The notes below the pieces were generated by a model that was not told the DNA's origin, did not search any database, and saw nothing but the letters and a program-made list of their open reading frames with translations. From Streptomyces sp. NBC_01231 (GTDB lineage: Bacteria > Actinomycetota > Actinomycetes > Streptomycetales > Streptomycetaceae): a stretch of 64,000 bases of DNA. Shown here in pieces: positions 1-64,000 of the stretch. The position numbers were made by a program, and so were the translations under genes. Location of the stretch: the NCBI GenBank assembly GCA_035999765.1, contig CP108521.1, positions 9,858,001 to 9,922,000 of the forward strand, in the 5' to 3' direction. Each line of letters begins with the position of its first letter. The first letter of the stretch is position 1.

Positions 1-231
1 CACCTGTGCCACCGCGTCGCGCACGGCCGCGCTGTCGGAGATGTCCGCGCCGACGGCCGCCGAGCGCACCCCGTATTGTTCCGTGAGCCGGGCCGCGACC
101 TTTCCGGCCGCCTCCGTGTCCACGTCGCAGACGGCGACCGCGGCCCCCTGGGCGGCGAGTCGGTCGGCGATCGCCTCGCCGATGCCGCGGCCCGCTCCGG
201 TGACGAGTGCCACCTTGTCCCGTACGCTCAC
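1..231 (-). CDS. SDR-family oxidoreductase, N-terminal part only
   Basis: This is the first 77 codons of a short-chain dehydrogenase; the rest lies outside the window. The GTG start at 231 follows a GGAGGG ribosome site. The Rossmann motif TGAGRGIG is near residues 11-18, followed by an acidic residue after the second strand (VCDVD), which is typical of NAD(H) preference. It is transcribed away from the acyl-CoA dehydrogenase at 317, so it shares the AT-rich island at 264-299 as a divergent promoter. By context it would oxidise a 3-hydroxyacyl-CoA or an alcohol of the same pathway, but the substrate cannot be read from this fragment. Confidence 0.85.
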   Translation of the reverse strand, partial: MSVRDKVALVTGAGRGIGEAIADRLAAQGAAVAVCDVDTEAAGKVAARLTEQYGVRSAAVGADISDSAAVRDAVAQV

Positions 232-263
232 GCGCCCTCCCTCGCCCAGATCCCGATACAGCG

Positions 264-299
264 CTATCGTATAACTACTTCAGCTAAATAAGCGAGATG
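264..299. promoter_or_regulatory. AT-rich divergent promoter/operator island a
   Basis: An AT-rich stretch lies between the divergent SDR and fadE genes. TATAACTACTTCAGCT (270-285) matches the island at 14717-14732 in 14 of 16 positions. AGCTAAATAAGCGAGATG (282-299) recurs almost unchanged at 1505-1522 in front of the aldehyde dehydrogenase. Shared motifs at separate promoters suggest a common regulator, most likely one of the two FadR-type GntR proteins in the window; that assignment is inference. Confidence 0.6.
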
Positions 300-316
300 C
301 GTGAGCGGAGTCGAGC

Positions 317-1459
317 ATGCGCCGAACGATCTTCACCGAGGAACACGAGCTGTTCCGCGAGACCGCCCGCACGTTCTACCTGCGCGAATGCGCCCCGTAC
401 GCCGAGCAGTGGGAGCGCGACGGCCAGGTGAGCCGGGCCGCGTGGGCGGCGGCGGGCAAGGCCGGACTCATCGGCTGGCAGTTCCCGGAGGAGTACGGCG
501 GCCAGGGCATCCGGGACTTCCGCTACAACGCGATCATGGCGGAGGAGATGGCGGCCACCAGCTCGGTCGGTATCGGGCTGGGGCTGCAGAACGACGTCAT
601 CCCGCCCTATCTGATGAACCTCACCACACCTGAGCAGAAGGCCCGCTGGCTGCCCGGTGTCGTCAGCGGCGAGACGATCTGCGCGCTCGCCCTGTCCGAG
701 CCCTCCGCCGGGTCGGACCTCAAGGGCCTCCGCACCACCGCTCGCCGGGACGGCGACGAGTGGGTGATCGACGGGTCCAAGACGTTCATCACCAACGGCA
801 TCCTGGCCGACCTGGTCGTCGTCGCCTGCAAGACCGACCCGGACGCCGGCCACAAGGGCATCAGTCTGATCGTCGTGGAGCGCGGCGCCGAGGGCTTCGA
901 ACGCGGACGCAAGCTCGACAAGGTCGGGATGAAGGCCCAGGACACCGCCGAGCTCTTCTTCCACGAGGTCCGCGTCCCCGCCGAGAACCTCATCGGACAG
1001 GAGGGCCGCGGTTTCTACCACATGATGGGCAACCTCCCCACCGAGCGGCTCGCCATCGCCGTGTCCTCTCTCGCGGCGGCCGAGCGGGCCTACGTGCTGG
1101 CGCTGGAGTACGCCAAGACCCGTACGGCCTTCGGGCAGCCCATCGGGGAGTTCCAGGCCAACAGGTTCGCGCTCGCCGACATCAGGGCCAAGCTGAACGT
1201 GGCCCGGGTCTACGTGGACGGCTGCATCATGGCCCTCTTCCAGGGGGAGCTGACGGCCGACGAGGCCGCGGCCGCCAAGTACTGGACCTCGGAGACCGGC
1301 TGGGAGGTCATCGACCGGTGCATGCAGCTCTTCGGTGGCTACGGCTACGTCAACGAGTACGAGATCGCCCGCATCTGGCGGGACAGCCGGGTGCAGCGGG
1401 TCTTCGGCGGCACCTCGGAGATCATGCTGGAGATCATCGGGCGGTCGCTCGGGCTGTGA
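317..1459 (+). CDS. Acyl-CoA dehydrogenase (homomeric, LCAD/IVD-like)
   Basis: 380 residues, full length for the family. It should desaturate an acyl-CoA to the 2-enoyl-CoA using FAD and pass electrons to ETF. The usual blocks are present: ALSEPSAGSD near residue 126, the FAD-contact stretch WVIDGSKTFITNG, and the C-terminal FGGTSEIM. The residue before GTSE is Gly, not the Glu used by medium-chain enzymes. The catalytic base is therefore probably Glu243 in PTERLAIA, as in long-chain and isovaleryl-CoA dehydrogenases. It opens a plus-strand operon running to 6206 with aldehyde dehydrogenase, acyl-CoA synthetase-like, Ltp-like and DUF35 genes. Unlike the other four dehydrogenases here it has no adjacent partner subunit. 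The chain length or branching of the substrate is unknown. Confidence 0.92.
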   Translation: MRRTIFTEEHELFRETARTFYLRECAPYAEQWERDGQVSRAAWAAAGKAGLIGWQFPEEYGGQGIRDFRYNAIMAEEMAATSSVGIGLGLQNDVIPPYLMNLTTPEQKARWLPGVVSGETICALALSEPSAGSDLKGLRTTARRDGDEWVIDGSKTFITNGILADLVVVACKTDPDAGHKGISLIVVERGAEGFERGRKLDKVGMKAQDTAELFFHEVRVPAENLIGQEGRGFYHMMGNLPTERLAIAVSSLAAAERAYVLALEYAKTRTAFGQPIGEFQANRFALADIRAKLNVARVYVDGCIMALFQGELTADEAAAAKYWTSETGWEVIDRCMQLFGGYGYVNEYEIARIWRDSRVQRVFGGTSEIMLEIIGRSLGL

Positions 1460-1480
1460 CACCTGGTGCATCCATTCGCA

Positions 1481-1522
1481 TTGACTGCTTTGGATAAATA
1501 GGTTAGCTATTTAAGCGAGATG
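1481..1522 (+). promoter_or_regulatory. Promoter/operator b before the aldehyde dehydrogenase
   Basis: TTGACT (1481-1486), a 17-bp spacer and TAGCTA (1504-1509) form a plausible sigma-70-type promoter. The inverted repeat AAATAG-GTTAG-CTATTT (1496-1512) overlaps the -10 box. The same layout, TTGATT, 17 bp and TATCTA over AATAG-GTTAT-CTATT, occurs at 35308-35338. A repressor bound here would block RNA polymerase directly. The aldehyde dehydrogenase start is about 24 bp downstream. Confidence 0.65.
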
Positions 1523-1545
1523 TGGAGCTGCTCGAGGAGGCACCC

Positions 1546-3036
1546 GTGGTCACGGTCGATGTGAAGCTGCACCAGGACAGAGCCGAGCGCGATCTGCCGG
1601 AGCCGCGGCTGGTCATCGGCGGCAAGGACGTCACCGATGCCAGCGGCGGACTCTACGAGCACCGCAACCCCGCGACCGGTCTGGTCCAGGCGCGCATTCC
1701 GCTCGCCGGGCCCACCGAGGTGGACCAGGCCGTCGCGGCCGCACGCCAGGCCTTCGAGGTGTGGGGCACCATGCGCCCAGCGGAGCGCCGCCGGCTGCTC
1801 ACCCGGTTCGCCGGACTGCTGCGCGACCACATCCCCGACTTCGCGGCGATCTGCCCGCTGGAGAACGGCGTGTGCATCGGCGGCTGGGCGGAGAACGTCG
1901 GACCGCACGTCGCCGAGTGGACCGAGTACTACGCAGGCTGGGCCGACAAGATCGAGGGCATGGTCGGCGCGGCCTACAGCCCGCACGAGAACGTCGAGTA
2001 CACCATCGCCGAGCCGTACGGAGTCATCGGCCACATCATCACCTGGAACTCGCCCGCGCTGTCGCTGGCGATGAAGGTCCCGCCGTCGCTCGCCGCCGGC
2101 AACACCGTGGTCATCAAACCGGCCGAGTCCACGCCGTTCTCCGCGCTGCTCTTCGCCGACCTGGCCCGCGAGGCGGGTATCCCCGAGGGTGTCATCAACG
2201 TCGTCACCGGGCTCGGCGACGCGGGATCGGCCCTGGTCACCCACCCCGGCGTCGACAAGATCTCCTTCACCGGAGGCCCCGCCACCGCGCGCCGCATCAT
2301 GGCCGACGCGGCACTGAGCCTCAAGCCGGTCGTGTTCGAACTCGGCGGCAAGTCCGCCAACCTGCTCTTCGCCGACACCGACCTGGACACCGTCGTCCCG
2401 TACTGCGCCGCCTTCGCCATGAGCAACACCGGCCAGGGCTGCGCACTGCCCACCCGGCTGCTCGTGGAGCGCGCGATCTACGACGAGGTCATCGCCCGGG
2501 TCACCGGGGTGATCGCCCACCTGCCGGTCGGCGACCCGCTCGACCCGGCGACGTACATCGGCCCCCTCATCAACGAGGCCGCCCGCGACCGCGTCCAGGG
2601 CATGGTCGACAAGGCGGTCGAGGACGGTGCGGGCTGGCTCGTGTACGGCGGCGAACGCATCGACTCCGACGGCTACTTCGTGACCCCGACCGTCTTCGCG
2701 GACGTCGACAACCGCAGCGACCTCGCCCAGCAGGAGGTCTTCGGCCCGGTCCTGGCCATCACCCCGTTCGACACCGAGGACGAGGCCGTCGCGCTGGCCA
2801 ACGACAGCGAGTACGGCCTGTCCGCCTACATCCAGTCCCGTGACATCGCGCGCGTCAACCGCCTGGTGCCGCGCCTGAAGGCCGGGACGGTCTACGTCAA
2901 CCCCGGCCCCAACCCGATCACCTCACCCGCCACGCCCTTCGGCGGTGTCGGCATGAGTGGATTCGGCCGGGAGGGCGGCAAGGCCGGTCTGGACGAGTTC
3001 ATCAACGTCAAGGGTGTCGGCATCGGTCGCGTCTGA
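1546..3036 (+). CDS. NAD(P)-dependent aldehyde dehydrogenase
   Basis: 496 residues with the ALDH fold. It should oxidise an aldehyde to the acid. The catalytic Cys299 lies in NTGQGCALPTR and the general-base Glu in FELGGKSANL; the cofactor site is marked by TWNSPALSLA and KPAESTPFSA. I prefer the GTG at 1546, placed 5 nt after a GAGGAGG ribosome site, over the GTG at 1522, which has none. It has its own promoter (1481-1522). The following acyl-CoA synthetase homologue suggests an alcohol-aldehyde-acid-CoA entry route. The ALDH could also act on an aldehyde released by the Ltp-type retro-aldolase at 4663. These two options cannot be separated from sequence. Confidence 0.9.
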   Translation: MVTVDVKLHQDRAERDLPEPRLVIGGKDVTDASGGLYEHRNPATGLVQARIPLAGPTEVDQAVAAARQAFEVWGTMRPAERRRLLTRFAGLLRDHIPDFAAICPLENGVCIGGWAENVGPHVAEWTEYYAGWADKIEGMVGAAYSPHENVEYTIAEPYGVIGHIITWNSPALSLAMKVPPSLAAGNTVVIKPAESTPFSALLFADLAREAGIPEGVINVVTGLGDAGSALVTHPGVDKISFTGGPATARRIMADAALSLKPVVFELGGKSANLLFADTDLDTVVPYCAAFAMSNTGQGCALPTRLLVERAIYDEVIARVTGVIAHLPVGDPLDPATYIGPLINEAARDRVQGMVDKAVEDGAGWLVYGGERIDSDGYFVTPTVFADVDNRSDLAQQEVFGPVLAITPFDTEDEAVALANDSEYGLSAYIQSRDIARVNRLVPRLKAGTVYVNPGPNPITSPATPFGGVGMSGFGREGGKAGLDEFINVKGVGIGRV

Positions 3037-3083
3037 CGACCCCTCAACCTTTCGAACTCTTCGAAGCTTTTGGAGCCAACAGC

Positions 3084-4658
3084 ATGCATTCCGCCCGCCG
3101 CCTGACGTTCGGCGACATCATCCGTGAGCACCGACGGTCCTTCCCCGACGGAGTAGCCCTCGTCGACGGCGACGTCCGGCTGACCTGGCCCCAGGTGGAC
3201 GAGCGCACCAACCGGCTCGCCCACGCCCTCGCGGACGCGGGCGTCGGCTCCGGCGACCGCATCCTGTGGCTCGGCCAGAACTCGTACCGGATCTGGGAGC
3301 TCCTCGGCGCCGCCGCGAAGGTCGGCGCCATGGTCTGTCCCGGCTACTGGCGCTGGGCCGCCCCCGAGATGGCCTTCGCGGTCGAGGACTTCGACCCCAA
3401 GGTCGTCGTCTGGCAGGACGAGGAGATCGGCGACACGGTCGCCAAGGCACGAGCCGAACTCGGCAGCGACCACCGGGCGTTGTGGCTCCAGCACGACACC
3501 GAGGGACCCGGGTCGTACGAGTCCTTCCTGGCCTCCGGCTCACCCGAGGACCTGATCGCCGACGTCGACCCCGACGCCGCTCTCCTGGTCATCTACACCG
3601 CGGCGATCTCCGGCCGACAGTCCGGCTCGATGCTCTCGCACCGCAACCTGCTCGCCATGGGGACGAGCGCCGCCTGGATGGGGGACATCGGCACGGAGAC
3701 CGCCTTCCTCGGGGCCGGCCCCATGTTCCACATCGGCAACTACCAGTTCTGGGGCGTCCCGGCCTTCGTCCACGGCGGCAAGAACGTGGTCGTCCGCCGC
3801 GTGGTCGCCGAGGAGCTGCTCCCGCTCCTGGCGGCGGAGCAGTGCACCCACGCCTACCTGATGCCCCCGACCATCGCGCAACTCGTCGAATTGAACCGCG
3901 AGGCCGGCCACGACCTCTCCCACCTGCGCGCGAGCGTCGCCGCCCCCCTGTGGCAGGGCACCGTCCCCACCGACACCAGCCGCTTCACCCGCAACGGCGG
4001 CGGCGAGGGCCGCGGCTACGGACAGACCGAGGTGACCGGCTTCGCCGTGACCGGCGCCTACGGCGGCTCGGGCACCGGCAACGCGGGCCGCCCCGGCCCC
4101 TTCACCGCCGTACGCGTCCTGGACGGCACCGGCACGGAGAGCGCGGTCGGCGAGGCCGGCGAGATCTGTGTCCGCGGCGACCTGGTGCACCTCGGCTACT
4201 GGAACCGGCCCGAGGTCAACGAGGAACGCTTCCGCTTCGGCTGGTGGCACACCACCGACCTCGGCCGGCGCGAGAGCGACGGCACGATCAGCTTCCTCGG
4301 GACGACGACCCGCATGCTCAAGTCGGCCGCCGAGAACATCTTCCCGGCCGAGGTGGAGAACTGCATCGAGTCGCACGCCGCGGTGAAGGAGGCCGCCGTG
4401 ATCGGCGTGCCGAACGAGCGCTGGGCCCAGGACGTCAAGGCCGTGGTCGTGCGCCGGCCGGGCGCCGAGCCGGTCACGGCTCAGGACGTCATCGAGCACT
4501 GCCGGGCGCGGATCGCCTCGTACAAGAAGCCGAAGACGGTCGAGTTCGTCGAGGCACTGCCGCGCACCAAGGACTACGCCAAGGACTACGAGGCGCTCGA
4601 CGAGCGCTTCGGCGGGGGCGGCTATCCCGGCGGCGACACCCTCGGCGCGGGACGGTGA
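3084..4658 (+). CDS. Acyl-CoA synthetase homologue with altered P-loop
   Basis: 524 residues of the ANL (AMP-binding) superfamily. Recognisable parts are the GYGQTEVTGF motif (A5), GEICVRGDLVHLGYWN, and the TDLGRRESDG hinge. The A3 phosphate loop, normally TSGTTGxPKG, reads YTAAISGRQSGSMLSH at about residues 171-186 and lacks the Thr-rich run and the Lys. The C-terminal A10 lysine motif (normally TxxGKxxR) is also irregular: PRTKDYAKDYEAL. The fold is clear, but normal adenylation is doubtful unless this is a family-specific variant. It follows the ALDH at 48 bp with an ATG start behind TTTTGGAG. It may ligate CoA with altered chemistry, act as a CoA-binding or hydrolytic protein, or be regulatory. 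Confidence 0.8.
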   Translation: MHSARRLTFGDIIREHRRSFPDGVALVDGDVRLTWPQVDERTNRLAHALADAGVGSGDRILWLGQNSYRIWELLGAAAKVGAMVCPGYWRWAAPEMAFAVEDFDPKVVVWQDEEIGDTVAKARAELGSDHRALWLQHDTEGPGSYESFLASGSPEDLIADVDPDAALLVIYTAAISGRQSGSMLSHRNLLAMGTSAAWMGDIGTETAFLGAGPMFHIGNYQFWGVPAFVHGGKNVVVRRVVAEELLPLLAAEQCTHAYLMPPTIAQLVELNREAGHDLSHLRASVAAPLWQGTVPTDTSRFTRNGGGEGRGYGQTEVTGFAVTGAYGGSGTGNAGRPGPFTAVRVLDGTGTESAVGEAGEICVRGDLVHLGYWNRPEVNEERFRFGWWHTTDLGRRESDGTISFLGTTTRMLKSAAENIFPAEVENCIESHAAVKEAAVIGVPNERWAQDVKAVVVRRPGAEPVTAQDVIEHCRARIASYKKPKTVEFVEALPRTKDYAKDYEALDERFGGGGYPGGDTLGAGR

Positions 4659-4662
4659 CCCG

Positions 4663-5814
4663 GTGAACGGCCGCCAACCCGTCGTCGTCGGGGTGCACGC
4701 GACTGCACAGGCGCTGACACTGCCCGACCGCGACGCCATGGACCTCGCCCTCGAAGCGGTGCGCGGCGCGATCGCGGACGCCGGGCTCACCCCGGCCGAC
4801 GTCGACGGCGCCCAGGTCGACTGGCCCGGCCCGGGCGGTGTACCCGGCGAGGGCAGCTCCTGGGCGCGCATGCTCGGCCGGGACCTGCGCTGGACCAGCG
4901 ACTCGATGCTCGACAACGCCGGCTCGCGGGGCCTGCTGAAGGCGGCCGCCGCCATCAGCGCCGGATACGCGGACACCGTCGTCGTCGGCGGCTGCAAACT
5001 GGTCGCGCGCGGCGCGGGGCCCGTGGGTGCAGGGGTACCGCTGGAGTTCGCCGACGTGTGGGGCAGTTATGTCGTGGCCCAGTTCGCGCTGGTGGCGGCA
5101 CGGCACATGCACGAGTACGGCACGACCCCCCGCCAGCTCGCGGAGGTCGCCGCCACCATCCGCAACAACGGCACCACCAACCCGGAGGCGATGATGTACG
5201 GCCGCGGTCCGTACACCGCCGACGACGTGCTCGCCTCCCGTATGGTCGCCACGCCCTTCCACCTGCTGGACTGCTGCATCGTGGGCGAAGGCGGTGCGGC
5301 CCTCGTGGTGACCACCGCCGAACGGGCCCGCGACCTGCCGCACCCGCCCGTCGCCGTGCTCGGCGGTGGCATGGAGTACCACCAGGCCGCGTACGCCAAC
5401 CCGGCACTGCACCGGGAGGTCGGGCAGCTCGGCCGGGACGCCGCCACCCGCGCCTTCGCGATGGCCGACGTCAGTCCGCACGACGTGGACGTCTTCTCCC
5501 TCTACGACCCCAACTCCTTCGAAGTCATCCGGCAGTTGGAGGCCCTCGGTCTGTGCGGCGAGGGCGAGGGCGGACCGCTCGCCGCCAGCGGTGCCATCGC
5601 CGTGGGCGGCAAGCATCCCGTCAACCCCGACGGCGGCTGTCTGTCGTACTCCTGGAACGGAACCCAGCAGATGACCCTCAAAGTCGTCGAAGCCGTACGG
5701 CAGTTGCGCGGGACCGCCGTGCACCAGGTCGAGGGTGCGGAGCTGGCGGTCGTCGGCAACGCCGGATCAGGCGCGCAACACTACGAGATGAGCGTGCTGG
5801 GGAGGACGCGATGA
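4663..5814 (+). CDS. Ltp-type thiolase-fold protein, predicted retro-aldolase
   Basis: 383 residues, a lipid-transfer-protein-like (SCP-x/thiolase) fold. The nucleophilic Cys of true thiolases is replaced by Gly87 in LDNAGSRGL, so it is not a normal thiolase. The position of the thiolase HDxF motif reads LYDPNSF. In steroid side-chain degradation, Ltp2-type proteins also lack the Cys, use tyrosines, and cleave a beta-hydroxyacyl-CoA by retro-aldol reaction only together with a DUF35 partner. A DUF35 gene follows here with a 4-bp overlap, which is that arrangement. The GTG start lies 4 nt after the upstream stop. The prediction is aldol cleavage releasing acetyl- or propionyl-CoA plus a ketone or aldehyde. 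The substrate is unknown. Confidence 0.82.
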   Translation: MNGRQPVVVGVHATAQALTLPDRDAMDLALEAVRGAIADAGLTPADVDGAQVDWPGPGGVPGEGSSWARMLGRDLRWTSDSMLDNAGSRGLLKAAAAISAGYADTVVVGGCKLVARGAGPVGAGVPLEFADVWGSYVVAQFALVAARHMHEYGTTPRQLAEVAATIRNNGTTNPEAMMYGRGPYTADDVLASRMVATPFHLLDCCIVGEGGAALVVTTAERARDLPHPPVAVLGGGMEYHQAAYANPALHREVGQLGRDAATRAFAMADVSPHDVDVFSLYDPNSFEVIRQLEALGLCGEGEGGPLAASGAIAVGGKHPVNPDGGCLSYSWNGTQQMTLKVVEAVRQLRGTAVHQVEGAELAVVGNAGSGAQHYEMSVLGRTR

Positions 5815-6206
5815 GCCGGCCCGTACCCGTTCCCACCGAGCTGTCCGAACGGTTCTGGGAAGCGGCCCAACGCGGCGACCTGGTCGTCCCGTACTGCCCG
5901 GCCTGCGACCTGCGCTTCTTCGTTCCCGAGCCCGCCTGTCCCGGGTGCATGGGGCCGGACTGGTGGTACGCGCCCAGCGCGGGCCGGGGGACCGTCTACT
6001 CGGTGACGGTGGTGCACCGCGCACCCGGCCCGGGCTTCGACACGCCCTTCGCGCTCGCCGTGATCGACCTCGACGACGGCGGCACCCTGCTCTCGCACGT
6101 CGACGCCGGCGATCCCAACGCCGTCGTCATCGGCCTGCGTGTGCGCGTCGACTTCCGGCGCTTCACGGACGAGATCACCCTGCCGTATTTCGTGCCGGAG
6201 AGTTGA
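5811..6206 (+). CDS. DUF35 Zn-ribbon/OB-fold partner of the Ltp protein
   Basis: 131 residues. The N-terminal helix (SERFWEAAQRGDL) is followed by a rubredoxin-like zinc ribbon with Cys29, Cys32, Cys43 and Cys46 (CPAC-x10-CPGC) and an OB-fold with the typical GTVYSVTVVHRAP start. DUF35 proteins bind acyl-CoA and couple hydratases, thiolases or aldolases. The ATG overlaps the stop of the Ltp gene by 4 bp, which implies a stoichiometric complex. It resembles the C-terminal domain of ChsH2 without the MaoC half; MaoC proteins are separate genes at 17228, 25257 and 25706. Confidence 0.9.
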   Translation: MSRPVPVPTELSERFWEAAQRGDLVVPYCPACDLRFFVPEPACPGCMGPDWWYAPSAGRGTVYSVTVVHRAPGPGFDTPFALAVIDLDDGGTLLSHVDAGDPNAVVIGLRVRVDFRRFTDEITLPYFVPES

Positions 6207-6235
6207 TGGCACCGCTTGACCCATTGTTGTGAAAG

Positions 6236-6281
6236 TTTAGTGGGCTAAGTGTATTTAGATAGCGGTATCCAGGGATAGCAT
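6236..6281 (+). promoter_or_regulatory. AT-rich island c upstream of the conservon
   Basis: The 87-bp gap between the DUF35 gene and cvnA contains CTAA-GTGTAT-TTAG (6245-6258), an inverted repeat. Its reverse complement, GCTATCTAAATA, resembles the other island motifs. TTGACC at 6216 could be a -35 box; the -10 is unclear. If the resemblance is real, the conservon is controlled together with the catabolic genes. Confidence 0.4.
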
Positions 6282-6293
6282 CGGCGCGTCATC

Positions 6294-8804
6294 GTGCGGG
6301 CCCATCGGAGCGGCCTGTCACTTGGAGCATCGCTGGGGACCTCAGTGGCAGTGCACGCGCGTGCGTCGAAGAGACATGACCCAAGGGGCAGCGGAACCCG
6401 GCGACAGCCGTCACTCCGCACGGTCCTGCTCATCCTGGCTCTGGTGCCGAGCGTGACCCTCGTGGCCCTGTGGCTGACGAGTTCCGCGCAGCTCTACACG
6501 GACTGGCAGAAGCAGAAGGACCGCAACGCGGCCTCCAACGCGGCGGCACGTCCGATCATGGCCGCCTTCTTCGACCTTCAGGAGGAACGGCGGCTCAGCG
6601 GCGCCGAATTGGCCGATCCTGAGGGCTACCAGAAGGCGTTGCGCGAGCAGCGCGGCCGTACCGACGCGGCCGTCACGAGCGTCCAGGAACTGCCCAACAG
6701 CAACTGGAGCGCTCCGGACGACATCCGCCGCAACGTCGTCCAGGTGGGCAGGAACCTGCGGAAACTGGCCGACTACCGGGCCGGGGTGGACCAGCGGACC
6801 GCCACGCAGCAGCAGACGTTCGACCGCTATACGAGCCTCATCTCCAGCCAGTTGAACCTGTTCACCGTTCTGAGCCATGTCGGTCTGCCCAACATCGACT
6901 ACCTCGCCAGGCCGGCCATCGACTCGGTCTGGGGCATGGAGATGATCTCGCGGGAGAGTGCGCTCTTCACCCGCGGCTCGGTGACCGGACGGCTGGGCGG
7001 CGCCGAACGCGGGCAGTTGGCCGGATGGATCGGCTCCCAGCGATTCCTCTACGACAACAAGATCGTGCCCCTCGTCCCGGACGACCAGGCCGCGCTGTAC
7101 CGGAAGCTGATGGCGGGCGGCGCGTGGAAACAGAAGACGACGGCCGAGCAGAACGTGCTGTCCGGCTCCTCCGGGACCGACCCGGACAAGTTCTCCAAGG
7201 GACTCGGCAAGACGTGGAACGACAGCGTCGGGCCGGTCGCCGCCCAGCTCCAGGAGCTCAACGCCGCCTACTCCGTGACCCTGACGACGGCCACCGAGAA
7301 GGAACTGCACACGATGGTGGAGCGGTTGATCTTCACCAGTGTGCTGGGCGCCGTGGCGGTGCTCCTGGTCGTGCTGGTCAGCGCGGTGCTCACCCGGACG
7401 CTGCGCCGCCGGATCTCCGCGCTGCGTGTCGCCGCCCTGGACCTGCAGACCCGGATGCCGGAGGTGGTCGAACGCCTGCGCAGCGGAGACGTCGTGGACC
7501 TGGACGCCGAACTCCCCCCGATCCAGCACGGCGACGACGAACTGGGGCAGCTGGGCCAGGCGCTCAACCTCGCGCGCCACAGCGCCCTGGACACGACGAT
7601 GGCGCAGGTGTCGCAGTTCCGCGGGTTCGAGAAGCTGCTCCAGCGCATCGCCCGGCGTACCCAGCTGCTCATCGGACTGCAGATGAAGAAGCTCAGTGAG
7701 CTGGAGCGCCGGCACGAGGATCCCGAGGTTCTGGAGGGCCTGTTCGACCTCGACCATCTGACCGCCAGGCTGCGGCGCTACGAGGAGAACCTGGTGATCC
7801 TCGGAGGAGGCCAGCCGCAGCGACGCTGGCGCAAGCCCGTCCTGCTGCTGGACGTGCTCCGGTCCGCACAGAGCGAGGTGCAGGACTACCGGCGGATCCA
7901 GATCGACGTCGAGGAGCGCGTGTGGCTGGCCGAGCGCGCGGTCGGCCTGGTGATCCACGTGCTCGCCGAACTCATGGAGAACGCGGTGGGCTTCTCGAGG
8001 CCGCCGACGCCGGTGGAGGTGTACGCCGCCCGGGTGGGGCGCGGTCTCGCGGTGGAGATCGAGGACCGCGGCGTGGGCATGGACCCCGAGCAGTACGACG
8101 AAGCCAACCGGCTGATGACCGAGCCGCCCCGCCTGGACGTGATGTCCCGGGCGGACGACGTCAGGCTCGGCCTCTACGTCGTCGCCCGGCTGGCGCGCGG
8201 CCTCGGCATCCATGTGGAGCTGCGCCCCTCCTCGTTCGGAGGTACCCGGGTGGTCGTCCTCATCCCGGACGAACTCGTCGTCGACGCTCCCGGGCGGACC
8301 GGGCCCACACCCGAGGGAGCCGACGCCGCCTGGCCGCCGGACCGCGACGTGGCCGTGGCGGACGTGCCCGGCATGGCGCACGGGACGGCCTCGGACGCGG
8401 ACACGCTGGTGACCGGCCGCGGCGGTCCGCCCGTAGCGGCGGTTCCCCCTGATGACGTGTGGACCCGGCCGCCGCGTCCCCGCGGAGTGCCGCAGATGGC
8501 CGGTGCGCCGCGGTTGAACGGCGATGCGCGGGCGAGTGTGGCACCGGACGTGCGACCGCTGCCCAAACGGGTGCGGCTGGCCAGCCTCGCCGACGAGCTG
8601 CGGGACCCGGAGGCGGGCCTGCGGGAGCCCTCCACCGACGAGCAGGCACCGGCCCGGCGGTCCGCGCCCGCCCGCTCCGGCGCGACGATCGGCGCCTTCC
8701 AACGCCAGTCCCGGATGGTCCGGCGCGATGCTTCCCCGAACGACCACGACCCCAGTGACGTGCTGCCGCAGCGTAGACGGATCCCGACGGAAGACTCACC
8801 ATGA
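6294..8804 (+). CDS. cvnA: Conservon sensor protein CvnA, histidine-kinase-like
   Basis: About 836 residues from the GTG at 6294; a GTG at about 6345 would give a slightly shorter protein and I cannot decide between them. A basic N-terminus precedes a membrane segment at about residues 41-62. Then comes a long extracytoplasmic region of nitrate/nitrite-sensor (NIT) type, a second membrane segment at about 346-366, a HAMP-like stretch, a helical region, and an ATPase domain (ELMENAVGFS N-box, EDRGVGM G1 box, RLGLYVVARLA). No phospho-acceptor His in a normal H-box is evident, as is usual in conservons. The tail from about residue 670 is Pro/Ala/Arg-rich and probably disordered. It is the first gene of a four-gene operon and would relay a membrane signal to the GTPase CvnD. 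Confidence 0.92.
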   Translation: MRAHRSGLSLGASLGTSVAVHARASKRHDPRGSGTRRQPSLRTVLLILALVPSVTLVALWLTSSAQLYTDWQKQKDRNAASNAAARPIMAAFFDLQEERRLSGAELADPEGYQKALREQRGRTDAAVTSVQELPNSNWSAPDDIRRNVVQVGRNLRKLADYRAGVDQRTATQQQTFDRYTSLISSQLNLFTVLSHVGLPNIDYLARPAIDSVWGMEMISRESALFTRGSVTGRLGGAERGQLAGWIGSQRFLYDNKIVPLVPDDQAALYRKLMAGGAWKQKTTAEQNVLSGSSGTDPDKFSKGLGKTWNDSVGPVAAQLQELNAAYSVTLTTATEKELHTMVERLIFTSVLGAVAVLLVVLVSAVLTRTLRRRISALRVAALDLQTRMPEVVERLRSGDVVDLDAELPPIQHGDDELGQLGQALNLARHSALDTTMAQVSQFRGFEKLLQRIARRTQLLIGLQMKKLSELERRHEDPEVLEGLFDLDHLTARLRRYEENLVILGGGQPQRRWRKPVLLLDVLRSAQSEVQDYRRIQIDVEERVWLAERAVGLVIHVLAELMENAVGFSRPPTPVEVYAARVGRGLAVEIEDRGVGMDPEQYDEANRLMTEPPRLDVMSRADDVRLGLYVVARLARGLGIHVELRPSSFGGTRVVVLIPDELVVDAPGRTGPTPEGADAAWPPDRDVAVADVPGMAHGTASDADTLVTGRGGPPVAAVPPDDVWTRPPRPRGVPQMAGAPRLNGDARASVAPDVRPLPKRVRLASLADELRDPEAGLREPSTDEQAPARRSAPARSGATIGAFQRQSRMVRRDASPNDHDPSDVLPQRRRIPTEDSP

Positions 8805-9235
8805 CAATGCGAACGACCGCCACCCATCCGGACCTCGACTGGTTGCTGGACGGCCTGGTCGAACAGGTTCAGGGCACGCACCACGCCATCGTGCTGTCCG
8901 ACGACGGGCTGGTGGTCAGCCAGTCCCGCACCATCGCCCGCGGCGACGCCGAGCGCCTCGCCGCCGTGGCCACCGGCCAGCAGAGTCTGGCCCGCGGGGT
9001 CGGGCAACTGTTCGGTGGCGGTTCGGTGCATCAGGTGATCGTCGAGATGACCGACCTGTGGCTGTTCATCTCCGCCGCGGGCCGCGGCACCCACCTCGCC
9101 GTCGTGGCCTCCCAGGAAGTCGACGCCGAGTTGATGGCCGTGGCCATGCACACCCTCATGCAGCAGGTGGGCCAGCGACTGAGTACCGAGGTACGCCGCT
9201 CAGCGCCCGTCGACAAGGGCGGTGTACGTGAGTGA
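8801..9235 (+). CDS. cvnB: Roadblock/LC7 protein CvnB
   Basis: 144 residues with the Roadblock/LC7 fold, including LDWLLDGLVEQVQGTHHAIVLSD near the start and the alternating strand/helix pattern after it. In conservons this protein binds and modulates the small GTPase, acting as a GAP-like or scaffold subunit. The ATG overlaps the cvnA stop by 4 bp, so translation is coupled. Confidence 0.93.
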   Translation: MTMRTTATHPDLDWLLDGLVEQVQGTHHAIVLSDDGLVVSQSRTIARGDAERLAAVATGQQSLARGVGQLFGGGSVHQVIVEMTDLWLFISAAGRGTHLAVVASQEVDAELMAVAMHTLMQQVGQRLSTEVRRSAPVDKGGVRE

Positions 9236-9621
9236 GCCACTGGATGGACGGCCTCGAAGCGGGGGACGCTGAAGAGCTGTCGGTCAGGCCTTACACGATC
9301 ACCCAGGGCCGGACAGCACCCGCGCGTGACGACCTCACTCTGATCACCCTCGTGACGACCGTCGAACCGGCGCCCGGCCGGGCCGGTCTGCGAGGCCTGC
9401 AACCCGAGCACCGCTCGATCCTCCAGCAGTGCCGCACACCCGCCGCGGTGGCGGAGATCGCCGCGGAACTGAACCTGCCCGTGGCGGTGACGAAGATCCT
9501 GATCGACGACCTGGTCGCGCTGGGCAGGGCGACAACCCGCCCGCCGATCGCCGTAGCGGTAGGAAACACCATGGACATGACACTTCTTCGGGCGGTGAGG
9601 GATGGCCTTCGCAGACTCTGA
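9232..9621 (+). CDS. cvnC: DUF742 protein CvnC
   Basis: 129 residues, DUF742 family. It contains the signature VRPYTITQGRT near the N-terminus and a winged-helix-like C-terminal half (VAEIAAELNLPVAVTKILID). The GTG start overlaps cvnB by 4 bp, and its end overlaps cvnD by 20 bp. DUF742 proteins are always found in conservons; the helix-turn-helix look suggests DNA or protein binding, but no biochemical role is established that I can name. Confidence 0.92.
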   Translation: MSHWMDGLEAGDAEELSVRPYTITQGRTAPARDDLTLITLVTTVEPAPGRAGLRGLQPEHRSILQQCRTPAAVAEIAAELNLPVAVTKILIDDLVALGRATTRPPIAVAVGNTMDMTLLRAVRDGLRRL

Positions 9622-10204
9622 CCCCGCGGGCCGGGCCTACGACGGCTCGGCACCGGCGGCGGTCAAGATCCTTGTGGCCGGTGGTTTCGGCGTGGGCAAG
9701 ACGACCCTGGTCGGGGCGGTGAGCGAGGTGGCGCCGCTGCGCACCGAGGAGTACCTGACCGTCGCGAGCGTGGGCGTCGACGACGTCGAGGGCGTCGAGG
9801 GGAAGTCCACCACCACGGTGGCCATGGACTTCGGCCGCATCATGGTCAACCCCCGGCTGGTGGTCTACCTCTTCGGGACGCCCGGCCAGGAGCGCTTCTG
9901 GTTCATGTGGAACGACCTCGTGCACGGCGCGCTCGGTGCGGTGGTCATCGCCGACACCCGACGGCTGGAGTCCAGCTTCGCCTCCATCGACTTCTTCGAG
10001 AGCCGCGGCATCCCCTTCGTGATCGGCGTCAACTGTTTCCACGGCCGCCAGGAACGCGACGAGTGGGAGATCCGCGAAGCGCTGGACCTCGGCCCGGAAG
10101 TCCCCTTGGTGATGGGGGACATGCGGCAGCGGTCGGTCGGCCGCGATCTGCTGGTCGCGCTGGCCGAACATCTCATTGCCGCGAACTCGAACTCGGTAAC
10201 CTAG
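9602..10204 (+). CDS. cvnD: Conservon GTP-binding protein CvnD
   Basis: 200 residues, a Ras-like ATP/GTP-binding protein of the conservon class. The P-loop GGFGVGKT is at residues 27-34 and the switch II motif is FGTPGQERFW. The NKxD motif is not standard (INCFHG at its place), as is common in this group. It is the last gene of the operon. Many conservons continue with a cytochrome P450 (cvnE); here the next gene is a FadR-type GntR regulator, so the output may be lipid catabolism. That link is inference from position. Confidence 0.93.
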   Translation: MAFADSDPAGRAYDGSAPAAVKILVAGGFGVGKTTLVGAVSEVAPLRTEEYLTVASVGVDDVEGVEGKSTTTVAMDFGRIMVNPRLVVYLFGTPGQERFWFMWNDLVHGALGAVVIADTRRLESSFASIDFFESRGIPFVIGVNCFHGRQERDEWEIREALDLGPEVPLVMGDMRQRSVGRDLLVALAEHLIAANSNSVT

Positions 10205-10229
10205 TTCAATCAGTTATCTAGTAGAGTTG
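10201..10229 (+). promoter_or_regulatory. Promoter/operator island d before gntR1
   Basis: CAATCAGTTATCTA (10207-10220) is nearly identical to CAATCAGTTATATA at 23731-23744. AGTAGAGTTG (10220-10229) is repeated exactly at 14702-14711. The island starts at the stop codon of cvnD and precedes the GntR gene start by about 60 bp, so it could serve autoregulation. Confidence 0.6.
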
Positions 10230-10289
10230 GCCGTCTACCCGGTGCTCGGGCTGTGTCCCGCACCTGTGGGTCGGACGGAGGTGGGCCCG

Positions 10290-11072
10290 GTGACGAGTAC
10301 GGCGGGGCGGGGCGGTGGCGGTGTGAACGGTGTCAAGGTCCGCGTCCCCAAGATGGCCGAGCTGGTGGCGGCCCAGCTGCGCCGCAAGATCGTGCGCGGG
10401 GAGCTGGCCGAGGGCGAGGCGCTGCCCGCCGAGTCGGCGCTGATGGCGGAGTTCGCCGTGTCCCGGCCGACGTTGCGCGAGGCGTTCCGGGTACTGGAGT
10501 CGGAGTCGCTGATCAACGTGCGCCGCGGTGCCCGCGGCGGGGCGCGGGTGCAGGTCCCGGAAGGCACGGTGGCCGCGCGCTACGCGGGGGTGGTCCTGGA
10601 GTACCGGGGCACGACCCTCAAGGACGTCTACGACGCCCGTACGGTCATCGAGGCGCCGTGCGCCGGTCTGCTGGCCGAGCGTCGCACGGACCAGGACCTG
10701 GAGCGGTTGCGGGCCGCCGTCGCCGAGGCCGAGGGGCTCATGGACGACCCGTCGGCCTTCATCCGCGCCCACATGGAGTTCCACGCCCTCGTCGTCGAAC
10801 TGGCGGGGAATGAGACGCTCAGCGTCCTCAACGGCATGGTCCGGCACATCATCGACCAGGCGAACTGGTCCCACGTCGACCTCGACGCCGGCAGCCCCGA
10901 GAACGTGCGGGCCAACCGCCGGGGCTTTCGCGCCCACGGCGCGCTGGTCGACCTGGTGGCCGCGCGCCGGACCGAGGCCGCCGAGGAACTGTGGCGCCTT
11001 CACCTCCAGGAGGCCGAGGACTACCTTCTTCAGAACAGGTCCATGACGACGGTCCTGGACCTGCTCGGCTGA
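10290..11072 (+). CDS. FadR-subfamily GntR transcriptional regulator 1
   Basis: 260 residues from the GTG at 10290, which sits 8 nt after a GGAGG ribosome site. The N-terminal winged helix spans about residues 17-80 (AELVAAQLRRKIVRGEL; SRPTLREAFRVLESE, then a wing rich in Arg/Gly). A helical FCD ligand domain with AHMEFHALVVEL follows; its Asp/His positions suit a metal or acid ligand. It is a clear paralogue of the regulator at 30059-30862, with closely matching DNA-binding helices, so the two probably recognise similar operators. FCD regulators usually respond to acyl-CoA or organic acids. Its targets are likely the AT-rich islands described here. Confidence 0.93.
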   Translation: MTSTAGRGGGGVNGVKVRVPKMAELVAAQLRRKIVRGELAEGEALPAESALMAEFAVSRPTLREAFRVLESESLINVRRGARGGARVQVPEGTVAARYAGVVLEYRGTTLKDVYDARTVIEAPCAGLLAERRTDQDLERLRAAVAEAEGLMDDPSAFIRAHMEFHALVVELAGNETLSVLNGMVRHIIDQANWSHVDLDAGSPENVRANRRGFRAHGALVDLVAARRTEAAEELWRLHLQEAEDYLLQNRSMTTVLDLLG

Positions 11073-11339
11073 CCGACGCCGATGCCGACGCCGCGGCCGC
11101 GCGGGTGCTCATTGACCGGCGTCCGGTGGCGGCTGACGGCACCCGGCTCGGGCGCGTCACCAAGCTTGCCGCCCTCGTGCCCGCCGACCGTACTGTTCTC
11201 GTAACCAGGACCGGCAGTTCCCAGAGGTCGCGGCAGGCGCGCGGCGAGAACGGCCGTACGTCTTCCTCCCGCTCGGGCTTCGCCGTGCTCCTGGGAGCCC
11301 GGCGCGACCGTCGCCCGGCCCGTCGACGCGGACTTCACC
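11073..11339. other. Intergenic stretch without a supported gene
   Basis: This is the first part of a 650-bp gap between the convergent gntR1 and LLM genes. A plus-strand open frame crosses it but has no ribosome site, no family resemblance that I recognise, and poor codon structure. I see no terminator hairpin with confidence. Confidence 0.5.
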
Positions 11340-11707
11340 GTGGGGGCCGGCCGTCGCGCCCTGGGACCGCGTCCCGGGGATCGCGCCGCGAGTCACTCGC
11401 ACGGTCGGCCTTGATCCCGGCCGGCCACGTCGGGCGCCTGGAACAGCCTGGAACAGGGGCGGGCGGCGAACTCCTCCGCGCAGGTCGCCGGCACCGCGCC
11501 GCTCTGATCCGCATCGCGTCACCGTGGGGCCGGGCCGTCGCGCCTCTGGGATCGCGGCCCCTGGGACCTTGCCGCGCCCCTGGCATCTGAGCCGCGAGGA
11601 ACTCGCACGGTCGGCCGGAACCCGGCCGCCCCACGTCCGGCGCCTGGACAGGGACGGGCGCAGTACCCCCTCCGCCCAGGTCGCCGCCACCGCACCCCGC
11701 TGACCCG
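11340..11707 (+). repeat. Imperfect direct repeat, two units of about 175-185 bp
   Basis: Unit 1 (about 11340-11512) and unit 2 (about 11523-11707) share long blocks, for example ACTCGCACGGTCGGCC, GGCGCCTGGA and CTCCGC.CAGGTCGCCG. Unit 1 has a short internal duplication (CTGGAACAG twice). Both units encode, in part, the same helix-turn-helix-like peptide, so the repeat looks like a duplicated and decayed gene fragment. Confidence 0.65.
11592..11703 (+). pseudogene. Remnant of an XRE-type helix-turn-helix gene
   Basis: In the frame GAG GAA CTC GCA the sequence reads EELARSAGTRPPHVRRLD and continues RDGRSTPSAQVAAT before a TGA. This is the usual Streptomyces Xre pattern (ELARRAG..P.HV.RLERG...PSA..V.A). 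There is no start, no ribosome site and no downstream domain, and the upstream copy (11386-11512) is frameshifted. I call it a gene fossil, and only as a moderate-confidence reading of a short peptide. Confidence 0.45.
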
Positions 11708-11722
11708 CGTCCCCCGCCCCGC

Positions 11723-12745
11723 TCAGCTGTCGCGCAGCTCCCGCACGATCGGCTCCCACACCTCCGCGTCGATCTCGTACGCCGTGTAGAACGACACCCG
11801 GTCGACCAGCGCCCCGTACCGGCGCCGGATCTCGGACGCCACCCGGTCGGGCTCGGCCACGACCGCGAAGGTGTCGAGCACCTCGTCGTCGACGAGCCGG
11901 CCCATCGCCTCCCACTTGTCCTCGCGGGCCGACTTCGACAACACGTTGAGTTCGTCGCCGAGTTCGCCCCAGCCGTGCAGCTCCAGCACGCCGCGATAGG
12001 CGGGCGTGCTGCCGTAGAAGGCGATCTGGCGACGCGTGCCGTCCACCGCGCGGGCCATCTCCTCCTCGGTGCGGCCGGTCGCGGTGAGCAGGAGATGGGA
12101 GACGGAGAAGTCGGCGCGGGTGCGGCCGGAAGCCGCCAACCCCGTTTCCACCGTCGGCAGGGTGACCTCGCGCAGATACCGCTCGGTGGTGAAGCCGTGC
12201 GCGAGGAGTCCGTCCCCCACCTCGCCCGCGACCCGGGTCATGGCCTCCCCGACGGCGGCCACGAAGACCTTCGGCGGGCCACCGGGGGCGGGCGGGGGAG
12301 AGAAGAACGGGGACATCAGCGTGTGCGAGTAGAAGTCGCCGCGGAAGTCGAGTTTCTCACCCTCGTTCCAGGACGCCCAGATGGCCCGCAGCGCGCTCAC
12401 GTACTCCCGCATCCGGGCCGCGGGCCGGCTCCACGGCATCGAGAAGCGCCGCTCGATGTGCGGCTTGATCTGACTGCCGAGGCCGAGGACGAAGCGCCCG
12501 CCGGAATAGCTCTGCAAGTCGTGTGCGGTGTACGCGAGTTGCATGGGGGAGCGGGCGAAGGCCACCGCGATGGCGGTACCCACCTCCAGCCGGTCGGTGT
12601 GCTCGGCCGCGAGCAGCAGCGGCAGGAAGGGGTCGTGCTTGGACTCGGAGGCCCACAGGCCGTCATAGCCGGCCTTCTCGTGGTGCCGGGCCTCCTCGAC
12701 CACCTCGGTGGTGCCCCACACATTGAGCTTGCCGTCGACCTTCAT
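11723..12745 (-). CDS. LLM-class F420-dependent oxidoreductase
   Basis: 340 residues, bacterial-luciferase-like TIM barrel of the F420-binding subgroup (MKVDGKLNVWGTTEVVEEARHHE start, GLWASESKHDPFL, LGLGSQIKPHIERRF, PKVFVAAVGEAMTRVAGEVGDGLLAHGF). Members transfer hydride between F420 and alcohols, ketones or enoyl substrates. It is the last gene of a minus-strand operon after a crotonase and an acyl-CoA dehydrogenase, with a 4-bp overlap with the latter. It is therefore likely a redox step of the same acyl-CoA pathway. It is not a light-producing LuxA. Confidence 0.88.
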   Translation of the reverse strand: MKVDGKLNVWGTTEVVEEARHHEKAGYDGLWASESKHDPFLPLLLAAEHTDRLEVGTAIAVAFARSPMQLAYTAHDLQSYSGGRFVLGLGSQIKPHIERRFSMPWSRPAARMREYVSALRAIWASWNEGEKLDFRGDFYSHTLMSPFFSPPPAPGGPPKVFVAAVGEAMTRVAGEVGDGLLAHGFTTERYLREVTLPTVETGLAASGRTRADFSVSHLLLTATGRTEEEMARAVDGTRRQIAFYGSTPAYRGVLELHGWGELGDELNVLSKSAREDKWEAMGRLVDDEVLDTFAVVAEPDRVASEIRRRYGALVDRVSFYTAYEIDAEVWEPIVRELRDS

Positions 12746-13884
12746 GCCGCTCCTTCGACTGTGACCGAGTCCAGACCGATGCGCTGTGCCAGCAGTTCCC
12801 GGTGGTACGCCGGGTCGCCGAACAGCAGTTGTGACGTCTTGGCCCGCTTGAGATACAGATGGGCCGGGTGCTCCCAGGTGAAGCCGATGCCGCCGTGCAC
12901 CTGGATGTTCTGCTCCGTCGCCCGCAGACAGGCGTCCGAGCAGAAGGCCTTGGCCAGGCTCGCCACGGCGGGTAGTTCCGGGTCCTCGCCCCCGGCGACG
13001 AGTGACGCGTAGTGGGCGGCGGCACGCGCCGACTCCACCTCCAGGAGGACGTCGGCGAGAAGATGCTTCACGGCCTGGAAGGAGCCGATGGCCCGCCCGA
13101 ACTGGTGCCGCACCTTGGCGTACTCCACCGCCATGTCGAGTGCCCGGGAGGCCACCCCGACCTGTTCGGCGGCCAGCGCCACCGCGGCCCGGTCGAGGAC
13201 CTCCGAGACCAGCTCCCAGCCGCCGCCGTGCGTACGCAGCCGCGCCGCCGGTACGTCCCGGTAGTCGAGGCGCGCCTGCCGGCGGGTCGGGTCCATCGTG
13301 GGCAGCGGCTCACGGGACAGACCGGCCGCGTCGCCGTCCACCCAGAACACGCCTACGCCGTCATCGGTACGGGCCACGGTGAGGACGACGTCGGCGGTGG
13401 CACCGTCGAGGACGAAGGTCTTGTGTCCCGTCAGCAGCCAACTCCCGTTGCTTTCACGGGCGGTGAGGCTGACACCCGCCGCGTCCCAGCGTGCGGATTC
13501 CTCGGTCAGGGCCAGTGTCGCGACGAGCTCGCCGGAGGCCAGGCCCGGCAACAGCCGCTTGCGGGCGTCCTCGTCGGCGCAGCGCAGCAGCGTGGTCGTC
13601 GCCAGCACGGCCGAGGACAGGAACGGCGCGCACAACAGCGCCCGGCCCGTCTCCTCCAGCACCACGCCCACTTCGACCGGCCCGCACCCCGCCCCGCCGT
13701 ACTCCTCGGGTACGGCCAGCCCCTGGAGGCCGAGTTCCGTCCCCATCCGGCGCCACGCCGCCCGGTCGAAGCCCTCCGGCGTCTCCATCAGACGGCGTAC
13801 CTCGGTCTCGGGCGAGGTGTCCGCGAGGAACGCCCGTACGGTGCGCCGTAGTTCTTCCTGCTCGTCGCTCAAGGCGAAGTCCAT
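12742..13884 (-). CDS. Acyl-CoA dehydrogenase, FadE28/ChsE1-like subunit
   Basis: 380 residues. The C-terminal signature GGIGFTWEHPAHLYLKRAK marks the subunit type that forms alpha2beta2 acyl-CoA dehydrogenases in actinobacterial sterol catabolism. Mid-protein motifs are LALTEESARWD and YAKVRHQFGRAIGSFQAVKH. It is a paralogue of the protein at 18764, which has its partner next door. Here no second subunit is adjacent; the best candidate partner is the dehydrogenase at 33988. It lies between a crotonase (3 bp away) and the F420 oxidoreductase. Confidence 0.9.
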   Translation of the reverse strand: MDFALSDEQEELRRTVRAFLADTSPETEVRRLMETPEGFDRAAWRRMGTELGLQGLAVPEEYGGAGCGPVEVGVVLEETGRALLCAPFLSSAVLATTTLLRCADEDARKRLLPGLASGELVATLALTEESARWDAAGVSLTARESNGSWLLTGHKTFVLDGATADVVLTVARTDDGVGVFWVDGDAAGLSREPLPTMDPTRRQARLDYRDVPAARLRTHGGGWELVSEVLDRAAVALAAEQVGVASRALDMAVEYAKVRHQFGRAIGSFQAVKHLLADVLLEVESARAAAHYASLVAGGEDPELPAVASLAKAFCSDACLRATEQNIQVHGGIGFTWEHPAHLYLKRAKTSQLLFGDPAYHRELLAQRIGLDSVTVEGAA

Positions 13885-13887
13885 GCC

Positions 13888-14685
13888 TCAGCCCTCCTCG
13901 GCGGCCCGGCGCCGGTTCCGCGACGCGATGATCTTCTCCACCACGGCGATGTGGTCCGGTGAGTGCATGGTGTCCCGCTCGGCCAGCAGGGCCGGTTCCA
14001 GCACCGTGGCGAGGGCCTGCTCCAGATGCAGGTTCACCGCCCGTTTGGTCTCGCGCAGTGCCTGTGCGGGCAGGGCTGCCAGCCGCCCCGCCAGATCCAT
14101 GGCCTCGTCCCTGAGCTTGTCCTTGGCGACCGCGCGGTTGGCGATGCCCAGCCTGACCGCTTCCTCGGCGCCGACCCGGTCGCCCAGGAAGAGCAGTTCC
14201 TTCGCGCGGGTCAGGCCGACGAGCAGAGGGAGGACGAGCGCGCCGCCGTCGCCCGCGACCAGTCCCACCTGCACGTGCGGGTCGGCCAGGTACGCGTCGT
14301 CGGCGATCAGTACGAGGTCGCTCAGCAGGGCCAGGCTGCAGCCGAGGCCGACGGCGGGCCCGTTGACCGCCGCGATCACCGGCAGCGGGCAGCGGATCAT
14401 GCCCGTGATGAGCCGGCGGGCCTCGTCGACGTTCTGCTCGCGGAACGCGCTGTCGCGCTGGACGCGGGTCATGATGTCGAAGTTGCCGCCGGCGCTGAAC
14501 GCCCGGCCGCGGCCGGTCAGTACGACCACCCGGGCCTGTGGATCGTCGGCGACCGTGTCCCAGACCGACGCGAGCCCGGAGTGCAGCTCCTCGCTCATCG
14601 CGTTGAGCTGGTCGGGCCGATTGAGCTCGATCAGCCGGATCGGCCCGACGGCCGTCACCAAGAGGTCCGTCATCTCCACCGCCAT
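13888..14685 (-). CDS. Enoyl-CoA hydratase/isomerase family (crotonase) 1
   Basis: 265 residues with the crotonase fold: oxyanion-hole motifs GRGRAFSAGGNFD and NGPAVGLGCSLAL. The two hydratase glutamates are not present: the first site is Ser (GCSLA) and the second is His (DPHVQVG); Asp in GLVAGDGG is the nearest acid. So ordinary syn-hydration is unlikely, and isomerase, hydrolase or C-C bond chemistry is possible. The start is an ATG (MAVEMTDLL). It is the first gene of the minus-strand operon ending at 11723 and is divergent from the crotonase at 14789, sharing the island at 14702-14732. Confidence 0.88.
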   Translation of the reverse strand: MAVEMTDLLVTAVGPIRLIELNRPDQLNAMSEELHSGLASVWDTVADDPQARVVVLTGRGRAFSAGGNFDIMTRVQRDSAFREQNVDEARRLITGMIRCPLPVIAAVNGPAVGLGCSLALLSDLVLIADDAYLADPHVQVGLVAGDGGALVLPLLVGLTRAKELLFLGDRVGAEEAVRLGIANRAVAKDKLRDEAMDLAGRLAALPAQALRETKRAVNLHLEQALATVLEPALLAERDTMHSPDHIAVVEKIIASRNRRRAAEEG

Positions 14686-14701
14686 CAGTCATGAACCAGT
14701 C

Positions 14702-14732
14702 AGTAGAGTTGAATGCTATAACTAATTAAGCT
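14702..14732. promoter_or_regulatory. Divergent promoter/operator island e
   Basis: It lies between two divergent crotonase genes. AGTAGAGTTG (14702-14711) equals the sequence at 10220-10229, and TATAACTAATTAAGCT (14717-14732) matches 270-285 with two mismatches. This island therefore links the motif sets of islands a and d. Confidence 0.6.
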
Positions 14733-14788
14733 TTCTGGAAACCGACCCCGTGGAGTGACGGCGGTCCGTGGAGCGACGGAGGACGCGT

Positions 14789-15682
14789 ATGCCGGAGCAG
14801 GAGTACGAGACCGTGCGGGCCGAGGTGGCGGACCGGATCCTCACCGTCACACTCGACCGGCCCGAGAAGCTGAACGCCTTCAGTCCACAGATGATGACCG
14901 ACCTGCTGGACGTCCTGGACGCGGCCGACGCCGACGACGAGGTACGGGTGATCGTGGTGACCGGTGCCGGGCGCGGATTCTGCGCGGGCGCCGACGTCAG
15001 CTCCGGAGGCTCGTCCTTCGACCATCGCACGGCGGGCGCCTGGCACCGGGACACCGGGGGCCGGGTGGCGCTGCGGATCTTCTCCAGCACCAAGCCGGTG
15101 ATCGCGGCGATCAACGGACCGGCGGCGGGCGTCGGGGCCAGCATGACCCTGCCCATGGACATCCGGCTGGCGTCGACCTCGGCGAAGTTCGGCTTCGTCT
15201 TCGCGCGCCGCGGCATCGTGCCGGAGTCGGCGGCGAGCTGGTTCCTGCCGCGGGCCGTGGGGATGCAGCGGGCCATGGAATGGGTGGCGACCGGCAGGAT
15301 CTTCGGGCCGGACGAGGCCCTGGCGGCCGGGCTGGTCCGATCCGTCCATCCGCCCGAGGAGCTGCTGCCGGCGGCGTACGAGCTCGCGCGTGAGATCGCC
15401 GAGAACACCTCCGCGATCTCGGTCGCCCTGGCGCGCCAGATGATGTGGCGGATGCTGGGCGAGCCCCACCCGATGACCGCGCATCGGCTCGACTCACGGA
15501 TCATGAGCCAGATCGGCGGCGGACCCGACCCGGTGGAGGGTGTCGAGTCGTTCCTCGCCAAGCGAGCGCCGAAGTTCCCGGGCCGGGTCAGCGAGGACAT
15601 GCCTCCCCTCTACCCCTGGTGGCAGGAGGAGGGGTTCCGCCCCTTCGGGGAACCGGAACCGGATCTTGGGGGAGTGGAGTGA
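14789..15682 (+). CDS. Enoyl-CoA hydratase/isomerase family (crotonase) 2
   Basis: 297 residues from the ATG at 14789, 5 nt after GGAGGA; the in-frame GTG at 14768 lacks a ribosome site. Crotonase motifs are GAGRGFCAGADVSSGG and NGPAAGVGASMTLPMD. One acidic catalytic candidate is Glu in RRGIVPESAASW. The C-terminal tail (PLYPWWQEEGFRPFGEPEPDL) is longer than usual and aromatic-rich. It is monocistronic, or followed after 145 bp by the GH1-fold gene. Hydration of a 2-enoyl-CoA or double-bond shifting is likely. Confidence 0.88.
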   Translation: MPEQEYETVRAEVADRILTVTLDRPEKLNAFSPQMMTDLLDVLDAADADDEVRVIVVTGAGRGFCAGADVSSGGSSFDHRTAGAWHRDTGGRVALRIFSSTKPVIAAINGPAAGVGASMTLPMDIRLASTSAKFGFVFARRGIVPESAASWFLPRAVGMQRAMEWVATGRIFGPDEALAAGLVRSVHPPEELLPAAYELAREIAENTSAISVALARQMMWRMLGEPHPMTAHRLDSRIMSQIGGGPDPVEGVESFLAKRAPKFPGRVSEDMPPLYPWWQEEGFRPFGEPEPDLGGVE

Positions 15683-15756
15683 TCCGGTACGGCCTCGGGA
15701 CCGGACCTTCTGACCCGAAACGAGGAGATGCGGGCGAAACATTGTCGTAGTTTGCT

Positions 15757-15801
15757 CGAAGTGTTAGCGTCCGGTCGGCGGACATTCAGCTGAATGCGCT
15801 A
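15757..15801 (+). promoter_or_regulatory. Palindromic promoter region f before the GH1-fold gene
   Basis: The perfect 12-bp palindrome ATTCAGCTGAAT (15784-15795) lies about 32 bp before the ATG at 15828. Around it, TTAGCG near 15765 and CGCTAA at 15797-15802 form a wider inverted repeat. It shares AGCT/TTAG elements with the other islands but is less AT-rich. Operator function is inferred. Confidence 0.45.
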
Positions 15802-15827
15802 AACCATTGACCGCCTGGACGGTAACC

Positions 15828-17249
15828 ATGAGCGATGGTTTCCTGCTCGAATCCCTTCGCGGTGTCGACTGGGGCGTCGCCACCGCGGACGCCATCGCGG
15901 CCCCACTGCCGCCCCCGCCCGAGCGCGGCGGGCACTTCCGGCAGTGGACCGACGACATCCGGCAGCTGACCGGTGTGGTCACGGACACGCACCGGATGGT
16001 CGCCGGCTGGTCGCAGCTCCAGCCCGACGGGCCCGGCAGCTGGGACGAAGAGGCCCTGGACCGCTGCGACCGCGCGCTCGACACCCTGCTCGCGCAGGGG
16101 ACGCGCCCCAGCCTCACCCTGCTCGACCGCTCACTGCCGCCGTGGCTGGACGACGAGGGCGGCTGGCTCGCCCGCGACACCGCCGAACACTTCGCGGCAT
16201 ACGCCGCCGAGCTGGGCCGTCGCTTCGGCGACCGGGTGGAGCGCTGGATCACCTCCACCGACCTGGCCGGTCCCACACTCGCTGACCATGTGGCCGGCAT
16301 GTACTCCCCGGGCCGGGGTGTCGGCAGGGCCGGACTGGCCGCGGTCCACCACATCCTGCTCGCCAACGGGCTCGCGACCCAGGCCCTGAGGGCCGTCGGC
16401 GCCCAGGGCCGGATCGGCACCACGGTCACCCTCGTCGGCGGCTACCCCGCCACCGAGGACCCCTACGACCGCCTCGCCCTGGAGCGCCTGGAGAGCTGGA
16501 CCAACCGCCTCTTCCTCGACCCCCTCCTGCTCGGCGAGCACATGGTGACCGAGGACGACGCCGTTCCCGTCGCGGACACCGGCTGCGTACGCCCCGGTGA
16601 CCTGGAGGTCATCGCCACCGCCCAGGACCTGCTGGGCCTGTCCTGGCACACCCCGTTCCGGGTCACCGCCCCGGAGAACCTGCCCCGCGTCCTGCCGACA
16701 GCGAAGTGCCTCGGCGCCCTCAACGAGGTGAACCGGCTGCTCGTCGGCCTCGGCTTCGCCATCGTTCCCTTCGACGAGGTGGAGACGACGGCGTACGGCT
16801 GGCCCATCATCCCGGAAGGTCTCGCCGACGCCGTCGGGGGCCTCCACGACCTCTACGGGGACCTGCTGCCACCCCTGTCGATCATCGACAACGGCATGGG
16901 CGACCTGGACCTGGTCGACGAGTCGGGACGCAGTGACGACACCCGGCGTCGGGCTCTGCTGCGAGCCCGCCTCACCTGGCTGGGGCGACTCGTCGTGGCC
17001 GGGGTGAACGTCTGCGGCTACGAGTACTGGTCGGTGCTCGACAACCTGGAGGCGAAGTTCCGCTACACCCGTCTCTACGCGATGGCCGTGCCGGACCACG
17101 AGCCCCCGCCGCGCCCCTCGATCCCGTCGGACTGGGTGCGCGGGGGAGTGTTCGCCCACCCCGACGCCGTCGTCCTCGGCGAGGGCCGCGCGGCCGGGCT
17201 GACCCTGGTGCCGGCCGCCGCCCGGACTCAGAGGGTGTCGTCCCCGTAG
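15828..17249 (+). CDS. GH1-fold (beta-glucosidase-like) protein, both catalytic Glu replaced
   Basis: 473 residues, a length typical of glycoside hydrolase family 1. Family landmarks are clear: GVDWGVATAD near the N-terminus, GGWLARDTAEHFAAYAAEL, RFGDRVERWIT, AVHHILLANGLATQALR and YWSVLDNLE near the C-terminus. The acid/base motif TLNEP reads TSTDL (Asp145), and the nucleophile motif ITENG reads IIDNG (Asp354). The sugar-binding Gln of QIEG, the HW pair and the Trp of NFEW are also lost. Retaining glycosidase activity of the normal kind is therefore unlikely. It lies among acyl-CoA genes and overlaps the convergent MaoC gene by 22 bp. It could be a binding protein, a scaffold or an enzyme with new chemistry. 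The ATG at 15828 is preferred; a TTG at 15807 is possible. Confidence 0.8.
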   Translation: MSDGFLLESLRGVDWGVATADAIAAPLPPPPERGGHFRQWTDDIRQLTGVVTDTHRMVAGWSQLQPDGPGSWDEEALDRCDRALDTLLAQGTRPSLTLLDRSLPPWLDDEGGWLARDTAEHFAAYAAELGRRFGDRVERWITSTDLAGPTLADHVAGMYSPGRGVGRAGLAAVHHILLANGLATQALRAVGAQGRIGTTVTLVGGYPATEDPYDRLALERLESWTNRLFLDPLLLGEHMVTEDDAVPVADTGCVRPGDLEVIATAQDLLGLSWHTPFRVTAPENLPRVLPTAKCLGALNEVNRLLVGLGFAIVPFDEVETTAYGWPIIPEGLADAVGGLHDLYGDLLPPLSIIDNGMGDLDLVDESGRSDDTRRRALLRARLTWLGRLVVAGVNVCGYEYWSVLDNLEAKFRYTRLYAMAVPDHEPPPRPSIPSDWVRGGVFAHPDAVVLGEGRAAGLTLVPAAARTQRVSSP

Positions 17250-17740
17250 TCCTTGCCCCGGATCAGCCGCACCGGTGTGTAGACCAGCACGTCCTCGTCA
17301 TGCTGGTTGCGCACGGTGATCCGGCTGGTGACCACGCCCCGGCCGGGCCTGCTGGACGGCCGGGAGCCGGTGGTCTCCACCACGGCGTACAGCGTGTCGC
17401 CGACGTACACCGGGCCCCGCACGGTCAGCTCCATGTGCAGGAAGGCGAGGCCGGTGCCGTGCAGCGCGTTCGTCTGCAGGACGAGTCCTTCGGCGATGCA
17501 GTACGTCAGCGCGCCCGGGACCAGCCGGCCGGTGTAACCACCTTCCGCGGCGTGTGAGGCGTCCCAGAAGAGCGGCTCGTTGAAACCGCCCCAGGTGATG
17601 AAGTTGACCAGGTCGGTCTCGGTGATGGTGCGGCGGGCGGTCCGGAAGATCTGCCCTTCCGGCATCTCCTCGTAGGTCATCCCCCTGACCAGCGGAGGGA
17701 TCTCGGTAGTGGTGTACTCCGTGGTGTACTCCGACGTCAT
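17228..17740 (-). CDS. MaoC-like hotdog protein
   Basis: 170 residues from the ATG at 17738-17740, which follows GAGGAG; longer upstream starts run into the decamer repeats. It has a hotdog fold of the MaoC dehydratase group (RTITETDLVNFITWGG; GRLVPGALTYCIAEGLV; VYVGDTLYAVVETTGSRPS). The hydratase motif GDxNPxHxD reads GGFNEPLFWD, so the catalytic Asp/His pair is not standard. It may hydrate 2-enoyl-CoA as part of a heteromer, or be a non-catalytic subunit. It is downstream of the crotonase at 17834 and its 3' end overlaps the GH1-fold gene. Confidence 0.82.
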   Translation of the reverse strand: MTSEYTTEYTTTEIPPLVRGMTYEEMPEGQIFRTARRTITETDLVNFITWGGFNEPLFWDASHAAEGGYTGRLVPGALTYCIAEGLVLQTNALHGTGLAFLHMELTVRGPVYVGDTLYAVVETTGSRPSSRPGRGVVTSRITVRNQHDEDVLVYTPVRLIRGKDYGDDTL

Positions 17741-17790
17741 CGCGGGCTCCTCAAGCATCGGTGGGTATCCGTGGTGGCGGTGGTGTCCGT

Positions 17791-17830
17791 GGCATGCGTG
17801 GGCATGCGTGGGCATGCGTGGGCATGCGTG
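17791..17830. repeat. Four perfect tandem copies of the decamer GGCATGCGTG
   Basis: The copies are at 17791-17800, 17801-17810, 17811-17820 and 17821-17830, with diverged copies just upstream. Each unit holds the palindrome GCATGC. They fill the gap between the minus-strand crotonase and MaoC genes. They could be a slippage-prone spacer or a binding array; no function can be read directly. Confidence 0.85.
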
Positions 17831-17833
17831 GGC

Positions 17834-18655
17834 TCAGAGGTCGATCGGGTGCTTGTCGGCCACACCCTCGAAGTCAGGTGCGCGCTTCTCGCGATGGGCG
17901 GCGAGACCTTCGACGACCTCGTGACCCGCGAACCCGAAGAACTCCAGCCCCAGCGAGGCCTCGAAGATCGGCTGGGCCGAGCGGTACCAGTGGTTGAGGG
18001 ACCGCTTGGTCCAGCTGATCGCACTGGCGGGGCCGGCGGCCAGAGCGGTCGCCACCCGCAGTCCCTCCGCGTGGACCTCGCCGTCGTCCACGCACTTCGA
18101 CACCAGCCCGATCCGCTCGGCCTCCTCGCCGGTGAGCGTCTCGCAGGTCAGCAGGTAGTACTTCGCCTTGGCCATGCCGCACAGCAGTGGCCAGCAGATC
18201 GCGGCGTGGTCACCGGCGGCGACCCCGAGGCGGGTGTGCCCGTCGACGATCTTCGCCCTGCGTCCGGCGATGGAGATGTCCGCGAGCATGCCGATGACCA
18301 GGCCCGCGCCGACCGCGGGCCCGTGGATCGCGGAGACCACCGGCTTGGAGCAGTTGGTCACCCCGTAGACCATGTCCCGGGCCTCACGCATCACCCGGGC
18401 GCGGACCGCGTAGTCCTCGGTCATGGCCTCGATGGAGTCGAAGGTCCCGCCCGCCGAGAAGGCCTTGCCCGCCCCCTGCACAAGCACCGCGCGCGTCTGC
18501 GGGTCCCGGTCGACGACCGGCCACACATCGGCGAGCTCGCCGTGCATCCGCGGGTCCACGGCGTTGAGGTTCGGGGCGTCGAGCACGATACGGAGCACGC
18601 CCGGCGCGGGCCGCTCGAAGGTCAGGCTCGTGAACGGGGCGTAGATATCGGTCAC
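17834..18655 (-). CDS. Enoyl-CoA hydratase/isomerase family (crotonase) 3
   Basis: 273 residues, GTG start behind AGGAG. Motifs are [14 protein letters not shown] and [16 protein letters not shown]. As in crotonase 1, the two hydratase Glu sites are absent ([14 protein letters not shown]) and LGVAAGDHA supplies an Asp, so the two are likely paralogues with the same unusual chemistry. The stretch before the first strand also lacks the normal NRP motif (LDAPNLNAV). It is first in a minus operon with the MaoC-like gene and divergent from the dehydrogenase at 18764. Confidence 0.87.
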
Positions 18656-18670
18656 GTCGCGCTCCTGGTG

Positions 18671-18703
18671 TATTCAGTGTGGATACTATAATTATCTAAC
18701 TGT
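18671..18703. promoter_or_regulatory. Divergent promoter/operator island g
   Basis: TATTCAGT (18671-18678) and TATAATTATCTAACTGT (18687-18703) are both repeated exactly, with the same 8-bp gap, at 29983-29990 and 29999-30015. In both places the gene read leftward starts shortly after. TATAAT/TATAGT-like boxes can serve as -10 elements for either strand. Confidence 0.7.
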
Positions 18704-18763
18704 ATCGAGCGGCGAGCGGCAAGCGGTCGGCAAGCGCGGCCCACCGAGGACGGGAAGCCCGGC

Positions 18764-19882
18764 ATGGATCTCACCTTCAGCGAGGAACAGGACGAACTAC
18801 GCAAGGTCGTACGCTCGTTCCTCGCCAAGCACTCCGACGAGGCGGACGTGCGCCGTCTGGCCGCCGACCCGCACGGCTACGACGGGGTCGTGTGGCGGCG
18901 GATGGCCACGGAACTCGGCCTGCAGGGACTCGCCGTGCCGGAGGAGTACGGCGGCTTCGGCTTCGGCTACGTCGACCTCGGCATCGTCTTCGAGGAGGCG
19001 GGCCGCGCCCTGCTGGGCGGGCCGTACTTCGCCACCGTCGCCCTGGCCGCCGAGGCCCTGCTGCGCTGCGACGACGCACAGGCCCGACGCGATCTGCTGC
19101 CGGGCATCGCGGCCGGCGAGACGGTGGCCACACTGGCGCTCACCGAGGAGTCCGGCCGCTGGGACGAGCCGGGCATCCGGCTCACCGCCCACGACCGGGC
19201 GGGCGGATGGCGGCTGACCGGCGCCAAGACCTACGTCCCCGACGGCCACCTCGCCGACCTGCTCCTGGTCGCCGCCCGCACCCTGGGCGGCATCAGCCTC
19301 TTCGCGGTCGAAGCCGACGCACCGGGCCTCGCCCGCACCCCCCTGCCCACCCTCGACCAGACCCGCAAGCAGGCCCGGCTGGAGTTCACGGACACTCCCG
19401 CACGCCTGCTCGGCACCGAGGGCACGGCATGGCCCGCCCTCGAACGCACCCTCGCCACCGCCTCCGTCCTGCTCGCCGCCGAACAGGTCGGGGGAGCGGC
19501 CGCCGCGCTGGACGCCGCCGTGGACTACGCCGGGATCCGGGTGCAGTACGGACGGCCCATCGGCTCGTTCCAGGGGATCAAGCACAAGTGCGCCGACATG
19601 CTGGTGGAGATCGAGTCCGCCCGCTCGGCCGCGTACGGCGGACTGTGGGCCCTGGACGCGGACGACGAGGCGGAGATCGCGATCGCGGCCGCCCTCGCCC
19701 AGGCCTTCTGCTCGGAGACGTTCACCCGGGTCGCCGCCGACAACATCCAGGTCCACGGCGGAATCGGCTTCACCTGGGAACACCCCGCCCACCTGTACTT
19801 CAAGCGGGCCAAGAGTTCCGAGATGCTGCTCGGTACCCCGTCGTACCACCGGGAGCTGCTCGCCGCCCGGATCGGCATCTGA
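18764..19882 (+). CDS. Acyl-CoA dehydrogenase subunit (FadE28/ChsE1-like)
   Basis: 372 residues. Key blocks are LALTEESGRWDEPG, YAGIRVQYGRPIGSFQGIKHK and GGIGFTWEHPAHLYFKRAKSSE. It is paralogous to the protein at 12742. The next gene (19956) encodes the complementary subunit type, so the two should form an alpha2beta2 enzyme with composite FAD sites, as described for ChsE1-ChsE2 and FadE26-FadE27. Such enzymes act on bulky CoA thioesters. It is first in a plus-strand operon to 22401. Confidence 0.9.
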   Translation: MDLTFSEEQDELRKVVRSFLAKHSDEADVRRLAADPHGYDGVVWRRMATELGLQGLAVPEEYGGFGFGYVDLGIVFEEAGRALLGGPYFATVALAAEALLRCDDAQARRDLLPGIAAGETVATLALTEESGRWDEPGIRLTAHDRAGGWRLTGAKTYVPDGHLADLLLVAARTLGGISLFAVEADAPGLARTPLPTLDQTRKQARLEFTDTPARLLGTEGTAWPALERTLATASVLLAAEQVGGAAAALDAAVDYAGIRVQYGRPIGSFQGIKHKCADMLVEIESARSAAYGGLWALDADDEAEIAIAAALAQAFCSETFTRVAADNIQVHGGIGFTWEHPAHLYFKRAKSSEMLLGTPSYHRELLAARIGI

Positions 19883-19891
19883 GACCAGACA

Positions 19892-19943
19892 CCCCAGACC
19901 TCCAGCCCCCAGATCCCCCAGACCCCCAGACCCCCAGACCCAG
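19892..19943. repeat. C-rich tandem CCCCAGA-type repeats
   Basis: The 73-bp spacer between the two dehydrogenase genes consists largely of iterations of CCCCCAGA with small variations, ending just before an AAGAAG ribosome site. It looks like replication slippage and has no coding content. Confidence 0.7.
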
Positions 19944-19955
19944 AAAGAAGCAGAC

Positions 19956-21134
19956 ATGGAAGTGGACTTCGGGCCCGCGGTACGCGACTTCCGCGACGAG
20001 CTGCGGGACTGGCTGGCGGACCACCTGGTGGGGGAGTTCGCCGATCACCGGGGCGTGGGCGGCCCCACCGACGGCGCGGCCTGGGAGGTCCGCCTCGCCT
20101 GGGACCGCGAACTGTCCGCCGGGAACTGGCTGGGCGTCGGCTGGCCCCGGGAGTACGGCGGACGCGGACTCGGACTCCTTGAGGAGATCGTCTTCGAGTA
20201 CGAATACGCCCGGGCGAACGCCCCCTACCGGGCCACGGTCAACGCCCTCGACCTGCTCGGTCCGATGCTCCTCAAGGTGGGCGGGGAAACGCAGAAGAAG
20301 CGCTTCCTGCCGCCGATCCTCGCCGTCGAGGAACTGTGGGGTCAGGGCTTCAGCGAACCCGGCGCCGGTTCCGACCTGGCGTCGGTCCGCACCCGGGCCG
20401 ATCGTGACGGCGACAGCTGGGTGGTCAACGGACAGAAGGTGTGGACGTCCTTCGGCATGCACGCAGACTGGCTGTACGTCCTCACCCGCACCGACCCCCA
20501 GTCCGTGCGGCACAAGGGCCTGACCATGCTGCTCCTGCCCACCGACCAGCCGGGCGTCGAGATCCGCCCCATCCGCAACCTCGCCGGCCAGGACGAGTTC
20601 GCCGAGGTCTTCCTCTCCGACGCGCGCACCGGCGCCGACATGGTCGTCGGTGAGGTCGGGCAGGGCTGGCGCACGGCCATGGCCACCCTCGGCATCGAAC
20701 GCGGCACCACGCTCCTTCCCCAGCAGCTCACCTTCGAGCGGGAGGCCGAGGCGGTGATCGACCTGGCCCGGGACCGGGGCGCGCTCGACGACCCGATGCT
20801 GCGCCGCCGGATCGTGGACGCCTGGATCTCCGTACGCATCATGCGCACCACCAACCTGCGCACCCTCGCCGAACTGACCGCGGGCCGCACCCCCGGCGCA
20901 CAGGCCACCACGGCCAAGCTGTACGCCTCGACCCGTCACCAGCAACTCGGCCAGCTGGCAACGGAGTTGGCAGGTCCCGCCGGACAGGTCGTCGGCGAGG
21001 ACTACGGCCTGGACACCCGTCAGCGCTCCTTCCTGCTCGCCCTGGCGGAGACGATCTACGGCGGATCCAGCGAGATCCAGCGCAACATCATCGGGGAACA
21101 GCTCCTCGGCCTGCCGAAGGAGCCCCGGCCATGA
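19956..21134 (+). CDS. Acyl-CoA dehydrogenase catalytic subunit (FadE26/27-like)
   Basis: 392 residues. Motifs are GQGFSEPGAGSDLAS, WVVNGQKVWTSFG and the C-terminal IYGGSSEIQRNIIGEQ. The catalytic Glu is probably in LGIERGTT, the position used by heteromeric sterol-type enzymes. It pairs with the upstream subunit at 18764. The start of the SnoaL-like gene overlaps its end by 4 bp. Confidence 0.92.
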   Translation: MEVDFGPAVRDFRDELRDWLADHLVGEFADHRGVGGPTDGAAWEVRLAWDRELSAGNWLGVGWPREYGGRGLGLLEEIVFEYEYARANAPYRATVNALDLLGPMLLKVGGETQKKRFLPPILAVEELWGQGFSEPGAGSDLASVRTRADRDGDSWVVNGQKVWTSFGMHADWLYVLTRTDPQSVRHKGLTMLLLPTDQPGVEIRPIRNLAGQDEFAEVFLSDARTGADMVVGEVGQGWRTAMATLGIERGTTLLPQQLTFEREAEAVIDLARDRGALDDPMLRRRIVDAWISVRIMRTTNLRTLAELTAGRTPGAQATTAKLYASTRHQQLGQLATELAGPAGQVVGEDYGLDTRQRSFLLALAETIYGGSSEIQRNIIGEQLLGLPKEPRP

Positions 21135-21646
21135 CATCGCTCGAGGACCGCGTCGAACGCATCGAGTCGCAGCTGGCCATCCAGCAACTGCCCGTCCGTT
21201 ACGCGCTCGCCGTGGACGCCCGTGACCTCGACGCCTGGGTGGGCTGTTTCCGTCCCGATGTGGACATGGGGCGCCACGGCCGCGGCCGGGAGGTGCTGCG
21301 GGCCCACATCGAGCCCCTCGTGCGAGGCTTCAGGCGGTCGGTCCACCAGATCTGCGGCCACCGGGTCGAGTTCACGGGTCCCGACACCGCGACCGGTTCC
21401 GTCTACTGCCGTGCCGAGCACGAGGTGGGGGAGCGGTGGATCGTCATGGCCATCCGCTATCTCGACGAGTACGCGCGCGTGGACGGCGAGTGGTACTTCT
21501 CCCGGCGCCGCGAGCAGCACTGGTACGCGGCCGATGTCACCGAGCGGCCCCAGGCAGTGGGATTCAACGGCTGGAAGGAGGGATCCGGCGAACCGGTGCT
21601 ACCGGACGCGTTTCCCTCCTGGGCGGCCTTCTGGAAGGAGACGTGA
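21131..21646 (+). CDS. SnoaL/NTF2-like protein
   Basis: 171 residues with an NTF2-like cone fold (LEDRVERIESQLAIQQLPVRYALAVDARDLDAWVGCF; WYFSRRREQHWYAADV). Proteins of this type are isomerases, cyclases, dehydratases or small-molecule binders. It overlaps the dehydrogenase by 4 bp and the SDR by 1 bp, so it is translated with a redox pair. A ketosteroid-isomerase-like or dehydratase role on a polycyclic acid is possible but not shown. Confidence 0.85.
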   Translation: MTSLEDRVERIESQLAIQQLPVRYALAVDARDLDAWVGCFRPDVDMGRHGRGREVLRAHIEPLVRGFRRSVHQICGHRVEFTGPDTATGSVYCRAEHEVGERWIVMAIRYLDEYARVDGEWYFSRRREQHWYAADVTERPQAVGFNGWKEGSGEPVLPDAFPSWAAFWKET

Positions 21647-22401
21647 TGGCACGGTTGTCCGGAAAGACAGCGCTGGTCACCGGTGGAGGACAGGGCGTGG
21701 GGCGCGGTATCGCGCTCGCGCTGGCAGCCGAGGGAGCGGCCGTCGCGATCACCGGCCGGACCGAGAGCAAGCTGAAGGACACGGCGGGGGAGATCGCCGA
21801 GCGCGGCGGGCGGGCGCTCACCGTCGTCGGGGACGTCGGGGAGCGAGACGACGTCGACCGTATGGTGGCCGAGACGGTCCGGGAGTTCGGCGGGCTCGAC
21901 GTGCTCGTCAACAACGCGCAGAGCTCCGTGCAGCGTCGGCTGGAGGAGACGTCGTACGACGATGTCGAACTCACGTACCGCAGTGGCCCGTTGGCCGCCT
22001 TCCACGCGATGCTGGCAGCCCTGCCCCACCTGAAGGCCAGCCGGGGCAGCGTGGTGAACCTCGGCTCCTCGGCCGCGGTGCAGGGAGAGGTGACCTTCGG
22101 GGCGTACGCGATGGCCAAGGAGGCGGTCCGGGGACTGACCCGGGTGGCCGCGCGGGAGTGGGGCGCGTACGGGATCCGGGTGAACGTCGTCTGCCCTGCC
22201 GCGCTGAGCCCCGCGGCGGAGGCGTTCTTCGCCGATCACCCCGAGAAGGCCGAACACGTGCTGGCCGGCATCCCGTTGGGTCGCATGGGCGACCCGGAGG
22301 CGGACATCGGCCGGGCGGTGGCCGCGCTGGTCAGTGACGACATGGCCTATCTGACGGGAGCGACCCTGATGCTGGAGGGCGGGCGGACCCTGATCGGCTG
22401 A
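21646..22401 (+). CDS. SDR-family oxidoreductase
   Basis: 251 residues from the ATG at 21646 (TGATG overlap with the previous gene). It has the cofactor motif TGGGQGVG, NNAQ in place of NNAG, catalytic Ser in NLGSSAAVQG and YAMAK. An Arg after the second strand (TGRTESK) suggests NADPH. It is the last gene of the operon; a short GC hairpin follows. A 3-hydroxyacyl-CoA or ketone redox step is the likely role. Confidence 0.88.
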   Translation: MARLSGKTALVTGGGQGVGRGIALALAAEGAAVAITGRTESKLKDTAGEIAERGGRALTVVGDVGERDDVDRMVAETVREFGGLDVLVNNAQSSVQRRLEETSYDDVELTYRSGPLAAFHAMLAALPHLKASRGSVVNLGSSAAVQGEVTFGAYAMAKEAVRGLTRVAAREWGAYGIRVNVVCPAALSPAAEAFFADHPEKAEHVLAGIPLGRMGDPEADIGRAVAALVSDDMAYLTGATLMLEGGRTLIG

Positions 22402-22429
22402 GGCGGAGCGTCAGGCCGAAGCGGGGCCC

Positions 22430-22446
22430 GGGGGCGGGCAGCCCCC
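22430..22446. terminator. Possible bidirectional terminator
   Basis: GGGGGC-GGGCA-GCCCCC forms a 6-bp stem in the 105-bp gap between the convergent SDR and CaiB genes. The stem is short, so this is only a suggestion. Confidence 0.35.
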
Positions 22447-22506
22447 AGGTAGGGGACGGGAAGGGGCGGCGGGGTCGAGACCCTGTCACGCGCACCCCCG
22501 CTCACC

Positions 22507-23703
22507 TCACACGACGCCCCGCCCCCGCAGCTCCGAGAACCGTTCCTCCGTCACCCCGGCAAGCCTGCCGAGTACGTCAGCCGTGTGCTGCCCCAGCCTC
22601 GGCGGCGGCACATAGCCCTCGACCGGCGTCGCCGTGAACCGGATCGGATTGGCCAGCAGCGGCATCCGTCCCGACACCGGGTCGTCGACCTCGACCAGCA
22701 TCTCCCGGTGCTGTATCTGCGGATCGGCGAAGACCTCGGGCATCTCGTTGTACGGGCCTGCCGGGACGTCGTGTTCGTCGAGGACCGTCAGCCATGCGTC
22801 CCGGGTCCGGGTGCGCAGGATCGCCTCCAGCACCGGCAGGATCTCCTCGCGGTGGGTGATCCGGGCGGAGGTCGTCGCGAACCGCTCGTCCTGGAGCAGC
22901 TCGGTGCGGTCGGCCGCCGCGCAGAACGCGGCGAACTGCTTGTCGTTGCCCGCGACCAGGAAGAGCGGCTTGTCCTCGCACATGAAGGCCTGGGAGGGGA
23001 TCCCGCCGTACCCGCCGTTGCCGCGCCGCTGCGGCACCTCTCCGGAGACCAGGTAGTTCATCGCGAAGTGCGACAGCGAGGCCAGACCGCAGTCCAGCAG
23101 CGACAGGTCGATGAACTGGCCCTCGCCGGTCATGTCACGGTGTCGCAGCGCCGCCAGCACGGCCGTGGAGGCGTACAGCCCCGTGAGGATGTCGACCATG
23201 CTGACGCCGACCTTCATCGGCTCCTCGGGGTGTCCGGAGACGCTCATCATCCCGGACATGGCCTGGAAGATGCCGTCGTATCCGGGGCGTTCGGCGTACG
23301 GCCCGGTCTGGCCGAAGCCCGTCACGGAGAGGTAGACCAGCCTCGGGTCGAGTTCCCGCAGGCTCTCGTGGTCGAGGCCGTACTTCGCCAGCGTCCCGGC
23401 GCGGAAGTTCTCGACCACCACGTCCGACCGGGCGGCAAGGGCGCGGATCAGCTCCTGCCCCTCGGCGGTGGCGTGGTTGACGGTGACCGACTGCTTGTTG
23501 CGGTTGCAGGAGAGGTAGAAGGCGGCGGTGTCGGTCCCGTGGGCGAACGGCGGCCCGTACGTCCGTGAGTCGTCGCCCGTTCCCGGCCGCTCCACCTTGA
23601 TCACCTCGGCGCCGAGATCGGCCAGCATCTGGGTGGCCAGAGGCGCTGCGAGGACGCGGGACAGGTCCAGGACGCGGATCCCGGCCAGGGCGGTCGACGG
23701 CAT
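22507..23703 (-). CDS. CaiB/BaiF family CoA transferase
   Basis: 398 residues from the ATG at 23701-23703, which follows GAGGGAG. It is a class III CoA transferase: RVLDLSRVLAAPLATQMLADLGAEVIKVE at the N-terminus, SVNHATAEG-like middle, and GYDGIFQAMSGMMSVSG holding the expected catalytic Asp. It moves CoA between an acyl-CoA donor and a free acid without ATP. It would activate the pathway acid or recycle CoA, which matters because one of the two acyl-CoA synthetase homologues looks defective. It is divergent from the thioesterase operon. Confidence 0.92.
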   Translation of the reverse strand: MPSTALAGIRVLDLSRVLAAPLATQMLADLGAEVIKVERPGTGDDSRTYGPPFAHGTDTAAFYLSCNRNKQSVTVNHATAEGQELIRALAARSDVVVENFRAGTLAKYGLDHESLRELDPRLVYLSVTGFGQTGPYAERPGYDGIFQAMSGMMSVSGHPEEPMKVGVSMVDILTGLYASTAVLAALRHRDMTGEGQFIDLSLLDCGLASLSHFAMNYLVSGEVPQRRGNGGYGGIPSQAFMCEDKPLFLVAGNDKQFAAFCAAADRTELLQDERFATTSARITHREEILPVLEAILRTRTRDAWLTVLDEHDVPAGPYNEMPEVFADPQIQHREMLVEVDDPVSGRMPLLANPIRFTATPVEGYVPPPRLGQHTADVLGRLAGVTEERFSELRGRGVV

Positions 23704-23730
23704 CGAGGTCTCCCTCTGTTCATGGACGGT

Positions 23731-23815
23731 CAATCAGTTATATAAATAATACATCTAGGCGAGCAGCTGCATCTCGCGTGATTGCTTCAACTATCCAATT
23801 CATGTAACTATATAG
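23731..23815. promoter_or_regulatory. Divergent promoter/operator island k, two motif sites
   Basis: The 146-bp gap has two AT-rich sites. CAATCAGTTATATA (23731-23744) matches island d in 13 of 14 positions and is close to the CaiB start. GTAACTATATAG (23804-23815) is close to the thioesterase start and resembles TATAACTA of islands a and e. One site per direction would suit independent but co-regulated promoters. Confidence 0.6.
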
Positions 23816-23849
23816 ACCGGCCGCCAGGCCGAGACCGGAGGGCGTGCTG

Positions 23850-24341
23850 ATGACCGTCGCGGCGAGGACCCTCACCGACCAGGAACAGCTGGAACGCCGG
23901 GCGTGGTTCCGGGCCCGCTGGGAGCGCGGGGTCGCCTTCAACCGCCGCTGCCGCCTCCGCGTGACGCGCTGGGACGCGGACAAGGTCGAGATCGTGCTTC
24001 CCTACGCCGAGTCCCTCTCCGCCCACGAGGACGTCTTCCACGGCGGGGTGATCGCGGCGCTCATCGACACCGCCGGCGCCGGAGCCGTGATCGCCGGGCA
24101 CGACTTCACCAAGGGAAGTCGGCTCAGCACCGTGTCGATGTCGGTGCAGTACCTCGCGCCCGCCCGGGGCCGGGAGGCCGTCGCCCACGCCCGGTGCGTG
24201 CGGCGGGGCCGCAGGGTGCACTTCGCCGACGTCGACGTGATGACCGACGGACGCATCTGCGCCCGCGGACAGGTGGTGGTGACCATCGCCGGGGAACGGC
24301 CGGGCGTCGGCGACCCCATCGAACCGCTCGACGAGGAGTGA
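23850..24341 (+). CDS. PaaI-type hotdog thioesterase
   Basis: 163 residues from the ATG at 23850, 7 nt after GGAGGG. The hotdog motif HGGVIAALIDTAG and the following STVSMSVQYLAPARG are typical of the PaaI/YbgC-like acyl-CoA thioesterases. It would release CoA from stalled or toxic intermediates. It is first in a six-gene plus-strand operon. Confidence 0.88.
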   Translation: MTVAARTLTDQEQLERRAWFRARWERGVAFNRRCRLRVTRWDADKVEIVLPYAESLSAHEDVFHGGVIAALIDTAGAGAVIAGHDFTKGSRLSTVSMSVQYLAPARGREAVAHARCVRRGRRVHFADVDVMTDGRICARGQVVVTIAGERPGVGDPIEPLDEE

Positions 24342-24345
24342 CGTG

Positions 24346-25206
24346 ATGCCCGAGGAACCCGTGGTGTCTGCCGAGGACCTGGACCTGGTGCTGTACGAGG
24401 TCGACGAGGACGGCGTGGCCACCGTCACCCTCAACCGGCCCGAGCGCAAGAACGCGTGGAGCATCCCCATGGAGCGCCGCTTCTTCGCGCTCCTCGACGA
24501 GGCCGCACACGACCCCGCCGTCAGGGTGGTGGTCATCACCGGGGCGGGCAGGGCGTTCTGTCCCGGGATGGACATGCAGCGGCTGGAGCAGAACTCGCAG
24601 CCGGGTGAGTCCCTCAACCTCCAGGCCCGTGTGCCCATGTACAGCCGGCGGAACATGCCGAAGCCGATGATCGCCGCCGTCAACGGCGCCTGCGCCGGTA
24701 TCGGACTGGTCCAGGCGCTCATCTGCGACATCCGGTTCGCCGCTCGCGGGGCCCGCTTCACCACCGCGTTCACCCGGCGCGGACTGGCCGGTGAGTACAA
24801 CCTGCCGTACGTGCTGCCGCGCGTCGTCGGCCTGGAGAACGCGCTCGACCTGCTGCTGTCCGGCCGTGTCTTCGACGCCGACGAGGCGAAGGACCTCGGC
24901 CTGGTCAGCCGCGTCGTGGAGCCCGAGGACCTGCTCGACGCCGCCCGCGCCTACGCCCGCGACATCGCCCGCAACTGCTCTCCGCGCGCCATGGCCGTCG
25001 TACGCCACCAGGTGTACGGCGACCTCGACCGCCCCTTCACCGACGCCCTCGCCCGCTCCTACTCCGCGATGGAGTTCTTCGCGGGCTCGCCGGACTTCCG
25101 CGAGGGCGTGGCGAGCTTCGTGGAGAAGCGGGAGCCCAAGTTCGAAGGCCTGCCGCCGGACTTCGACCCGGACGAGGCCACCCGCGACGCGTTCCTGCCG
25201 TACTGA
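24346..25206 (+). CDS. Enoyl-CoA hydratase/isomerase family (crotonase) 4
   Basis: 286 residues; ATG at 24346, 7 nt after GAGGAG. Crotonase motifs are GAGRAFCPGMDM and NGACAGIGLVQALICD, with Glu in RRGLAGEYNLP as the acidic candidate. It is a close paralogue of crotonase 5 (31033), sharing CPGMDM and NGACAGIG. Each is read from an operon linked to one AT-rich island. A hydratase or isomerase step is likely. Confidence 0.9.
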   Translation: MPEEPVVSAEDLDLVLYEVDEDGVATVTLNRPERKNAWSIPMERRFFALLDEAAHDPAVRVVVITGAGRAFCPGMDMQRLEQNSQPGESLNLQARVPMYSRRNMPKPMIAAVNGACAGIGLVQALICDIRFAARGARFTTAFTRRGLAGEYNLPYVLPRVVGLENALDLLLSGRVFDADEAKDLGLVSRVVEPEDLLDAARAYARDIARNCSPRAMAVVRHQVYGDLDRPFTDALARSYSAMEFFAGSPDFREGVASFVEKREPKFEGLPPDFDPDEATRDAFLPY

Positions 25207-25256
25207 CCTGCCGTAACGACCCGCCGTACCGACCCCATCGACCGAGGAGCACGACG

Positions 25257-25709
25257 ATGACAGGGCAGCCGTTCCCCGTCGAGGCCGGGCACATCATGAT
25301 GTTCGCCCGCGCCGTCGGCGACGAGAACCCGGCCTATCAGGGCGAGGCCGCGCTCGCACCGCCCACCTTCACCATGGCGAGCGCCCACTACGACCCGGAG
25401 TACCACCTGCGGCCGAAGCCGGACGAGGAGTGGTTCGGGTCCGGCCGCGGCCCCGGGGTGATGGGCGAGGGCGGCGGTGGGCTGCACGCCGAGCAGCACT
25501 TCGAGTACCACCGCCCGGTGCGCGCCGGCGAGACCCTCTACGCGCACAACAGCACCGGACGCAGCTGGGAGAAGCAGGGCCGCACCGGCCGGCTGCTGTT
25601 CAGCGAGCGCATCACCGAGTACCGGGACGCCGACGGTGAACCGGTCGTCAGCGCCATGACCGTGGCCGTCGTCCCCGAGGGCCCGGCAACCCCGAAGGAC
25701 GCCCGATGA
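25257..25709 (+). CDS. MaoC/FAS1-like dehydratase, non-catalytic-type subunit
   Basis: 150 residues with the FAS1-like dehydratase domain (FARAVGDENPAYQGE; APPTFTMASAHYDPEY; HAEQHFEYHRPVRAGETL). The hydratase His is replaced by Tyr (ENPAY), so this is the structural half of a heteromeric double-hotdog enzyme. The next gene carries an intact site. The pair resembles HadA-HadB and ChsH1-ChsH2 organisation. Ends overlap by 4 bp. Confidence 0.87.
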   Translation: MTGQPFPVEAGHIMMFARAVGDENPAYQGEAALAPPTFTMASAHYDPEYHLRPKPDEEWFGSGRGPGVMGEGGGGLHAEQHFEYHRPVRAGETLYAHNSTGRSWEKQGRTGRLLFSERITEYRDADGEPVVSAMTVAVVPEGPATPKDAR

Positions 25710-26128
25710 GCCTGAGCCCGGACGACATCAAGGTCGGCGAGATGCGCGAGAGCGTCCTCGTCGACGACCTGAAGCGCACCCGGATCGTGCAGTACGCGGG
25801 CGCCTCCGGCGACTTCAACCCGCTGCACACCGACGAGAGGTTCGCCGTCGAGGCCGCCGGATATCCCGGCGTCTTCGCCCACGGCATGCTGACGATGGGC
25901 ATGACCGGCCGGGTCCTCACCGACTGGGTCGGCCCCGAAGCGCTGCTGCGCTACGGCGTGCGCTTCAAGGCCCAGGTCTGGCCCGGCGACACGTTGACGG
26001 CCACGGCCACCGTCGAGTCGATCGAGGACACACCGACCGGACCGGTCGCCCAGTTCTCCGTCCGCACGCTCAACCAGGACGGCGTCGAGGTGGTCACCGG
26101 CACCGCGACGGCCCGACTGGAGCCCTGA
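25706..26128 (+). CDS. MaoC-like (R)-enoyl-CoA hydratase, catalytic subunit
   Basis: 140 residues. The hydratase-2 motif is intact: GDFNPLHTD with Asp and His, then GVFAHGMLTMGMTGRVLTDW. With the upstream subunit it should hydrate a 2-enoyl-CoA to the 3-hydroxyacyl-CoA. In sterol side-chain degradation this feeds the Ltp/DUF35 aldolase, for which 4663 and 5811 are candidates. Confidence 0.9.
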   Translation: MSLSPDDIKVGEMRESVLVDDLKRTRIVQYAGASGDFNPLHTDERFAVEAAGYPGVFAHGMLTMGMTGRVLTDWVGPEALLRYGVRFKAQVWPGDTLTATATVESIEDTPTGPVAQFSVRTLNQDGVEVVTGTATARLEP

Positions 26129-26132
26129 ACCG

Positions 26133-27599
26133 GTGGGCGCCGCGCAGGATCCCGGGACGGCAGCCACCTGGACCGCCATGGTGAGCCGCGCGTACGACCA
26201 CGCCCGCCCCGCCGTCCGGTTCGGTGACCTGACCTGGAGCGGACACGAACTCCTCGACCGGGCGGGCGGCATGGCCGACTGGCTGGACACGCTCGATCTG
26301 GAGCCCGGCGCACCGGTCCCCGCGCTCGTCGCCACCTCCGCCGACGCGCTCGCCCTGGTGATCGGCGGCGCCGGGTCCCATCACCCGCTCGCCCCGCTCG
26401 GCGTCCGCATGACCCCGTACGAGATCGCCGCCGTGGTCGAGGGCATCCACAGCCACGTCCTGGTGGTACAGCACGAGTTCGCCGAACTCGGCAGGCAGGT
26501 CGCCGAGCTGTCCGGGCGACGGGTCGAGGTCCTGCCCGAACCGCGCGGCAGTACACGTGCGTTGACCGCCGAGCCCGACGAACTCGCCGCCGTCCTGCAC
26601 ACCTCCGGGACCACCGGCCGGCCCAAACCCGTCCTCATGACCCAGCGACGGCTGGCCGCCCGCGCGCGGGTCAACGGTCGGCTCTGCGCACTCGACCCCG
26701 AAAGCTTCTACGGCGGCAGCGCGCCCTTCCACCACATCGCGGGCCTGGGCAACATCGCCGTCGCCCTCGCCGCCGGCGCACTCGTCACCGGGCTGCCCCG
26801 CTTCACCGTCGAGGGCTGGGCCCGGCTGCGGGACCTCGGCACCACGCACACCAGCATGGTCCCGGCGATGCTGGAGACCCTGCACGCGGCCGGACAGGCC
26901 CGCCACGAAACGCTGCGCGTCCTTCAGTACGGCGGCGCGCCCGTCCGCCCGGGCACCCTGCGACGGACGTACGAGGCGATGCCCGGCGTCCGCATGCTCA
27001 ACATGTTCGGCCAGACCGAGGGCTCGCCGATCAGCGTGCTCACCCCCGAGGACCACCGGGAGGCGGTCGCCGGACGGACCGAGCTGCTGGAGTCCGTGGG
27101 GCGGCCCGCCCCCGGGGTCGAGATCAGGGTCGACGACGCCGGGCCGGACGGCGTCGGCGAGATCCACGCCCGAGCCGACCACCTCTTCCGGCTCGACGCC
27201 GACGGCTGGCTGCACAGCGGCGACCTGGGCCGGGTGGCCGAGGACGGCTATCTCTACCTCCTCGGCCGCCGCACCGACATGATCATCCGCGGTGGTGAGA
27301 ACGTCCACCCGCTGGAGGTCGAGACGGTCCTGGCCTCGTGCCCCGGCGTGTCGGACGTGGCCGTCACCGGCGTTCCCGACGAGCGGCTCGGCCAGACCGT
27401 CGTCGCCTTCGTCGTACCGGCCGATCCCGACGCCCCGCCGGAACCGGCGGTTCTCAGGAGCCACACCCGCGCCCGGCTGTCCGGGTTCAAGGTCCCCGTC
27501 CGCTGGTGGTTCGTGACCGACCTGCCGCGCAACGCCAACGGCAAGGTCGTACGCCGCCGGTTGCGGGAGCCGCACGAAGGAGGAACGCGTGACGCCTGA
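26133..27599 (+). CDS. Acyl-CoA synthetase (AMP-forming ligase)
   Basis: 488 residues. The A3 loop HTSGTTGRPKPVLMT starts near residue 156 and keeps Thr/Ser/Lys with Pro in place of the last Gly. FGQTEGSP, GWLHSGDLGRVAEDGYLYLLGRRTDMIIRGGENVHP and the C-terminal RNANGKVVRR with its lysine are all present. It looks fully active, unlike the homologue at 3084. GTG start 5 nt after the hydratase stop. It would activate the pathway acid with ATP and CoA. Its end overlaps the next gene by 11 bp. Confidence 0.92.
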   Translation: MGAAQDPGTAATWTAMVSRAYDHARPAVRFGDLTWSGHELLDRAGGMADWLDTLDLEPGAPVPALVATSADALALVIGGAGSHHPLAPLGVRMTPYEIAAVVEGIHSHVLVVQHEFAELGRQVAELSGRRVEVLPEPRGSTRALTAEPDELAAVLHTSGTTGRPKPVLMTQRRLAARARVNGRLCALDPESFYGGSAPFHHIAGLGNIAVALAAGALVTGLPRFTVEGWARLRDLGTTHTSMVPAMLETLHAAGQARHETLRVLQYGGAPVRPGTLRRTYEAMPGVRMLNMFGQTEGSPISVLTPEDHREAVAGRTELLESVGRPAPGVEIRVDDAGPDGVGEIHARADHLFRLDADGWLHSGDLGRVAEDGYLYLLGRRTDMIIRGGENVHPLEVETVLASCPGVSDVAVTGVPDERLGQTVVAFVVPADPDAPPEPAVLRSHTRARLSGFKVPVRWWFVTDLPRNANGKVVRRRLREPHEGGTRDA

Positions 27600-28716
27600 C
27601 CACTCGGTCGTCGACCCGGAGAGCGTGGGTGTCGACCCGCACCGGCTGGACGTCCTTCTGCGCAGGATCCGCCTCGAGGTCGAGCACGGACCGCTGCCGT
27701 CCGCGCAGGTCGCGGTCGCCCGCGGCGGTCGGCTCGTGGCGTTCGAGACCTGGGGCGCGGCCGCATCGGACACCCGGTACGTCCTGCAGTCCGTCGGCCG
27801 GTCCATCGTGGCGGGCGTGGTGTGGAAGCTGATCGGCGAGGGGCTGCTGGACCTGGACGAGCGGGTCGCCGCGATCATCCCGGAGTTCGCGCCGAACGGG
27901 AAGGACACGGTGACCGTCGAGCAGGTGCTCACACACACCGCCGGCTTCCCCTTCGCGCCGCTCGGGTACCCGAAGATGCTGGACCGCGAGCAGCGGCTGG
28001 CCGCCTTCGACCGCTGGCGGCTCGACTACCCGCCGGGCAGCCGCTTCCAGTTCCATCTCACCTCGGCCGCCTGGCTGATCGCCGAGATCGTCGAACGGCG
28101 TACGGGCCTGGCCTTCGCCGACTATCTGCGCCGTCGGATCACCCAGCCGCTCGGCCTGTCCTCGATCGAACTCGGCGTCCCGGTCGACCGGCAGCCCGGC
28201 ACCGTCGCCCCGATGACCGCCACCGACCGCACGAGCGACGACCAGGAGGCCGACCCCTGGGGCCCCTGGTATCTGTCCGACCCACGCGTCCTCGCGGCCG
28301 GGGAGCCCAGCCACGCCCTGGTCGGCACGGCCGCCGACGTCGCCCTGTACTTCCAGGCCCTGGAGCACTCGGGACTGTGGAAGCCTCAGGCGGTGGCGGA
28401 GGGCACCCGGATCCGGCTGACCGAGCACCCGCACGGCGAACAGATCTACGGGGGCGGCTCCAACCGCCGTACCAGCATGGGTCTGTTCGTCACGGTGGCC
28501 GGCCCCGACGCGGGCAGTAACCTGCCGTCCACCGGCTCGCCCGCCCTCTTCGGCAGCGCCGGGGCCGCCTACCAACTGGGCTTCATGGACCCTCGGACCG
28601 GCCTGTCCTTCGCCTGCCTGAGCAACGGCTACCCGCTCGCCGGCTACGACCACTCGCGACGCGGCACGGCGCTGCTGACGAACCTGGCGAACCTGGCGGC
28701 CGACCTCACCGACTGA
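27589..28716 (+). CDS. Serine beta-lactamase-fold protein lacking catalytic Lys and Tyr
   Basis: 375 residues, class C beta-lactamase/esterase-like fold, GTG start after AAGGAGG. The SxxK motif reads S68-V-G-R71, so the lysine is Arg. The YxN motif region, normally FSYSNTGY, reads FQFHLTSAAW, so the tyrosine base is lost. The remaining fold markers (LIGEGLLDLDERV, VEQVLTHTAGFPF, PPGSRF, YLRRRITQPLGLSS, FGSAGAAYQLGFMDP) are well kept. No signal peptide is seen, so it is cytoplasmic. It is translated with the acyl-CoA synthetase. It may be a modified esterase or thioesterase, or a non-catalytic binding protein. Confidence 0.82.
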   Translation: MTPDHSVVDPESVGVDPHRLDVLLRRIRLEVEHGPLPSAQVAVARGGRLVAFETWGAAASDTRYVLQSVGRSIVAGVVWKLIGEGLLDLDERVAAIIPEFAPNGKDTVTVEQVLTHTAGFPFAPLGYPKMLDREQRLAAFDRWRLDYPPGSRFQFHLTSAAWLIAEIVERRTGLAFADYLRRRITQPLGLSSIELGVPVDRQPGTVAPMTATDRTSDDQEADPWGPWYLSDPRVLAAGEPSHALVGTAADVALYFQALEHSGLWKPQAVAEGTRIRLTEHPHGEQIYGGGSNRRTSMGLFVTVAGPDAGSNLPSTGSPALFGSAGAAYQLGFMDPRTGLSFACLSNGYPLAGYDHSRRGTALLTNLANLAADLTD

Positions 28717-28744
28717 GGGGCGGACCCGTATCGGGCCCGCCCCT
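28716..28744. terminator. Bidirectional terminator
   Basis: AGGGGCGG-A-CCCG-TAT-CGGG-C-CCGCCCCT forms a 12-bp stem with one internal mismatch and a 3-nt loop. It lies right at the end of the beta-lactamase-fold gene and before the convergent amidohydrolase end, so it can serve both strands. Confidence 0.75.
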
Positions 28745-28761
28745 CTTCACGTCCCTTTCGC

Positions 28762-29943
28762 TCAGCGGCTGATCAGCTGCTGGGCGTTGTTGTACATGAT
28801 GTCGTCCTGGACCGACTCGTCGAGTTCCGCGAGGAGCTTGCGGTAGTCGGCCGGGTTGGCGATGCCCTCCGCGTGCGGGAAGTCGGAGCCCATCACGATG
28901 GACTCGTGGTACCCGAGGCGCTTGACCAGGCTCGGGATGTCGTCCTCCGGGTAGGGCACCACACGCACGTGCTTGCGGAAGATCTGGCTGGGACGCTCGT
29001 CCAACTGGCCGCCGAGCCACGGACCGTTGCGGCCCATACCCCGGCTCTTGTCCATGTGGCGCACGAAGTGCGGCACCCACTCGGCGCCGAACTCGGACAC
29101 CAGGACGTTGATGTCGGGGAAGCGGCCGAAGAGGTTGTCGAAGATCAGCGCGGACAGCGTCTCCTCGATCGGGCGCTGACCGTAGGTGTTCATCCACTGC
29201 CACGCGGACATCCGGAAGTGGATGGGGTTCGGGTCGTGGCCCCAGGCCGGGGCGACCTTCGAGTTGTAGTAGAACTCGCTGATGTGGTAGCAGACGCTGG
29301 CCTTGGCCTCGTTGACCAGCTTCCAGAACGGGTCGAAGTACGGGTCACCGGGGGAGCGGCCGTACTGCGGGCCGGTCGGCAGCATGATGAACCGGGCGCC
29401 CTGCTCCAGGACGTACTCCAGCTCCTTGACCGCGCTGTCCAGATCGCGCAGGGACAGCAGCGCGGGAGCGTAGATACGGCCCTGGTGGTTGAAGCCCCAG
29501 ACCTCGTTCATGTACCGGTTGAAGGAGTGGTAGTTGGCGTAGAGCGGCTCGACGCCCTTCACGTACTCCTCAGCCACCAGCGCCCAGCCGCCCGGGTAGA
29601 TGATCGTCTGGTCCAGGCCCTGCTCGTCCATGACGCGCAGCCGGGCCTCGCGGTTCTGGTACGACTCGTGCATCGGCTCGAACTGGTACGTCTCCTCGGG
29701 GTTGCCCGAGGCCATCGCCTTGAGCATCTCCTTCAGCGAGCCGGGACGGTAGACCTGCCCGAACTCCGGTTCCAGGCAGACGACGATCCGGTCCCCGGCG
29801 AGGATCACCTCCCGCCCGTCCGGCAGGGTCACCGGTGCGACCGCCGCACCGAGGAACTCCTTCGGGAGGTAGCGGGTGAAGGAGTCCCGCTCCTCGTACA
29901 TGTGCTGGTCGCAGTCGAAGATGCGCTTGCGCTGTTCGGCCAT
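28762..29943 (-). CDS. Amidohydrolase-superfamily protein (ACMSD-like)
   Basis: 393 residues from the ATG at 29941-29943, which has GGAGG 8 nt upstream. It is a metal-dependent TIM-barrel protein: FDCDQHMYEE gives the first metal motif, CYHISEF a His, and GSDFPHAEG the conserved Asp. Relatives decarboxylate or hydrolyse small acids and CoA-pathway intermediates. It is monocistronic, under island h, divergent from nothing and followed by a terminator. The substrate is not predictable. Confidence 0.88.
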   Translation of the reverse strand: MAEQRKRIFDCDQHMYEERDSFTRYLPKEFLGAAVAPVTLPDGREVILAGDRIVVCLEPEFGQVYRPGSLKEMLKAMASGNPEETYQFEPMHESYQNREARLRVMDEQGLDQTIIYPGGWALVAEEYVKGVEPLYANYHSFNRYMNEVWGFNHQGRIYAPALLSLRDLDSAVKELEYVLEQGARFIMLPTGPQYGRSPGDPYFDPFWKLVNEAKASVCYHISEFYYNSKVAPAWGHDPNPIHFRMSAWQWMNTYGQRPIEETLSALIFDNLFGRFPDINVLVSEFGAEWVPHFVRHMDKSRGMGRNGPWLGGQLDERPSQIFRKHVRVVPYPEDDIPSLVKRLGYHESIVMGSDFPHAEGIANPADYRKLLAELDESVQDDIMYNNAQQLISR

Positions 29944-29982
29944 GGCCGTCGCCTCCGGACCCCGGGGTCTGATCATTACGCT

Positions 29983-30015
29983 TATTCAGTACGCCTTCTA
30001 TAATTATCTAACTGT
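29983..30015 (-). promoter_or_regulatory. Promoter/operator island h before the amidohydrolase
   Basis: TATTCAGT (29983-29990) and TATAATTATCTAACTGT (29999-30015) reproduce island g exactly, with the same spacing. On the minus strand this is ACAGTTAGATAATTATA about 56-72 bp before the start codon. Flanks differ, so selection has kept the motif. Confidence 0.72.
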
Positions 30016-30058
30016 TTATAGAGCGCAAGGGGTCAGGGCGAAGTGCGGTGCGGCCGGG

Positions 30059-30862
30059 TCAGTCGAGGAGTTCGAGCACCGTCTTGGGTCCGGCGGCGTT
30101 CACCACGTCGTCGGCGCTGGAGATGTGCCGCTGCCACAGCTTCTCGGCCTCGTCGGCCTTGCCGGACTCGATCAGGCCGACCATCCGCACATGCGCCCGG
30201 TGCCCCTTGAGGGCCTGTGCCTTCTGGGTCTCGGCATCGGTGGCGGCCGCGGTGTACGAGGCGTTGGCCCGGTCGATGATGGTGCGCAGCATCCCGCACA
30301 GCAGGATCAGGGTCTGGTTGCCGGTGAGTTCGACCAGGAGGGCGTGGAAGGTGTCCTGCGCTTCGACCAGGGCGAGCGGGTCGTCCAGGACAGACTTCTC
30401 CGCGGCCACCGCGTCGCGCAGCCGCTTGATGTCGTCGGCCGTGTGCTTGACGGCGAGCTGGCGGGCGCAGGGCGGCTCGATGAGGGCCGCCGCGCGGTAG
30501 ATGTCGCCCAGGGTGGCGCCCCGGTACTCGAGGATCAGGCCGGCGAAGCGGGCGGCCACATCGGCGTCGGGGGCGCTCACCCGGGCGCCACCGTGGGCGC
30601 CGCGGCGCACCGTGATCAGGGACTCCGACTCCAGTACCCGGAAGGCCTCGCGCAGGGTCGGCCGCGAGATGCCGAACTGCTCCATCAGCCCCGACTCCGG
30701 CGGCAGCGCGTCGTCGGGCTTCAGTTCGCCCCGTACGATCTGGCGGCGCAGGTGCGCGGCGACCAGCTCGGCGGTCTTCGGTACCCGCACCTGGCGTCCG
30801 ACGCGGCTGCGGGAGGGGGCGGGTACGGTCGCCGCTTCTGCTGCGCGGGCTGCCTCGGCCAC
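30059..30862 (-). CDS. FadR-subfamily GntR transcriptional regulator 2
   Basis: 267 residues, GTG start behind GAGGAG. The winged helix has AELVAAHLRRQIVRGEL and SRPTLREAFRVLESES, nearly the same as regulator 1 at 10290, followed by an FCD domain (AQDTFHALLVELTGNQT). The N-terminal 25 residues are Ala-rich and unlike regulator 1. It is divergent from crotonase 5; its own start is close to ATATAGCAAAATGAATCG, which resembles the palindrome at 30981. It probably represses the catabolic island until an acyl-CoA appears. Confidence 0.93.
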   Translation of the reverse strand: MAEAARAAEAATVPAPSRSRVGRQVRVPKTAELVAAHLRRQIVRGELKPDDALPPESGLMEQFGISRPTLREAFRVLESESLITVRRGAHGGARVSAPDADVAARFAGLILEYRGATLGDIYRAAALIEPPCARQLAVKHTADDIKRLRDAVAAEKSVLDDPLALVEAQDTFHALLVELTGNQTLILLCGMLRTIIDRANASYTAAATDAETQKAQALKGHRAHVRMVGLIESGKADEAEKLWQRHISSADDVVNAAGPKTVLELLD

Positions 30863-30874
30863 GGGGTCTCCTCA

Positions 30875-30899
30875 TATAGCAAAATGAATCGTCTTAGTG
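30875..30899 (-). promoter_or_regulatory. AT-rich island l at the gntR2 start
   Basis: ATATAGCAAAATGAATCG lies only about 13 bp upstream of the GTG of gntR2. It shares GATTCAT (reverse strand) with the palindrome at 30981-30995. It may be the -10 region and an autoregulatory site. Confidence 0.45.
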
Positions 30900-30980
30900 C
30901 ATGGAGGGTACCAGGTCAAGGGGTGAGTGATCTTCCCTTTGGCGGCATCCGATCTGGTGCCCGACTCGCCTTCTGGTATA

Positions 30981-30999
30981 TAGATGATTCATCTATCTA
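30981..30999 (+). promoter_or_regulatory. Palindromic operator i before crotonase 5
   Basis: TAGATGA-T-TCATCTA (30981-30995) is a perfect palindrome with a single central base. It overlaps TATCTA (30994-30999), the same -10-like box as in islands b and j. It sits 34 bp before the ATG at 31033 and about 120 bp from gntR2, so it is a good candidate GntR operator. Confidence 0.65.
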
Positions 31000-31032
31000 T
31001 TAGGCGCCAACAGCTCCGTGGGAGTGACCTCG

Positions 31033-31860
31033 ATGACCGAGAACCCGACCCCGGTGATCCTCACCGAGCACACCGACGACGGGGTCATGCTGCTCACCCT
31101 GAACCGGCCCGACCGGCACAACGCCTGGACGCTGGAGATGGAGCTGCTCTACAACGAGCTGTTCGACCGGGCCGAGGCGGATCCGCGGGTACGGGCCGTG
31201 GTGCTCACCGGCGCCGGGCGCAGTTTCTGCCCGGGGATGGACATGAGCGTGCTGGACGGGGCGTCGTCCGGCGCCCGCCCGTGGCCCACCGACCAACTGC
31301 CTCCGCGTACCCGCCCCATGTCCTTCCCGAAGCCCGTGGTGGCGGCCGTCAACGGCGCCTGTGCCGGCATCGGGTTCAACCAGGCGCTGATGTGCGACGT
31401 CCGGTTCGCCGTCCCGCTCGCCAAGTTCGCCGCCGCCTTCAGCGCCCGCGGGCTGGTGGCCGAGGACGGCGTGTCCTGGCTCCTGCCCCGGCTGGTCGGC
31501 TACGGCAACGCGAGTGACCTGCTGCTGTCCTCGCGCCGGATCACCGGGACGGAGGCCCTGGCGATGGGCCTGGTCAACCGACTGGTCGAGCCGGAGGAAC
31601 TCCTGCCGACGGCGCTTGCCTACGCGAGGGAACTGGCCCGGTCGGCCAGCCCGTACGCGATGTCCCTCATCAAGCGGCAGCTCGCCGACGACCAGGCACG
31701 GACCTTCACCGAGAGCAGCGAGCACGCGGCCGCCCTCCTGGCCACCGCGAAACGGGCCCCGGACTACCGCGAGGGCGTGCGCAGTTTCATCGAACGCCGG
31801 CCGCCGGAGTTCGCGGGTCTGGGCGAGGCCACGTCCGCACTCGAGGAGGCCACGTCGTGA
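31033..31860 (+). CDS. Enoyl-CoA hydratase/isomerase family (crotonase) 5
   Basis: 275 residues; ATG at 31033, 8 nt after GGGAG, preferred over GTG 31018. Motifs are GAGRSFCPGMDMSVLDG and NGACAGIGFNQALMCD, with Glu in RGLVAEDGVSW as candidate acid. It is a paralogue of crotonase 4. It is translationally coupled to the DUF2889 gene (4-bp overlap) and divergent from gntR2, so it is a probable direct target. Confidence 0.9.
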   Translation: MTENPTPVILTEHTDDGVMLLTLNRPDRHNAWTLEMELLYNELFDRAEADPRVRAVVLTGAGRSFCPGMDMSVLDGASSGARPWPTDQLPPRTRPMSFPKPVVAAVNGACAGIGFNQALMCDVRFAVPLAKFAAAFSARGLVAEDGVSWLLPRLVGYGNASDLLLSSRRITGTEALAMGLVNRLVEPEELLPTALAYARELARSASPYAMSLIKRQLADDQARTFTESSEHAAALLATAKRAPDYREGVRSFIERRPPEFAGLGEATSALEEATS

Positions 31861-32429
31861 CCCGCCCCGAACTCCCGCTGCACCGCCGTACGATCACCGT
31901 CCGCGCGTACCAGGAGCCCGATGACGAGCTCTCGGTGGAGGCGGAACTGCGCGACGAACGGCCTTGGGAGGAGCCACCGGGAGGGGTGGTGCACCGGATG
32001 GTGCTCGCGGTGCGGATCCGTCTGGCCGACATGGTCGTCGTGGCCGCCGAGGCCGACATGGGGACCTTCCCGCACGCCGAGTGCCCGCTGATCGCCCCGG
32101 CCTTCGAAGGCCTGGTCGGGATGAGCGTCGCCGCCGGATACAACCGGGCGATCCAGGAGCGGTTCCGCGGGGTCTCCGGCTGTACGCACCTGTACGAGCT
32201 GGCCCGTGTCCTTGGTCCCGCGGTCATACAGGCCGCCATCTCGGCGGGAGCGTCGCGTCGTGCCGGCGGCGCTGAGACCCACAACCCGCGGGCCACCGCC
32301 GGAGTGATGAACAGCTGCCACATCTGGGCACCGGACGGAGTGGGCCTGCGGAAACTCGACGCGGGCTGGCGCCCGGGGACCGGCCCACGTCCGGTACCCG
32401 AGCTCAAGACCTTCGAGGGCGCCGACTAG
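31857..32429 (+). CDS. DUF2889 protein
   Basis: 190 residues. The family pattern is visible: LHRRTITVRAYQEPDDELSVEAELRDERPW, HRMVLAVRIRLADMVVVAAEADM, then AGYNRAIQERFRGVSGCTHLYELARVLGPAVIQA. No catalytic motif is known to me for this family; the conserved Cys-Thr-His in SGCTHL and the later His/Cys (NSCHIW) could bind metal or a thioester. Coupling to crotonase 5 points to acyl-CoA metabolism. Its 3' end overlaps the convergent flotillin gene by 4 bp. Confidence 0.85.
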   Translation: MTRPELPLHRRTITVRAYQEPDDELSVEAELRDERPWEEPPGGVVHRMVLAVRIRLADMVVVAAEADMGTFPHAECPLIAPAFEGLVGMSVAAGYNRAIQERFRGVSGCTHLYELARVLGPAVIQAAISAGASRRAGGAETHNPRATAGVMNSCHIWAPDGVGLRKLDAGWRPGTGPRPVPELKTFEGAD

Positions 32430-33613
32430 TCGACGTCCACGGGCCCGTCGTCCGCCTTCTTGTCCTTGCCCGAGTGGAGCTGGATCAGGCCGCCCGCGTC
32501 GCCCTCCTCGGGGCGGCGGCCGTCGGAGGAGTCCGGGCCGTTCAGGTTCTGCCGGACCGAGTCGAGGATGGTCAGGCCCTGGGACACCAGGCCCGCGGCG
32601 ATCTCGCCGAGGCCGTCCGCGCCGTTGAGGACGTTGACGTTGGCACCGGCGAGGCCTCCGGCGGCCTCCTTCACGATCTGCGGCAGCTGGTCGATCAGCA
32701 TCCGGTCGAGGGCGACCCGGTCGTAGGAGGCCGCGGCCTCCGCCTGGATCTTCATCCGTTGCGCCTCGGCGGCGGCGAGCACCCTGATCCGCTCGGCCTC
32801 GGCCTCGGCGGGCTTCACGATCTCGGCCACCAGTTGCTGCTGGCGGAGCTTGGCCTGGCGCAGGGCCAGGTCCGTCTGGGCGTCGAGCACCTCCTGCTGG
32901 GCATGAGCCTGAGCCAGCGGCCCGGCCTGTGCGGCCTTCGCCTGTGCGCGGTCCACCTCGGCCGAGTACTCGGCCTTGACGATGGAGGTCTGGCGGGCGT
33001 ACTCGGCCTGGTTGCGGGCCGCCGCCTGCTCCGCCTCGGCCGAGGCCTGGGTGGCCTGCGCCTGGGCGATCTGGGCCTGCCGCTGGATGGCCGCCTTGTG
33101 CGGCGCGGACATGGCCTCGATGTAGCCGACCTCGCCGTCGTCGATCGACTGGATCTGCAGCGAGTCCACGATCAGGCCGATCTTCGCCATCTCGACCTTC
33201 GAGGTGTCCAGGACCTCCGCGGCGAGCTTCTGCCGCTCGGTGACGATCTCCTCGACCGTCATGGAGCCGATGATCGCCCGCAGGTGGCCGGCGAAGATCC
33301 GGCCGGTCAGCACCGACATCTGGTCCTGGTCGGAGAGGAAGCGCTGGCCCGCGTTGATGATGCTCTCGTGATCGTTGCCGACCTTGAAGGCGATGACGGC
33401 ACGGACGTGCAGCGCGATGCCCTGCCGGGTCACACAGGTCTCGGTGACCTCCGCCTCGCACATCGACAGGGTGAGGAAACGGGTCTTGCGGAAGATCGGG
33501 AGCACGAACTTGCCGTGCCCCGTCACCACTCGGAACGGCGCGCCCCCCAGTCCCCGCCTGCCCCCCGAGATCAGCATCGCCTCGTCGGGAGCGGGAACGC
33601 GGTATCCGAACAT
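32426..33613 (-). CDS. Flotillin-like SPFH protein
   Basis: 395 residues. The SPFH domain covers about residues 1-185 (GHGKFVLPIFRKTRFLTLSMCEAEV; SMTVEEIVTERQKLAAEVL; MAKIGLIVDSLQIQSIDD). A long Ala/Gln/Glu-rich coiled coil follows to about 300, then a Gly-rich end. There is no clear transmembrane segment at the N-terminus, so membrane contact may be peripheral. Flotillins organise ordered membrane domains. It follows an NfeD-like gene by 15 bp, a standard pairing, and both follow an acyl-CoA dehydrogenase. Confidence 0.9.
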   Translation of the reverse strand: MFGYRVPAPDEAMLISGGRRGLGGAPFRVVTGHGKFVLPIFRKTRFLTLSMCEAEVTETCVTRQGIALHVRAVIAFKVGNDHESIINAGQRFLSDQDQMSVLTGRIFAGHLRAIIGSMTVEEIVTERQKLAAEVLDTSKVEMAKIGLIVDSLQIQSIDDGEVGYIEAMSAPHKAAIQRQAQIAQAQATQASAEAEQAAARNQAEYARQTSIVKAEYSAEVDRAQAKAAQAGPLAQAHAQQEVLDAQTDLALRQAKLRQQQLVAEIVKPAEAEAERIRVLAAAEAQRMKIQAEAAASYDRVALDRMLIDQLPQIVKEAAGGLAGANVNVLNGADGLGEIAAGLVSQGLTILDSVRQNLNGPDSSDGRRPEEGDAGGLIQLHSGKDKKADDGPVDVD

Positions 33614-33628
33614 GTCTCTTTCGACTCC

Positions 33629-33877
33629 TCAGCCGGCGCCGGCGGTGTCGCCGAGCGCGTCCAATGGATCCACCCACTCGATGACGCCGACCTCACGACA
33701 TCCACGTGACTCGATCACGAGCACCGTCGCCCCCATGGGCAGGGGATCCTCCGACCAGGCGAGAAAGGTCTCCGAGCCGCCTCTGACCCGCACCAGGATC
33801 TCGCCGGGGCCCGCGGACCCGCGGGTTCCGACGAGCACTTTCCCCGTACAGCCGATCACGGCCTCGTCCTGCGGCAT
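33629..33877 (-). CDS. Small NfeD-like OB-fold protein
   Basis: 82 residues from the ATG at 33877; a GTG directly before it (33880) is equally possible and better spaced from GGAGGG. The sequence IGCTGKVLVGTRGSAGPG..ILVRVRGG..FLAWSEDPLPMGATVLVIESRG matches the soluble OB-fold domain of NfeD proteins, which partner flotillins. Membrane helices and the protease domain of long NfeD proteins are absent. It is 15 bp upstream of the flotillin gene. Confidence 0.8.
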   Translation of the reverse strand: MPQDEAVIGCTGKVLVGTRGSAGPGEILVRVRGGSETFLAWSEDPLPMGATVLVIESRGCREVGVIEWVDPLDALGDTAGAG

Positions 33878-33987
33878 CACGGGACGCCCTCCATCGCTCT
33901 GGCCCACGATTCCGACGATAGACCCACCCGGGCCGGGCACCCAACGGGCATACCCCTTCGACCTGCCTCGCCGGCGACGCGCAGGCC

Positions 33988-35214
33988 CTAACCCGCCGTC
34001 GCCCTCGGCTCCCGCGGCAGCCCCAGCACCTTCTCCGCGAGGATGTTCCGCTGCACCTGGGACGTCCCCGCGTAGATCGTTCCGGAGCGGGCGATCAGGT
34101 ACGTCGTCGACCAGGACGCCGAGGAGTTCGCGGCGCCGGGGTCGTCGGTGCGATACGTGCGCAGGGGCGGGCGGCCCACCGGCACCTGGCCGTGCAGGCC
34201 CATGATGTCCATCGCCAGGTCGGTGACCTCGGTGTGGTACTCGCTCCAGTACAGCTTGGCGATCGACGTCTCGGGGCCGGGCTCGGCGCCCTTCAGCCAG
34301 CCGGTGAGGATCCGGTACCCGAGGTAGCGCATGATCTCGACCTTGGACCAGCACCATGCGATCCGCTGCCGGACGACGGGGTCCTGGTCCTTGCCGTGCA
34401 GGCGCGCCAGCTGGACGAGACGTTCGACCTCCGCCTTGAAGAGGATCGGGTTGGTCGCCGCCTCCTCCCCGCGCTCCACGCCCAGCAGGCTCTGGGCGAC
34501 CGTCCAGCCGTTGTCGACGCCGCCGACGACGAGATCGGCGCGGGTGCGGGCGCCGTTGAAGAAGACCTCGTTGAAGTGCAGCTGCCCGCTCATCATGCGA
34601 AACGGCCGCACCTCGACGCCGGGCTGGTCGAGCGGGACGAGGAGGAAGGAGATGCCGCGGTGCTTGGACGCCTCCCGGTTCGTGCGGGCCAGGACGAAGA
34701 TCCAGTCGCAGTGGTGGGCGCCGGAGGTCCACACCTTCTGGCCGTCGATCACCCACTCCTCGCCGTCCGGTACCGCGCGCGTCTTCAGGGAGGCCAGGTC
34801 CGAACCCGCGTCCGGCTCCGAGTACCCCTGGCACCAGGTGTCCTCGCCGCTGAGGATGCGGGGCAGGAAGTGGCTCTTCTGCTCCTCCGTGCCCCAGCGC
34901 AGCAGCGTGTTCGCCAGCATCTTCACACCGAAGGTGTCCTGCGGCAGTCCGAACGGCACTCCCGCCAGGGCGAGCTCCTCCATCAGGACGACCTGGTGCA
35001 GCTTGGACAGACCGCGGCCGCCGTAGCGCTCGGGCCAGGTGAGCGAGAGGAAGCCGCGCTCGGCGAGCCGGCGGCGCCAGTCGCGGGCGAAGGCCCAGGC
35101 CGCTTCCTCGGCGAGGGCGCCGATGCCCTTCCAGTCCGGCGGCAGCGTCTCGGCGAGGAACGCCCTGACCTCGGTGCGGAACGTCTCGGTCTCCGCGGGA
35201 TAGCTGATGTCCAC
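33988..35214 (-). CDS. Acyl-CoA dehydrogenase catalytic subunit (FadE26/27-like)
   Basis: 408 residues. Motifs are CQGYSEPDAGSDLAS, WVIDGQKVWTSGAHHCDW and the C-terminal IYAGTSQVQRNILAEK; the likely base is Glu in LGVERGEE. It is paralogous to 19956. No small subunit is adjacent; the orphan subunit at 12742 could be its partner. It heads a minus-strand transcript with the NfeD-like and flotillin genes (110-bp gap) and shares island j with the divergent SDR. Confidence 0.92.
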   Translation of the reverse strand: MDISYPAETETFRTEVRAFLAETLPPDWKGIGALAEEAAWAFARDWRRRLAERGFLSLTWPERYGGRGLSKLHQVVLMEELALAGVPFGLPQDTFGVKMLANTLLRWGTEEQKSHFLPRILSGEDTWCQGYSEPDAGSDLASLKTRAVPDGEEWVIDGQKVWTSGAHHCDWIFVLARTNREASKHRGISFLLVPLDQPGVEVRPFRMMSGQLHFNEVFFNGARTRADLVVGGVDNGWTVAQSLLGVERGEEAATNPILFKAEVERLVQLARLHGKDQDPVVRQRIAWCWSKVEIMRYLGYRILTGWLKGAEPGPETSIAKLYWSEYHTEVTDLAMDIMGLHGQVPVGRPPLRTYRTDDPGAANSSASWSTTYLIARSGTIYAGTSQVQRNILAEKVLGLPREPRATAG

Positions 35215-35307
35215 CTGCGTTGTCTCCTCGTCCGGCCCCGCGCGAGCGGCTGGTCCTGCCCGGGCGGCGCGACCCGTCCGGCCCCGCTCGCCCAGCCGAT
35301 CGCTGTA

Positions 35308-35340
35308 TTGATTGTTTCAGCATAATAGGTTATCTATTTA
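35308..35340. promoter_or_regulatory. Divergent promoter/operator island j
   Basis: TTGATT (35308-35313), 17 bp and TATCTA (35331-35336) form a promoter toward the SDR. The inverted repeat AATAG-GTTAT-CTATT (35324-35338) covers the -10, exactly as at 1496-1512. Conservation of both promoter spacing and operator argues for one regulator at both sites. Confidence 0.7.
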
Positions 35341-35373
35341 TGAGGAATAGCGTCGAGTCTGGGGCGGGCTGAG

Positions 35374-36120
35374 ATGGGACTGCTGGACGGCCGGAACGCG
35401 GTGATCACCGGCGGCGCACAGGGCATCGGCTTCGAGATCGCCGGTGTCCTCGGCGCCGAGGGTGCCCGCGTGGTCCTCGGTGACATCAACGAGGACAGCG
35501 CGGCGCAGGCCGCCGAACGCCTGGCGAAGGACGGCGTGGCCGCCACCTCGCTGCGTTGCGACGTCACCGACGAGGACGACGTCGCCGCACTCGTCGCCCA
35601 CTGCACCGACATCTTCGGACCGGTCGGCGTGATGGTCAACAACGCCGGCATCACCCGGGACGCGACGCTGCGCAAGATGGCTCTCGCCGACTTCCGCGCC
35701 GTCGTCGACGTCCACCTGACCGGCGCCTGGAACGGCACCCGGTTCGCCGCCGAGGCGATGCGCGCGCACGGTCAGGGCGGCAGCATCGTCAACATCTCCT
35801 CCATCGCGGGCAAGGTCGGCAACTTCGGCCAGACGAACTACAGCGCCGCCAAGGCCGGCCTCGTCGGCCTCACCAAGGCGTCCGCCAAGGAGCTCGCGAA
35901 AGCGGGCATCCGCGTCAACGCCGTGCAGCCCGGGCTGATCCGCACCGCGATGACCGAGGCGATGCCCCCGGCGGCCTGGGACGCCAAGCTCGCCGAGATC
36001 CCCCTGGGCCGCGCCGGCGAACCGGCCGAGGTCGCCCAGACCGTCCTGTTCCTCGCCTCCGACATGGCGAGCTACGTCACCGGAGCCGTCCTCGAGGTGA
36101 CCGGCGGCCGGTACATGTGA
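35374..36120 (+). CDS. SDR-family 3-oxoacyl reductase/3-hydroxyacyl dehydrogenase
   Basis: 248 residues, FabG-like. It has [14 protein letters not shown] (Asp after strand 2, NAD preference), [14 protein letters not shown] and YSAAKAG, with the C-terminal [12 protein letters not shown]. Operon position before a thiolase makes 3-hydroxyacyl-CoA oxidation to 3-ketoacyl-CoA the best guess. First of five genes up to 40901. Confidence 0.9.
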
Positions 36121-36193
36121 GCGCCGCCTCATCCCCGTACCGACCTCATCCCCGTACGTCCCACACCCACACGACCGACGAAAGGCCCAGCCG

Positions 36194-37444
36194 ATGCCCG
36201 CCCCCCTGCGTGACGCGGTGATCTGCGAACCCCTGCGTACCCCCGTCGGCGGCTACGGCGGTGCCTTCCGCGACGTGACGGCGGCCGAACTCGCGGCCAC
36301 GGTCATACGCGCCGTGCTGGAACGCACCGGCATACCGCCCGCCGCCGTGGACGACGTCCTGCTGGGTCAGTGCTACCCGAACGGCGAGGCACCCGCCATC
36401 GGCCGGGTCGCCGCCCTGGACGCGGGCCTGCCCGTGGAGGTGCCGGGACTGCAGATCGACCGCCGCTGCGGCTCCGGACTTCAGGCGATCATCACCGCGG
36501 CGATGCAGGTGCAGACCGGCGCGAGTGACCTCGTGCTGGCCGGTGGTGTCGAGTCCATGAGCCAGGCCGAGTTCTACACCACCGACGTGCGCTGGGGCGT
36601 GCGCGGCGCGGGCACCACGCTGCACGACCGGCTGGCCCGCGGCCGGGTCACCTCCGGCGGCGTCAACCACCCCGTCGCGGGTGGCATGTTGGAGACCGCC
36701 GAGAACCTGCGGCGCGAGTACGGCATCCCCCGCGAGGAACAGGACGAACTCGCCCTGCGCTCCCACGAGAAGGCCGTCGCGGCCCAGCGGGAGGGCCGGT
36801 TCACCGACGAGATCGTGCCCGTCACCGTACGCGGCCGGAAGGGCGAGACGGTCGTCGACACCGACGAACACCCGCGCCCCGACTCCTCGTTGGACAAGCT
36901 CGCCAAACTCCGTCCCGTCCTCGGCCGGCAGGACCCGGAGGCGACCGTCACGGCAGGCAACGCCAGCGGCCAGAACGACGGCGCCGCGCTGTGCGTCGTC
37001 ACCCACCCCGAGCGGGCCGCCGAACTCGGCCTGCGCCCGCTGGGGCGCCTGGTCTCCTGGGCCGTCGTCGGCGTGCCGCCCGAGACGATGGGCATCGGCC
37101 CGGTGCCCGCCACCGCCAGGGCCCTGGAACGGGCGGGCCTGAAGCTCGCCGACATCGACCTGATCGAACTCAACGAGGCCTTCGCCGCCCAGGTGCTCGC
37201 CTGCACCCGCGCATGGGACCTGACCGAGACCGACTTCGAACGGTTCAACGTCAACGGCTCCGGCATCTCGCTGGGCCACCCCGTCGGCGCCACCGGCGGC
37301 CGCATTCTCGCCACCCTGCTGCGCGAACTCGACCGCCGCCAGGCCCGCTACGGCCTGGAGACCATGTGCCTCGGCGGCGGCCAGGGCCTGGCCGCGGTCT
37401 TCGAGCGGCCGACGGACGCAACCAACGCCAATGGAGGTCGCTGA
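36194..37444 (+). CDS. Acetyl-CoA C-acyltransferase (thiolase)
   Basis: 416 residues with a complete thiolase active site: Cys92 in DRRCGSG, NEAFAAQ, GHPVGATGGR and the second Cys in MCLGGGQG. It should cleave a 3-ketoacyl-CoA with CoA, releasing acetyl- or propionyl-CoA, like FadA5. Start ATG after GAAAGG. It is the only protein here with a full degradative thiolase signature. Confidence 0.93.
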   Translation: MPAPLRDAVICEPLRTPVGGYGGAFRDVTAAELAATVIRAVLERTGIPPAAVDDVLLGQCYPNGEAPAIGRVAALDAGLPVEVPGLQIDRRCGSGLQAIITAAMQVQTGASDLVLAGGVESMSQAEFYTTDVRWGVRGAGTTLHDRLARGRVTSGGVNHPVAGGMLETAENLRREYGIPREEQDELALRSHEKAVAAQREGRFTDEIVPVTVRGRKGETVVDTDEHPRPDSSLDKLAKLRPVLGRQDPEATVTAGNASGQNDGAALCVVTHPERAAELGLRPLGRLVSWAVVGVPPETMGIGPVPATARALERAGLKLADIDLIELNEAFAAQVLACTRAWDLTETDFERFNVNGSGISLGHPVGATGGRILATLLRELDRRQARYGLETMCLGGGQGLAAVFERPTDATNANGGR

Positions 37445-37445
37445 C

Positions 37446-38882
37446 ATGGCCGGACTGATCGCATACGGCGCGTACGTGCCGTACCACCGTCTCGCCCGGG
37501 CCGACGTCGCCGCCGTCCTGGGCGCGCGGGGCGGCAAGGGGACCCGCGCGGTCGCGGGCTACGACGAGGACACCACGTCCATGGCGGTGGAGGCGGCCCG
37601 CGGCGCGCTGGCCCGTGACGGCCTGCGCGGCCGCATCGGCCAGCTCTTCCTCGCCACCGCCGCCCCCGCGTACCTCGACAAGACGAACGCGACCGCCGTG
37701 CACGCCGCGCTCGGCCTGGACGAGCACGTGCTCGCCGCCGACATGGCCGGTTCGGTCCGCTCGGGTCTCGGCGCGCTGCTGACCGCCGCCCGCTCCCCGA
37801 TCCCGACCCTGACGGTCCTGTCCGACCTGCGCACCGGCCTGCCCGGCGGCAGCGACGAGATCGCGGGCGGCGACGGGGCGGCGGCGTTCGTCTTCGGTGG
37901 ACACCGCAACGGCGCCCCCGTCATCGCGGAGCTGCTCGCCCACGACACCGTCAGCGACGAGATCCTCGAACGCTGGCGCCTGCCCGGCGCCGCCTCCTCC
38001 CGGGTCTGGGAGGAGCGCTTCGCCGAGGAGATCTACGTGTCCCTCGCGGACAAGGCGCTCACCGCGGCCCTCGACCACGCGGCGATCGACATCGGGTCGA
38101 TCGACCACTTCGCGGTCGCGGGCCTGCATGCCCGCGCGTGCGCGGCGGTCCGGCGCACCGCCGGTGTCCGCCCCGAGGCGGTGACTCCGGACCTGGCCGG
38201 AGCGATCGGCAACGCCGGCACCGCCCAGCCCGGGCTGCTCCTCGCCGACGTCCTCGACCGGGCCCGGCCCGGCGAGACCATCGCCCTCGTCGTGCTCGGC
38301 GACGGCGCCGGAGTCCTCCTGCTGCGCGCCACCGACGCCCTCCCGGCCCACCGCGCGGCCCGCCCGGTCTCCGCCCAGATCGCGCAGGGCAGCGCCCCGA
38401 TGCCGTACGCCACCTACCTGACCTGGCGCGGCCTCCTCGACCGCGAACCACCCCGTCGGCCGGATCCCGAGCCGCCCTACGCCCCGCCCGCCCACCGCCG
38501 CAACGGCTGGAAGTACGGCTTTGTCGCCTCCCGTTGCGAGAAGTGCGGCACCCGGCATCTGCCGCCGGACCGGGTGTGCACCTCCTGCCGGAGCGTCGAC
38601 GCCATGACCGACGAGCCGATGGAGCACGTGCGCGGCACGGTCGCCACGTTCACCGTCGACCGGCTGGCCCACACCCCGAGCCCGCCGATGCTCGTCGTGG
38701 TCGTCGACTACGACGGCGGCGGCCGGTTCCGCTGCCAGCTGACCGACGCCACCGAGGCCGACGCCGTCATCGGCGCCCGGGTGGAGATGACCTTCCGGCG
38801 CACCGTCACCGCGTCCGGCGTGCACAACTACTTCTGGAAGGCCCGGCCGGTGCGCACGGGCGAGACCGAGGGGACACACTGA
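37446..38882 (+). CDS. HMG-CoA synthase-like/DUF35 fusion lacking the catalytic Cys
   Basis: 478 residues; ATG 8 nt after GGAGG. Residues 1-335 have the HMG-CoA synthase/KAS III-like thiolase fold (YGAYVPYHRL; DEDTTSMAVEAAR; TAAPAYLDKTNA; GGDGAAAFVFG). The catalytic Cys motif, normally EACxGGT, reads AADMAGS with Asp99 at the Cys position. Residues 355-478 are a DUF35 domain with a zinc ribbon (Cys364, Cys367, Cys378, Cys381) and an OB-fold. The next gene is a thiolase with a 1-bp overlap. Thiolase, DUF35 and HMG-CoA synthase are known to form one complex in archaea and in the PhlACB acyltransferase, so a tripartite complex is likely. The dead synthase half may be structural. Confidence 0.85.
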   Translation: MAGLIAYGAYVPYHRLARADVAAVLGARGGKGTRAVAGYDEDTTSMAVEAARGALARDGLRGRIGQLFLATAAPAYLDKTNATAVHAALGLDEHVLAADMAGSVRSGLGALLTAARSPIPTLTVLSDLRTGLPGGSDEIAGGDGAAAFVFGGHRNGAPVIAELLAHDTVSDEILERWRLPGAASSRVWEERFAEEIYVSLADKALTAALDHAAIDIGSIDHFAVAGLHARACAAVRRTAGVRPEAVTPDLAGAIGNAGTAQPGLLLADVLDRARPGETIALVVLGDGAGVLLLRATDALPAHRAARPVSAQIAQGSAPMPYATYLTWRGLLDREPPRRPDPEPPYAPPAHRRNGWKYGFVASRCEKCGTRHLPPDRVCTSCRSVDAMTDEPMEHVRGTVATFTVDRLAHTPSPPMLVVVVDYDGGGRFRCQLTDATEADAVIGARVEMTFRRTVTASGVHNYFWKARPVRTGETEGTH

Positions 38883-40090
38883 TGGGCTCGCACGGAATCA
38901 GGGACCGGGTCGCGATCGTCGGCATGGGCTGCACGCCCTTCGGCGAGCACTGGACCCGCTCGGCGGACGACCTGCTGATCGACGCCGTCGGTGAGGCGGT
39001 CACCTCGGCCGGCATCACCCTCGACGACATCGACGCGTACTGGTTCGGCACCCAGGCGTCCGGCGTGTCCGGGCTGACCCTGAGCCGGGCGCTCCACCTG
39101 CCCAACAAGCCGGTCACCCGCGTCGAGAACATGTGCGCGACCGGCTCCGAGGCTTTGCGCAACGCCTGCTACGCCGTCGCCTCCGGGGCGTACGACGTGG
39201 CGATGGCCGTCGGTGTGGAGAAGCTCAAGGACTCCGGGATGTCCGGGCTGTCGGGCACCGTCATCCCGGGCGCGGGCGACGACAGCCGCGGGGAGATCAC
39301 CGCCCCGGCGAACTTCTCCCTCCTCGCCCCCGCCTACGCCGCCAAGTACGGCCTGGCGGACGAGGAGATGAAGGACGTCATCACCCGGATCGCCTGGAAG
39401 AACCACTTCAACGGGGCCCGCAACCCCCGCGCCCAGTTCCGCAAGGAGGTCCCGCCTGAGCGCATCAAGGCGGCCCCGATCGTCGCGGGCATGCTCGGTG
39501 TCTTCGACTGCTCGGGCGTCTCGGACGGCTCCGCGGCGGCGATCGTCGTCCGCGCGGAGGACGCCTACCGGTACACCGACAAGCCGATCTTCGTGAAGGC
39601 GCTGTCCTTCGTCGCCGGCCCGGCGGACGGGCTCCTCGACCCGGAGTACGACTTCACCACCTTCCCCGAGGTCGTCGCCTCCGCGCAGGAGGCCTACCGC
39701 CAGGCGGGCATCACCGACCCGCGTACCGAGCTGGCGCTGGCCGAGGTCCACGACTGCTTCACGCCGACCGAGTTGGTGCTGATGGAGGACCTGGGCTTCT
39801 CCGAGCGCGGCCAGGGCTGGAAGGACGTCACCAGCGGGGCGTTCGACCTGGACGGCTCGCTGCCGGTCAACCCGGACGGCGGCCTGAAGGCCTTCGGTCA
39901 CCCCATCGGCGCCTCCGGCCTGCGGATGATGTTCGAGGCGTGGCTGCAACTGCGGGGCGAGGCACCGGCCGAGCGGACCGTGCAGTCGGTGGCCGAAGGA
40001 CGCTCGCTCGCCCTCACCCACAACCTCGGCGGCGGACCCGGCGAGTGCGTCTCGTTCGTGTCGGTCGTCGGCAGTCAACTCACCGAGTAG
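38882..40090 (+). CDS. Thiolase-family acyltransferase (archaeal/SCP-x type)
   Basis: 402 residues, start in a TGATG overlap. It has Cys85 in ENMCATGSEA, the HDCF motif in EVHDCFTPTEL, and GHPIGASGLR; the C-terminal loop HNLGGGPGEC is of the archaeal/SCP-x type. It looks catalytic, unlike the Ltp protein at 4663. Being coupled to the HMG-CoA synthase-like/DUF35 fusion, it should act in a shared complex with acyl-CoA held by the OB-fold. Cleavage or condensation are both possible. Confidence 0.9.
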   Translation: MGSHGIRDRVAIVGMGCTPFGEHWTRSADDLLIDAVGEAVTSAGITLDDIDAYWFGTQASGVSGLTLSRALHLPNKPVTRVENMCATGSEALRNACYAVASGAYDVAMAVGVEKLKDSGMSGLSGTVIPGAGDDSRGEITAPANFSLLAPAYAAKYGLADEEMKDVITRIAWKNHFNGARNPRAQFRKEVPPERIKAAPIVAGMLGVFDCSGVSDGSAAAIVVRAEDAYRYTDKPIFVKALSFVAGPADGLLDPEYDFTTFPEVVASAQEAYRQAGITDPRTELALAEVHDCFTPTELVLMEDLGFSERGQGWKDVTSGAFDLDGSLPVNPDGGLKAFGHPIGASGLRMMFEAWLQLRGEAPAERTVQSVAEGRSLALTHNLGGGPGECVSFVSVVGSQLTE

Positions 40091-40106
40091 AAAAGGCGGT
40101 TCGGCC

Positions 40107-40901
40107 ATGGGGCGACTCGAAGACAAGATAGCCGTCGTCACCGGGGCCGCGTCCGGCATCGGCGCGGCCACCGCCCGCCGTCTGGCGGTCGAGGGCGCGC
40201 ACACGGTGGTCGCCGACCTCAACCTCGACGGCGCCAAGGCGGTGACGGAGGAGATCCGCGCCGCCGGGGGCTCCGCGACGGCGGTCGCCGTCGACCTCGG
40301 TGACGTGGAGAGCGTACGGGCCATGGTGGCCGCGGCGGTCGAGACGTACGGCGGCCTCGACGTCCTGCACAACAACGCGGCGGCCACCCACCTGGCCGCC
40401 CGCCAGGACCTCGCCGTCGTGGACGCCGATCCGGCGGTGTGGGACGACACGATGCGCATCAACCTGCGCGGGACCATGGTCGCCATCCAGGCCGCCGTCC
40501 CGCACATGGTCGCGCGCGGCGGCGGCTCCATCATCAACACCTCGTCCGGCGCCGGCCTCTCCGGCGACCTGCGCAATCCCGCGTACGGGGCGTCCAAGGC
40601 CGCCCTCATCAACCTCACGCAGTACGTCGCCACCCAGTACGGCAAGCAGGGCGTGCGCTGCAACGCCATCGCGCCGGGGTTCATCGTCACGCCGGCCAGT
40701 TCCGGTTCGGCGCACGGGGCGATCAGGGAGGCGATGCTGCGCCATCACCTCACCCCGCGCCTGGGGCGCCCGGAGGACGTCGCGTCGGCGGTCGTCTTCC
40801 TCGCGTCCGACGAGTCGGCCTTCGTCACCGGGCACACCCTGCGGGTGGACGGCGGGCTGCTCTCCCACCAGCCGTACGTCGCGGACCTGCGTGACGCGTG
40901 A
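40107..40901 (+). CDS. SDR-family oxidoreductase
   Basis: 264 residues. TGAASGIG, VADLNLD (Asp, NAD-type), HNNAAATH, NTSSGAG and YGASKAA are present, with GHTLRVDGG near the end. It closes the five-gene operon and is followed 15 bp later by a strong hairpin terminator. Likely 3-hydroxyacyl-CoA or alcohol dehydrogenase. Confidence 0.9.
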   Translation: MGRLEDKIAVVTGAASGIGAATARRLAVEGAHTVVADLNLDGAKAVTEEIRAAGGSATAVAVDLGDVESVRAMVAAAVETYGGLDVLHNNAAATHLAARQDLAVVDADPAVWDDTMRINLRGTMVAIQAAVPHMVARGGGSIINTSSGAGLSGDLRNPAYGASKAALINLTQYVATQYGKQGVRCNAIAPGFIVTPASSGSAHGAIREAMLRHHLTPRLGRPEDVASAVVFLASDESAFVTGHTLRVDGGLLSHQPYVADLRDA

Positions 40902-40916
40902 CGCGGCTGGTGTCGC

Positions 40917-40957
40917 AGAAAGCCGGAGGCGCTTCAGTACGGCGCCTCCGGCTTTCT
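40917..40957. terminator. Strong bidirectional terminator
   Basis: A perfect 16-bp stem, AGAAAGCCGGAGGCGC pairing with GCGCCTCCGGCTTTCT, with a 9-nt loop. It lies between the convergent SDR and ABC fusion genes; the ends of the stem give A or T runs on either strand, as expected for two-way termination. Confidence 0.9.
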
Positions 40958-40978
40958 GCTGTCCCCGTGCGCGGCCGG

Positions 40979-43732
40979 TCAGGCCAGCGTCTCCGGCTCC
41001 AGGTCGCCCAGGTAGGCCGCCCGCACCGCGGGATCGAGGCGCACCTCCTCGGGCGTGCCGGCGCAGATCCGGTGTCCGAAGTCCAGCACGACGACCTGGT
41101 CGCAGACGCTCATGACCATGTCGACGTCGTGCTCGACGAGCAGCACCCCCATGCCCCAGTCCTCGGCCAGCCGCCGGACGAGGTGGGCCAGCTCCCGCGT
41201 CTCGTCGTCCGACAGTCCCGCCGCGGGTTCGTCGAGGAGCAGCACGGACGGCGAGGCCGCCATCGCACGGGCGATGGCCAGCAGCCGCCGCTCGCCGTAC
41301 GACAGGTCGCCCACCTGTCGGTCCAGACTGTCCTCAAGTCCGAACTCCCGCACCGCGACCAGCACATGGGCGGGCAGCGGGCGACTGCCGGGACGGACCA
41401 GGTCCGTGAGGTACGCCCAACGGCCCGGCCGGTCGCAGGCCGCGTACAGGTTGTCCAGGACGGTCATGTCCTCGAACAGCTCCAGCGACTGGAAGGACCG
41501 GCTGAGCCCGGCCGCGGCCCGCCGGTGCACGGGCAGCCGCGTCACGTCCCGGTCGCCCAGACGCACGACGCCGGACGCGGACCGGGTGAATCCGGTGACG
41601 GCGTCGATGGCGGAGGTCTTGCCGGCGCCGTTGGGGCCGATCAGCCCGACCACCCGGCCCGGTTCGACGTCCAGCGAGAGCCCGTCGACGGCGACGACAC
41701 CGCCGTAGCGCACGGTGAGGTCACGCACCTGGAGCGGGAGCGGCGCGGCGCGCGGCACATCCACCCCGGCCGCTTCCCGCTCCTCCTCCGGCATGGCCTC
41801 CGGTACGGCCTTCCGCACGGCCGCGGCCGCCTCTTCGGCCTTCCGCGCGGGCGCGCCGCGCTTCGAGGCCACCCGGTGTCGGATGTCCGCGGCCCGGCCG
41901 CCGAGTTCCTTCGCGATGCCGTCCTGGTTGCCCACCAGCGTCAGGACCAGGATGACCCCGCCGATCAGCGGCATCCACTCGCTCAGCCCGGGCAGCACCA
42001 GGTCCCCGAACCGGGCGCCGACCGTGCCGGCGGCGAAGGTCGCGCCGAACAGCGGTCCGACGAGGAAGCCGACGCCGCCGATGACCGCGAGCCCGAGCGC
42101 GGTGATGGAGTTGAAGCTGGCGAAGTCGGAGAAGACCACCGAGGTCGAACGGAAGCCGGTGAGCACCCCGGCGAGCGCGGCGATGGCCGCGGACAGGCCG
42201 AAGGCGTAGAGCTTGGCCGCGCGGACGTCGATGCCGAGGGCGGCGGCGGCCCGCTCGTTCGCCCGTACGGCGACGAGACGGCGGCCCGTTCGGCTGCGCC
42301 GCACGTTGGCGACGACGAGCACGGCGGCGACGAACAGCACGAGCACCACGGAGGCGTACCGCTGCGGATGGTCGACTCCGGAGACGCTGATCCCGAAGAG
42401 GGTCTGCTTGCCCACGGCGATGCCGTCGCTGCCGGTGGTCGTGGACAGGTCGGTGTTCTGGAAGACCATCGCCTCCAGCGTGGTGCCGAGGCCGAGCGTG
42501 ATGATCGCGAGGTTGACGCCGCGGGTGCGGACCGCCGGGAGGGCGAAGAGCAGACCGATCGGCACGGTTCCCAACACGCCTGCCAGCAGAGCGAGTTCGA
42601 AGGGCCAGCCCCAGTCGGCCGTGGTGTGACCGGCGATGAAGGCACCGGTCCCGGCGAGGGCGTACGCCGCGAGGGACACCTGCCCCGCGTAACCGGTGAC
42701 CACGATGATCGACAGGATGATCAGCGACAGCACCAGGGTGGTGGTGATGGCGTCGGCCCACAGCGGTGTCGACAGGCTCACCAGTACCAGCCCGACCACG
42801 ACCGTGAGAGCCAGCGGTACGGGGCGAACCCTTCCGGTGCCCAGGCCGGGCAGCCGGTCCAGGAACATGCCGCGCAGCGGGAGTGCCCGGCCGCGTGCGA
42901 CCAGCACCAGGGCGATGAACAGGAAGGGCACCGACGAGGCGAGCCCGGTGACGTCGGTGCCGAAGCGGGTCAGTTCGGACTGCACGACCCCGATGACCAG
43001 ACCGCCCGCCAGCGTGACGGGGAACGACGAGAACCTGCCGACCAGGGCGGCGGCCAGCGCGCTCAGCAGCAGGGTGGTCAGGCCGGTCACCGACAGTCCG
43101 ATCACCGGCACGATCAGGATGCCCGTCAGCCCGGCCAGTGCCGAGCCCAGTGCCCAGTTGCCGGTGGCGATCAGATCCGGGGACCAGCCGAGCGCGGCGG
43201 CGGCACCCTCGTTCTCCGCGACCGCCGTGGTGCCCAGGCCGAACAGGGTGCGCTTGTACAGGAGATGGAGGAGCGCGGTGATGGCGAGCGCGATGGCGAG
43301 CAGCCAGACGCGGTCCTCGGAGACCGTCGCCCCGGCGACCGTCAGCAGCTTGGTGGGCAGCTTGCCCGGTACCAGTTGCAGGCTGTCGCCGTAGCGCTTG
43401 ACGGCGATCGCGGTGAGCACGATGAACACCGCCAGAGTGCCGACCAGCCGGGCCAGCGAGGAAGCCCTGCGCAGCGGACGGAGCACCAGCAGATGGGTGA
43501 GCACGCCCAGCGCCGCGGAGGCGAGCACACCGCACGCGGTGGCGGGCCAGTACGGCACATCGTGCTGGGAGGCGAGCTCCCACTGGACGTAGGCGCCGGC
43601 CATCCCGATCGCGCCGTGCGCGAAGTTCAGGACGCCGGAGCCCCGGTAGACCAGCACGATGCCGTGGGCGGTGAGCGCGTAGAGCGCGCCCAGCCCCAGG
43701 CCGAGCAGGGCGAAACGCAGGATGTCGTCCAT
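40979..43732 (-). CDS. LivH-LivM-LivG triple fusion ABC transporter protein
   Basis: 917 residues joining what are normally three proteins of a branched-chain amino-acid-type importer. About 1-290 is a LivH permease (ILRFALLGLGLGALYALTAHG; NFAHGAIGMAGAY). About 305-600 is a LivM permease (SIIVVTGYAGQVSLAAYALAG; FGLSAAIAALAGVLTGF). After an Ala/Glu-rich linker comes a LivG ATPase from about 662: GLIGPNGAGKTS (Walker A), LSYGERRLLAIARA (signature), LLLDEPAAGL (Walker B) and the switch His in VEHDVDMV. It is divergent from the binding protein and second ATPase. Such importers also carry aromatic acids, amides and short organic acids. Regulation probably runs through island m. Confidence 0.92.
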   Translation of the reverse strand: MDDILRFALLGLGLGALYALTAHGIVLVYRGSGVLNFAHGAIGMAGAYVQWELASQHDVPYWPATACGVLASAALGVLTHLLVLRPLRRASSLARLVGTLAVFIVLTAIAVKRYGDSLQLVPGKLPTKLLTVAGATVSEDRVWLLAIALAITALLHLLYKRTLFGLGTTAVAENEGAAAALGWSPDLIATGNWALGSALAGLTGILIVPVIGLSVTGLTTLLLSALAAALVGRFSSFPVTLAGGLVIGVVQSELTRFGTDVTGLASSVPFLFIALVLVARGRALPLRGMFLDRLPGLGTGRVRPVPLALTVVVGLVLVSLSTPLWADAITTTLVLSLIILSIIVVTGYAGQVSLAAYALAGTGAFIAGHTTADWGWPFELALLAGVLGTVPIGLLFALPAVRTRGVNLAIITLGLGTTLEAMVFQNTDLSTTTGSDGIAVGKQTLFGISVSGVDHPQRYASVVLVLFVAAVLVVANVRRSRTGRRLVAVRANERAAAALGIDVRAAKLYAFGLSAAIAALAGVLTGFRSTSVVFSDFASFNSITALGLAVIGGVGFLVGPLFGATFAAGTVGARFGDLVLPGLSEWMPLIGGVILVLTLVGNQDGIAKELGGRAADIRHRVASKRGAPARKAEEAAAAVRKAVPEAMPEEEREAAGVDVPRAAPLPLQVRDLTVRYGGVVAVDGLSLDVEPGRVVGLIGPNGAGKTSAIDAVTGFTRSASGVVRLGDRDVTRLPVHRRAAAGLSRSFQSLELFEDMTVLDNLYAACDRPGRWAYLTDLVRPGSRPLPAHVLVAVREFGLEDSLDRQVGDLSYGERRLLAIARAMAASPSVLLLDEPAAGLSDDETRELAHLVRRLAEDWGMGVLLVEHDVDMVMSVCDQVVVLDFGHRICAGTPEEVRLDPAVRAAYLGDLEPETLA

Positions 43733-43765
43733 CGGGGAACCTCACGGTGCGGGGCCGAGACAGCA

Positions 43766-43808
43766 CATTCATTTAAATAATTGTGCCGAGAGTACTTCAC
43801 TAACTGCA
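43766..43808. promoter_or_regulatory. AT-rich divergent island m of the Liv operons
   Basis: CATTCATTTAAATAATTG (contains the palindrome ATTTAAAT) and TTCACTAACTGC, which resembles TATCTAACTGT of islands g and h, lie between the two divergent transporter operons. Inclusion in the island regulon is tentative. Confidence 0.45.
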
Positions 43809-43860
43809 AAACGCACCCCATGCTGTTCGCCATCTCGACGACGAGCCCCGCGGAGGAACC

Positions 43861-45099
43861 ATGAACGACTCACGACGACGCAGAACGACGGCTGCGAGCT
43901 GTCTCGCGGTGACCGGAGTCCTGCTCGCCGCAGGGTGCGGGGGAGAGGCGTCCGGCAGTTCGGCCGAGACCTCCTCGCTGAAGGGCACACCGGTCAAGGT
44001 GATGGTCTGGACACCGGAGGACACCCAGGGCAGCGCCCAGCCCGGGGTCCGGCTCACCGCCCAGGCGTACGAAAAGTGGATCAACGCGAACGGCGGCATC
44101 AAGGGCGCCCCGCTGAAGGTCCTCACCTGCAACGAGAAGAACAACCCCGACGAGGCCGAGAAGTGCGCCCAGCAGGCGGTCGCGGAGAAGGTGGTCGCGG
44201 TGGTGGGGTCGTACAGCCTCGCCGGTGACCGCTACATGCCCATCCTGCAGAAGGCCGGCATCCCGTACATCGGCGGCACCGGCGTCTCGGCGGCGGAGTT
44301 CTCCAACCCGCTGTCCTTCCCGGTCAACGGCGGCACCCCGGTGGTGTTCGCGGCCCACGGCCGGCAGCTGGTGCAGAGCGGCTGCAAGAAGATCTCCGGC
44401 GTGCGCTACGACGTGGCCGCCGCCGCCGTCGTCTCGCAGTTCCTCACCCTCGGCGCGGTCTCCGCCGGGGCGCCGGCGCCCAAGGACATCAAGGTGCCTC
44501 TCACCGCCTCCGACCTCGCTCCGCAGGTCGCCGCCGCCACCAAGGGCAGCGACTGCGTGAGCGTCATCATGGGCACCGCCTCGGGCCTGTTCGTGAAGTC
44601 GTACGTGCAGTCCGGCGCCAAGACGAAGCTCGGCAGCGTCGTCGGCAACCTCACCCCGCAGCTCGCCGAGAGCACCGGCGGCGCGAGCAGTCCGCTGGAG
44701 GGCGCCGCGATCACGGGTTACTACCCGCCGATCTCCGACCCCGCCTGGAAGGACTTCGTCGCGGCGGCCAAGGGCAAGGACATCGACACCACCAACGGCG
44801 CCAACGGCACGACCTGGGTGGCCTTCAAGGTCTTCACCGAGGCCGCCCAGAAGCTGTCCACGATCTCGGCGAAGGCCCTGGTGCAGGAGCTCGACACCAC
44901 GTCGGGCATCGACACCGGCGGACTGACCCCGGCGCTGACCTGGAAGCCGTCGACGGCCCTGCCGATCAAGGGTCTGGACCGCATCCACAACACCACCGCC
45001 ACCGAGCTGACCATCCGCGGCGGAAAGATCGAGTGGGCGAAGGCGGGGTCGACGTTCGTCGACGTGCGCAAGTTGCTGACGGCGCCGCACGCCGGCTGA
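43861..45099 (+). CDS. LivK-type substrate-binding lipoprotein
   Basis: 412 residues. The N-terminus has Arg-rich n-region, hydrophobic core and lipobox LLAAGC with Cys26. The mature part is a periplasmic-binding-protein type I fold (TPVKVMVWTPEDTQG; KWINANGGIKGAPLKVLTCNEKNNPDEAEKCAQQAV; VAVVGSYSLAGDRYMPILQKAGIPYIGG). The opening motif differs from true Leu/Ile/Val binders, so the ligand may be another acid. RBS GGAGG before ATG. Confidence 0.92.
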   Translation: MNDSRRRRTTAASCLAVTGVLLAAGCGGEASGSSAETSSLKGTPVKVMVWTPEDTQGSAQPGVRLTAQAYEKWINANGGIKGAPLKVLTCNEKNNPDEAEKCAQQAVAEKVVAVVGSYSLAGDRYMPILQKAGIPYIGGTGVSAAEFSNPLSFPVNGGTPVVFAAHGRQLVQSGCKKISGVRYDVAAAAVVSQFLTLGAVSAGAPAPKDIKVPLTASDLAPQVAAATKGSDCVSVIMGTASGLFVKSYVQSGAKTKLGSVVGNLTPQLAESTGGASSPLEGAAITGYYPPISDPAWKDFVAAAKGKDIDTTNGANGTTWVAFKVFTEAAQKLSTISAKALVQELDTTSGIDTGGLTPALTWKPSTALPIKGLDRIHNTTATELTIRGGKIEWAKAGSTFVDVRKLLTAPHAG

Positions 45100-45146
45100 T
45101 CGTCCGCCGCGAGAGCGCCCCGGAGCCCGAGCAAAGGAGCCCGTCC

Positions 45147-45851
45147 GTGGACGACACCGGACACCCCCTGATCGAAGCACGCGCCCTGTCCGCCGGATAC
45201 GGCAGCCAACCCGTCGTACGGGACCTCGACATCGAGGTCCGCCCCGGCGAGGTCGTCGCCCTGCTCGGACCCAACGGCGCGGGCAAGACCACGACTCTGC
45301 GGGTGCTGGCGGGCGACCTGAACCCGATGGGAGGCGAGGTGCGCTGGCTGGGCGGGACCGGCCGCGCACCGCTGCACCGCCGCGCCCGTCAGGGCCTGGC
45401 ATACGTCGGGGAGCGGGCGGTCTTCACCCGCCTCGACACCGCGGACAACCTGCGGGTCGGCCGGGTGCCGGCCCGGCAGGCCCTGCGGCTCTTTCCCGAA
45501 CTCGAGAAACGACTCCGGACCAGCGCGGGCATGCTGTCGGGCGGCGAGCAGCAGATGCTGTCCCTGGCGCGCGCGTTGGGCCGAGCGCCCAAGCTGCTCC
45601 TCGCGGACGAACTGTCGCTCGGCCTCGCCCCGCTCGTGGTCGACCGGCTCCTGCGCGCGGTGCGCGAGGCGGCGGACCAGGGCCTCGGCGCGCTGCTGGT
45701 CGAACAGCACGTCCGCAAGGTGCTGGACATCGCGGACCGGGTGTACGTCCTGCACCGCGGCCGCGTCACCATGACCGGCACCCCGGCGGAGCTGCGCGCC
45801 GATCTGACCGCGATCGAGTCGTCATACCTCGCGAAGAACGCGACGTCCTAA
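45147..45851 (+). CDS. LivF-type ABC transporter ATPase
   Basis: 234 residues from the GTG at 45147, after AAAGGAG. Walker A GPNGAGKTT, signature MLSGGEQQMLSLARAL, Walker B LLLADELSLGLAP and His switch VEQHV are present. It is the second ATPase that completes the transporter with the fused LivHMG protein. Operon with the binding protein and the LuxE/LuxC-like genes. Confidence 0.92.
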   Translation: MDDTGHPLIEARALSAGYGSQPVVRDLDIEVRPGEVVALLGPNGAGKTTTLRVLAGDLNPMGGEVRWLGGTGRAPLHRRARQGLAYVGERAVFTRLDTADNLRVGRVPARQALRLFPELEKRLRTSAGMLSGGEQQMLSLARALGRAPKLLLADELSLGLAPLVVDRLLRAVREAADQGLGALLVEQHVRKVLDIADRVYVLHRGRVTMTGTPAELRADLTAIESSYLAKNATS

Positions 45852-45868
45852 CTGATTGAGGTGGTTCT

Positions 45869-47209
45869 GTGGCAACCGCACGCGAGCAGCTCCGGGCCCT
45901 GGTCGCATCCGACGACCCCTTCGGCCAACCCGGCCAGGACACCCGGGAGTTGCAGCTGGAAGCCGCGCGGGAGGCCTTCGCCGCCCACCGCGAGCGCGTC
46001 CCGCTGCTGCGCACCCGGGCGGAGGAGACCGACGTACGCGAGATCACCGGCTTCGAGGACCTCGTGCCGCTGCTGTTCTCGCACACCAGTTACAAGTCGT
46101 ACCCGCTCTCCCTCATCACCGGCGGCCGCTGGGACCGGCTCCTGCGCTGGTACGCGACCGTGTCGGCGGTCGAACCCGAGGACGTCGACATCGAGGGCGT
46201 GAACGACATCGACGAGTGGACCGAACGCGTCACCGCCGCCGGCCACCGCCCGTACATCACCAGCGGCACCTCGGGAAAGGTCTCCTTCCTCAACTGTGAC
46301 GCCGGCGACCTGAGTTTCCTGCACGACATCCTGGAACACGTCACCTGCTGGCCCGACCCGCTCCCGCCGAAGCCCACCCGCCGTGGCTACCTGCTCGCAC
46401 CGGCGAGCGGCCCGATGCGGTCCATCGACGGCTTCCGCTGGCACGCGGACGTCTTCGCCAGGCCCGGCGAGACACAGCTGCTCACCGAGGAGCCGCTCAG
46501 GGTGTCCGAGCTGATGAGCAGCGCGCTGCTGCGCCGCCGGATGGCGGAGGGCACCGCGACCCCGCAGGAGATCAGTTCCTTCGAGTCCGCCTCCGAGTCC
46601 CGCGAGGAGGAACTGGGCACGGCCGTCGCCCGGATCGTCGACGACATCGCCGCGCACCGCGACGAGCCGCTGCTGATCGCCGGGATGAACAACCAGCAGT
46701 TCACCCTGATCCAGGCGCTGCGGGCCCGGGGTGTGGCCGACGGGAGCCTCCACCCGGACACGCTGGTGCTCAGCGGCGGCGGCAACAAGGGCCGGGCGCT
46801 GCCCGACGACTACCAGGCGCAGTTCGCCGCCTTCTACGACGGCGTGCGGCGCGTCCGCAGCTACGGCATGACCGAGATGCAGGGCTCCTGCCCCGCCTGC
46901 GAGAAGGGCAACTACCACGTGCCGCCGTGGGTGATCCCCCTCGTGCTCGACCAGCCGGGCGAGACGCTACTCAATGCGGAACACGGCGTCGTGGAGGGGC
47001 GGTTCGCCTTCCTGGACGTCTCCCTGGAGGGCCGCTGGGGCGGCCTGATCAGCGGCGACCGGGTCTTCGTCGACTTCTCGCCGTGCGACTGCGGCAGAGC
47101 GGGACCCGTCGTCCTGCCCGACATCCGGCGCTACGGCGACCTCGGCGGCGACGACAAGGTCACCTGCGCCGCGACACTCGACTCCTACGTGCGAGGGATG
47201 ATCCACTGA
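45869..47209 (+). CDS. LuxE-like acyl-protein synthetase
   Basis: 446 residues, ANL-related. RPYITSGTSGKVSFLNCD is the nucleotide loop, VLSGGGNKGRALPDDY and RSYGMTEMQGSCPAC the adenylate-site motifs, and a Cys/Asp-rich stretch DFSPCDCGRAG lies near the end. LuxE proteins activate a fatty acid with ATP and hand the acyl group to LuxC. The next gene is LuxC-like with a 1-bp overlap. No luciferase or LuxD gene is present. The GTG start follows GAGGTGG. Confidence 0.85.
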   Translation: MATAREQLRALVASDDPFGQPGQDTRELQLEAAREAFAAHRERVPLLRTRAEETDVREITGFEDLVPLLFSHTSYKSYPLSLITGGRWDRLLRWYATVSAVEPEDVDIEGVNDIDEWTERVTAAGHRPYITSGTSGKVSFLNCDAGDLSFLHDILEHVTCWPDPLPPKPTRRGYLLAPASGPMRSIDGFRWHADVFARPGETQLLTEEPLRVSELMSSALLRRRMAEGTATPQEISSFESASESREEELGTAVARIVDDIAAHRDEPLLIAGMNNQQFTLIQALRARGVADGSLHPDTLVLSGGGNKGRALPDDYQAQFAAFYDGVRRVRSYGMTEMQGSCPACEKGNYHVPPWVIPLVLDQPGETLLNAEHGVVEGRFAFLDVSLEGRWGGLISGDRVFVDFSPCDCGRAGPVVLPDIRRYGDLGGDDKVTCAATLDSYVRGMIH

Positions 47210-48609
47210 TGAGCGGCACCATGCTCGACACCACCGCGGCAGGTTCCGTACCCGTCGTCCACGTGGTCCGCGGCGAGGTCGACCACAACTCCCACACCGC
47301 GCACGGCCGTCCCGGCGCCGCCTTCACCGCGCCGGCCCTCGACCTGGACCACCTCGTGTGGCCCCGCACCGAACCCGGGCCCGCGTTCCAGGTGCCCGTC
47401 GCGGAGATCGTCGACCTGCTGGTGGAGACCGGCGAGGCGCTCAAGGCGGACCGCGAGGGACTGCTCGCCGAGGCCCTGGAGCGGATGGTCCGGGTCAGTC
47501 CGCTGCCCGCGGAAGTGCTCGAACGTGCCTACGCCGTGCTGTGGCGCAGCTTCCAGCGGCCGGGCCTGTACGCCCAGATCGACCACGAACTCGGTGGCGC
47601 GGACGTGCTCGACGGCTGGCGCGAGGTGCGGCTGCCCGGGAACCGGACCGCGGCCACCCGCGCCTTCCCGCCGCGCCTGGTGCACATCATCGCCGGCAAC
47701 GCACCCGGTGTCGCCGCGATGTCCGTCGTACGCGGAGCCCTCACCAAGGGCGTCAACCTGCTGAAGCTGCCCTCGAACGACCTGTTCACCGCCACCGCGA
47801 TCCTGCGCACCATGGCCGCGGTGGCCCCCGGGCACCCCGTGGTGCGCTCGTTCTCCGCGGTGTACTGGCGCGGCGGCGACGAGACGGTGGAGAGCGTGCT
47901 GTTCCGCCCGCAGTTCTTCGACAAGCTGGTTGCCTGGGGCGGCGAGAGCACCATCCGCGGGGCGCTGAGGTACGTCGGCCCGGGGTTCGAGCTCGTCTCC
48001 TTCGACCCCAAGACCTCCATCTCCCTGATCGGCCGCGAGGCCTTCACGTCCCCCGAGACGCTGGCCCGGGCCGCGGAAGCGGGCGCCGCCGACGCCACGT
48101 TCTTCAACCAGCAGGCCTGCGTGGCCAGCCGCTTCCAGTTCGTTGAGGGTTCCTGGGAGGACGCCGACCGCTATGCCGCCCTCCTGTGCGAACGCCTCGG
48201 CGTGGCCCGGGAGTTCAGCTCGGCGGGCGGCCCGCAGGTCGCGACCGAACTGCGCGAGGAGATCGACGTCCTGAAGTCCATGGCTCCCGAGTACCGGGTG
48301 TGGGGCGGCTACGACGGCCGGGGCCTGGTCATCCGCTCTCCCGAACCCGTCGACTTCCACCCCGACGGAAAGATCGTCGACGTCGTCCCGGTCGGCGAGC
48401 TGTCCGAGGCCGTGCGGCACGCAGGGGTCGCCACCCAGACGGTCGGCGTGTACCCCGACTCCCGCAAGGCCGACCTGCGCGACGCCCTCGCCTGCGCCGG
48501 AGTGCAGCGCGTGGTGTCCCTCGGCGGGGCGGGCGGCATGCCCCCGGGCCTCTCGCACGACGGCTTCTACCCGCTGCAACGACTGATGCGCTGGGTCAAC
48601 GACGAGTGA
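47209..48609 (+). CDS. LuxC-like acyl reductase
   Basis: 466 residues from the ATG at 47209. The LuxC acyl-CoA reductase family is recognised by PRLVHIIAGNAPGVAAMSVVRGALTKG, KLPSNDLFTATAILRTMA, and FFNQQACVASRF with the probable acyl-accepting Cys304. It would reduce the acyl group from LuxE, or from acyl-CoA, to the aldehyde with NADPH. Linked to a Liv importer, it may process an imported acid or supply an aldehyde for the ALDH-linked pathway in reverse. Confidence 0.87.
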   Translation: MSGTMLDTTAAGSVPVVHVVRGEVDHNSHTAHGRPGAAFTAPALDLDHLVWPRTEPGPAFQVPVAEIVDLLVETGEALKADREGLLAEALERMVRVSPLPAEVLERAYAVLWRSFQRPGLYAQIDHELGGADVLDGWREVRLPGNRTAATRAFPPRLVHIIAGNAPGVAAMSVVRGALTKGVNLLKLPSNDLFTATAILRTMAAVAPGHPVVRSFSAVYWRGGDETVESVLFRPQFFDKLVAWGGESTIRGALRYVGPGFELVSFDPKTSISLIGREAFTSPETLARAAEAGAADATFFNQQACVASRFQFVEGSWEDADRYAALLCERLGVAREFSSAGGPQVATELREEIDVLKSMAPEYRVWGGYDGRGLVIRSPEPVDFHPDGKIVDVVPVGELSEAVRHAGVATQTVGVYPDSRKADLRDALACAGVQRVVSLGGAGGMPPGLSHDGFYPLQRLMRWVNDE

Positions 48610-48659
48610 TCCCGGAGTGCGGTGCGTGGACGACACCTGGCTCCTGCTCATCACCGGCC

Positions 48660-48681
48660 GTGCGCGGGGTTGTCCGCGCAC
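48660..48681. terminator. Hairpin terminator between luxC-like and pucR-like genes
   Basis: GTGCGCGG-GGTTGT-CCGCGCAC is an 8-bp perfect stem with a 6-nt loop in the 87-bp gap between convergent genes; outer bases ACCGG/CCGGT can extend it. Confidence 0.65.
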
Positions 48682-48696
48682 CGGTGGCACCGTGCG

Positions 48697-50367
48697 TCAG
48701 CCGAGCCGGAGAACGTCGAGCGCCGTGAGCGCCACATGCAGTTCGGTGCGCTGTTCGCCGGACTCCAGGTCACGTTCGAGGAGCCGCTCGATGGTGCGCA
48801 GGCGTTGGTAGACGGTCTCCCGGGACAGGGCGCCGAGCCGGGCCGTGGTGGTCTTGTTGCCCGCCGCGTCCAGATAGTGGCGCAGAGTCGACAGCAGATC
48901 GGTGCCGTGCCGGGCGTCGTGCTCGATGAGGCGCCCGAGCTGTCGCTCGGCGTAGTCCTGGATCCGGGTGTCCTCGCGCAGCGCGTACAGCAGTTGGCGC
49001 AGGCCGATGTCGGACAGTTCGTGGAAGGTCCTGCCCTCGGGGAGCGGTCCGCCGGGCAGGGCCGCCTCGGCGACACGGGCCGCCGCGCGGAAGGAACGCG
49101 CGGCGTCGGAGAGGTGCGTGACCTCCGGACCGACACTCACGACAGCCTCGGGACACAGGTCGAGGACGACACGGCTCAGCCGCTCGACGACGGGCCGCCA
49201 CGACTGGGACGGCCGCAGGGCCAGCAGGACGCCGAGCCGGCCGGGGGCCAGTGTGCCGACGAGCGCCGGGACGCCCGTCGTCCTGAGCTCCTGCGACAGC
49301 CGGGCCTCCGGACCGCTGTCGTCGTCCTTGGCGTGGACGTCCGCCAGCACGGCAAGGAAGAGGCCGCCCTCGGTGGGCAGGCCCAGCGCGGCCAGCCGGG
49401 CATGGGCGTCCTCGGGGGAGTGGTGGCGCTGTTCGGCGAGATCGCGCAGCGCGCTGCGGTGTGCCGTGCGCTCCCACGGGGTGGCGTGGATGAGACGGGC
49501 GATCGTGAGGGCCATCGCCGTACGCTCCAGGACGGTGACGTCCTCGGGCACGAAGGCCGCAGGAGCGGAGGCCGGGGTACCGGACGGGGGCGGGAGCATG
49601 GCGACCCGGCCCCAGCGTTCGCCCTGGTACGCCACGGGCGCCACGAGCCAGCTCTCGGGGCCGCTGACCTGCGTGTGATCGCCGGGAGGTGTCGCCCTGG
49701 AGCGCTGTTCCCAGCCGGTCAGTGCCTCGTCCACGGTGCTGCCGGAGGGCTCGCAGATCAGCGCCTGGTGCACCAGGTTCTCCAGGACGACCGTGCGGCC
49801 GCTCATCTCCGCCGCCGCCCGCACCACCTCCTCCGGGCCCGAGCCGCGCAACGTCAGGGCCGTGAACGCCTCGTGGACGCGCTGGGTCCGGCGCATGGCA
49901 TCGGTCTGGTTGCCGAGGATGAGGGTGTGGACGACCTGGGTGACCTCCAGGAAGTTGACGTCCTCGGCCAGGGTGACGAGCGGCAGTCCACGGGTCCGGC
50001 AGGCCTGGATGAGCGAGTCGGGCGGCCGGTGATAGCGCCGTACGAGTTCGATGACCAGGGCCGCGGCGCCGACATCGGCGAGTTCGTCGACGTAGCGGCG
50101 CACGCCCGCCGTGTCCTGAGGCAGCGGCATGCCGGTGGTCAGGACGAGTTCGCCGCCCTTGAGGAAGGAGGCGGGGTCCGTCAGTTCGGTGATGTGGACC
50201 CAGCGCACCGGCCGGTCCAGCCGGGCCCCGCCGGTGACGACCTCCGGCCGCCCCGCGGCCAGCACCGGGAGGGCCAGGGCGTCGGCGATGGTCAGCACAC
50301 CGCCCGTGGGCGCGCCGCCCGGGCCGCCGGCTTCGGACGTCCCGGACGTTTCGACGTACTCGCTCAT
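48697..50367 (-). CDS. PucR-family transcriptional regulator
   Basis: 556 residues from the ATG at 50365-50367, behind GGGAGG. The N-terminal PucR domain (TIADALALPVLAAGRPEVVTGG; VRWVHITELTDPASFLKGGELVLTTG) spans about 24-145. A GGDEF-like middle region and a C-terminal helix-turn-helix (LDAAGNKTTTARLGALSRETVYQRLRTIERLL) follow. It is divergent from gabT. A PucR-type activator controls the GABA genes in Corynebacterium glutamicum, so the same role is likely here. Confidence 0.92.
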   Translation of the reverse strand: MSEYVETSGTSEAGGPGGAPTGGVLTIADALALPVLAAGRPEVVTGGARLDRPVRWVHITELTDPASFLKGGELVLTTGMPLPQDTAGVRRYVDELADVGAAALVIELVRRYHRPPDSLIQACRTRGLPLVTLAEDVNFLEVTQVVHTLILGNQTDAMRRTQRVHEAFTALTLRGSGPEEVVRAAAEMSGRTVVLENLVHQALICEPSGSTVDEALTGWEQRSRATPPGDHTQVSGPESWLVAPVAYQGERWGRVAMLPPPSGTPASAPAAFVPEDVTVLERTAMALTIARLIHATPWERTAHRSALRDLAEQRHHSPEDAHARLAALGLPTEGGLFLAVLADVHAKDDDSGPEARLSQELRTTGVPALVGTLAPGRLGVLLALRPSQSWRPVVERLSRVVLDLCPEAVVSVGPEVTHLSDAARSFRAAARVAEAALPGGPLPEGRTFHELSDIGLRQLLYALREDTRIQDYAERQLGRLIEHDARHGTDLLSTLRHYLDAAGNKTTTARLGALSRETVYQRLRTIERLLERDLESGEQRTELHVALTALDVLRLG

Positions 50368-50474
50368 GGTGCCTCCCTGCCCGCCCGGACACTGTGACAA
50401 GCGTGGCTGACCTGCGCAACAGCGGGCCGACGGTGGTCACCGGAGCCTCGGGCGCCTCGCCGGACCCGGCTCGG

Positions 50475-50523
50475 TTGACACAACGTCCGAACACCGCCTC
50501 CCGGCTGGACACATCACGCGTTG
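50475..50523. promoter_or_regulatory. Possible promoter and inverted repeat before gabT
   Basis: The 226-bp divergent gap contains TTGACA (50475-50480), a consensus -35, but no good -10 at 17 bp. ACAACG (50480-50485) and CGTTGT (50518-50523) form an inverted repeat with a 32-bp spacer, a possible PucR target. Confidence 0.35.
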
Positions 50524-50593
50524 TCCGCCTCCGGACGGGTGGAGATGCTCGGGATGCCGGAGTAGTCCGCAACCCATTGGCCGGGAGACGAAC

Positions 50594-51862
50594 ATGACCG
50601 CACTGTCGCCGCACCTTCGCCAGGCCACGCCCGTCGTGGCGGCCCGGGGCGAGGGCGTCCACCTGTACGGCGAGGACGGCCGCCGCTATCTCGACTTCAC
50701 CGCCGGCATCGGCGTCACCAGCACCGGCCACTGCCACCCCAGGGTCGTGGCGGCGGCGCAGGAGCAGGTGGGCACGCTGGTCCACGGCCAGTACACGACC
50801 GTCATGCACCAGCCGCTGCGGCAGCTCGTCGACAGGCTCGGCGAGGTGCTGCCGGCCGGCCTGGACAGCCTGTTCTTCACCAACTCCGGCAGCGAGGCGG
50901 TGGAGTCCGCGCTGCGGCTGGCCAGGCAGGCCACCGGCCGCCCGAACGTGCTGGTCTGTCACGGCGGGTTCCACGGCCGGACCGTGGCGGCGGCCGCCAT
51001 GACCACCTCCGGCACCCGCTTCAGGTCCGGCTTCTCCCCGCTGATGAGCGGCGTGGTCGTCACCCCGTTCCCGTCGGCCTACCGGTACGGCTGGGACGAG
51101 GACACCGCCACCCGCTTCGCCCTCCAGGAGCTCGACTACACCCTCCAGACCATCTCCTCGCCCGCCGACACGGCCGCGGTCATCGTCGAGCCGGTACTCG
51201 GCGAGGGCGGATACGTGCCTGCCACCCGAGCCTTCCTGGAGGGACTGCGGGAGCGGGCCGACCGGCACGGCTTCCTGCTGATCCTCGACGAGGTGCAGAC
51301 CGGGGTGGGCCGCACCGGCCGGTTCTGGGGACACGACCACTTCGGGGTCACGCCCGACATCCTGATCACCGCCAAGGGCCTCGCCAGCGGATTCCCGCTG
51401 TCCGGCATCGCCGCCTCCGAGGAACTGATGGGCAAGGCCTGGCCGGGCTCGCAGGGCGGCACCTACGGCGCCAACGCGGTGTCGTGCGCCGCGGCCGTCG
51501 CCACCCTCGACGTCGTCCGCGACGAGAAGCTCGTCGAGAACGCCGAGACGATGGGCGCCCGGCTGCGGCACGGCCTGGAGCAGGTGGCCGCGCGGACCGA
51601 GGCCATCGGGGACGTACGGGGCCTCGGCCTGATGCTGGCCTCCGAGTTCGTCACCGAGGACGGCAGCCCCGACCCCGAGACCGCCGCCCGCGTGCAGCGC
51701 GCCGCCGTCGACGAGGGCCTGCTCCTGCTGCTGTGCGGGGCCTGGAACCAGGTCGTGCGGATGATCCCGGCGCTCGTGATCGACGAGTCGGCCGTGGACG
51801 CGGGCCTTCAGGCGTGGGCGGCCGCGGTGGAGACCGGTACGTCCGGAGCGGCACGGCGATGA
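50594..51862 (+). CDS. gabT: 4-aminobutyrate aminotransferase (class III PLP)
   Basis: 422 residues. PLP features are TNSGSEAVESALRLAR, GGFHGRT, LILDEVQTGVGRTGRFW, and the Schiff-base Lys in ITAKGLASGFPLS. It transfers the amino group of GABA (or a similar omega-amino acid) to 2-oxoglutarate, giving succinate semialdehyde. It is followed by the FAD/Fe-S gene (4-bp overlap) and gabD. Relatives act on beta-alanine, diaminobutyrate or other omega-amines, so GABA is the best but not the only substrate. Confidence 0.88.
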   Translation: MTALSPHLRQATPVVAARGEGVHLYGEDGRRYLDFTAGIGVTSTGHCHPRVVAAAQEQVGTLVHGQYTTVMHQPLRQLVDRLGEVLPAGLDSLFFTNSGSEAVESALRLARQATGRPNVLVCHGGFHGRTVAAAAMTTSGTRFRSGFSPLMSGVVVTPFPSAYRYGWDEDTATRFALQELDYTLQTISSPADTAAVIVEPVLGEGGYVPATRAFLEGLRERADRHGFLLILDEVQTGVGRTGRFWGHDHFGVTPDILITAKGLASGFPLSGIAASEELMGKAWPGSQGGTYGANAVSCAAAVATLDVVRDEKLVENAETMGARLRHGLEQVAARTEAIGDVRGLGLMLASEFVTEDGSPDPETAARVQRAAVDEGLLLLLCGAWNQVVRMIPALVIDESAVDAGLQAWAAAVETGTSGAARR

Positions 51863-54744
51863 CGAACGCCACCCGCGACCTGGCCGGTCTGTCGGCCCGC
51901 CTCGCGCAGACCGCGCCCGGCCTGCGGGTGGAAACCGGGCCCGGAGGCACGGGCCCCTACGCCTACGACGCCTCCAACTACCGGGTGCCGCCGCGTGCGG
52001 TGGCGTTCCCGCGCACCACCGACGACGTGTGCGCGGTGCTGCGGGCCTGCCGGGAGGAGGGCATCCCGGTCACCGCCCGGGGCGGCGGCACCAGCATGGC
52101 GGGCAACGCGGTCGGACCCGGAGTCGTGCTGGACTTCTCCCGGTACATGAACCGGATCCTGGCCATCGACACCGAGGCGGGCACCGCGCGCGTCGAGGCG
52201 GGCGTGGTCCTCGACGCGCTGCGGGACGCGGCCGGAGAGCACGGGCTCACGTTCGGCCCCGACCCGTCCTCGCACAGCCGCTGCACCCTCGGCGGAATGA
52301 TCGGCAACGACGCGTGTGGCAACCGGTCCGTCCGGCACGGGCGGACCAGCGGCCACATCGACTCCCTCGACATCGTCACCGCCGACGGGGTGCGTGCCGT
52401 GGCCGACCACACCGGACTGCACGCCGCCGACCCGGACGACACCGACGCGGTCCGACGCGTCGCCCGCCTCGAAGCGGACGTACACCGCCTGATCGCCGAC
52501 AACCTGGCGCCGATCCGCACCGAACTCGGCCGCATCCCCCGCCAGGTCTCCGGCTACCAACTGCACCACCTCCTGCCGGAGAACGGCTTCGACGCGGCCC
52601 GCGCCCTGGTCGGCACCGAGGGCACCTGCGCGGTCGTCACGGGCGCGACCGTACGTCTGGTCGCCACCGCACCCGCCTCCGCGCTGCTCGCCCTCGGCTA
52701 CGACGACGTCGTCGACGCCGCCGAGGACGTCCCGGAGATCCTGCGCTGGGAACCCACCGCCGTGGAGGGCATGGACGAGGCGATCGTCGCCACCATGCGC
52801 GCCCGCCGCGGTCCGGGCGCCGTCACCGGCCTGCCCGAGGGGCGTGCCTGGCTCTACGTCGAACTCGACGGCGAGGACCCGGCGACGGTCACCACCCGGG
52901 CGGCCGAACTGCTCGACGTCCTCAAGGCCCGGGGCCGGATGACGGGCGGCCGGGTCGTGGAGAGCGCGGCCGAACGCCGCTCGCTGTGGCGGGTCCGCGA
53001 GGACGGTGCCGGGCTCGCCGCCCGCCTGGTGGACGGCCGCGAGTCCTGGCCCGGCTGGGAGGACGCGGCGGTCGCCCCCGACGACCTCGCCGTCTATCTG
53101 CGGGACTTCCGTGACCTGCTGGCCCGCCACGAACTCACCGGGGTGCTGTACGGGCACTTCGGCGCCGGCTGCGTGCACGTGCGCATCGACTTCGACCTCG
53201 CCACGCAGGCCGGCCGGGCCGCCACCCGCCGGTTCCTCACCGAGGCGGCCGCCCTCGTCGTCGAGCACGGCGGGACGCTGTCGGGGGAGCACGGCGACGG
53301 GCGGGCGCGCGGTGAGCTGCTGGAGATCATGTACAGCCACCGGATGGTCGAGGCGTTCGCCGCCTTCAAGCGGATCTTCGATCCGGAGGGGATCCTGAAC
53401 CCCGGCGTCATCGTCGCTCCGGCCCCGCTCGACGCCGACCTGGCGCTGCGCGAACTGCCCCTCCTCGACACGGCGTTCACCTTCCCGCACGACAAGGACG
53501 GCTTCACCGGCGCGGCCCGCCGCTGCGTCGGCGTCGGCCGCTGCCGGGGTGATGCGGGCGGCGTGATGTGCCCCAGCTACCGGGCCACCGGCGAGGAGAA
53601 CGCCTCCACCAGGGGCCGCGCCCGCCTGTTGCAGGAGATGGTGCGTGGCGAGTCGATCCAGGACGGCTGGCGCTCGACCGAGGTGCGTGACGCCCTGGAC
53701 CTGTGTCTGTCCTGCAAGGCGTGCTCCACCGACTGCCCCGTCGGCGTCGACATGGCGACCTACAAGGCCGAGTTCCTGCACCAGCACTACCGGGGCAGGC
53801 TCCGGCCCGGTTCCCACTACTCGCTCGGCTGGCTGCCCTTGACGTCCGCGCTCGCCGGTTTCGCCGCCCGCCCGGTCAACGCCCTGCTGCGCGGGCCGCT
53901 CGGCAGGCTGCTGGCCCGGCTCGGAGGAGTCACGACCCGGCGCTCGATCCCCGCGTTCGCCTCCCGACGCGCCCTGCGCTCCCAGCTGCGCGGGACGAGA
54001 ACCGCCGAACCGGCCACGGCAGTGCTCTTCGTCGACAGCTTCACCCGTGCCTTCCGCCCCCAGGTCGCCGGGGCCACCGCCCGGGTGCTCGCCGACGCCG
54101 GGATCCCCAGCACCGCCCGGGACGGCCTGTGCTGCGGGCTGACCTGGGTCAGCACCGGCCAGCTGTCCGTGGCACGCCGCGTGATGGCCCGTACCGTCGC
54201 CCACCTGGACGACGGCGGCGACGCGCCCGTCATCGTCGCCGAGCCGAGCTGCGCCGCCGCGCTCAGACGCGACGTGCCCGAACTCCTCGACACCGACGCC
54301 GCCCGCCGGGTTGCGGCCCGCGTGCACACTCTCACCGGCGCGCTGACCGACCTCGCCGCCCCGGACTGGAGCCCGCCGCCCCTGCCCGCCGGCGTCGTCC
54401 TGCAGACCCACTGCCACGAATACGCCACCTTCACCGACCGCCGCCCGCGCGACCTGCTGCGCCGGCTCGGCGTACGGACCGTGGACGAGGCGGAGGGCTG
54501 CTGCGGACTCGCGGGGAACTTCGGCTTCGAGGCCCAGCACTACGACACCTCGATGGCCGTCGCCGACCTCGCCCTGAAACCCCGCCTCGAGGACCTTCCC
54601 GACCGGGACCGGACCGTCGTCGTGGCCGACGGCTTCAGCTGCGCCACCCAGATCGACCACCTCGCCGGTGACCGAGGCGTCCACGCGCTCCATCTCGCGG
54701 AACTGCTCGACCCCGCCGCCGATCGACCAGGAGAGACACCATGA
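51859..54744 (+). CDS. FAD/Fe-S 2-hydroxyacid dehydrogenase, YdiJ-like
   Basis: 961 residues from the ATG at 51859 (4-bp overlap with gabT). N-terminal FAD-binding type 4 domain (GGGTSMAGNAVGPGVVLDFS; DPSSHSRCTLGGMIGNDACG). FAD-oxidase C-terminal domain to about 520 (SGEHGDGRARGELL). Then a ferredoxin-like region with RRCVGVGRCRGDAGGVMC and CLSCKACSTDCPVGVD, and two CCG domains (GLCCGLTWVS; EGCCGLAGNFGFE). This matches YdiJ-type D-2-hydroxyglutarate or D-lactate dehydrogenases. Between gabT and gabD it may oxidise a hydroxyacid formed from the semialdehyde or from 2-oxoglutarate. Overlaps gabD by 4 bp. Confidence 0.87.
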   Translation: MTNATRDLAGLSARLAQTAPGLRVETGPGGTGPYAYDASNYRVPPRAVAFPRTTDDVCAVLRACREEGIPVTARGGGTSMAGNAVGPGVVLDFSRYMNRILAIDTEAGTARVEAGVVLDALRDAAGEHGLTFGPDPSSHSRCTLGGMIGNDACGNRSVRHGRTSGHIDSLDIVTADGVRAVADHTGLHAADPDDTDAVRRVARLEADVHRLIADNLAPIRTELGRIPRQVSGYQLHHLLPENGFDAARALVGTEGTCAVVTGATVRLVATAPASALLALGYDDVVDAAEDVPEILRWEPTAVEGMDEAIVATMRARRGPGAVTGLPEGRAWLYVELDGEDPATVTTRAAELLDVLKARGRMTGGRVVESAAERRSLWRVREDGAGLAARLVDGRESWPGWEDAAVAPDDLAVYLRDFRDLLARHELTGVLYGHFGAGCVHVRIDFDLATQAGRAATRRFLTEAAALVVEHGGTLSGEHGDGRARGELLEIMYSHRMVEAFAAFKRIFDPEGILNPGVIVAPAPLDADLALRELPLLDTAFTFPHDKDGFTGAARRCVGVGRCRGDAGGVMCPSYRATGEENASTRGRARLLQEMVRGESIQDGWRSTEVRDALDLCLSCKACSTDCPVGVDMATYKAEFLHQHYRGRLRPGSHYSLGWLPLTSALAGFAARPVNALLRGPLGRLLARLGGVTTRRSIPAFASRRALRSQLRGTRTAEPATAVLFVDSFTRAFRPQVAGATARVLADAGIPSTARDGLCCGLTWVSTGQLSVARRVMARTVAHLDDGGDAPVIVAEPSCAAALRRDVPELLDTDAARRVAARVHTLTGALTDLAAPDWSPPPLPAGVVLQTHCHEYATFTDRRPRDLLRRLGVRTVDEAEGCCGLAGNFGFEAQHYDTSMAVADLALKPRLEDLPDRDRTVVVADGFSCATQIDHLAGDRGVHALHLAELLDPAADRPGETP

Positions 54745-56180
54745 CCGACACACTTACCCAGTTGTTCATCGGCGGGGCCTGGGTGGATGCCGCGGACGGC
54801 GCCACCCTGCCCGTCGACGACCCCGCGACCGGCGAGATCCTCTGCCAGGTCGCCGACGCGGGCCCCAAGGACGCCAGGCTCGCGGAGGACGCGGCCGTCC
54901 AGGCGCAGGAGGAGTGGGCGCGTACCGCGCCCCGGGCACGCAGCGAGATCCTGCGCCGCGCGCACGAGATCATCCTCGAACGCACCGACGAGCTCGCCCA
55001 CCTGATGACGTCCGAGATGGGCAAGCCGCTCGCCGAGGCCAGGGGAGAGGTGGCGTACGCCGCCGAGTTCTTCCGCTGGTTCTCCGAGGAGGCCGTCCGG
55101 ATCGACGGCGGATACGGCACCCTGCCCGACGGCCGCAACCGCATGCTGCTCTCCCGCCGCCCGGTCGGCCCCTGTCTGCTGATCACCCCGTGGAACTTCC
55201 CGCTGGCCATGGGGACCCGCAAGATCGGCCCGGCGATCGCGGCCGGCTGCACGATGATCCTCAAGCCGGCCCCGCAGACCCCGCTGTCCAGCCTCGCGCT
55301 GGCCGGGATCCTGAAGGAGGCCGGACTCCCGGACGGCGTACTGAACGTCGTCACGACCTCCCGGGCGGGAGAGGTGTGCGAGCCGCTGCTGCGCGGCGGC
55401 AGGATCCGCAAGCTCTCCTTCACCGGCTCCACGCAGGTCGGACGGCTGCTGCTGGCCCAGTGCGCCGACGCGGTCGTCCGTACGTCGATGGAGCTGGGCG
55501 GCAACGCGCCGTTCATCGTCTTCGACGACGCCGACCTGGAGAAGGCCGTGGACGGGGCGATGACCGCCAAGATGCGCAACATGGGGGAGGCGTGCACCGC
55601 CGCCAACCGCTTCTTCGTGCACCGGTCGGTGGCGGAGGAGTTCGGCCGGCGGCTCGCCGCACGCATGGGAGCGCTCGTCGTGGGACCGGGCACCCGGGAC
55701 GGGGTCGACGTCGGCCCCCTGATCGACACCAAGGGCCGCGCCAAGGTCGAGGAACTGGTCGGCGACGCGGTGGACCGCGGCGCCCGCGTGCTCGTCGGCG
55801 GCCGGACGCCGGAGGGCCCCGGATGTTTCTACCCGCCGACCGTGCTCACCGACGTCGACCCCGGCAGCCGTCTGATGGACACGGAGATCTTCGGTCCGGT
55901 GGCGGCGATCCTCACCTTCGACGAGGAGGACGAGGTCGTGCGCCGGGCCAACGACACACCCTGGGGGCTTGTCGGCTACCTCTTCACCGAGGGCCTGGAC
56001 CGAGCCCTTCGCATCAGCGAACGCCTGGAGGTGGGCATGGTGGGCCTCAACACGGGCCTGGTGTCGAACCCGGCGGCGCCGTTCGGCGGGGTCAAGCAGT
56101 CGGGCCTCGGCCGGGAAGGCGGCCGGGTGGGGATCGACGAGTTCCTGGAGTACCAGTACCTGGCGATCCCCGTGGGATGA
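54741..56180 (+). CDS. gabD: Succinate-semialdehyde dehydrogenase
   Basis: 479 residues. ITPWNFPLAMGTRKIGPAIAAGCTMILKPAPQTPLSS is the cofactor region (read in two parts), MELGGNAPF holds the general-base Glu and GEACTAANR the catalytic Cys285. C-terminal NTGLVSNPAAPFGGVKQSGLGREGG is GabD-like. It oxidises the GabT product to succinate. Thirteen bases separate it from the convergent IclR gene. Confidence 0.9.
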   Translation: MTDTLTQLFIGGAWVDAADGATLPVDDPATGEILCQVADAGPKDARLAEDAAVQAQEEWARTAPRARSEILRRAHEIILERTDELAHLMTSEMGKPLAEARGEVAYAAEFFRWFSEEAVRIDGGYGTLPDGRNRMLLSRRPVGPCLLITPWNFPLAMGTRKIGPAIAAGCTMILKPAPQTPLSSLALAGILKEAGLPDGVLNVVTTSRAGEVCEPLLRGGRIRKLSFTGSTQVGRLLLAQCADAVVRTSMELGGNAPFIVFDDADLEKAVDGAMTAKMRNMGEACTAANRFFVHRSVAEEFGRRLAARMGALVVGPGTRDGVDVGPLIDTKGRAKVEELVGDAVDRGARVLVGGRTPEGPGCFYPPTVLTDVDPGSRLMDTEIFGPVAAILTFDEEDEVVRRANDTPWGLVGYLFTEGLDRALRISERLEVGMVGLNTGLVSNPAAPFGGVKQSGLGREGGRVGIDEFLEYQYLAIPVG

Positions 56181-56193
56181 CGGCGCGGGGCCC

Positions 56194-56943
56194 TCACCCG
56201 AGGCGGCGGGCGGTGATCTCCGCCGCCGTGTCGGTGACCACTCGCCCCAGCTCGGCGAGCCGGCCGGGCTCGAAGCGGGAGTCGGGAAGGGAGACGGCCA
56301 CGGCGGCCAACGGCGTGCCGTCCTCGTCGAGCACGGGTGCCGCGATGGCGCAGACGCCCGGCCGGTACTGGTTGTGGTTGACGGCGTATCCACGGTCCTT
56401 GACGCGACGGAGCTCCACGCGCAGCTCCTCCGGGTCGGTGATGGTCTCCTCGCCGTAGCCCTCCAGTGTGCTCGCCGCGAACTCGTCGACCTCGGACTTC
56501 GACAGATGGGCGAGGACCGCGTGCCCGGTGGCCGTGGCGTGCAGGGGTGAGATGTCGCCGATGGCGTGGAAGGTCCGTACGGGGTGGTCGCAGTCGACGC
56601 GGTCGACGACGACCATGCCGTGCAGGGCGTCGGGCACCGAGAGGTGGATGGTCTCGTTCACCGCGTCGCGGAGCCGGATCATGGGCTCGCGGGCGGCGGC
56701 GAACAGGCTGGAGCCCTGCAGTGCGGCGGGCCGTACGGCGAGGACGCGCGCGCCGATCTCCCAGCGGGTGGTGTCCTTGCGGTTGGCCCGCAGCCAGCCC
56801 GCCTCGTTGAGCGTGATCAGGGTCCGCTGCACGGTCGATTTGGGCAGGCCGAAGAGCTTCGTCAGCTCCCCGACGGTCACGGGCTGATGCTGGGCGACCG
56901 CTTCCAGGATGCGCAGTGACCTGGTGACGCTCTTCATTTCCAT
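56194..56943 (-). CDS. IclR-family transcriptional regulator 1
   Basis: 249 residues from the ATG at 56941-56943, 7 nt after a G-rich ribosome site; a longer upstream frame is an artefact. Winged helix (VTRSLRILEAVAQHQPVTVGELTKLF; KSTVQRTLITLNEAGW) then the IclR ligand domain (NETIHLSVPD; YAVNHNQYRPGVCAIAAPV). It is nearly identical to regulator 2 through about residue 125 and diverges after that, including in the ligand pocket. It probably binds the palindrome at 57016-57030 upstream of itself. Confidence 0.93.
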   Translation of the reverse strand: MEMKSVTRSLRILEAVAQHQPVTVGELTKLFGLPKSTVQRTLITLNEAGWLRANRKDTTRWEIGARVLAVRPAALQGSSLFAAAREPMIRLRDAVNETIHLSVPDALHGMVVVDRVDCDHPVRTFHAIGDISPLHATATGHAVLAHLSKSEVDEFAASTLEGYGEETITDPEELRVELRRVKDRGYAVNHNQYRPGVCAIAAPVLDEDGTPLAAVAVSLPDSRFEPGRLAELGRVVTDTAAEITARRLG

Positions 56944-57015
56944 CCCGGTGCCCCCTCGGATCCTGACTCCTTCCCGGAGCCACAGACAATGAGCGTGCCG
57001 GATCCTAGCATGGCG

Positions 57016-57030
57016 TTCCATAATGTGGCA
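57016..57030. promoter_or_regulatory. IclR operator-like palindrome 1
   Basis: TTCCATAATGTGGCA, a near-palindrome, lies 73 bp upstream of the iclR1 start. It is embedded in a block that is nearly identical to the region of copy 2 (CTAGCA..GCGTTCCA.AATGTGGCACG). Confidence 0.65.
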
Positions 57031-57091
57031 CGATTTCGGGGTCCGGTCTTCCTTCCGCCCGGCGATCGGCGAGGCTGCCGCCACATGCACG

Positions 57092-57130
57092 GAGGGTGGG
57101 CTCCCACGCCGCGCGTGGGAGCCCACCCTC
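57092..57130. terminator. Perfect 18-bp hairpin terminator after iclR2
   Basis: GAGGGTGGGCTCCCACGC pairs perfectly with its complement at 57113-57130 across a 3-nt loop. It lies just beyond the iclR2 stop (minus strand) and before the promoter of iclR1, so it insulates the two genes. Each arm itself contains GTGGG/CCCAC self-complementarity. Confidence 0.8.
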
Positions 57131-57166
57131 TCTGGCGCGGCGCCCCGCAGGGTCACCGCCGTCCGT

Positions 57167-57919
57167 TCAGGCGCCCAGGCGGCGCCGTGTGATCTCCGTG
57201 GTCGTGTCGGCGACGAGGCGGCCCCACTCGGGCACTCGGTGCGCGTCGTACCGGGACTCGGGCATGGAGATGGCCACCGTGGCGAGTGGTGTGCCGTCCT
57301 CGTCGAGGACCGGCGCGGCGACGGCGCAGACGCCCGGCCGGTACTGGTTGCGGTTGACCGCGTAGCCGTCGGTGCGGATCCGGTCGAGCTCGGCGCGCAA
57401 CGCGTCGGGGTCGGCCGGTGTCGTGTCGCTGAAGCGCTCCAGGCCCCCCGTGATGAGCTCTTCGACGTCCTGCTTCGGCAGATGGGCGAGAACGGCGCGC
57501 CCGACGGCGGTCGCGTGCAGGGGTGAGGTGTCGCCGATCGCGTGGAAGGTCCGTACGGCGTGATCGCAGTCGACACGGTCCACCACGACCATGCAGTGCA
57601 GGGCGTCCGGAACCGACAGGTGGATGGTCTCGTTCACCCTGTCCCTCAGCCGCACCATGGGCTCGCGTGCGGCGGCGAACAGGCTGGAGCCCTGTAGCGC
57701 GGCGGGCCGTACGGCGAGGACGCGCGCGCCGATCTCCCAGCGGGTGGTGTCCTTGCGGTTGGCCCGCAGCCAGCCCGCCTCGGCCAGCGTGATCAGAGTG
57801 CGCTGCACGGTCGACTTCGGGAGGCCGAACAGTTTCGTCAATTCCCCGACGGTCACGGGCTGATGCTGGGCGACCGCTTCCAGGACGCGCAGCGACCTGG
57901 TGACGCTCTTCATTTCCAT
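57167..57919 (-). CDS. IclR-family transcriptional regulator 2
   Basis: 250 residues from the ATG at 57917-57919, after GGGGGGAAA. It is a paralogue of the gene at 56194; the winged helix differs by only about two residues. The C-terminal half differs (GGLERFSDTTPADPDALRAEL), pointing to a changed ligand. It is divergent from the oxidase operon and shares the palindrome at 58017-58031 with it, so it is the likely repressor or activator of that operon. Confidence 0.93.
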   Translation of the reverse strand: MEMKSVTRSLRVLEAVAQHQPVTVGELTKLFGLPKSTVQRTLITLAEAGWLRANRKDTTRWEIGARVLAVRPAALQGSSLFAAAREPMVRLRDRVNETIHLSVPDALHCMVVVDRVDCDHAVRTFHAIGDTSPLHATAVGRAVLAHLPKQDVEELITGGLERFSDTTPADPDALRAELDRIRTDGYAVNRNQYRPGVCAVAAPVLDEDGTPLATVAISMPESRYDAHRVPEWGRLVADTTTEITRRRLGA

Positions 57920-58016
57920 CCGATTTCCCCCCGTTAATCCTCGGAATCTCTTGCGGACACCCTCTTGACTCCCCTCCGTGCCACTGCCATTGTCTGTGCC
58001 AGATTCTAGCACAGCG

Positions 58017-58031
58017 TTCCACAATGTGGCA
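58017..58031. promoter_or_regulatory. IclR operator-like palindrome 2
   Basis: TTCCACAATGTGGCA is a 7+1+7 palindrome with one mismatch, between iclR2 and the oxidase gene. With its flanks it copies the region at 57001-57031, so the duplication carried gene and operator together. Both IclR proteins may compete for both sites. Confidence 0.7.
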
Positions 58032-58194
58032 CGGCTCTACGGGAGAACCCGAGGATGAGCCGGAACCCCGAGAACCGGACGGATGCGAGCCGTGGGTCCT
58101 GCCAGGACCAAGCCCCCGCCCAAACCCACTCGAATCGAACAGCCTCGCGCCGAGGGCTCAGCATGCGCCCCCGGCGATACGAAAGGAAAGCCCT

Positions 58195-59334
58195 GTGTCA
58201 GCTGCCAGGAAGCGCGTCGCCGTGGTGGGCGTCGGAACGATGGGCAGCCAGGCCGCCTGGCGGCTGGCGGCCCGCGGCGCGGAGGTCGTCGGATACGACC
58301 GCTTCGCCCCCGGCCACGACCGCAGCGCCGCCGGCGGTGAGACCCGGATCTTCCGCAGTGCCCACTTCGAGGACTCCCGGTACGTTCCGCTCCTCAAGCA
58401 CGCCGACACCCTGTGGGAGCGGCTCCAGCAGGAGACCGGCCGGGAGCTGCGCCGCCTGACCGGATGCCTGCTGATGGGGCCGACCGGGCACCACCAGATG
58501 GCGACGGTCCTGCAGTCCATCGCCGAGCACGGCCTGGACCACGAGGTGCTCGACGTCGAGTCGCTGGCCAAGCGCTTCCCGCAGTTCCGGATCGAGGACG
58601 GCGACGCGGCCGTACTCGACCGCCGAGCCGGCTTCATCCGCCCCGAGCTGACCATCCAGACCGCCGCCCGCCGCGCCGAGCAGCTGGGCGCCACGATCCA
58701 TCGCTACACCACGGTCCGGGAAGTCGTCCCCGTCGCGGGCGGCGTGGAGATCCGTACCGACGCCGGCAGTGAGCGCTTCGACACCGCCGTCGTCACCCCC
58801 GGCCCCTGGGTCAACGACCTGCTGCCCGACCTGCCGTGGGAGGTGGACATCCGCCGCCTCGTCAGCGCCTGGTACGTGCCCACCACCGACGGCTGGTTCG
58901 GCGAGGAGCGCCCGGCGTTCATCCGTACCGCGCCCAACCACTGCTACGGCCTGCCCTCCCCGGACGGTGTCTCCGTCAAGCTCGGCCTGTCCCGCGCCCT
59001 GCACCGGCCGGCCGGCGACCCGAACCAGCTGGACCGGACCGTGGCTCCGGAGGAACTGCGGATCTTCTCCGAGCTGATCGAGCGTCACATGCCGGACCTG
59101 CACCCCGACCCGACCCGCCTGTCCGTCTACATGGAGGGCTACACCGAGAGCAGCCGCCCCCTGGTAGGCCCGCTGCCCGGCACCGGCGAGAACGTCGTCC
59201 TGCTCGCCGGGTTCTCCGGCCACGGCTTCAAGCTCTCGCCGGCCTTCGGCGACATCGCCGCGGACCTCGCGCTGGACGGCGCCTCGCGGCAGCCCATCGA
59301 CTTCCTCTCCACCGTCGGCCGTTCGGAGGCCTGA
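58195..59334 (+). CDS. FAD-dependent amino-acid/sarcosine-type oxidase (SolA-like)
   Basis: 379 residues from the GTG at 58195, after GAAAGG. N-terminal dinucleotide motif VAVVGVGTMGSQAAWRLAARGAEVVGYDRF, then HDRSAAGGETRIFRSAHFED, typical of N-methyltryptophan oxidase and monomeric sarcosine oxidase. C-terminal GFSGHGFKLSPAFGDIAADL marks the covalent-FAD family, though the flavin-linking Cys cannot be assigned. It would oxidise a secondary or primary amine to an imine with H2O2. First gene of a five-gene or longer operon. Substrate unknown. Confidence 0.88.
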   Translation: MSAARKRVAVVGVGTMGSQAAWRLAARGAEVVGYDRFAPGHDRSAAGGETRIFRSAHFEDSRYVPLLKHADTLWERLQQETGRELRRLTGCLLMGPTGHHQMATVLQSIAEHGLDHEVLDVESLAKRFPQFRIEDGDAAVLDRRAGFIRPELTIQTAARRAEQLGATIHRYTTVREVVPVAGGVEIRTDAGSERFDTAVVTPGPWVNDLLPDLPWEVDIRRLVSAWYVPTTDGWFGEERPAFIRTAPNHCYGLPSPDGVSVKLGLSRALHRPAGDPNQLDRTVAPEELRIFSELIERHMPDLHPDPTRLSVYMEGYTESSRPLVGPLPGTGENVVLLAGFSGHGFKLSPAFGDIAADLALDGASRQPIDFLSTVGRSEA

Positions 59335-59336
59335 AC

Positions 59337-60386
59337 ATGAACGACACCGCACTCTCCGTCGGCCCACTGCGCGCCGAGCCCGGAACCAAGACCCGGGGCA
59401 CCGTACAGGCCGACCTGGGCACCCTCACCGTGGACATTCCGCTGACCCTCGTCAACGGCACCCGCCCCGGCCCCCGGGTCGTCATCACCGCGGGCGTGCA
59501 CGGCGGCGAGTTCACGCCCATCGACGCGGCCGCGCGCCTGACCAGCCTGCTGGAACCCGGCGAGGTGCGCGGGCAGGTGATCATCTGTCCGGTCGCCAAC
59601 CCCCCGGCGGTGTACCAGGGACGGCTCAACGTCTCCCCGGTCGACGGCGTGAACATCAACCGCGTCTTCCCCGGCGACCCCGACGGCGGCCCCACCGAGC
59701 GGCTGGCCGCCTGGCTCTTCACCCACCTGGTCGACGGCGCCGACATCTACATCGACCTGCACTGCGGCGGCATCGACCAGGTCCTGCGCGACTTCGTCGG
59801 CTACCGCCTCACCGGTGACCCGGACCTCGACAAGGCGACGGCCGAACTGGCCCGGTCCTTCGGTATCGAGGACGTCATCCTCGGGCTGGAGGCCGAGGGC
59901 GGCAACAGCCACGCGGCCGCCGCCCGGCGGGGCGTCTCCGCGGTCCTCGTCGAGGTGGGCGAACTCGGGCAGCGTGACGGGGCCACGGCACGCCGCCGCG
60001 TCGACGGCCTGTACCGGGCGCTGCGTCACCTGGGCGTGCTGGACCCGGACGACTCCGCCCCGGCGCCGATCCGTGAGTGGGTCTGGGCCGCCGGCGTCAC
60101 GGCCGAGGCCACCGGCCTGTGGTACCCGGAGTTCTCCGCCGGTGGCGACGTGGCGGCGGGCGACGTCATCGGCCGCATCGTCGATCCGGCCGACAGCCAG
60201 GAGCACAGGGTCCTTTCCCCCGCCGGCGGCCGGATCTTCTACGCCATGCACGGCCTCACCGTCGCCCCCGGCGCCGAACTGGCCGCCATCGCCACCCCGT
60301 GGGACCCCGACCAGAACACGCGACCCGCCACCCTCCGCACCCCCGGTGCGGGCCTCGGATCCGACGAGACGGATCCCCGCGCCTGA
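59337..60386 (+). CDS. Succinylglutamate desuccinylase/aspartoacylase-family deacylase
   Basis: 349 residues. The zinc site is GVHGGEF (His, Glu) with the third ligand in DLHCGG; the catalytic Glu is likely in VLVEVGELGQ. Members remove acyl groups from N-acyl amino acids and diamines, for example the ectoine-degradation deacetylase. It starts 2 nt after the oxidase stop, so the two act on the same compound. An N-acylated amine taken up by the downstream transporter is the best guess. Confidence 0.88.
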   Translation: MNDTALSVGPLRAEPGTKTRGTVQADLGTLTVDIPLTLVNGTRPGPRVVITAGVHGGEFTPIDAAARLTSLLEPGEVRGQVIICPVANPPAVYQGRLNVSPVDGVNINRVFPGDPDGGPTERLAAWLFTHLVDGADIYIDLHCGGIDQVLRDFVGYRLTGDPDLDKATAELARSFGIEDVILGLEAEGGNSHAAAARRGVSAVLVEVGELGQRDGATARRRVDGLYRALRHLGVLDPDDSAPAPIREWVWAAGVTAEATGLWYPEFSAGGDVAAGDVIGRIVDPADSQEHRVLSPAGGRIFYAMHGLTVAPGAELAAIATPWDPDQNTRPATLRTPGAGLGSDETDPRA

Positions 60387-60492
60387 CGCCCGTCTTCGTC
60401 GGAGACAGGCCCCGGACCACCCATCCAGCCGCCCCGCACTCACGTCCCCCGGCCGCTCCCTTTCCCCGGCCGGCACCACCAGGAGGCACACG
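60387..60492. other. Intergenic spacer before the transporter genes
   Basis: 106 bp, C-rich; it ends in an AGGAGG ribosome site. I see no hairpin or palindrome. The operon probably continues through it. Confidence 0.5.
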
Positions 60493-61623
60493 ATGACGAA
60501 TGACCATGCGGCTCTGCCGCGTGCGGCCCGGATCGACCGCAGACTGTTCCTGCGCGCAATAGGCGGAGTCACGGCGGGTGTCGCCGCCGCGACCACCCTC
60601 AGCGCCTGCGGCACCGGCACCAGCCGGTCGGTCGCCGGGGGCGGTGGCAAGAGCTCCAAGACGCTGGTCGTCCGCGACAGCGGCGGCACGTACGGCGACG
60701 CCAACCAGAAGGCGATCTACGAGCCGTTCACCAAGGAGACCGGCATCCGGATCGAGGTGGTGAACATCCAGTACGCGCAGATGCTGGCCCAGATCCAGCA
60801 GGGCCGCCCGCAGTTCGACGTCATCGACGACTCGATGTCCGACTTCCTGCGCTTCAAGCAGGCGGACGCCACCGAAAGCCTGGACTACGACCGGCTGAAG
60901 AACTTCAAGAACGCCGGCATCGCCAAGACCCTGGTCACCTCCAACGCCGTCGGCAAGAACTACTGGGCCAGCGTGATGGCCTACCGCACCGACGCCTGGG
61001 GCGGGAAGAAACCTGCCTCCTGGGCCGACTTCTGGGACACCAAGGCGTTCTCCGGCGACCGGGCCCTCCAGGGCCTGGACGCCGACCGGCCCGAGCTGGA
61101 GTTCGCCCTCCTCGCCGACGGGGTGCCCCTGGACAAGCTGTACCCGCTGGACCTGGACCGCGCCTTCAAGTCCCTGGACACCATCAAGGGATCGGTCAAA
61201 AAGTTCTGGGACACCGGTGCCCTCCCCGGCGTGCTCCTCGGCCGCCAGGAGGTCGTGGCCTCCAGCGTCTGGCACGGCCGGCTCGACGCGCTGATCAAGC
61301 AGGGCTCGCCGCTCGCCTACCAGTGGAACGGCGCCCGGCGGCAGAGCAACGCCTTCGGCATCCCCAAGGGCGCCGCCAACCTGGACGCCGCCTACCAGCT
61401 CATCGACTTCGCGCTGCGGCCCGACGTACAGGCCAACTACGCCGAGCTGTACCCGATGGCCCCGTCGGTGCCCGCCGCGTACAAGAAGCTCTCCTCGGCC
61501 ACCGCCGCGAATCTGGGCAGCTCCCCGGAACACCTCAAGACCGGCTTCGACATGGACGTCCACTGGTGGGCCGAGAACGACGACGTGGTGGCCAAGCGCT
61601 GGCAGGAGTGGGCGCATGCCTGA
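60493..61623 (+). CDS. Polyamine-type ABC substrate-binding lipoprotein (Tat)
   Basis: 376 residues, ATG 6 nt after AGGAGG. The N-terminus has a twin-arginine-like motif DRRLFLRAIGG and a lipobox LSAC with Cys39, so it is a likely Tat-exported lipoprotein. The mature domain resembles PotD/extracellular solute-binding family 1 and 8 (LVVRDSGGTYGDANQKAIYEPFTKETGIRIEVV; QFDVIDDSMSDFLRFKQ; NYWASVMAYRTDAW). It should deliver an amine or polyamine-like compound to the permeases. Confidence 0.9.
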   Translation: MTNDHAALPRAARIDRRLFLRAIGGVTAGVAAATTLSACGTGTSRSVAGGGGKSSKTLVVRDSGGTYGDANQKAIYEPFTKETGIRIEVVNIQYAQMLAQIQQGRPQFDVIDDSMSDFLRFKQADATESLDYDRLKNFKNAGIAKTLVTSNAVGKNYWASVMAYRTDAWGGKKPASWADFWDTKAFSGDRALQGLDADRPELEFALLADGVPLDKLYPLDLDRAFKSLDTIKGSVKKFWDTGALPGVLLGRQEVVASSVWHGRLDALIKQGSPLAYQWNGARRQSNAFGIPKGAANLDAAYQLIDFALRPDVQANYAELYPMAPSVPAAYKKLSSATAANLGSSPEHLKTGFDMDVHWWAENDDVVAKRWQEWAHA

Positions 61624-62761
61624 GACCAACCTGATGTCCGACCGTTCGCTCGTCGCCCCGGCGGCGCTCGCCGGAAGCGGAAAACCCCTGTCGGTGACGC
61701 GACTGCGCAAGACGTACGGGGGAGTGACGGCCGTCGACGAGGTCTCCATGGAGATCGCGGCGGGCGAGTTCGTCACCTTCCTGGGGTCCTCCGGCTCCGG
61801 CAAGACCACCACCCTGATGATGATCGCCGGGTTCTGCGAACCCGACTCCGGCACTGTCGTCGTCGGCGGCAACGACGTGACCCGCCTCGCCCCGCAGAAG
61901 CGGGGCCTGGGCTTCGTCTTCCAGCAGTACCTGCTCTTCCCGCACATGACGGTGTGGGAGAACGTCGCCTTCCCGCTTCAGCTGCGCGGCGTGCCGAAGG
62001 CGGAGCAGCGCCGTCGGGTCGGCGAGACGCTGGAGATGGCGGGACTGTCCGCCATGGCGCGCCGCCGGCCGCGCGAGCTGTCCGGCGGCCAGCAGCAGCG
62101 CGTCGCGCTGTGCCGGGCTTTGGTCTACCGGCCGCCGGTGATCCTCATGGACGAGCCGCTCGGCGCCCTCGACAAGAAGCTGCGCGACCAGCTCCAGACC
62201 GAGATCAAGCGCATCCAGCAGGAACTCGGCCTGACCGTCATCTATGTGACGCACGATCAGGAAGAGGCCCTCGTCCTCTCCGACCGCATCGCGGTCATGC
62301 GGGACGGGCGCATCGACCAGTTCGACACCCCGCGGGAGCTCTTCGAGCGCCCCCGCACCCCCTTCGTCGCCGACTTCCTCGGCGCGGCGAACTTCCTCCC
62401 CGGCCGCGTCGAGGAACAGCCCGACGGCGGTGCGCACACGCTCGTGCGGCTCGACACCGGTGGCCTGCTCAAGGCCCGCCCGCAGGCCGCACCCGTCGGC
62501 GCACGGGTACGCGCGGCGGTCCAGCCCGGCCGGCTCTTCCTGTGTCCCGCCGGCGACGGCTTCTGTACCGGGACCGTCGAGACGGTCACCTACGTCGGCA
62601 CCCTCGTCCGGGTCACCGTCCGCCCCCTCGACGGCACGGACACCGACCTCGTACGGCTCGAACTGCCCGCGGGCCGCGCCCCCGCCCTCGGCGAGCGCGT
62701 GGACCTCGCCGCGGAACCCGTCAACGTCAGCGTGTTCGCCGACGTGGAAAGCAAGGGGTGA
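61616..62761 (+). CDS. PotA-like ABC transporter ATPase
   Basis: 381 residues. Walker A GSSGSGKTT, LSGGQQQRVALCRAL, MDEPLGALDKKLR and VTHDQEEAL are complete, and a C-terminal TOBE-like regulatory domain is present from about 270. It starts 8 bp inside the end of the binding-protein gene. Its end overlaps the first permease by 4 bp. Confidence 0.93.
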   Translation: MPETNLMSDRSLVAPAALAGSGKPLSVTRLRKTYGGVTAVDEVSMEIAAGEFVTFLGSSGSGKTTTLMMIAGFCEPDSGTVVVGGNDVTRLAPQKRGLGFVFQQYLLFPHMTVWENVAFPLQLRGVPKAEQRRRVGETLEMAGLSAMARRRPRELSGGQQQRVALCRALVYRPPVILMDEPLGALDKKLRDQLQTEIKRIQQELGLTVIYVTHDQEEALVLSDRIAVMRDGRIDQFDTPRELFERPRTPFVADFLGAANFLPGRVEEQPDGGAHTLVRLDTGGLLKARPQAAPVGARVRAAVQPGRLFLCPAGDGFCTGTVETVTYVGTLVRVTVRPLDGTDTDLVRLELPAGRAPALGERVDLAAEPVNVSVFADVESKG

Positions 62762-63684
62762 GGACGGTGGCCGTGCTCGCTCCGGCACCGGGCTCCGTAG
62801 CCCCGGTCCGCAAGAAACGACCAGGTCGCGCGCTGTCCGACCGCCGCACCCGCTTCGGACTGCTCAACGCCGCACCCGTCGTCGTGTATCTGCTCGTCCT
62901 CTTCGTCTACCCGATCTTCAGCACCCTGATGCTGAGCCTCAAGGGCGAGGACGGCGGCTTCACCCTCCACTGGTACACCGACGCCTTCCGGGGCGCCAGC
63001 CTGGAGATCCTCCTCACCACCCTGCGGATCTCCGCCGAGACCTCGCTGCTCAGCCTGGTCATCGGATTCGTCCTGGCCGCCGCGGTGTCCCGGCTCAAAC
63101 CCCTGTGGGCGGGGCTGGTGATGGTGATCGTGGTCGTCCCGCACTTCATCAGCGCGCTGGTGCGCACCTATGGGTGGATCATCCTGCTGGGCGAACACGG
63201 CGTCGTGAACAACGCCCTGACGGGCCTTCACTTCCCCGGCGCACCCTTCCAGTTGCTCTACAACGAGCTCGGCGTCGTCATCGGCACCACCTCCGTGATG
63301 CTGCCGTACACCGTGCTGCTGCTGTACGCGGTCATGAAGGGCATCGACCGCCGGCTGATGGCCGCCGCGGCCAGCATGGGGGCCGGCAGGATCACCATCT
63401 TCCGCCGGGTCTACGTGCCGCTCGTCGCTCCCGGCCTGGTCAACGCCGGCGTGCTGTGCTTCATCCTCTGCCTCGGCTACTACATCACCCCCGCCCTCAT
63501 GGGCGGCCCGAAGCAGACCATGGTCGCCTCGCTCATCGACGAACAGGTCATGAAGCAGGACCAGTGGAACGGCGCCTCGGCGCTCGGCATCATCCTGCTG
63601 ATTCTCACCTTCGCCGGACTGCTGCTGCTCAGGCTGCTGAAGTCGGCGGGCGAGAGGTACCGGAACCGAGGTGCGGCGTCATGA
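62758..63684 (+). CDS. PotB-like ABC transporter permease
   Basis: About 308 residues from GTG 62758; GTG 62767 is an alternative. Six or so membrane segments with an initial LLNAAPVVVYLLVLFVYPIF, and the ATPase-contact loop in MAAAASMGAGRITIFRRVYVPL. It is the first of two permeases. Confidence 0.9.
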   Translation: MRTVAVLAPAPGSVAPVRKKRPGRALSDRRTRFGLLNAAPVVVYLLVLFVYPIFSTLMLSLKGEDGGFTLHWYTDAFRGASLEILLTTLRISAETSLLSLVIGFVLAAAVSRLKPLWAGLVMVIVVVPHFISALVRTYGWIILLGEHGVVNNALTGLHFPGAPFQLLYNELGVVIGTTSVMLPYTVLLLYAVMKGIDRRLMAAAASMGAGRITIFRRVYVPLVAPGLVNAGVLCFILCLGYYITPALMGGPKQTMVASLIDEQVMKQDQWNGASALGIILLILTFAGLLLLRLLKSAGERYRNRGAAS

Positions 63685-64000
63685 CCGAACTCCGCTCCAC
63701 CCTGGCCGGACGCATCACCCTGGCCGTCCTGTCCACGCTGATCCTGCTGTTCCTGGCGCTGCCGATCGTCGTCATCGTTCTCACCTCCTTCGGCAAGGAC
63801 GCCTTCGGCTCCTTCCCGCCCAGTACCTGGACACTCGACTGGTACAAGGTGCTGTTCGCCGACGGCAGCAAGTGGCCGGCCGCACTGTCGCTCAGCATCC
63901 TGGTGGCGTCCCTCACCACCGTCTTCTCCCTGATCCTGGGCATGACGGCGGCCACGGCCATGGTCCGCAGCGAACTGCCGTTGCGCTCGGCGGTCTACGG
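63681..64000 (+). CDS. PotC-like ABC transporter permease, cut by the window end
   Basis: The ATG at 63681 overlaps the PotB-like stop by 4 bp. The visible 106 codons start MTELRSTLAGRITLAVLS and include a first membrane segment (LILLFLALPIVVIVLTSF) and the FPPSTWTLDWYKVLFAD block typical of PotC. The rest is beyond the window. Confidence 0.88.
   Translation, partial: MTELRSTLAGRITLAVLSTLILLFLALPIVVIVLTSFGKDAFGSFPPSTWTLDWYKVLFADGSKWPAALSLSILVASLTTVFSLILGMTAATAMVRSELPLRSAVY

Follow-up and report, generated by a model that had tools for sequence, protein, structure and literature searches.

An altered GH1-fold protein of a soil Streptomyces with a probable non-sugar role in a diterpenoid-type pathway

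The window, that is the whole stretch of 64,000 nucleotides analysed here, is part of an 11.34 Mb single-contig Streptomyces genome (G000:C1:9858001-9922000) and carries an island of acyl-CoA genes, in which one open reading frame codes for a non-canonical protein with the fold of glycoside hydrolase family 1 (GH1) (Table 1). The start of this frame is common to the family, with Met in 28/28 aligned rows, the GTG starts of L020 and L033 being displayed as Met. No signal peptide was seen by eye in the protein, which is therefore predicted to be intracellular.

Table 1. Features of the window, with percentages giving identity to the gene or locus named
Feature	Position	Strand	Evidence or relation
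Acyl-CoA dehydrogenase (ACAD)	317..1459	+	78% to ACAD of the G1043 platensimycin-type locus
Acyl-CoA synthetase	3084..4658	+	68% to PtmA2 of the G1043 locus; PDB 5e7q E 2e-246, 5upq E 3.2e-246
SCP2-type thiolase	4738..5814	+	77% to G1043 locus
OB-fold (ChsH2-type) partner	5811..6206	+	65% to G1043 locus
Upstream element GAAACATTGT-N16-TGTTAGCGTC, promoter-like TTGTCG-N17-TAGCGT	15736..15771	+	Spacing identical in three lineages
GH1-fold non-canonical protein, 473 aa	15828..17249	+	Profile and alignment
ATADAIAA replacing the canonical ...AYQIEG stretch, glycone Gln to Ile	15879..15902	+	Alignment
TLLDRSLP replacing canonical TLYHWDLP	16116..16139	+	Alignment
D145 codon, acid/base position, TSTDL for T(x)NEP	16260..16262	+	Asp 36/38 family, Ser 2/38
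D354 codon, nucleophile position, IIDNG for ITENG	16887..16889	+	Asp 38/38 family, Glu 24/24 canonical
E399 codon, GYEYWSV	17022..17024	+	Glu 38/38 family, Phe/Tyr 24/24 canonical
SnoaL-like protein	21131..21646	+	70% to G1043 locus
SDR	21697..22401	+	70% to G1043 locus
Amidohydro_2 protein	28762..29943	-	Distant PtmU3 relative (6omp, E 1.2e-17); 4dzi closer, E 2.9e-51
GntR/FCD regulator	30059..30790	-	59% to G1043 locus; 68% to the GntR adjoining the L078 family gene
HMG-CoA synthase/KAS III-like protein with OB-fold	37431..38882	+	58% to G1043 locus
Thiolase	38882..40090	+	72% to G1043 locus
SDR	40107..40901	+	67% to G1043 locus

Membership in GH1 is clear from the profile. Against Pfam Glyco_hydro_1 (PF00232) the protein scored 194.7 bits (E 2.6e-57; curated cut-off 22.6), the solved structures nearest to it are GH1 beta-glucosidases (best 3w53, E 1.9e-57), and the GH1 TIM-barrel fold can be assigned to it. 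The NCBIfam beta-glucosidase model TIGR03356 also matched (E 3.8e-66), but with 223.7 bits the match lies below the cut-off of 478.5, and the protein does not qualify as an equivalog. Four further GH1 genes were found in the same genome at E <= 1e-5 (L002-L005), all with NEP and ENG motifs.

For the comparison of residues, 38 distinct family rows (19 duplicate loci removed by list, identical rows collapsed) were set against 24 canonical GH1 rows (22 distinct), with alignment to solved GH1 enzymes and canonical rows by phmmer and MAFFT. An earlier note on this DNA had described GH1 landmarks with TSTDL and IIDNG at the catalytic motifs and the loss of the Gln, the HW pair and the Trp of NFEW. 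This description was confirmed by the profile and the 24-row canonical alignment; intact glutamates at shifted positions were looked for by alignment and not found, and misalignment concealing an intact Glu at the two motifs is ruled out by phmmer, MAFFT and the 24 canonical rows. The acid/base position is Glu in 24/24 canonical rows, and the two family rows with Ser belong to a divergent lineage (L078, L100); in a previous, narrower family alignment D145 and D354 had been invariant in 28/28 rows. The coordinated Glu-to-Asp exchange that had been claimed is present at both positions of the window protein, but Ser in L078 and L100 rules out a strict Asp/Asp catalytic pair as the family hallmark. 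The constant mark of the family is D354 together with E399. This gained Glu sits two residues before W401, at neither catalytic motif and opposite Phe (18) or Tyr (6) in the 24 canonical rows; it is predicted to lie on the last barrel strand, and by strand logic should be found at the base of the pocket near D354.

In GH1 enzymes the sugar is contacted through a set of Gln, His, Trp, Asn, Tyr, Glu and Trp positions. The window protein retains from this glycone-binding set only W401 (Trp of WSLLDN) and E408, and also keeps R56; Gln of QIEG has become I23, HW is D100-R101, Asn before the acid/base is T144, Tyr of NYY is H274 and Trp of NFEW is A409, while the stretch following beta-1 is lost. 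It thus lacks the acid/base Glu, the nucleophile Glu and most of the glycone-binding residues of an active GH1 enzyme. Across the family the glycone Gln is replaced in 38/38 rows (Ile 23, Leu 7, Val 6, Thr 1, Ala 1), as are the Trp of HW and the Asn before the acid/base (Thr 34). The His of HW is changed in 31/38 (Asp 29, Asn 2) and retained in 7, Tyr of NYY is changed in 36/38 (His 34), and Trp of NFEW is Ala in 34/38 and retained in 4. R56 and W401 are kept in 38/38 rows and E408 in 34/38, with Gly at E408 in L078 and L100. Conversely, W273, H238, E283, N284, N302 and Y400 are invariant in the family and missing, or nearly so, from canonical rows. All four lineages of the family lack the Gln, the Trp of HW, the Asn and the catalytic Glu pair, and most glycone contacts are gone in the main lineage. 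The three divergent lineages retain the His and the Trp of NFEW, so the pocket has not been rebuilt alike everywhere, which argues for stepwise loss.

The protein therefore resembles GH1 beta-glucosidases (PF00232; 3w53, 6ziv, 1gnx) in profile and fold, and in the retention of R56, W401, E408 and HH174-175, and differs from them by Asp in place of both catalytic Glu, the new E399, the loss of most glycone contacts and the missing post-beta-1 stretch. It shares with the KL domains of Klotho a GH1 fold without the full catalytic pair; however, the KL domains belong to animal cell-surface co-receptors, whereas the window protein is bacterial, encoded in a metabolic island and provided with an invariant Asp-Glu pair. 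A literature search of limited breadth and terms yielded no GH1 protein that catalyses a non-glycosidic metabolic reaction.

The dN/dS of the gene is 0.26-0.35 in seven pairs, indicating purifying selection, and exceeds that of most neighbouring genes. A pseudogene or decaying gene is ruled out by the intact frames and these dN/dS values, and with the 28/28 invariance of D145 and D354 the residue changes can be ascribed neither to chance nor to decay. The structure prediction that had been proposed for inspecting the pocket yielded two AlphaFold2 models, too weak for this use (pLDDT 53.8 and 58.6, the better model falling below 50 over residues 275-327); for that reason, pocket geometry and the placing of E399 are predictions from strand positions.

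The family is a rare actinobacterial clade. A family-level gene was found in 7/296 relatives (window genome included; two further matches canonical), 4/394 genomes of the class (the other 18 matches canonical), 1/396 genomes of the phylum (the window's own; the other four matches canonical) and 19/392 Streptomyces (the window's own included), these samples overlapping. Among named genomes 27 loci were recovered, of which 26 are in Streptomyces and one is in a Streptosporangiaceae MAG; the relatives at 73-86% identity are from Streptomyces, and a plasmid of Streptomyces sp. NBC_00564 holds a relative at 54-56% (L078), publicly labelled “family 1 glycosylhydrolase”. Four lineages can be told apart, namely the main one, L038, L078/L100 and L101 of genome G1043. 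The earlier note had called for a phylogeny and a comparison of neighbourhoods, and both bore out the grouping: a quick tree of 31 rows separates the 17 family rows from all others by a branch supported at SH-aLRT 100 (the tree carries a long-branch warning that includes L101, the placing of L101 being unsure), and acyl-CoA islands recur around the gene. Viral contigs searched for alignment depth added three canonical GH1 rows, one full and two partial, and no family members. L074-L076, considered as relatives, were rejected as chance pattern matches.

The window, L038, L078 and L102 all carry, ahead of the GH1-fold gene, the element GAAAYATTGT-N16-TGTTAGCGTC with no difference in spacing, and the element is nearly unchanged over 28 aligned upstream regions, with small differences in L016, L025, L031 and L039. 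When up to 3 mismatches are allowed, 4/5 genomes have a single match each, always before the family gene, and none was found in G1043. Since about 0.7 chance matches per genome are expected at even base composition by our own estimate, uniqueness alone weighs little and it is the shared position that matters. The element can be read as a putative dedicated promoter, perhaps with an operator; a promoter common to the whole island is ruled out by its single occurrence in the window. RNA folding 3' of the element gave z-scores of -1.8, 0.0 and -2.1 for three sequences, with no clear leader structure, and the palindrome CATTCAGCTGAATG at 15783-15796 is exact in few relatives only.

The surroundings of the gene are conserved as well. 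A run of ten island genes, which starts with the F420-type oxidoreductase (11723) and closes with the SnoaL gene (21131), keeps its order and orientation in 26 Streptomyces loci. L038 lies in a separate acyl-CoA island with thiolase, ACADs, ECHs, CaiB and FadD, and L078 and L102 lie in a third one, which shares with that of L038 FadD (78%), ECH (72%), SDR (58%), LLM (51-52%) and CaiB (50%). In a survey of 60 genomes picked from earlier listings, an orthologue of the thiolase at 4738-5814 (E <= 1e-90) was present in 18/19 family-positive and 0/41 family-negative genomes, the exception being the L100 genome. The GntR regulator (E <= 1e-60) was found in 20/20 positives, in 0/10 negative Streptomyces and in G210, a genome of another genus. 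The MaoC gene at 17228-17758 is shared by the seven Streptomyces that have the family gene and by G210 (8/296), where part of the island is present with no family-level GH1 gene. As much of the island is inherited together, this co-occurrence does not count as independent evidence.

A more specific pointer to the substrate comes from genome G1043, whose family gene, 58% identical to that of the window, was matched at 3457582-3458928, some 9 kb past a diterpenoid locus of platensimycin type. In PMC10847714 the ptm cluster is described as making platensimycin-type diterpenoids from ent-copalyl diphosphate (ent-CPP), and a reference title therein names the acyl-CoA dehydrogenase PtmO4; PMC7782822 reports that PtmU3, a TIM barrel of the amidohydrolase superfamily, is a diterpenoid beta-hydroxylase accepting CoA-ligated substrates, which makes it a precedent from the same pathway. 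The G1043 locus, which lies upstream of the family gene, contains a near-identical copy of the ent-CPP synthase 5bp8 and near-copies of PtmA2 (5upq, 1192.2 bits) and PtmU3 (6omp, 805.9 bits), and it also codes for a prenyl synthase, a class I terpene synthase, UbiA and two P450s. Ten genes of this locus, among them PtmA2, have window relatives at 58-78% identity; the others reach 23-39% or have no match. The window synthetase is of PtmA2 type, as the next PDB row after 5upq reached only 4.7e-68. Between the SDR of the G1043 locus and its GH1-fold gene lie genes resembling PEP mutase, phosphonopyruvate decarboxylase and 2-aminoethylphosphonate aminotransferase (L103:2561-5753); with these intervening phosphonate-type genes and the missing upstream element, the GH1 gene of G1043 may stand outside the diterpenoid cluster.

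The likeness of the window to the platensimycin/platencin genes (PtmA2, PtmU3, ent-CPP synthase) thus consists of ten genes and the GH1-fold gene with relatives in or near the G1043 locus, and the difference lies in the ent-CPP synthase, for which no match at 1e-20 was found in 19/20 family-positive genomes, among them that of the window, the one remaining being G1043. This lack makes the catabolism of a substrate from outside more likely in those 19. The island of the window is best read as a CoA pathway for a diterpenoid acid, or a similar polycyclic compound, that would be catabolic here, the simplest reading being that related enzymes serve here to break down a diterpenoid-type acid.

Together, the lost catalytic glutamates and sugar residues and the neighbours close to diterpenoid genes indicate that the GH1-fold protein probably has a non-sugar role in this diterpenoid-type pathway. 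In the mechanism proposed, the GH1 barrel would have been neofunctionalised into an enzyme that is no longer a glycosidase and belongs to a CoA pathway for polycyclic compounds, most likely diterpenoid acids. The former sugar pocket, rebuilt through D354 and E399 at the bottom and through W273, H238 and the E283-N284/N302 segment, would accommodate a terpenoid acid of some bulk, free or as the CoA ester; D354, perhaps aided by E399, would serve in acid-base chemistry (hydration, dehydration, isomerisation or ring opening) and not as a glycosyl nucleophile. From residue changes and gene context we infer such a substrate class and catalysis, and give about an even chance to an enzyme without glycosidase chemistry whose substrate is a polycyclic terpenoid acid or CoA ester and in which D354, perhaps together with E399, provides the acid-base function. 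Of the new function that had been suggested, the loss of the glycosidase apparatus and a role tied to a polycyclic or acyl-CoA pathway are favoured by the conservation, the repeated acyl-CoA context and the platensimycin-type neighbourhood, a CoA ester being one candidate substrate. The pathway itself is probably diterpenoid-type processing instead of plain beta-oxidation.

Non-glycosidic acid-base chemistry would thus be the most likely role, and binding without catalysis less so. A non-catalytic binder, a pseudoenzyme following a logic like that of Klotho, could hold a terpenoid or CoA intermediate, a partner enzyme or a ligand. The invariance of D354, E399 and other polar positions in 38/38 rows goes beyond what a bare scaffold needs, and the constancy of the D354/E399 pair speaks mildly in favour of catalysis; a binding pocket could likewise explain this invariance, and the binder is held to be unlikely, at roughly one chance in four. 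A glycosidase of altered mechanism that takes the sugar off diterpenoid glycosides or glucosyl esters is less probable still. As in the myrosinases, a good carboxylate leaving group makes the acid catalyst unneeded, so this glycosidase could do without one, and the His and Trp of NFEW retained in divergent lineages leave it some room. It is opposed by the replacement of the Gln, the Trp of HW, the Asn and both Glu in every family row, by the changes at the His, Tyr and Trp of NFEW in most of them and by Gly for E408 in L078/L100, while Ser at the acid/base position of one lineage argues against a two-carboxylate glycosidase. Lastly, action on another polycyclic or branched island substrate (steroid-like or another terpenoid), with the G1043 neighbourhood incidental, is very improbable given the closeness of the synthetase to PtmA2 and of ten window genes to the diterpenoid locus, even though the ACAD at 18764-19882 has IpdE2 as best NCBIfam row (215.1 bits, far below the cut-off of 450) and Tcur3481 as sole PDB match at 1e-40, ptm-type genes are present only in part and the L100 genome lacks the thiolase orthologue.

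Taking the non-glycosidic enzyme further, it is tentatively proposed, at somewhat less than even chance, that the D354/E399 clade carries out an unassigned step when bacteria degrade polycyclic diterpenoid acids, that the sister copy next to the genes of platensimycin type may work in the processing of antibiotic diterpenoids, and that this would be a second hydrolase barrel, after PtmU3, to have been recruited to new chemistry in the pathway. If true, new chemistry would be added to one of the best-studied glycosidase folds, one class of Streptomyces islands of diterpenoid type would be recognisable by a marker gene (D354/E399), and a candidate would be at hand for open steps in diterpenoid processing; the public label of the L078 copy is probably misleading for the clade.

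Some minor observations concern the surrounding genes. A GMC oxidoreductase gene (533 aa, choline dehydrogenase-like; L016:8306-9907 and 11 other loci) directly precedes the GH1-fold gene in 12/27 loci and is absent from the window. A signalling-type block with Roadblock and GTPase genes, which we take to be conservon-like, occupies 6453-10204 of the window and is present in some relatives, e.g., L016, L017, L020 and L040; in other loci, such as L014, L015 and L018, its flanks are adjacent. The islands of L078, on a 539 kb linear plasmid, and L102, roughly 0.25 Mb into a 10 Mb contig of G1017, are 96-100% alike gene by gene, possibly owing to close strains or recent movement. Beside the window island lie genes of a LIV-type ABC transporter (40979-45851), the stretch extending to 48609 with a LuxC-type acyl-CoA reductase, and this transporter is a possible uptake system for the island substrate.
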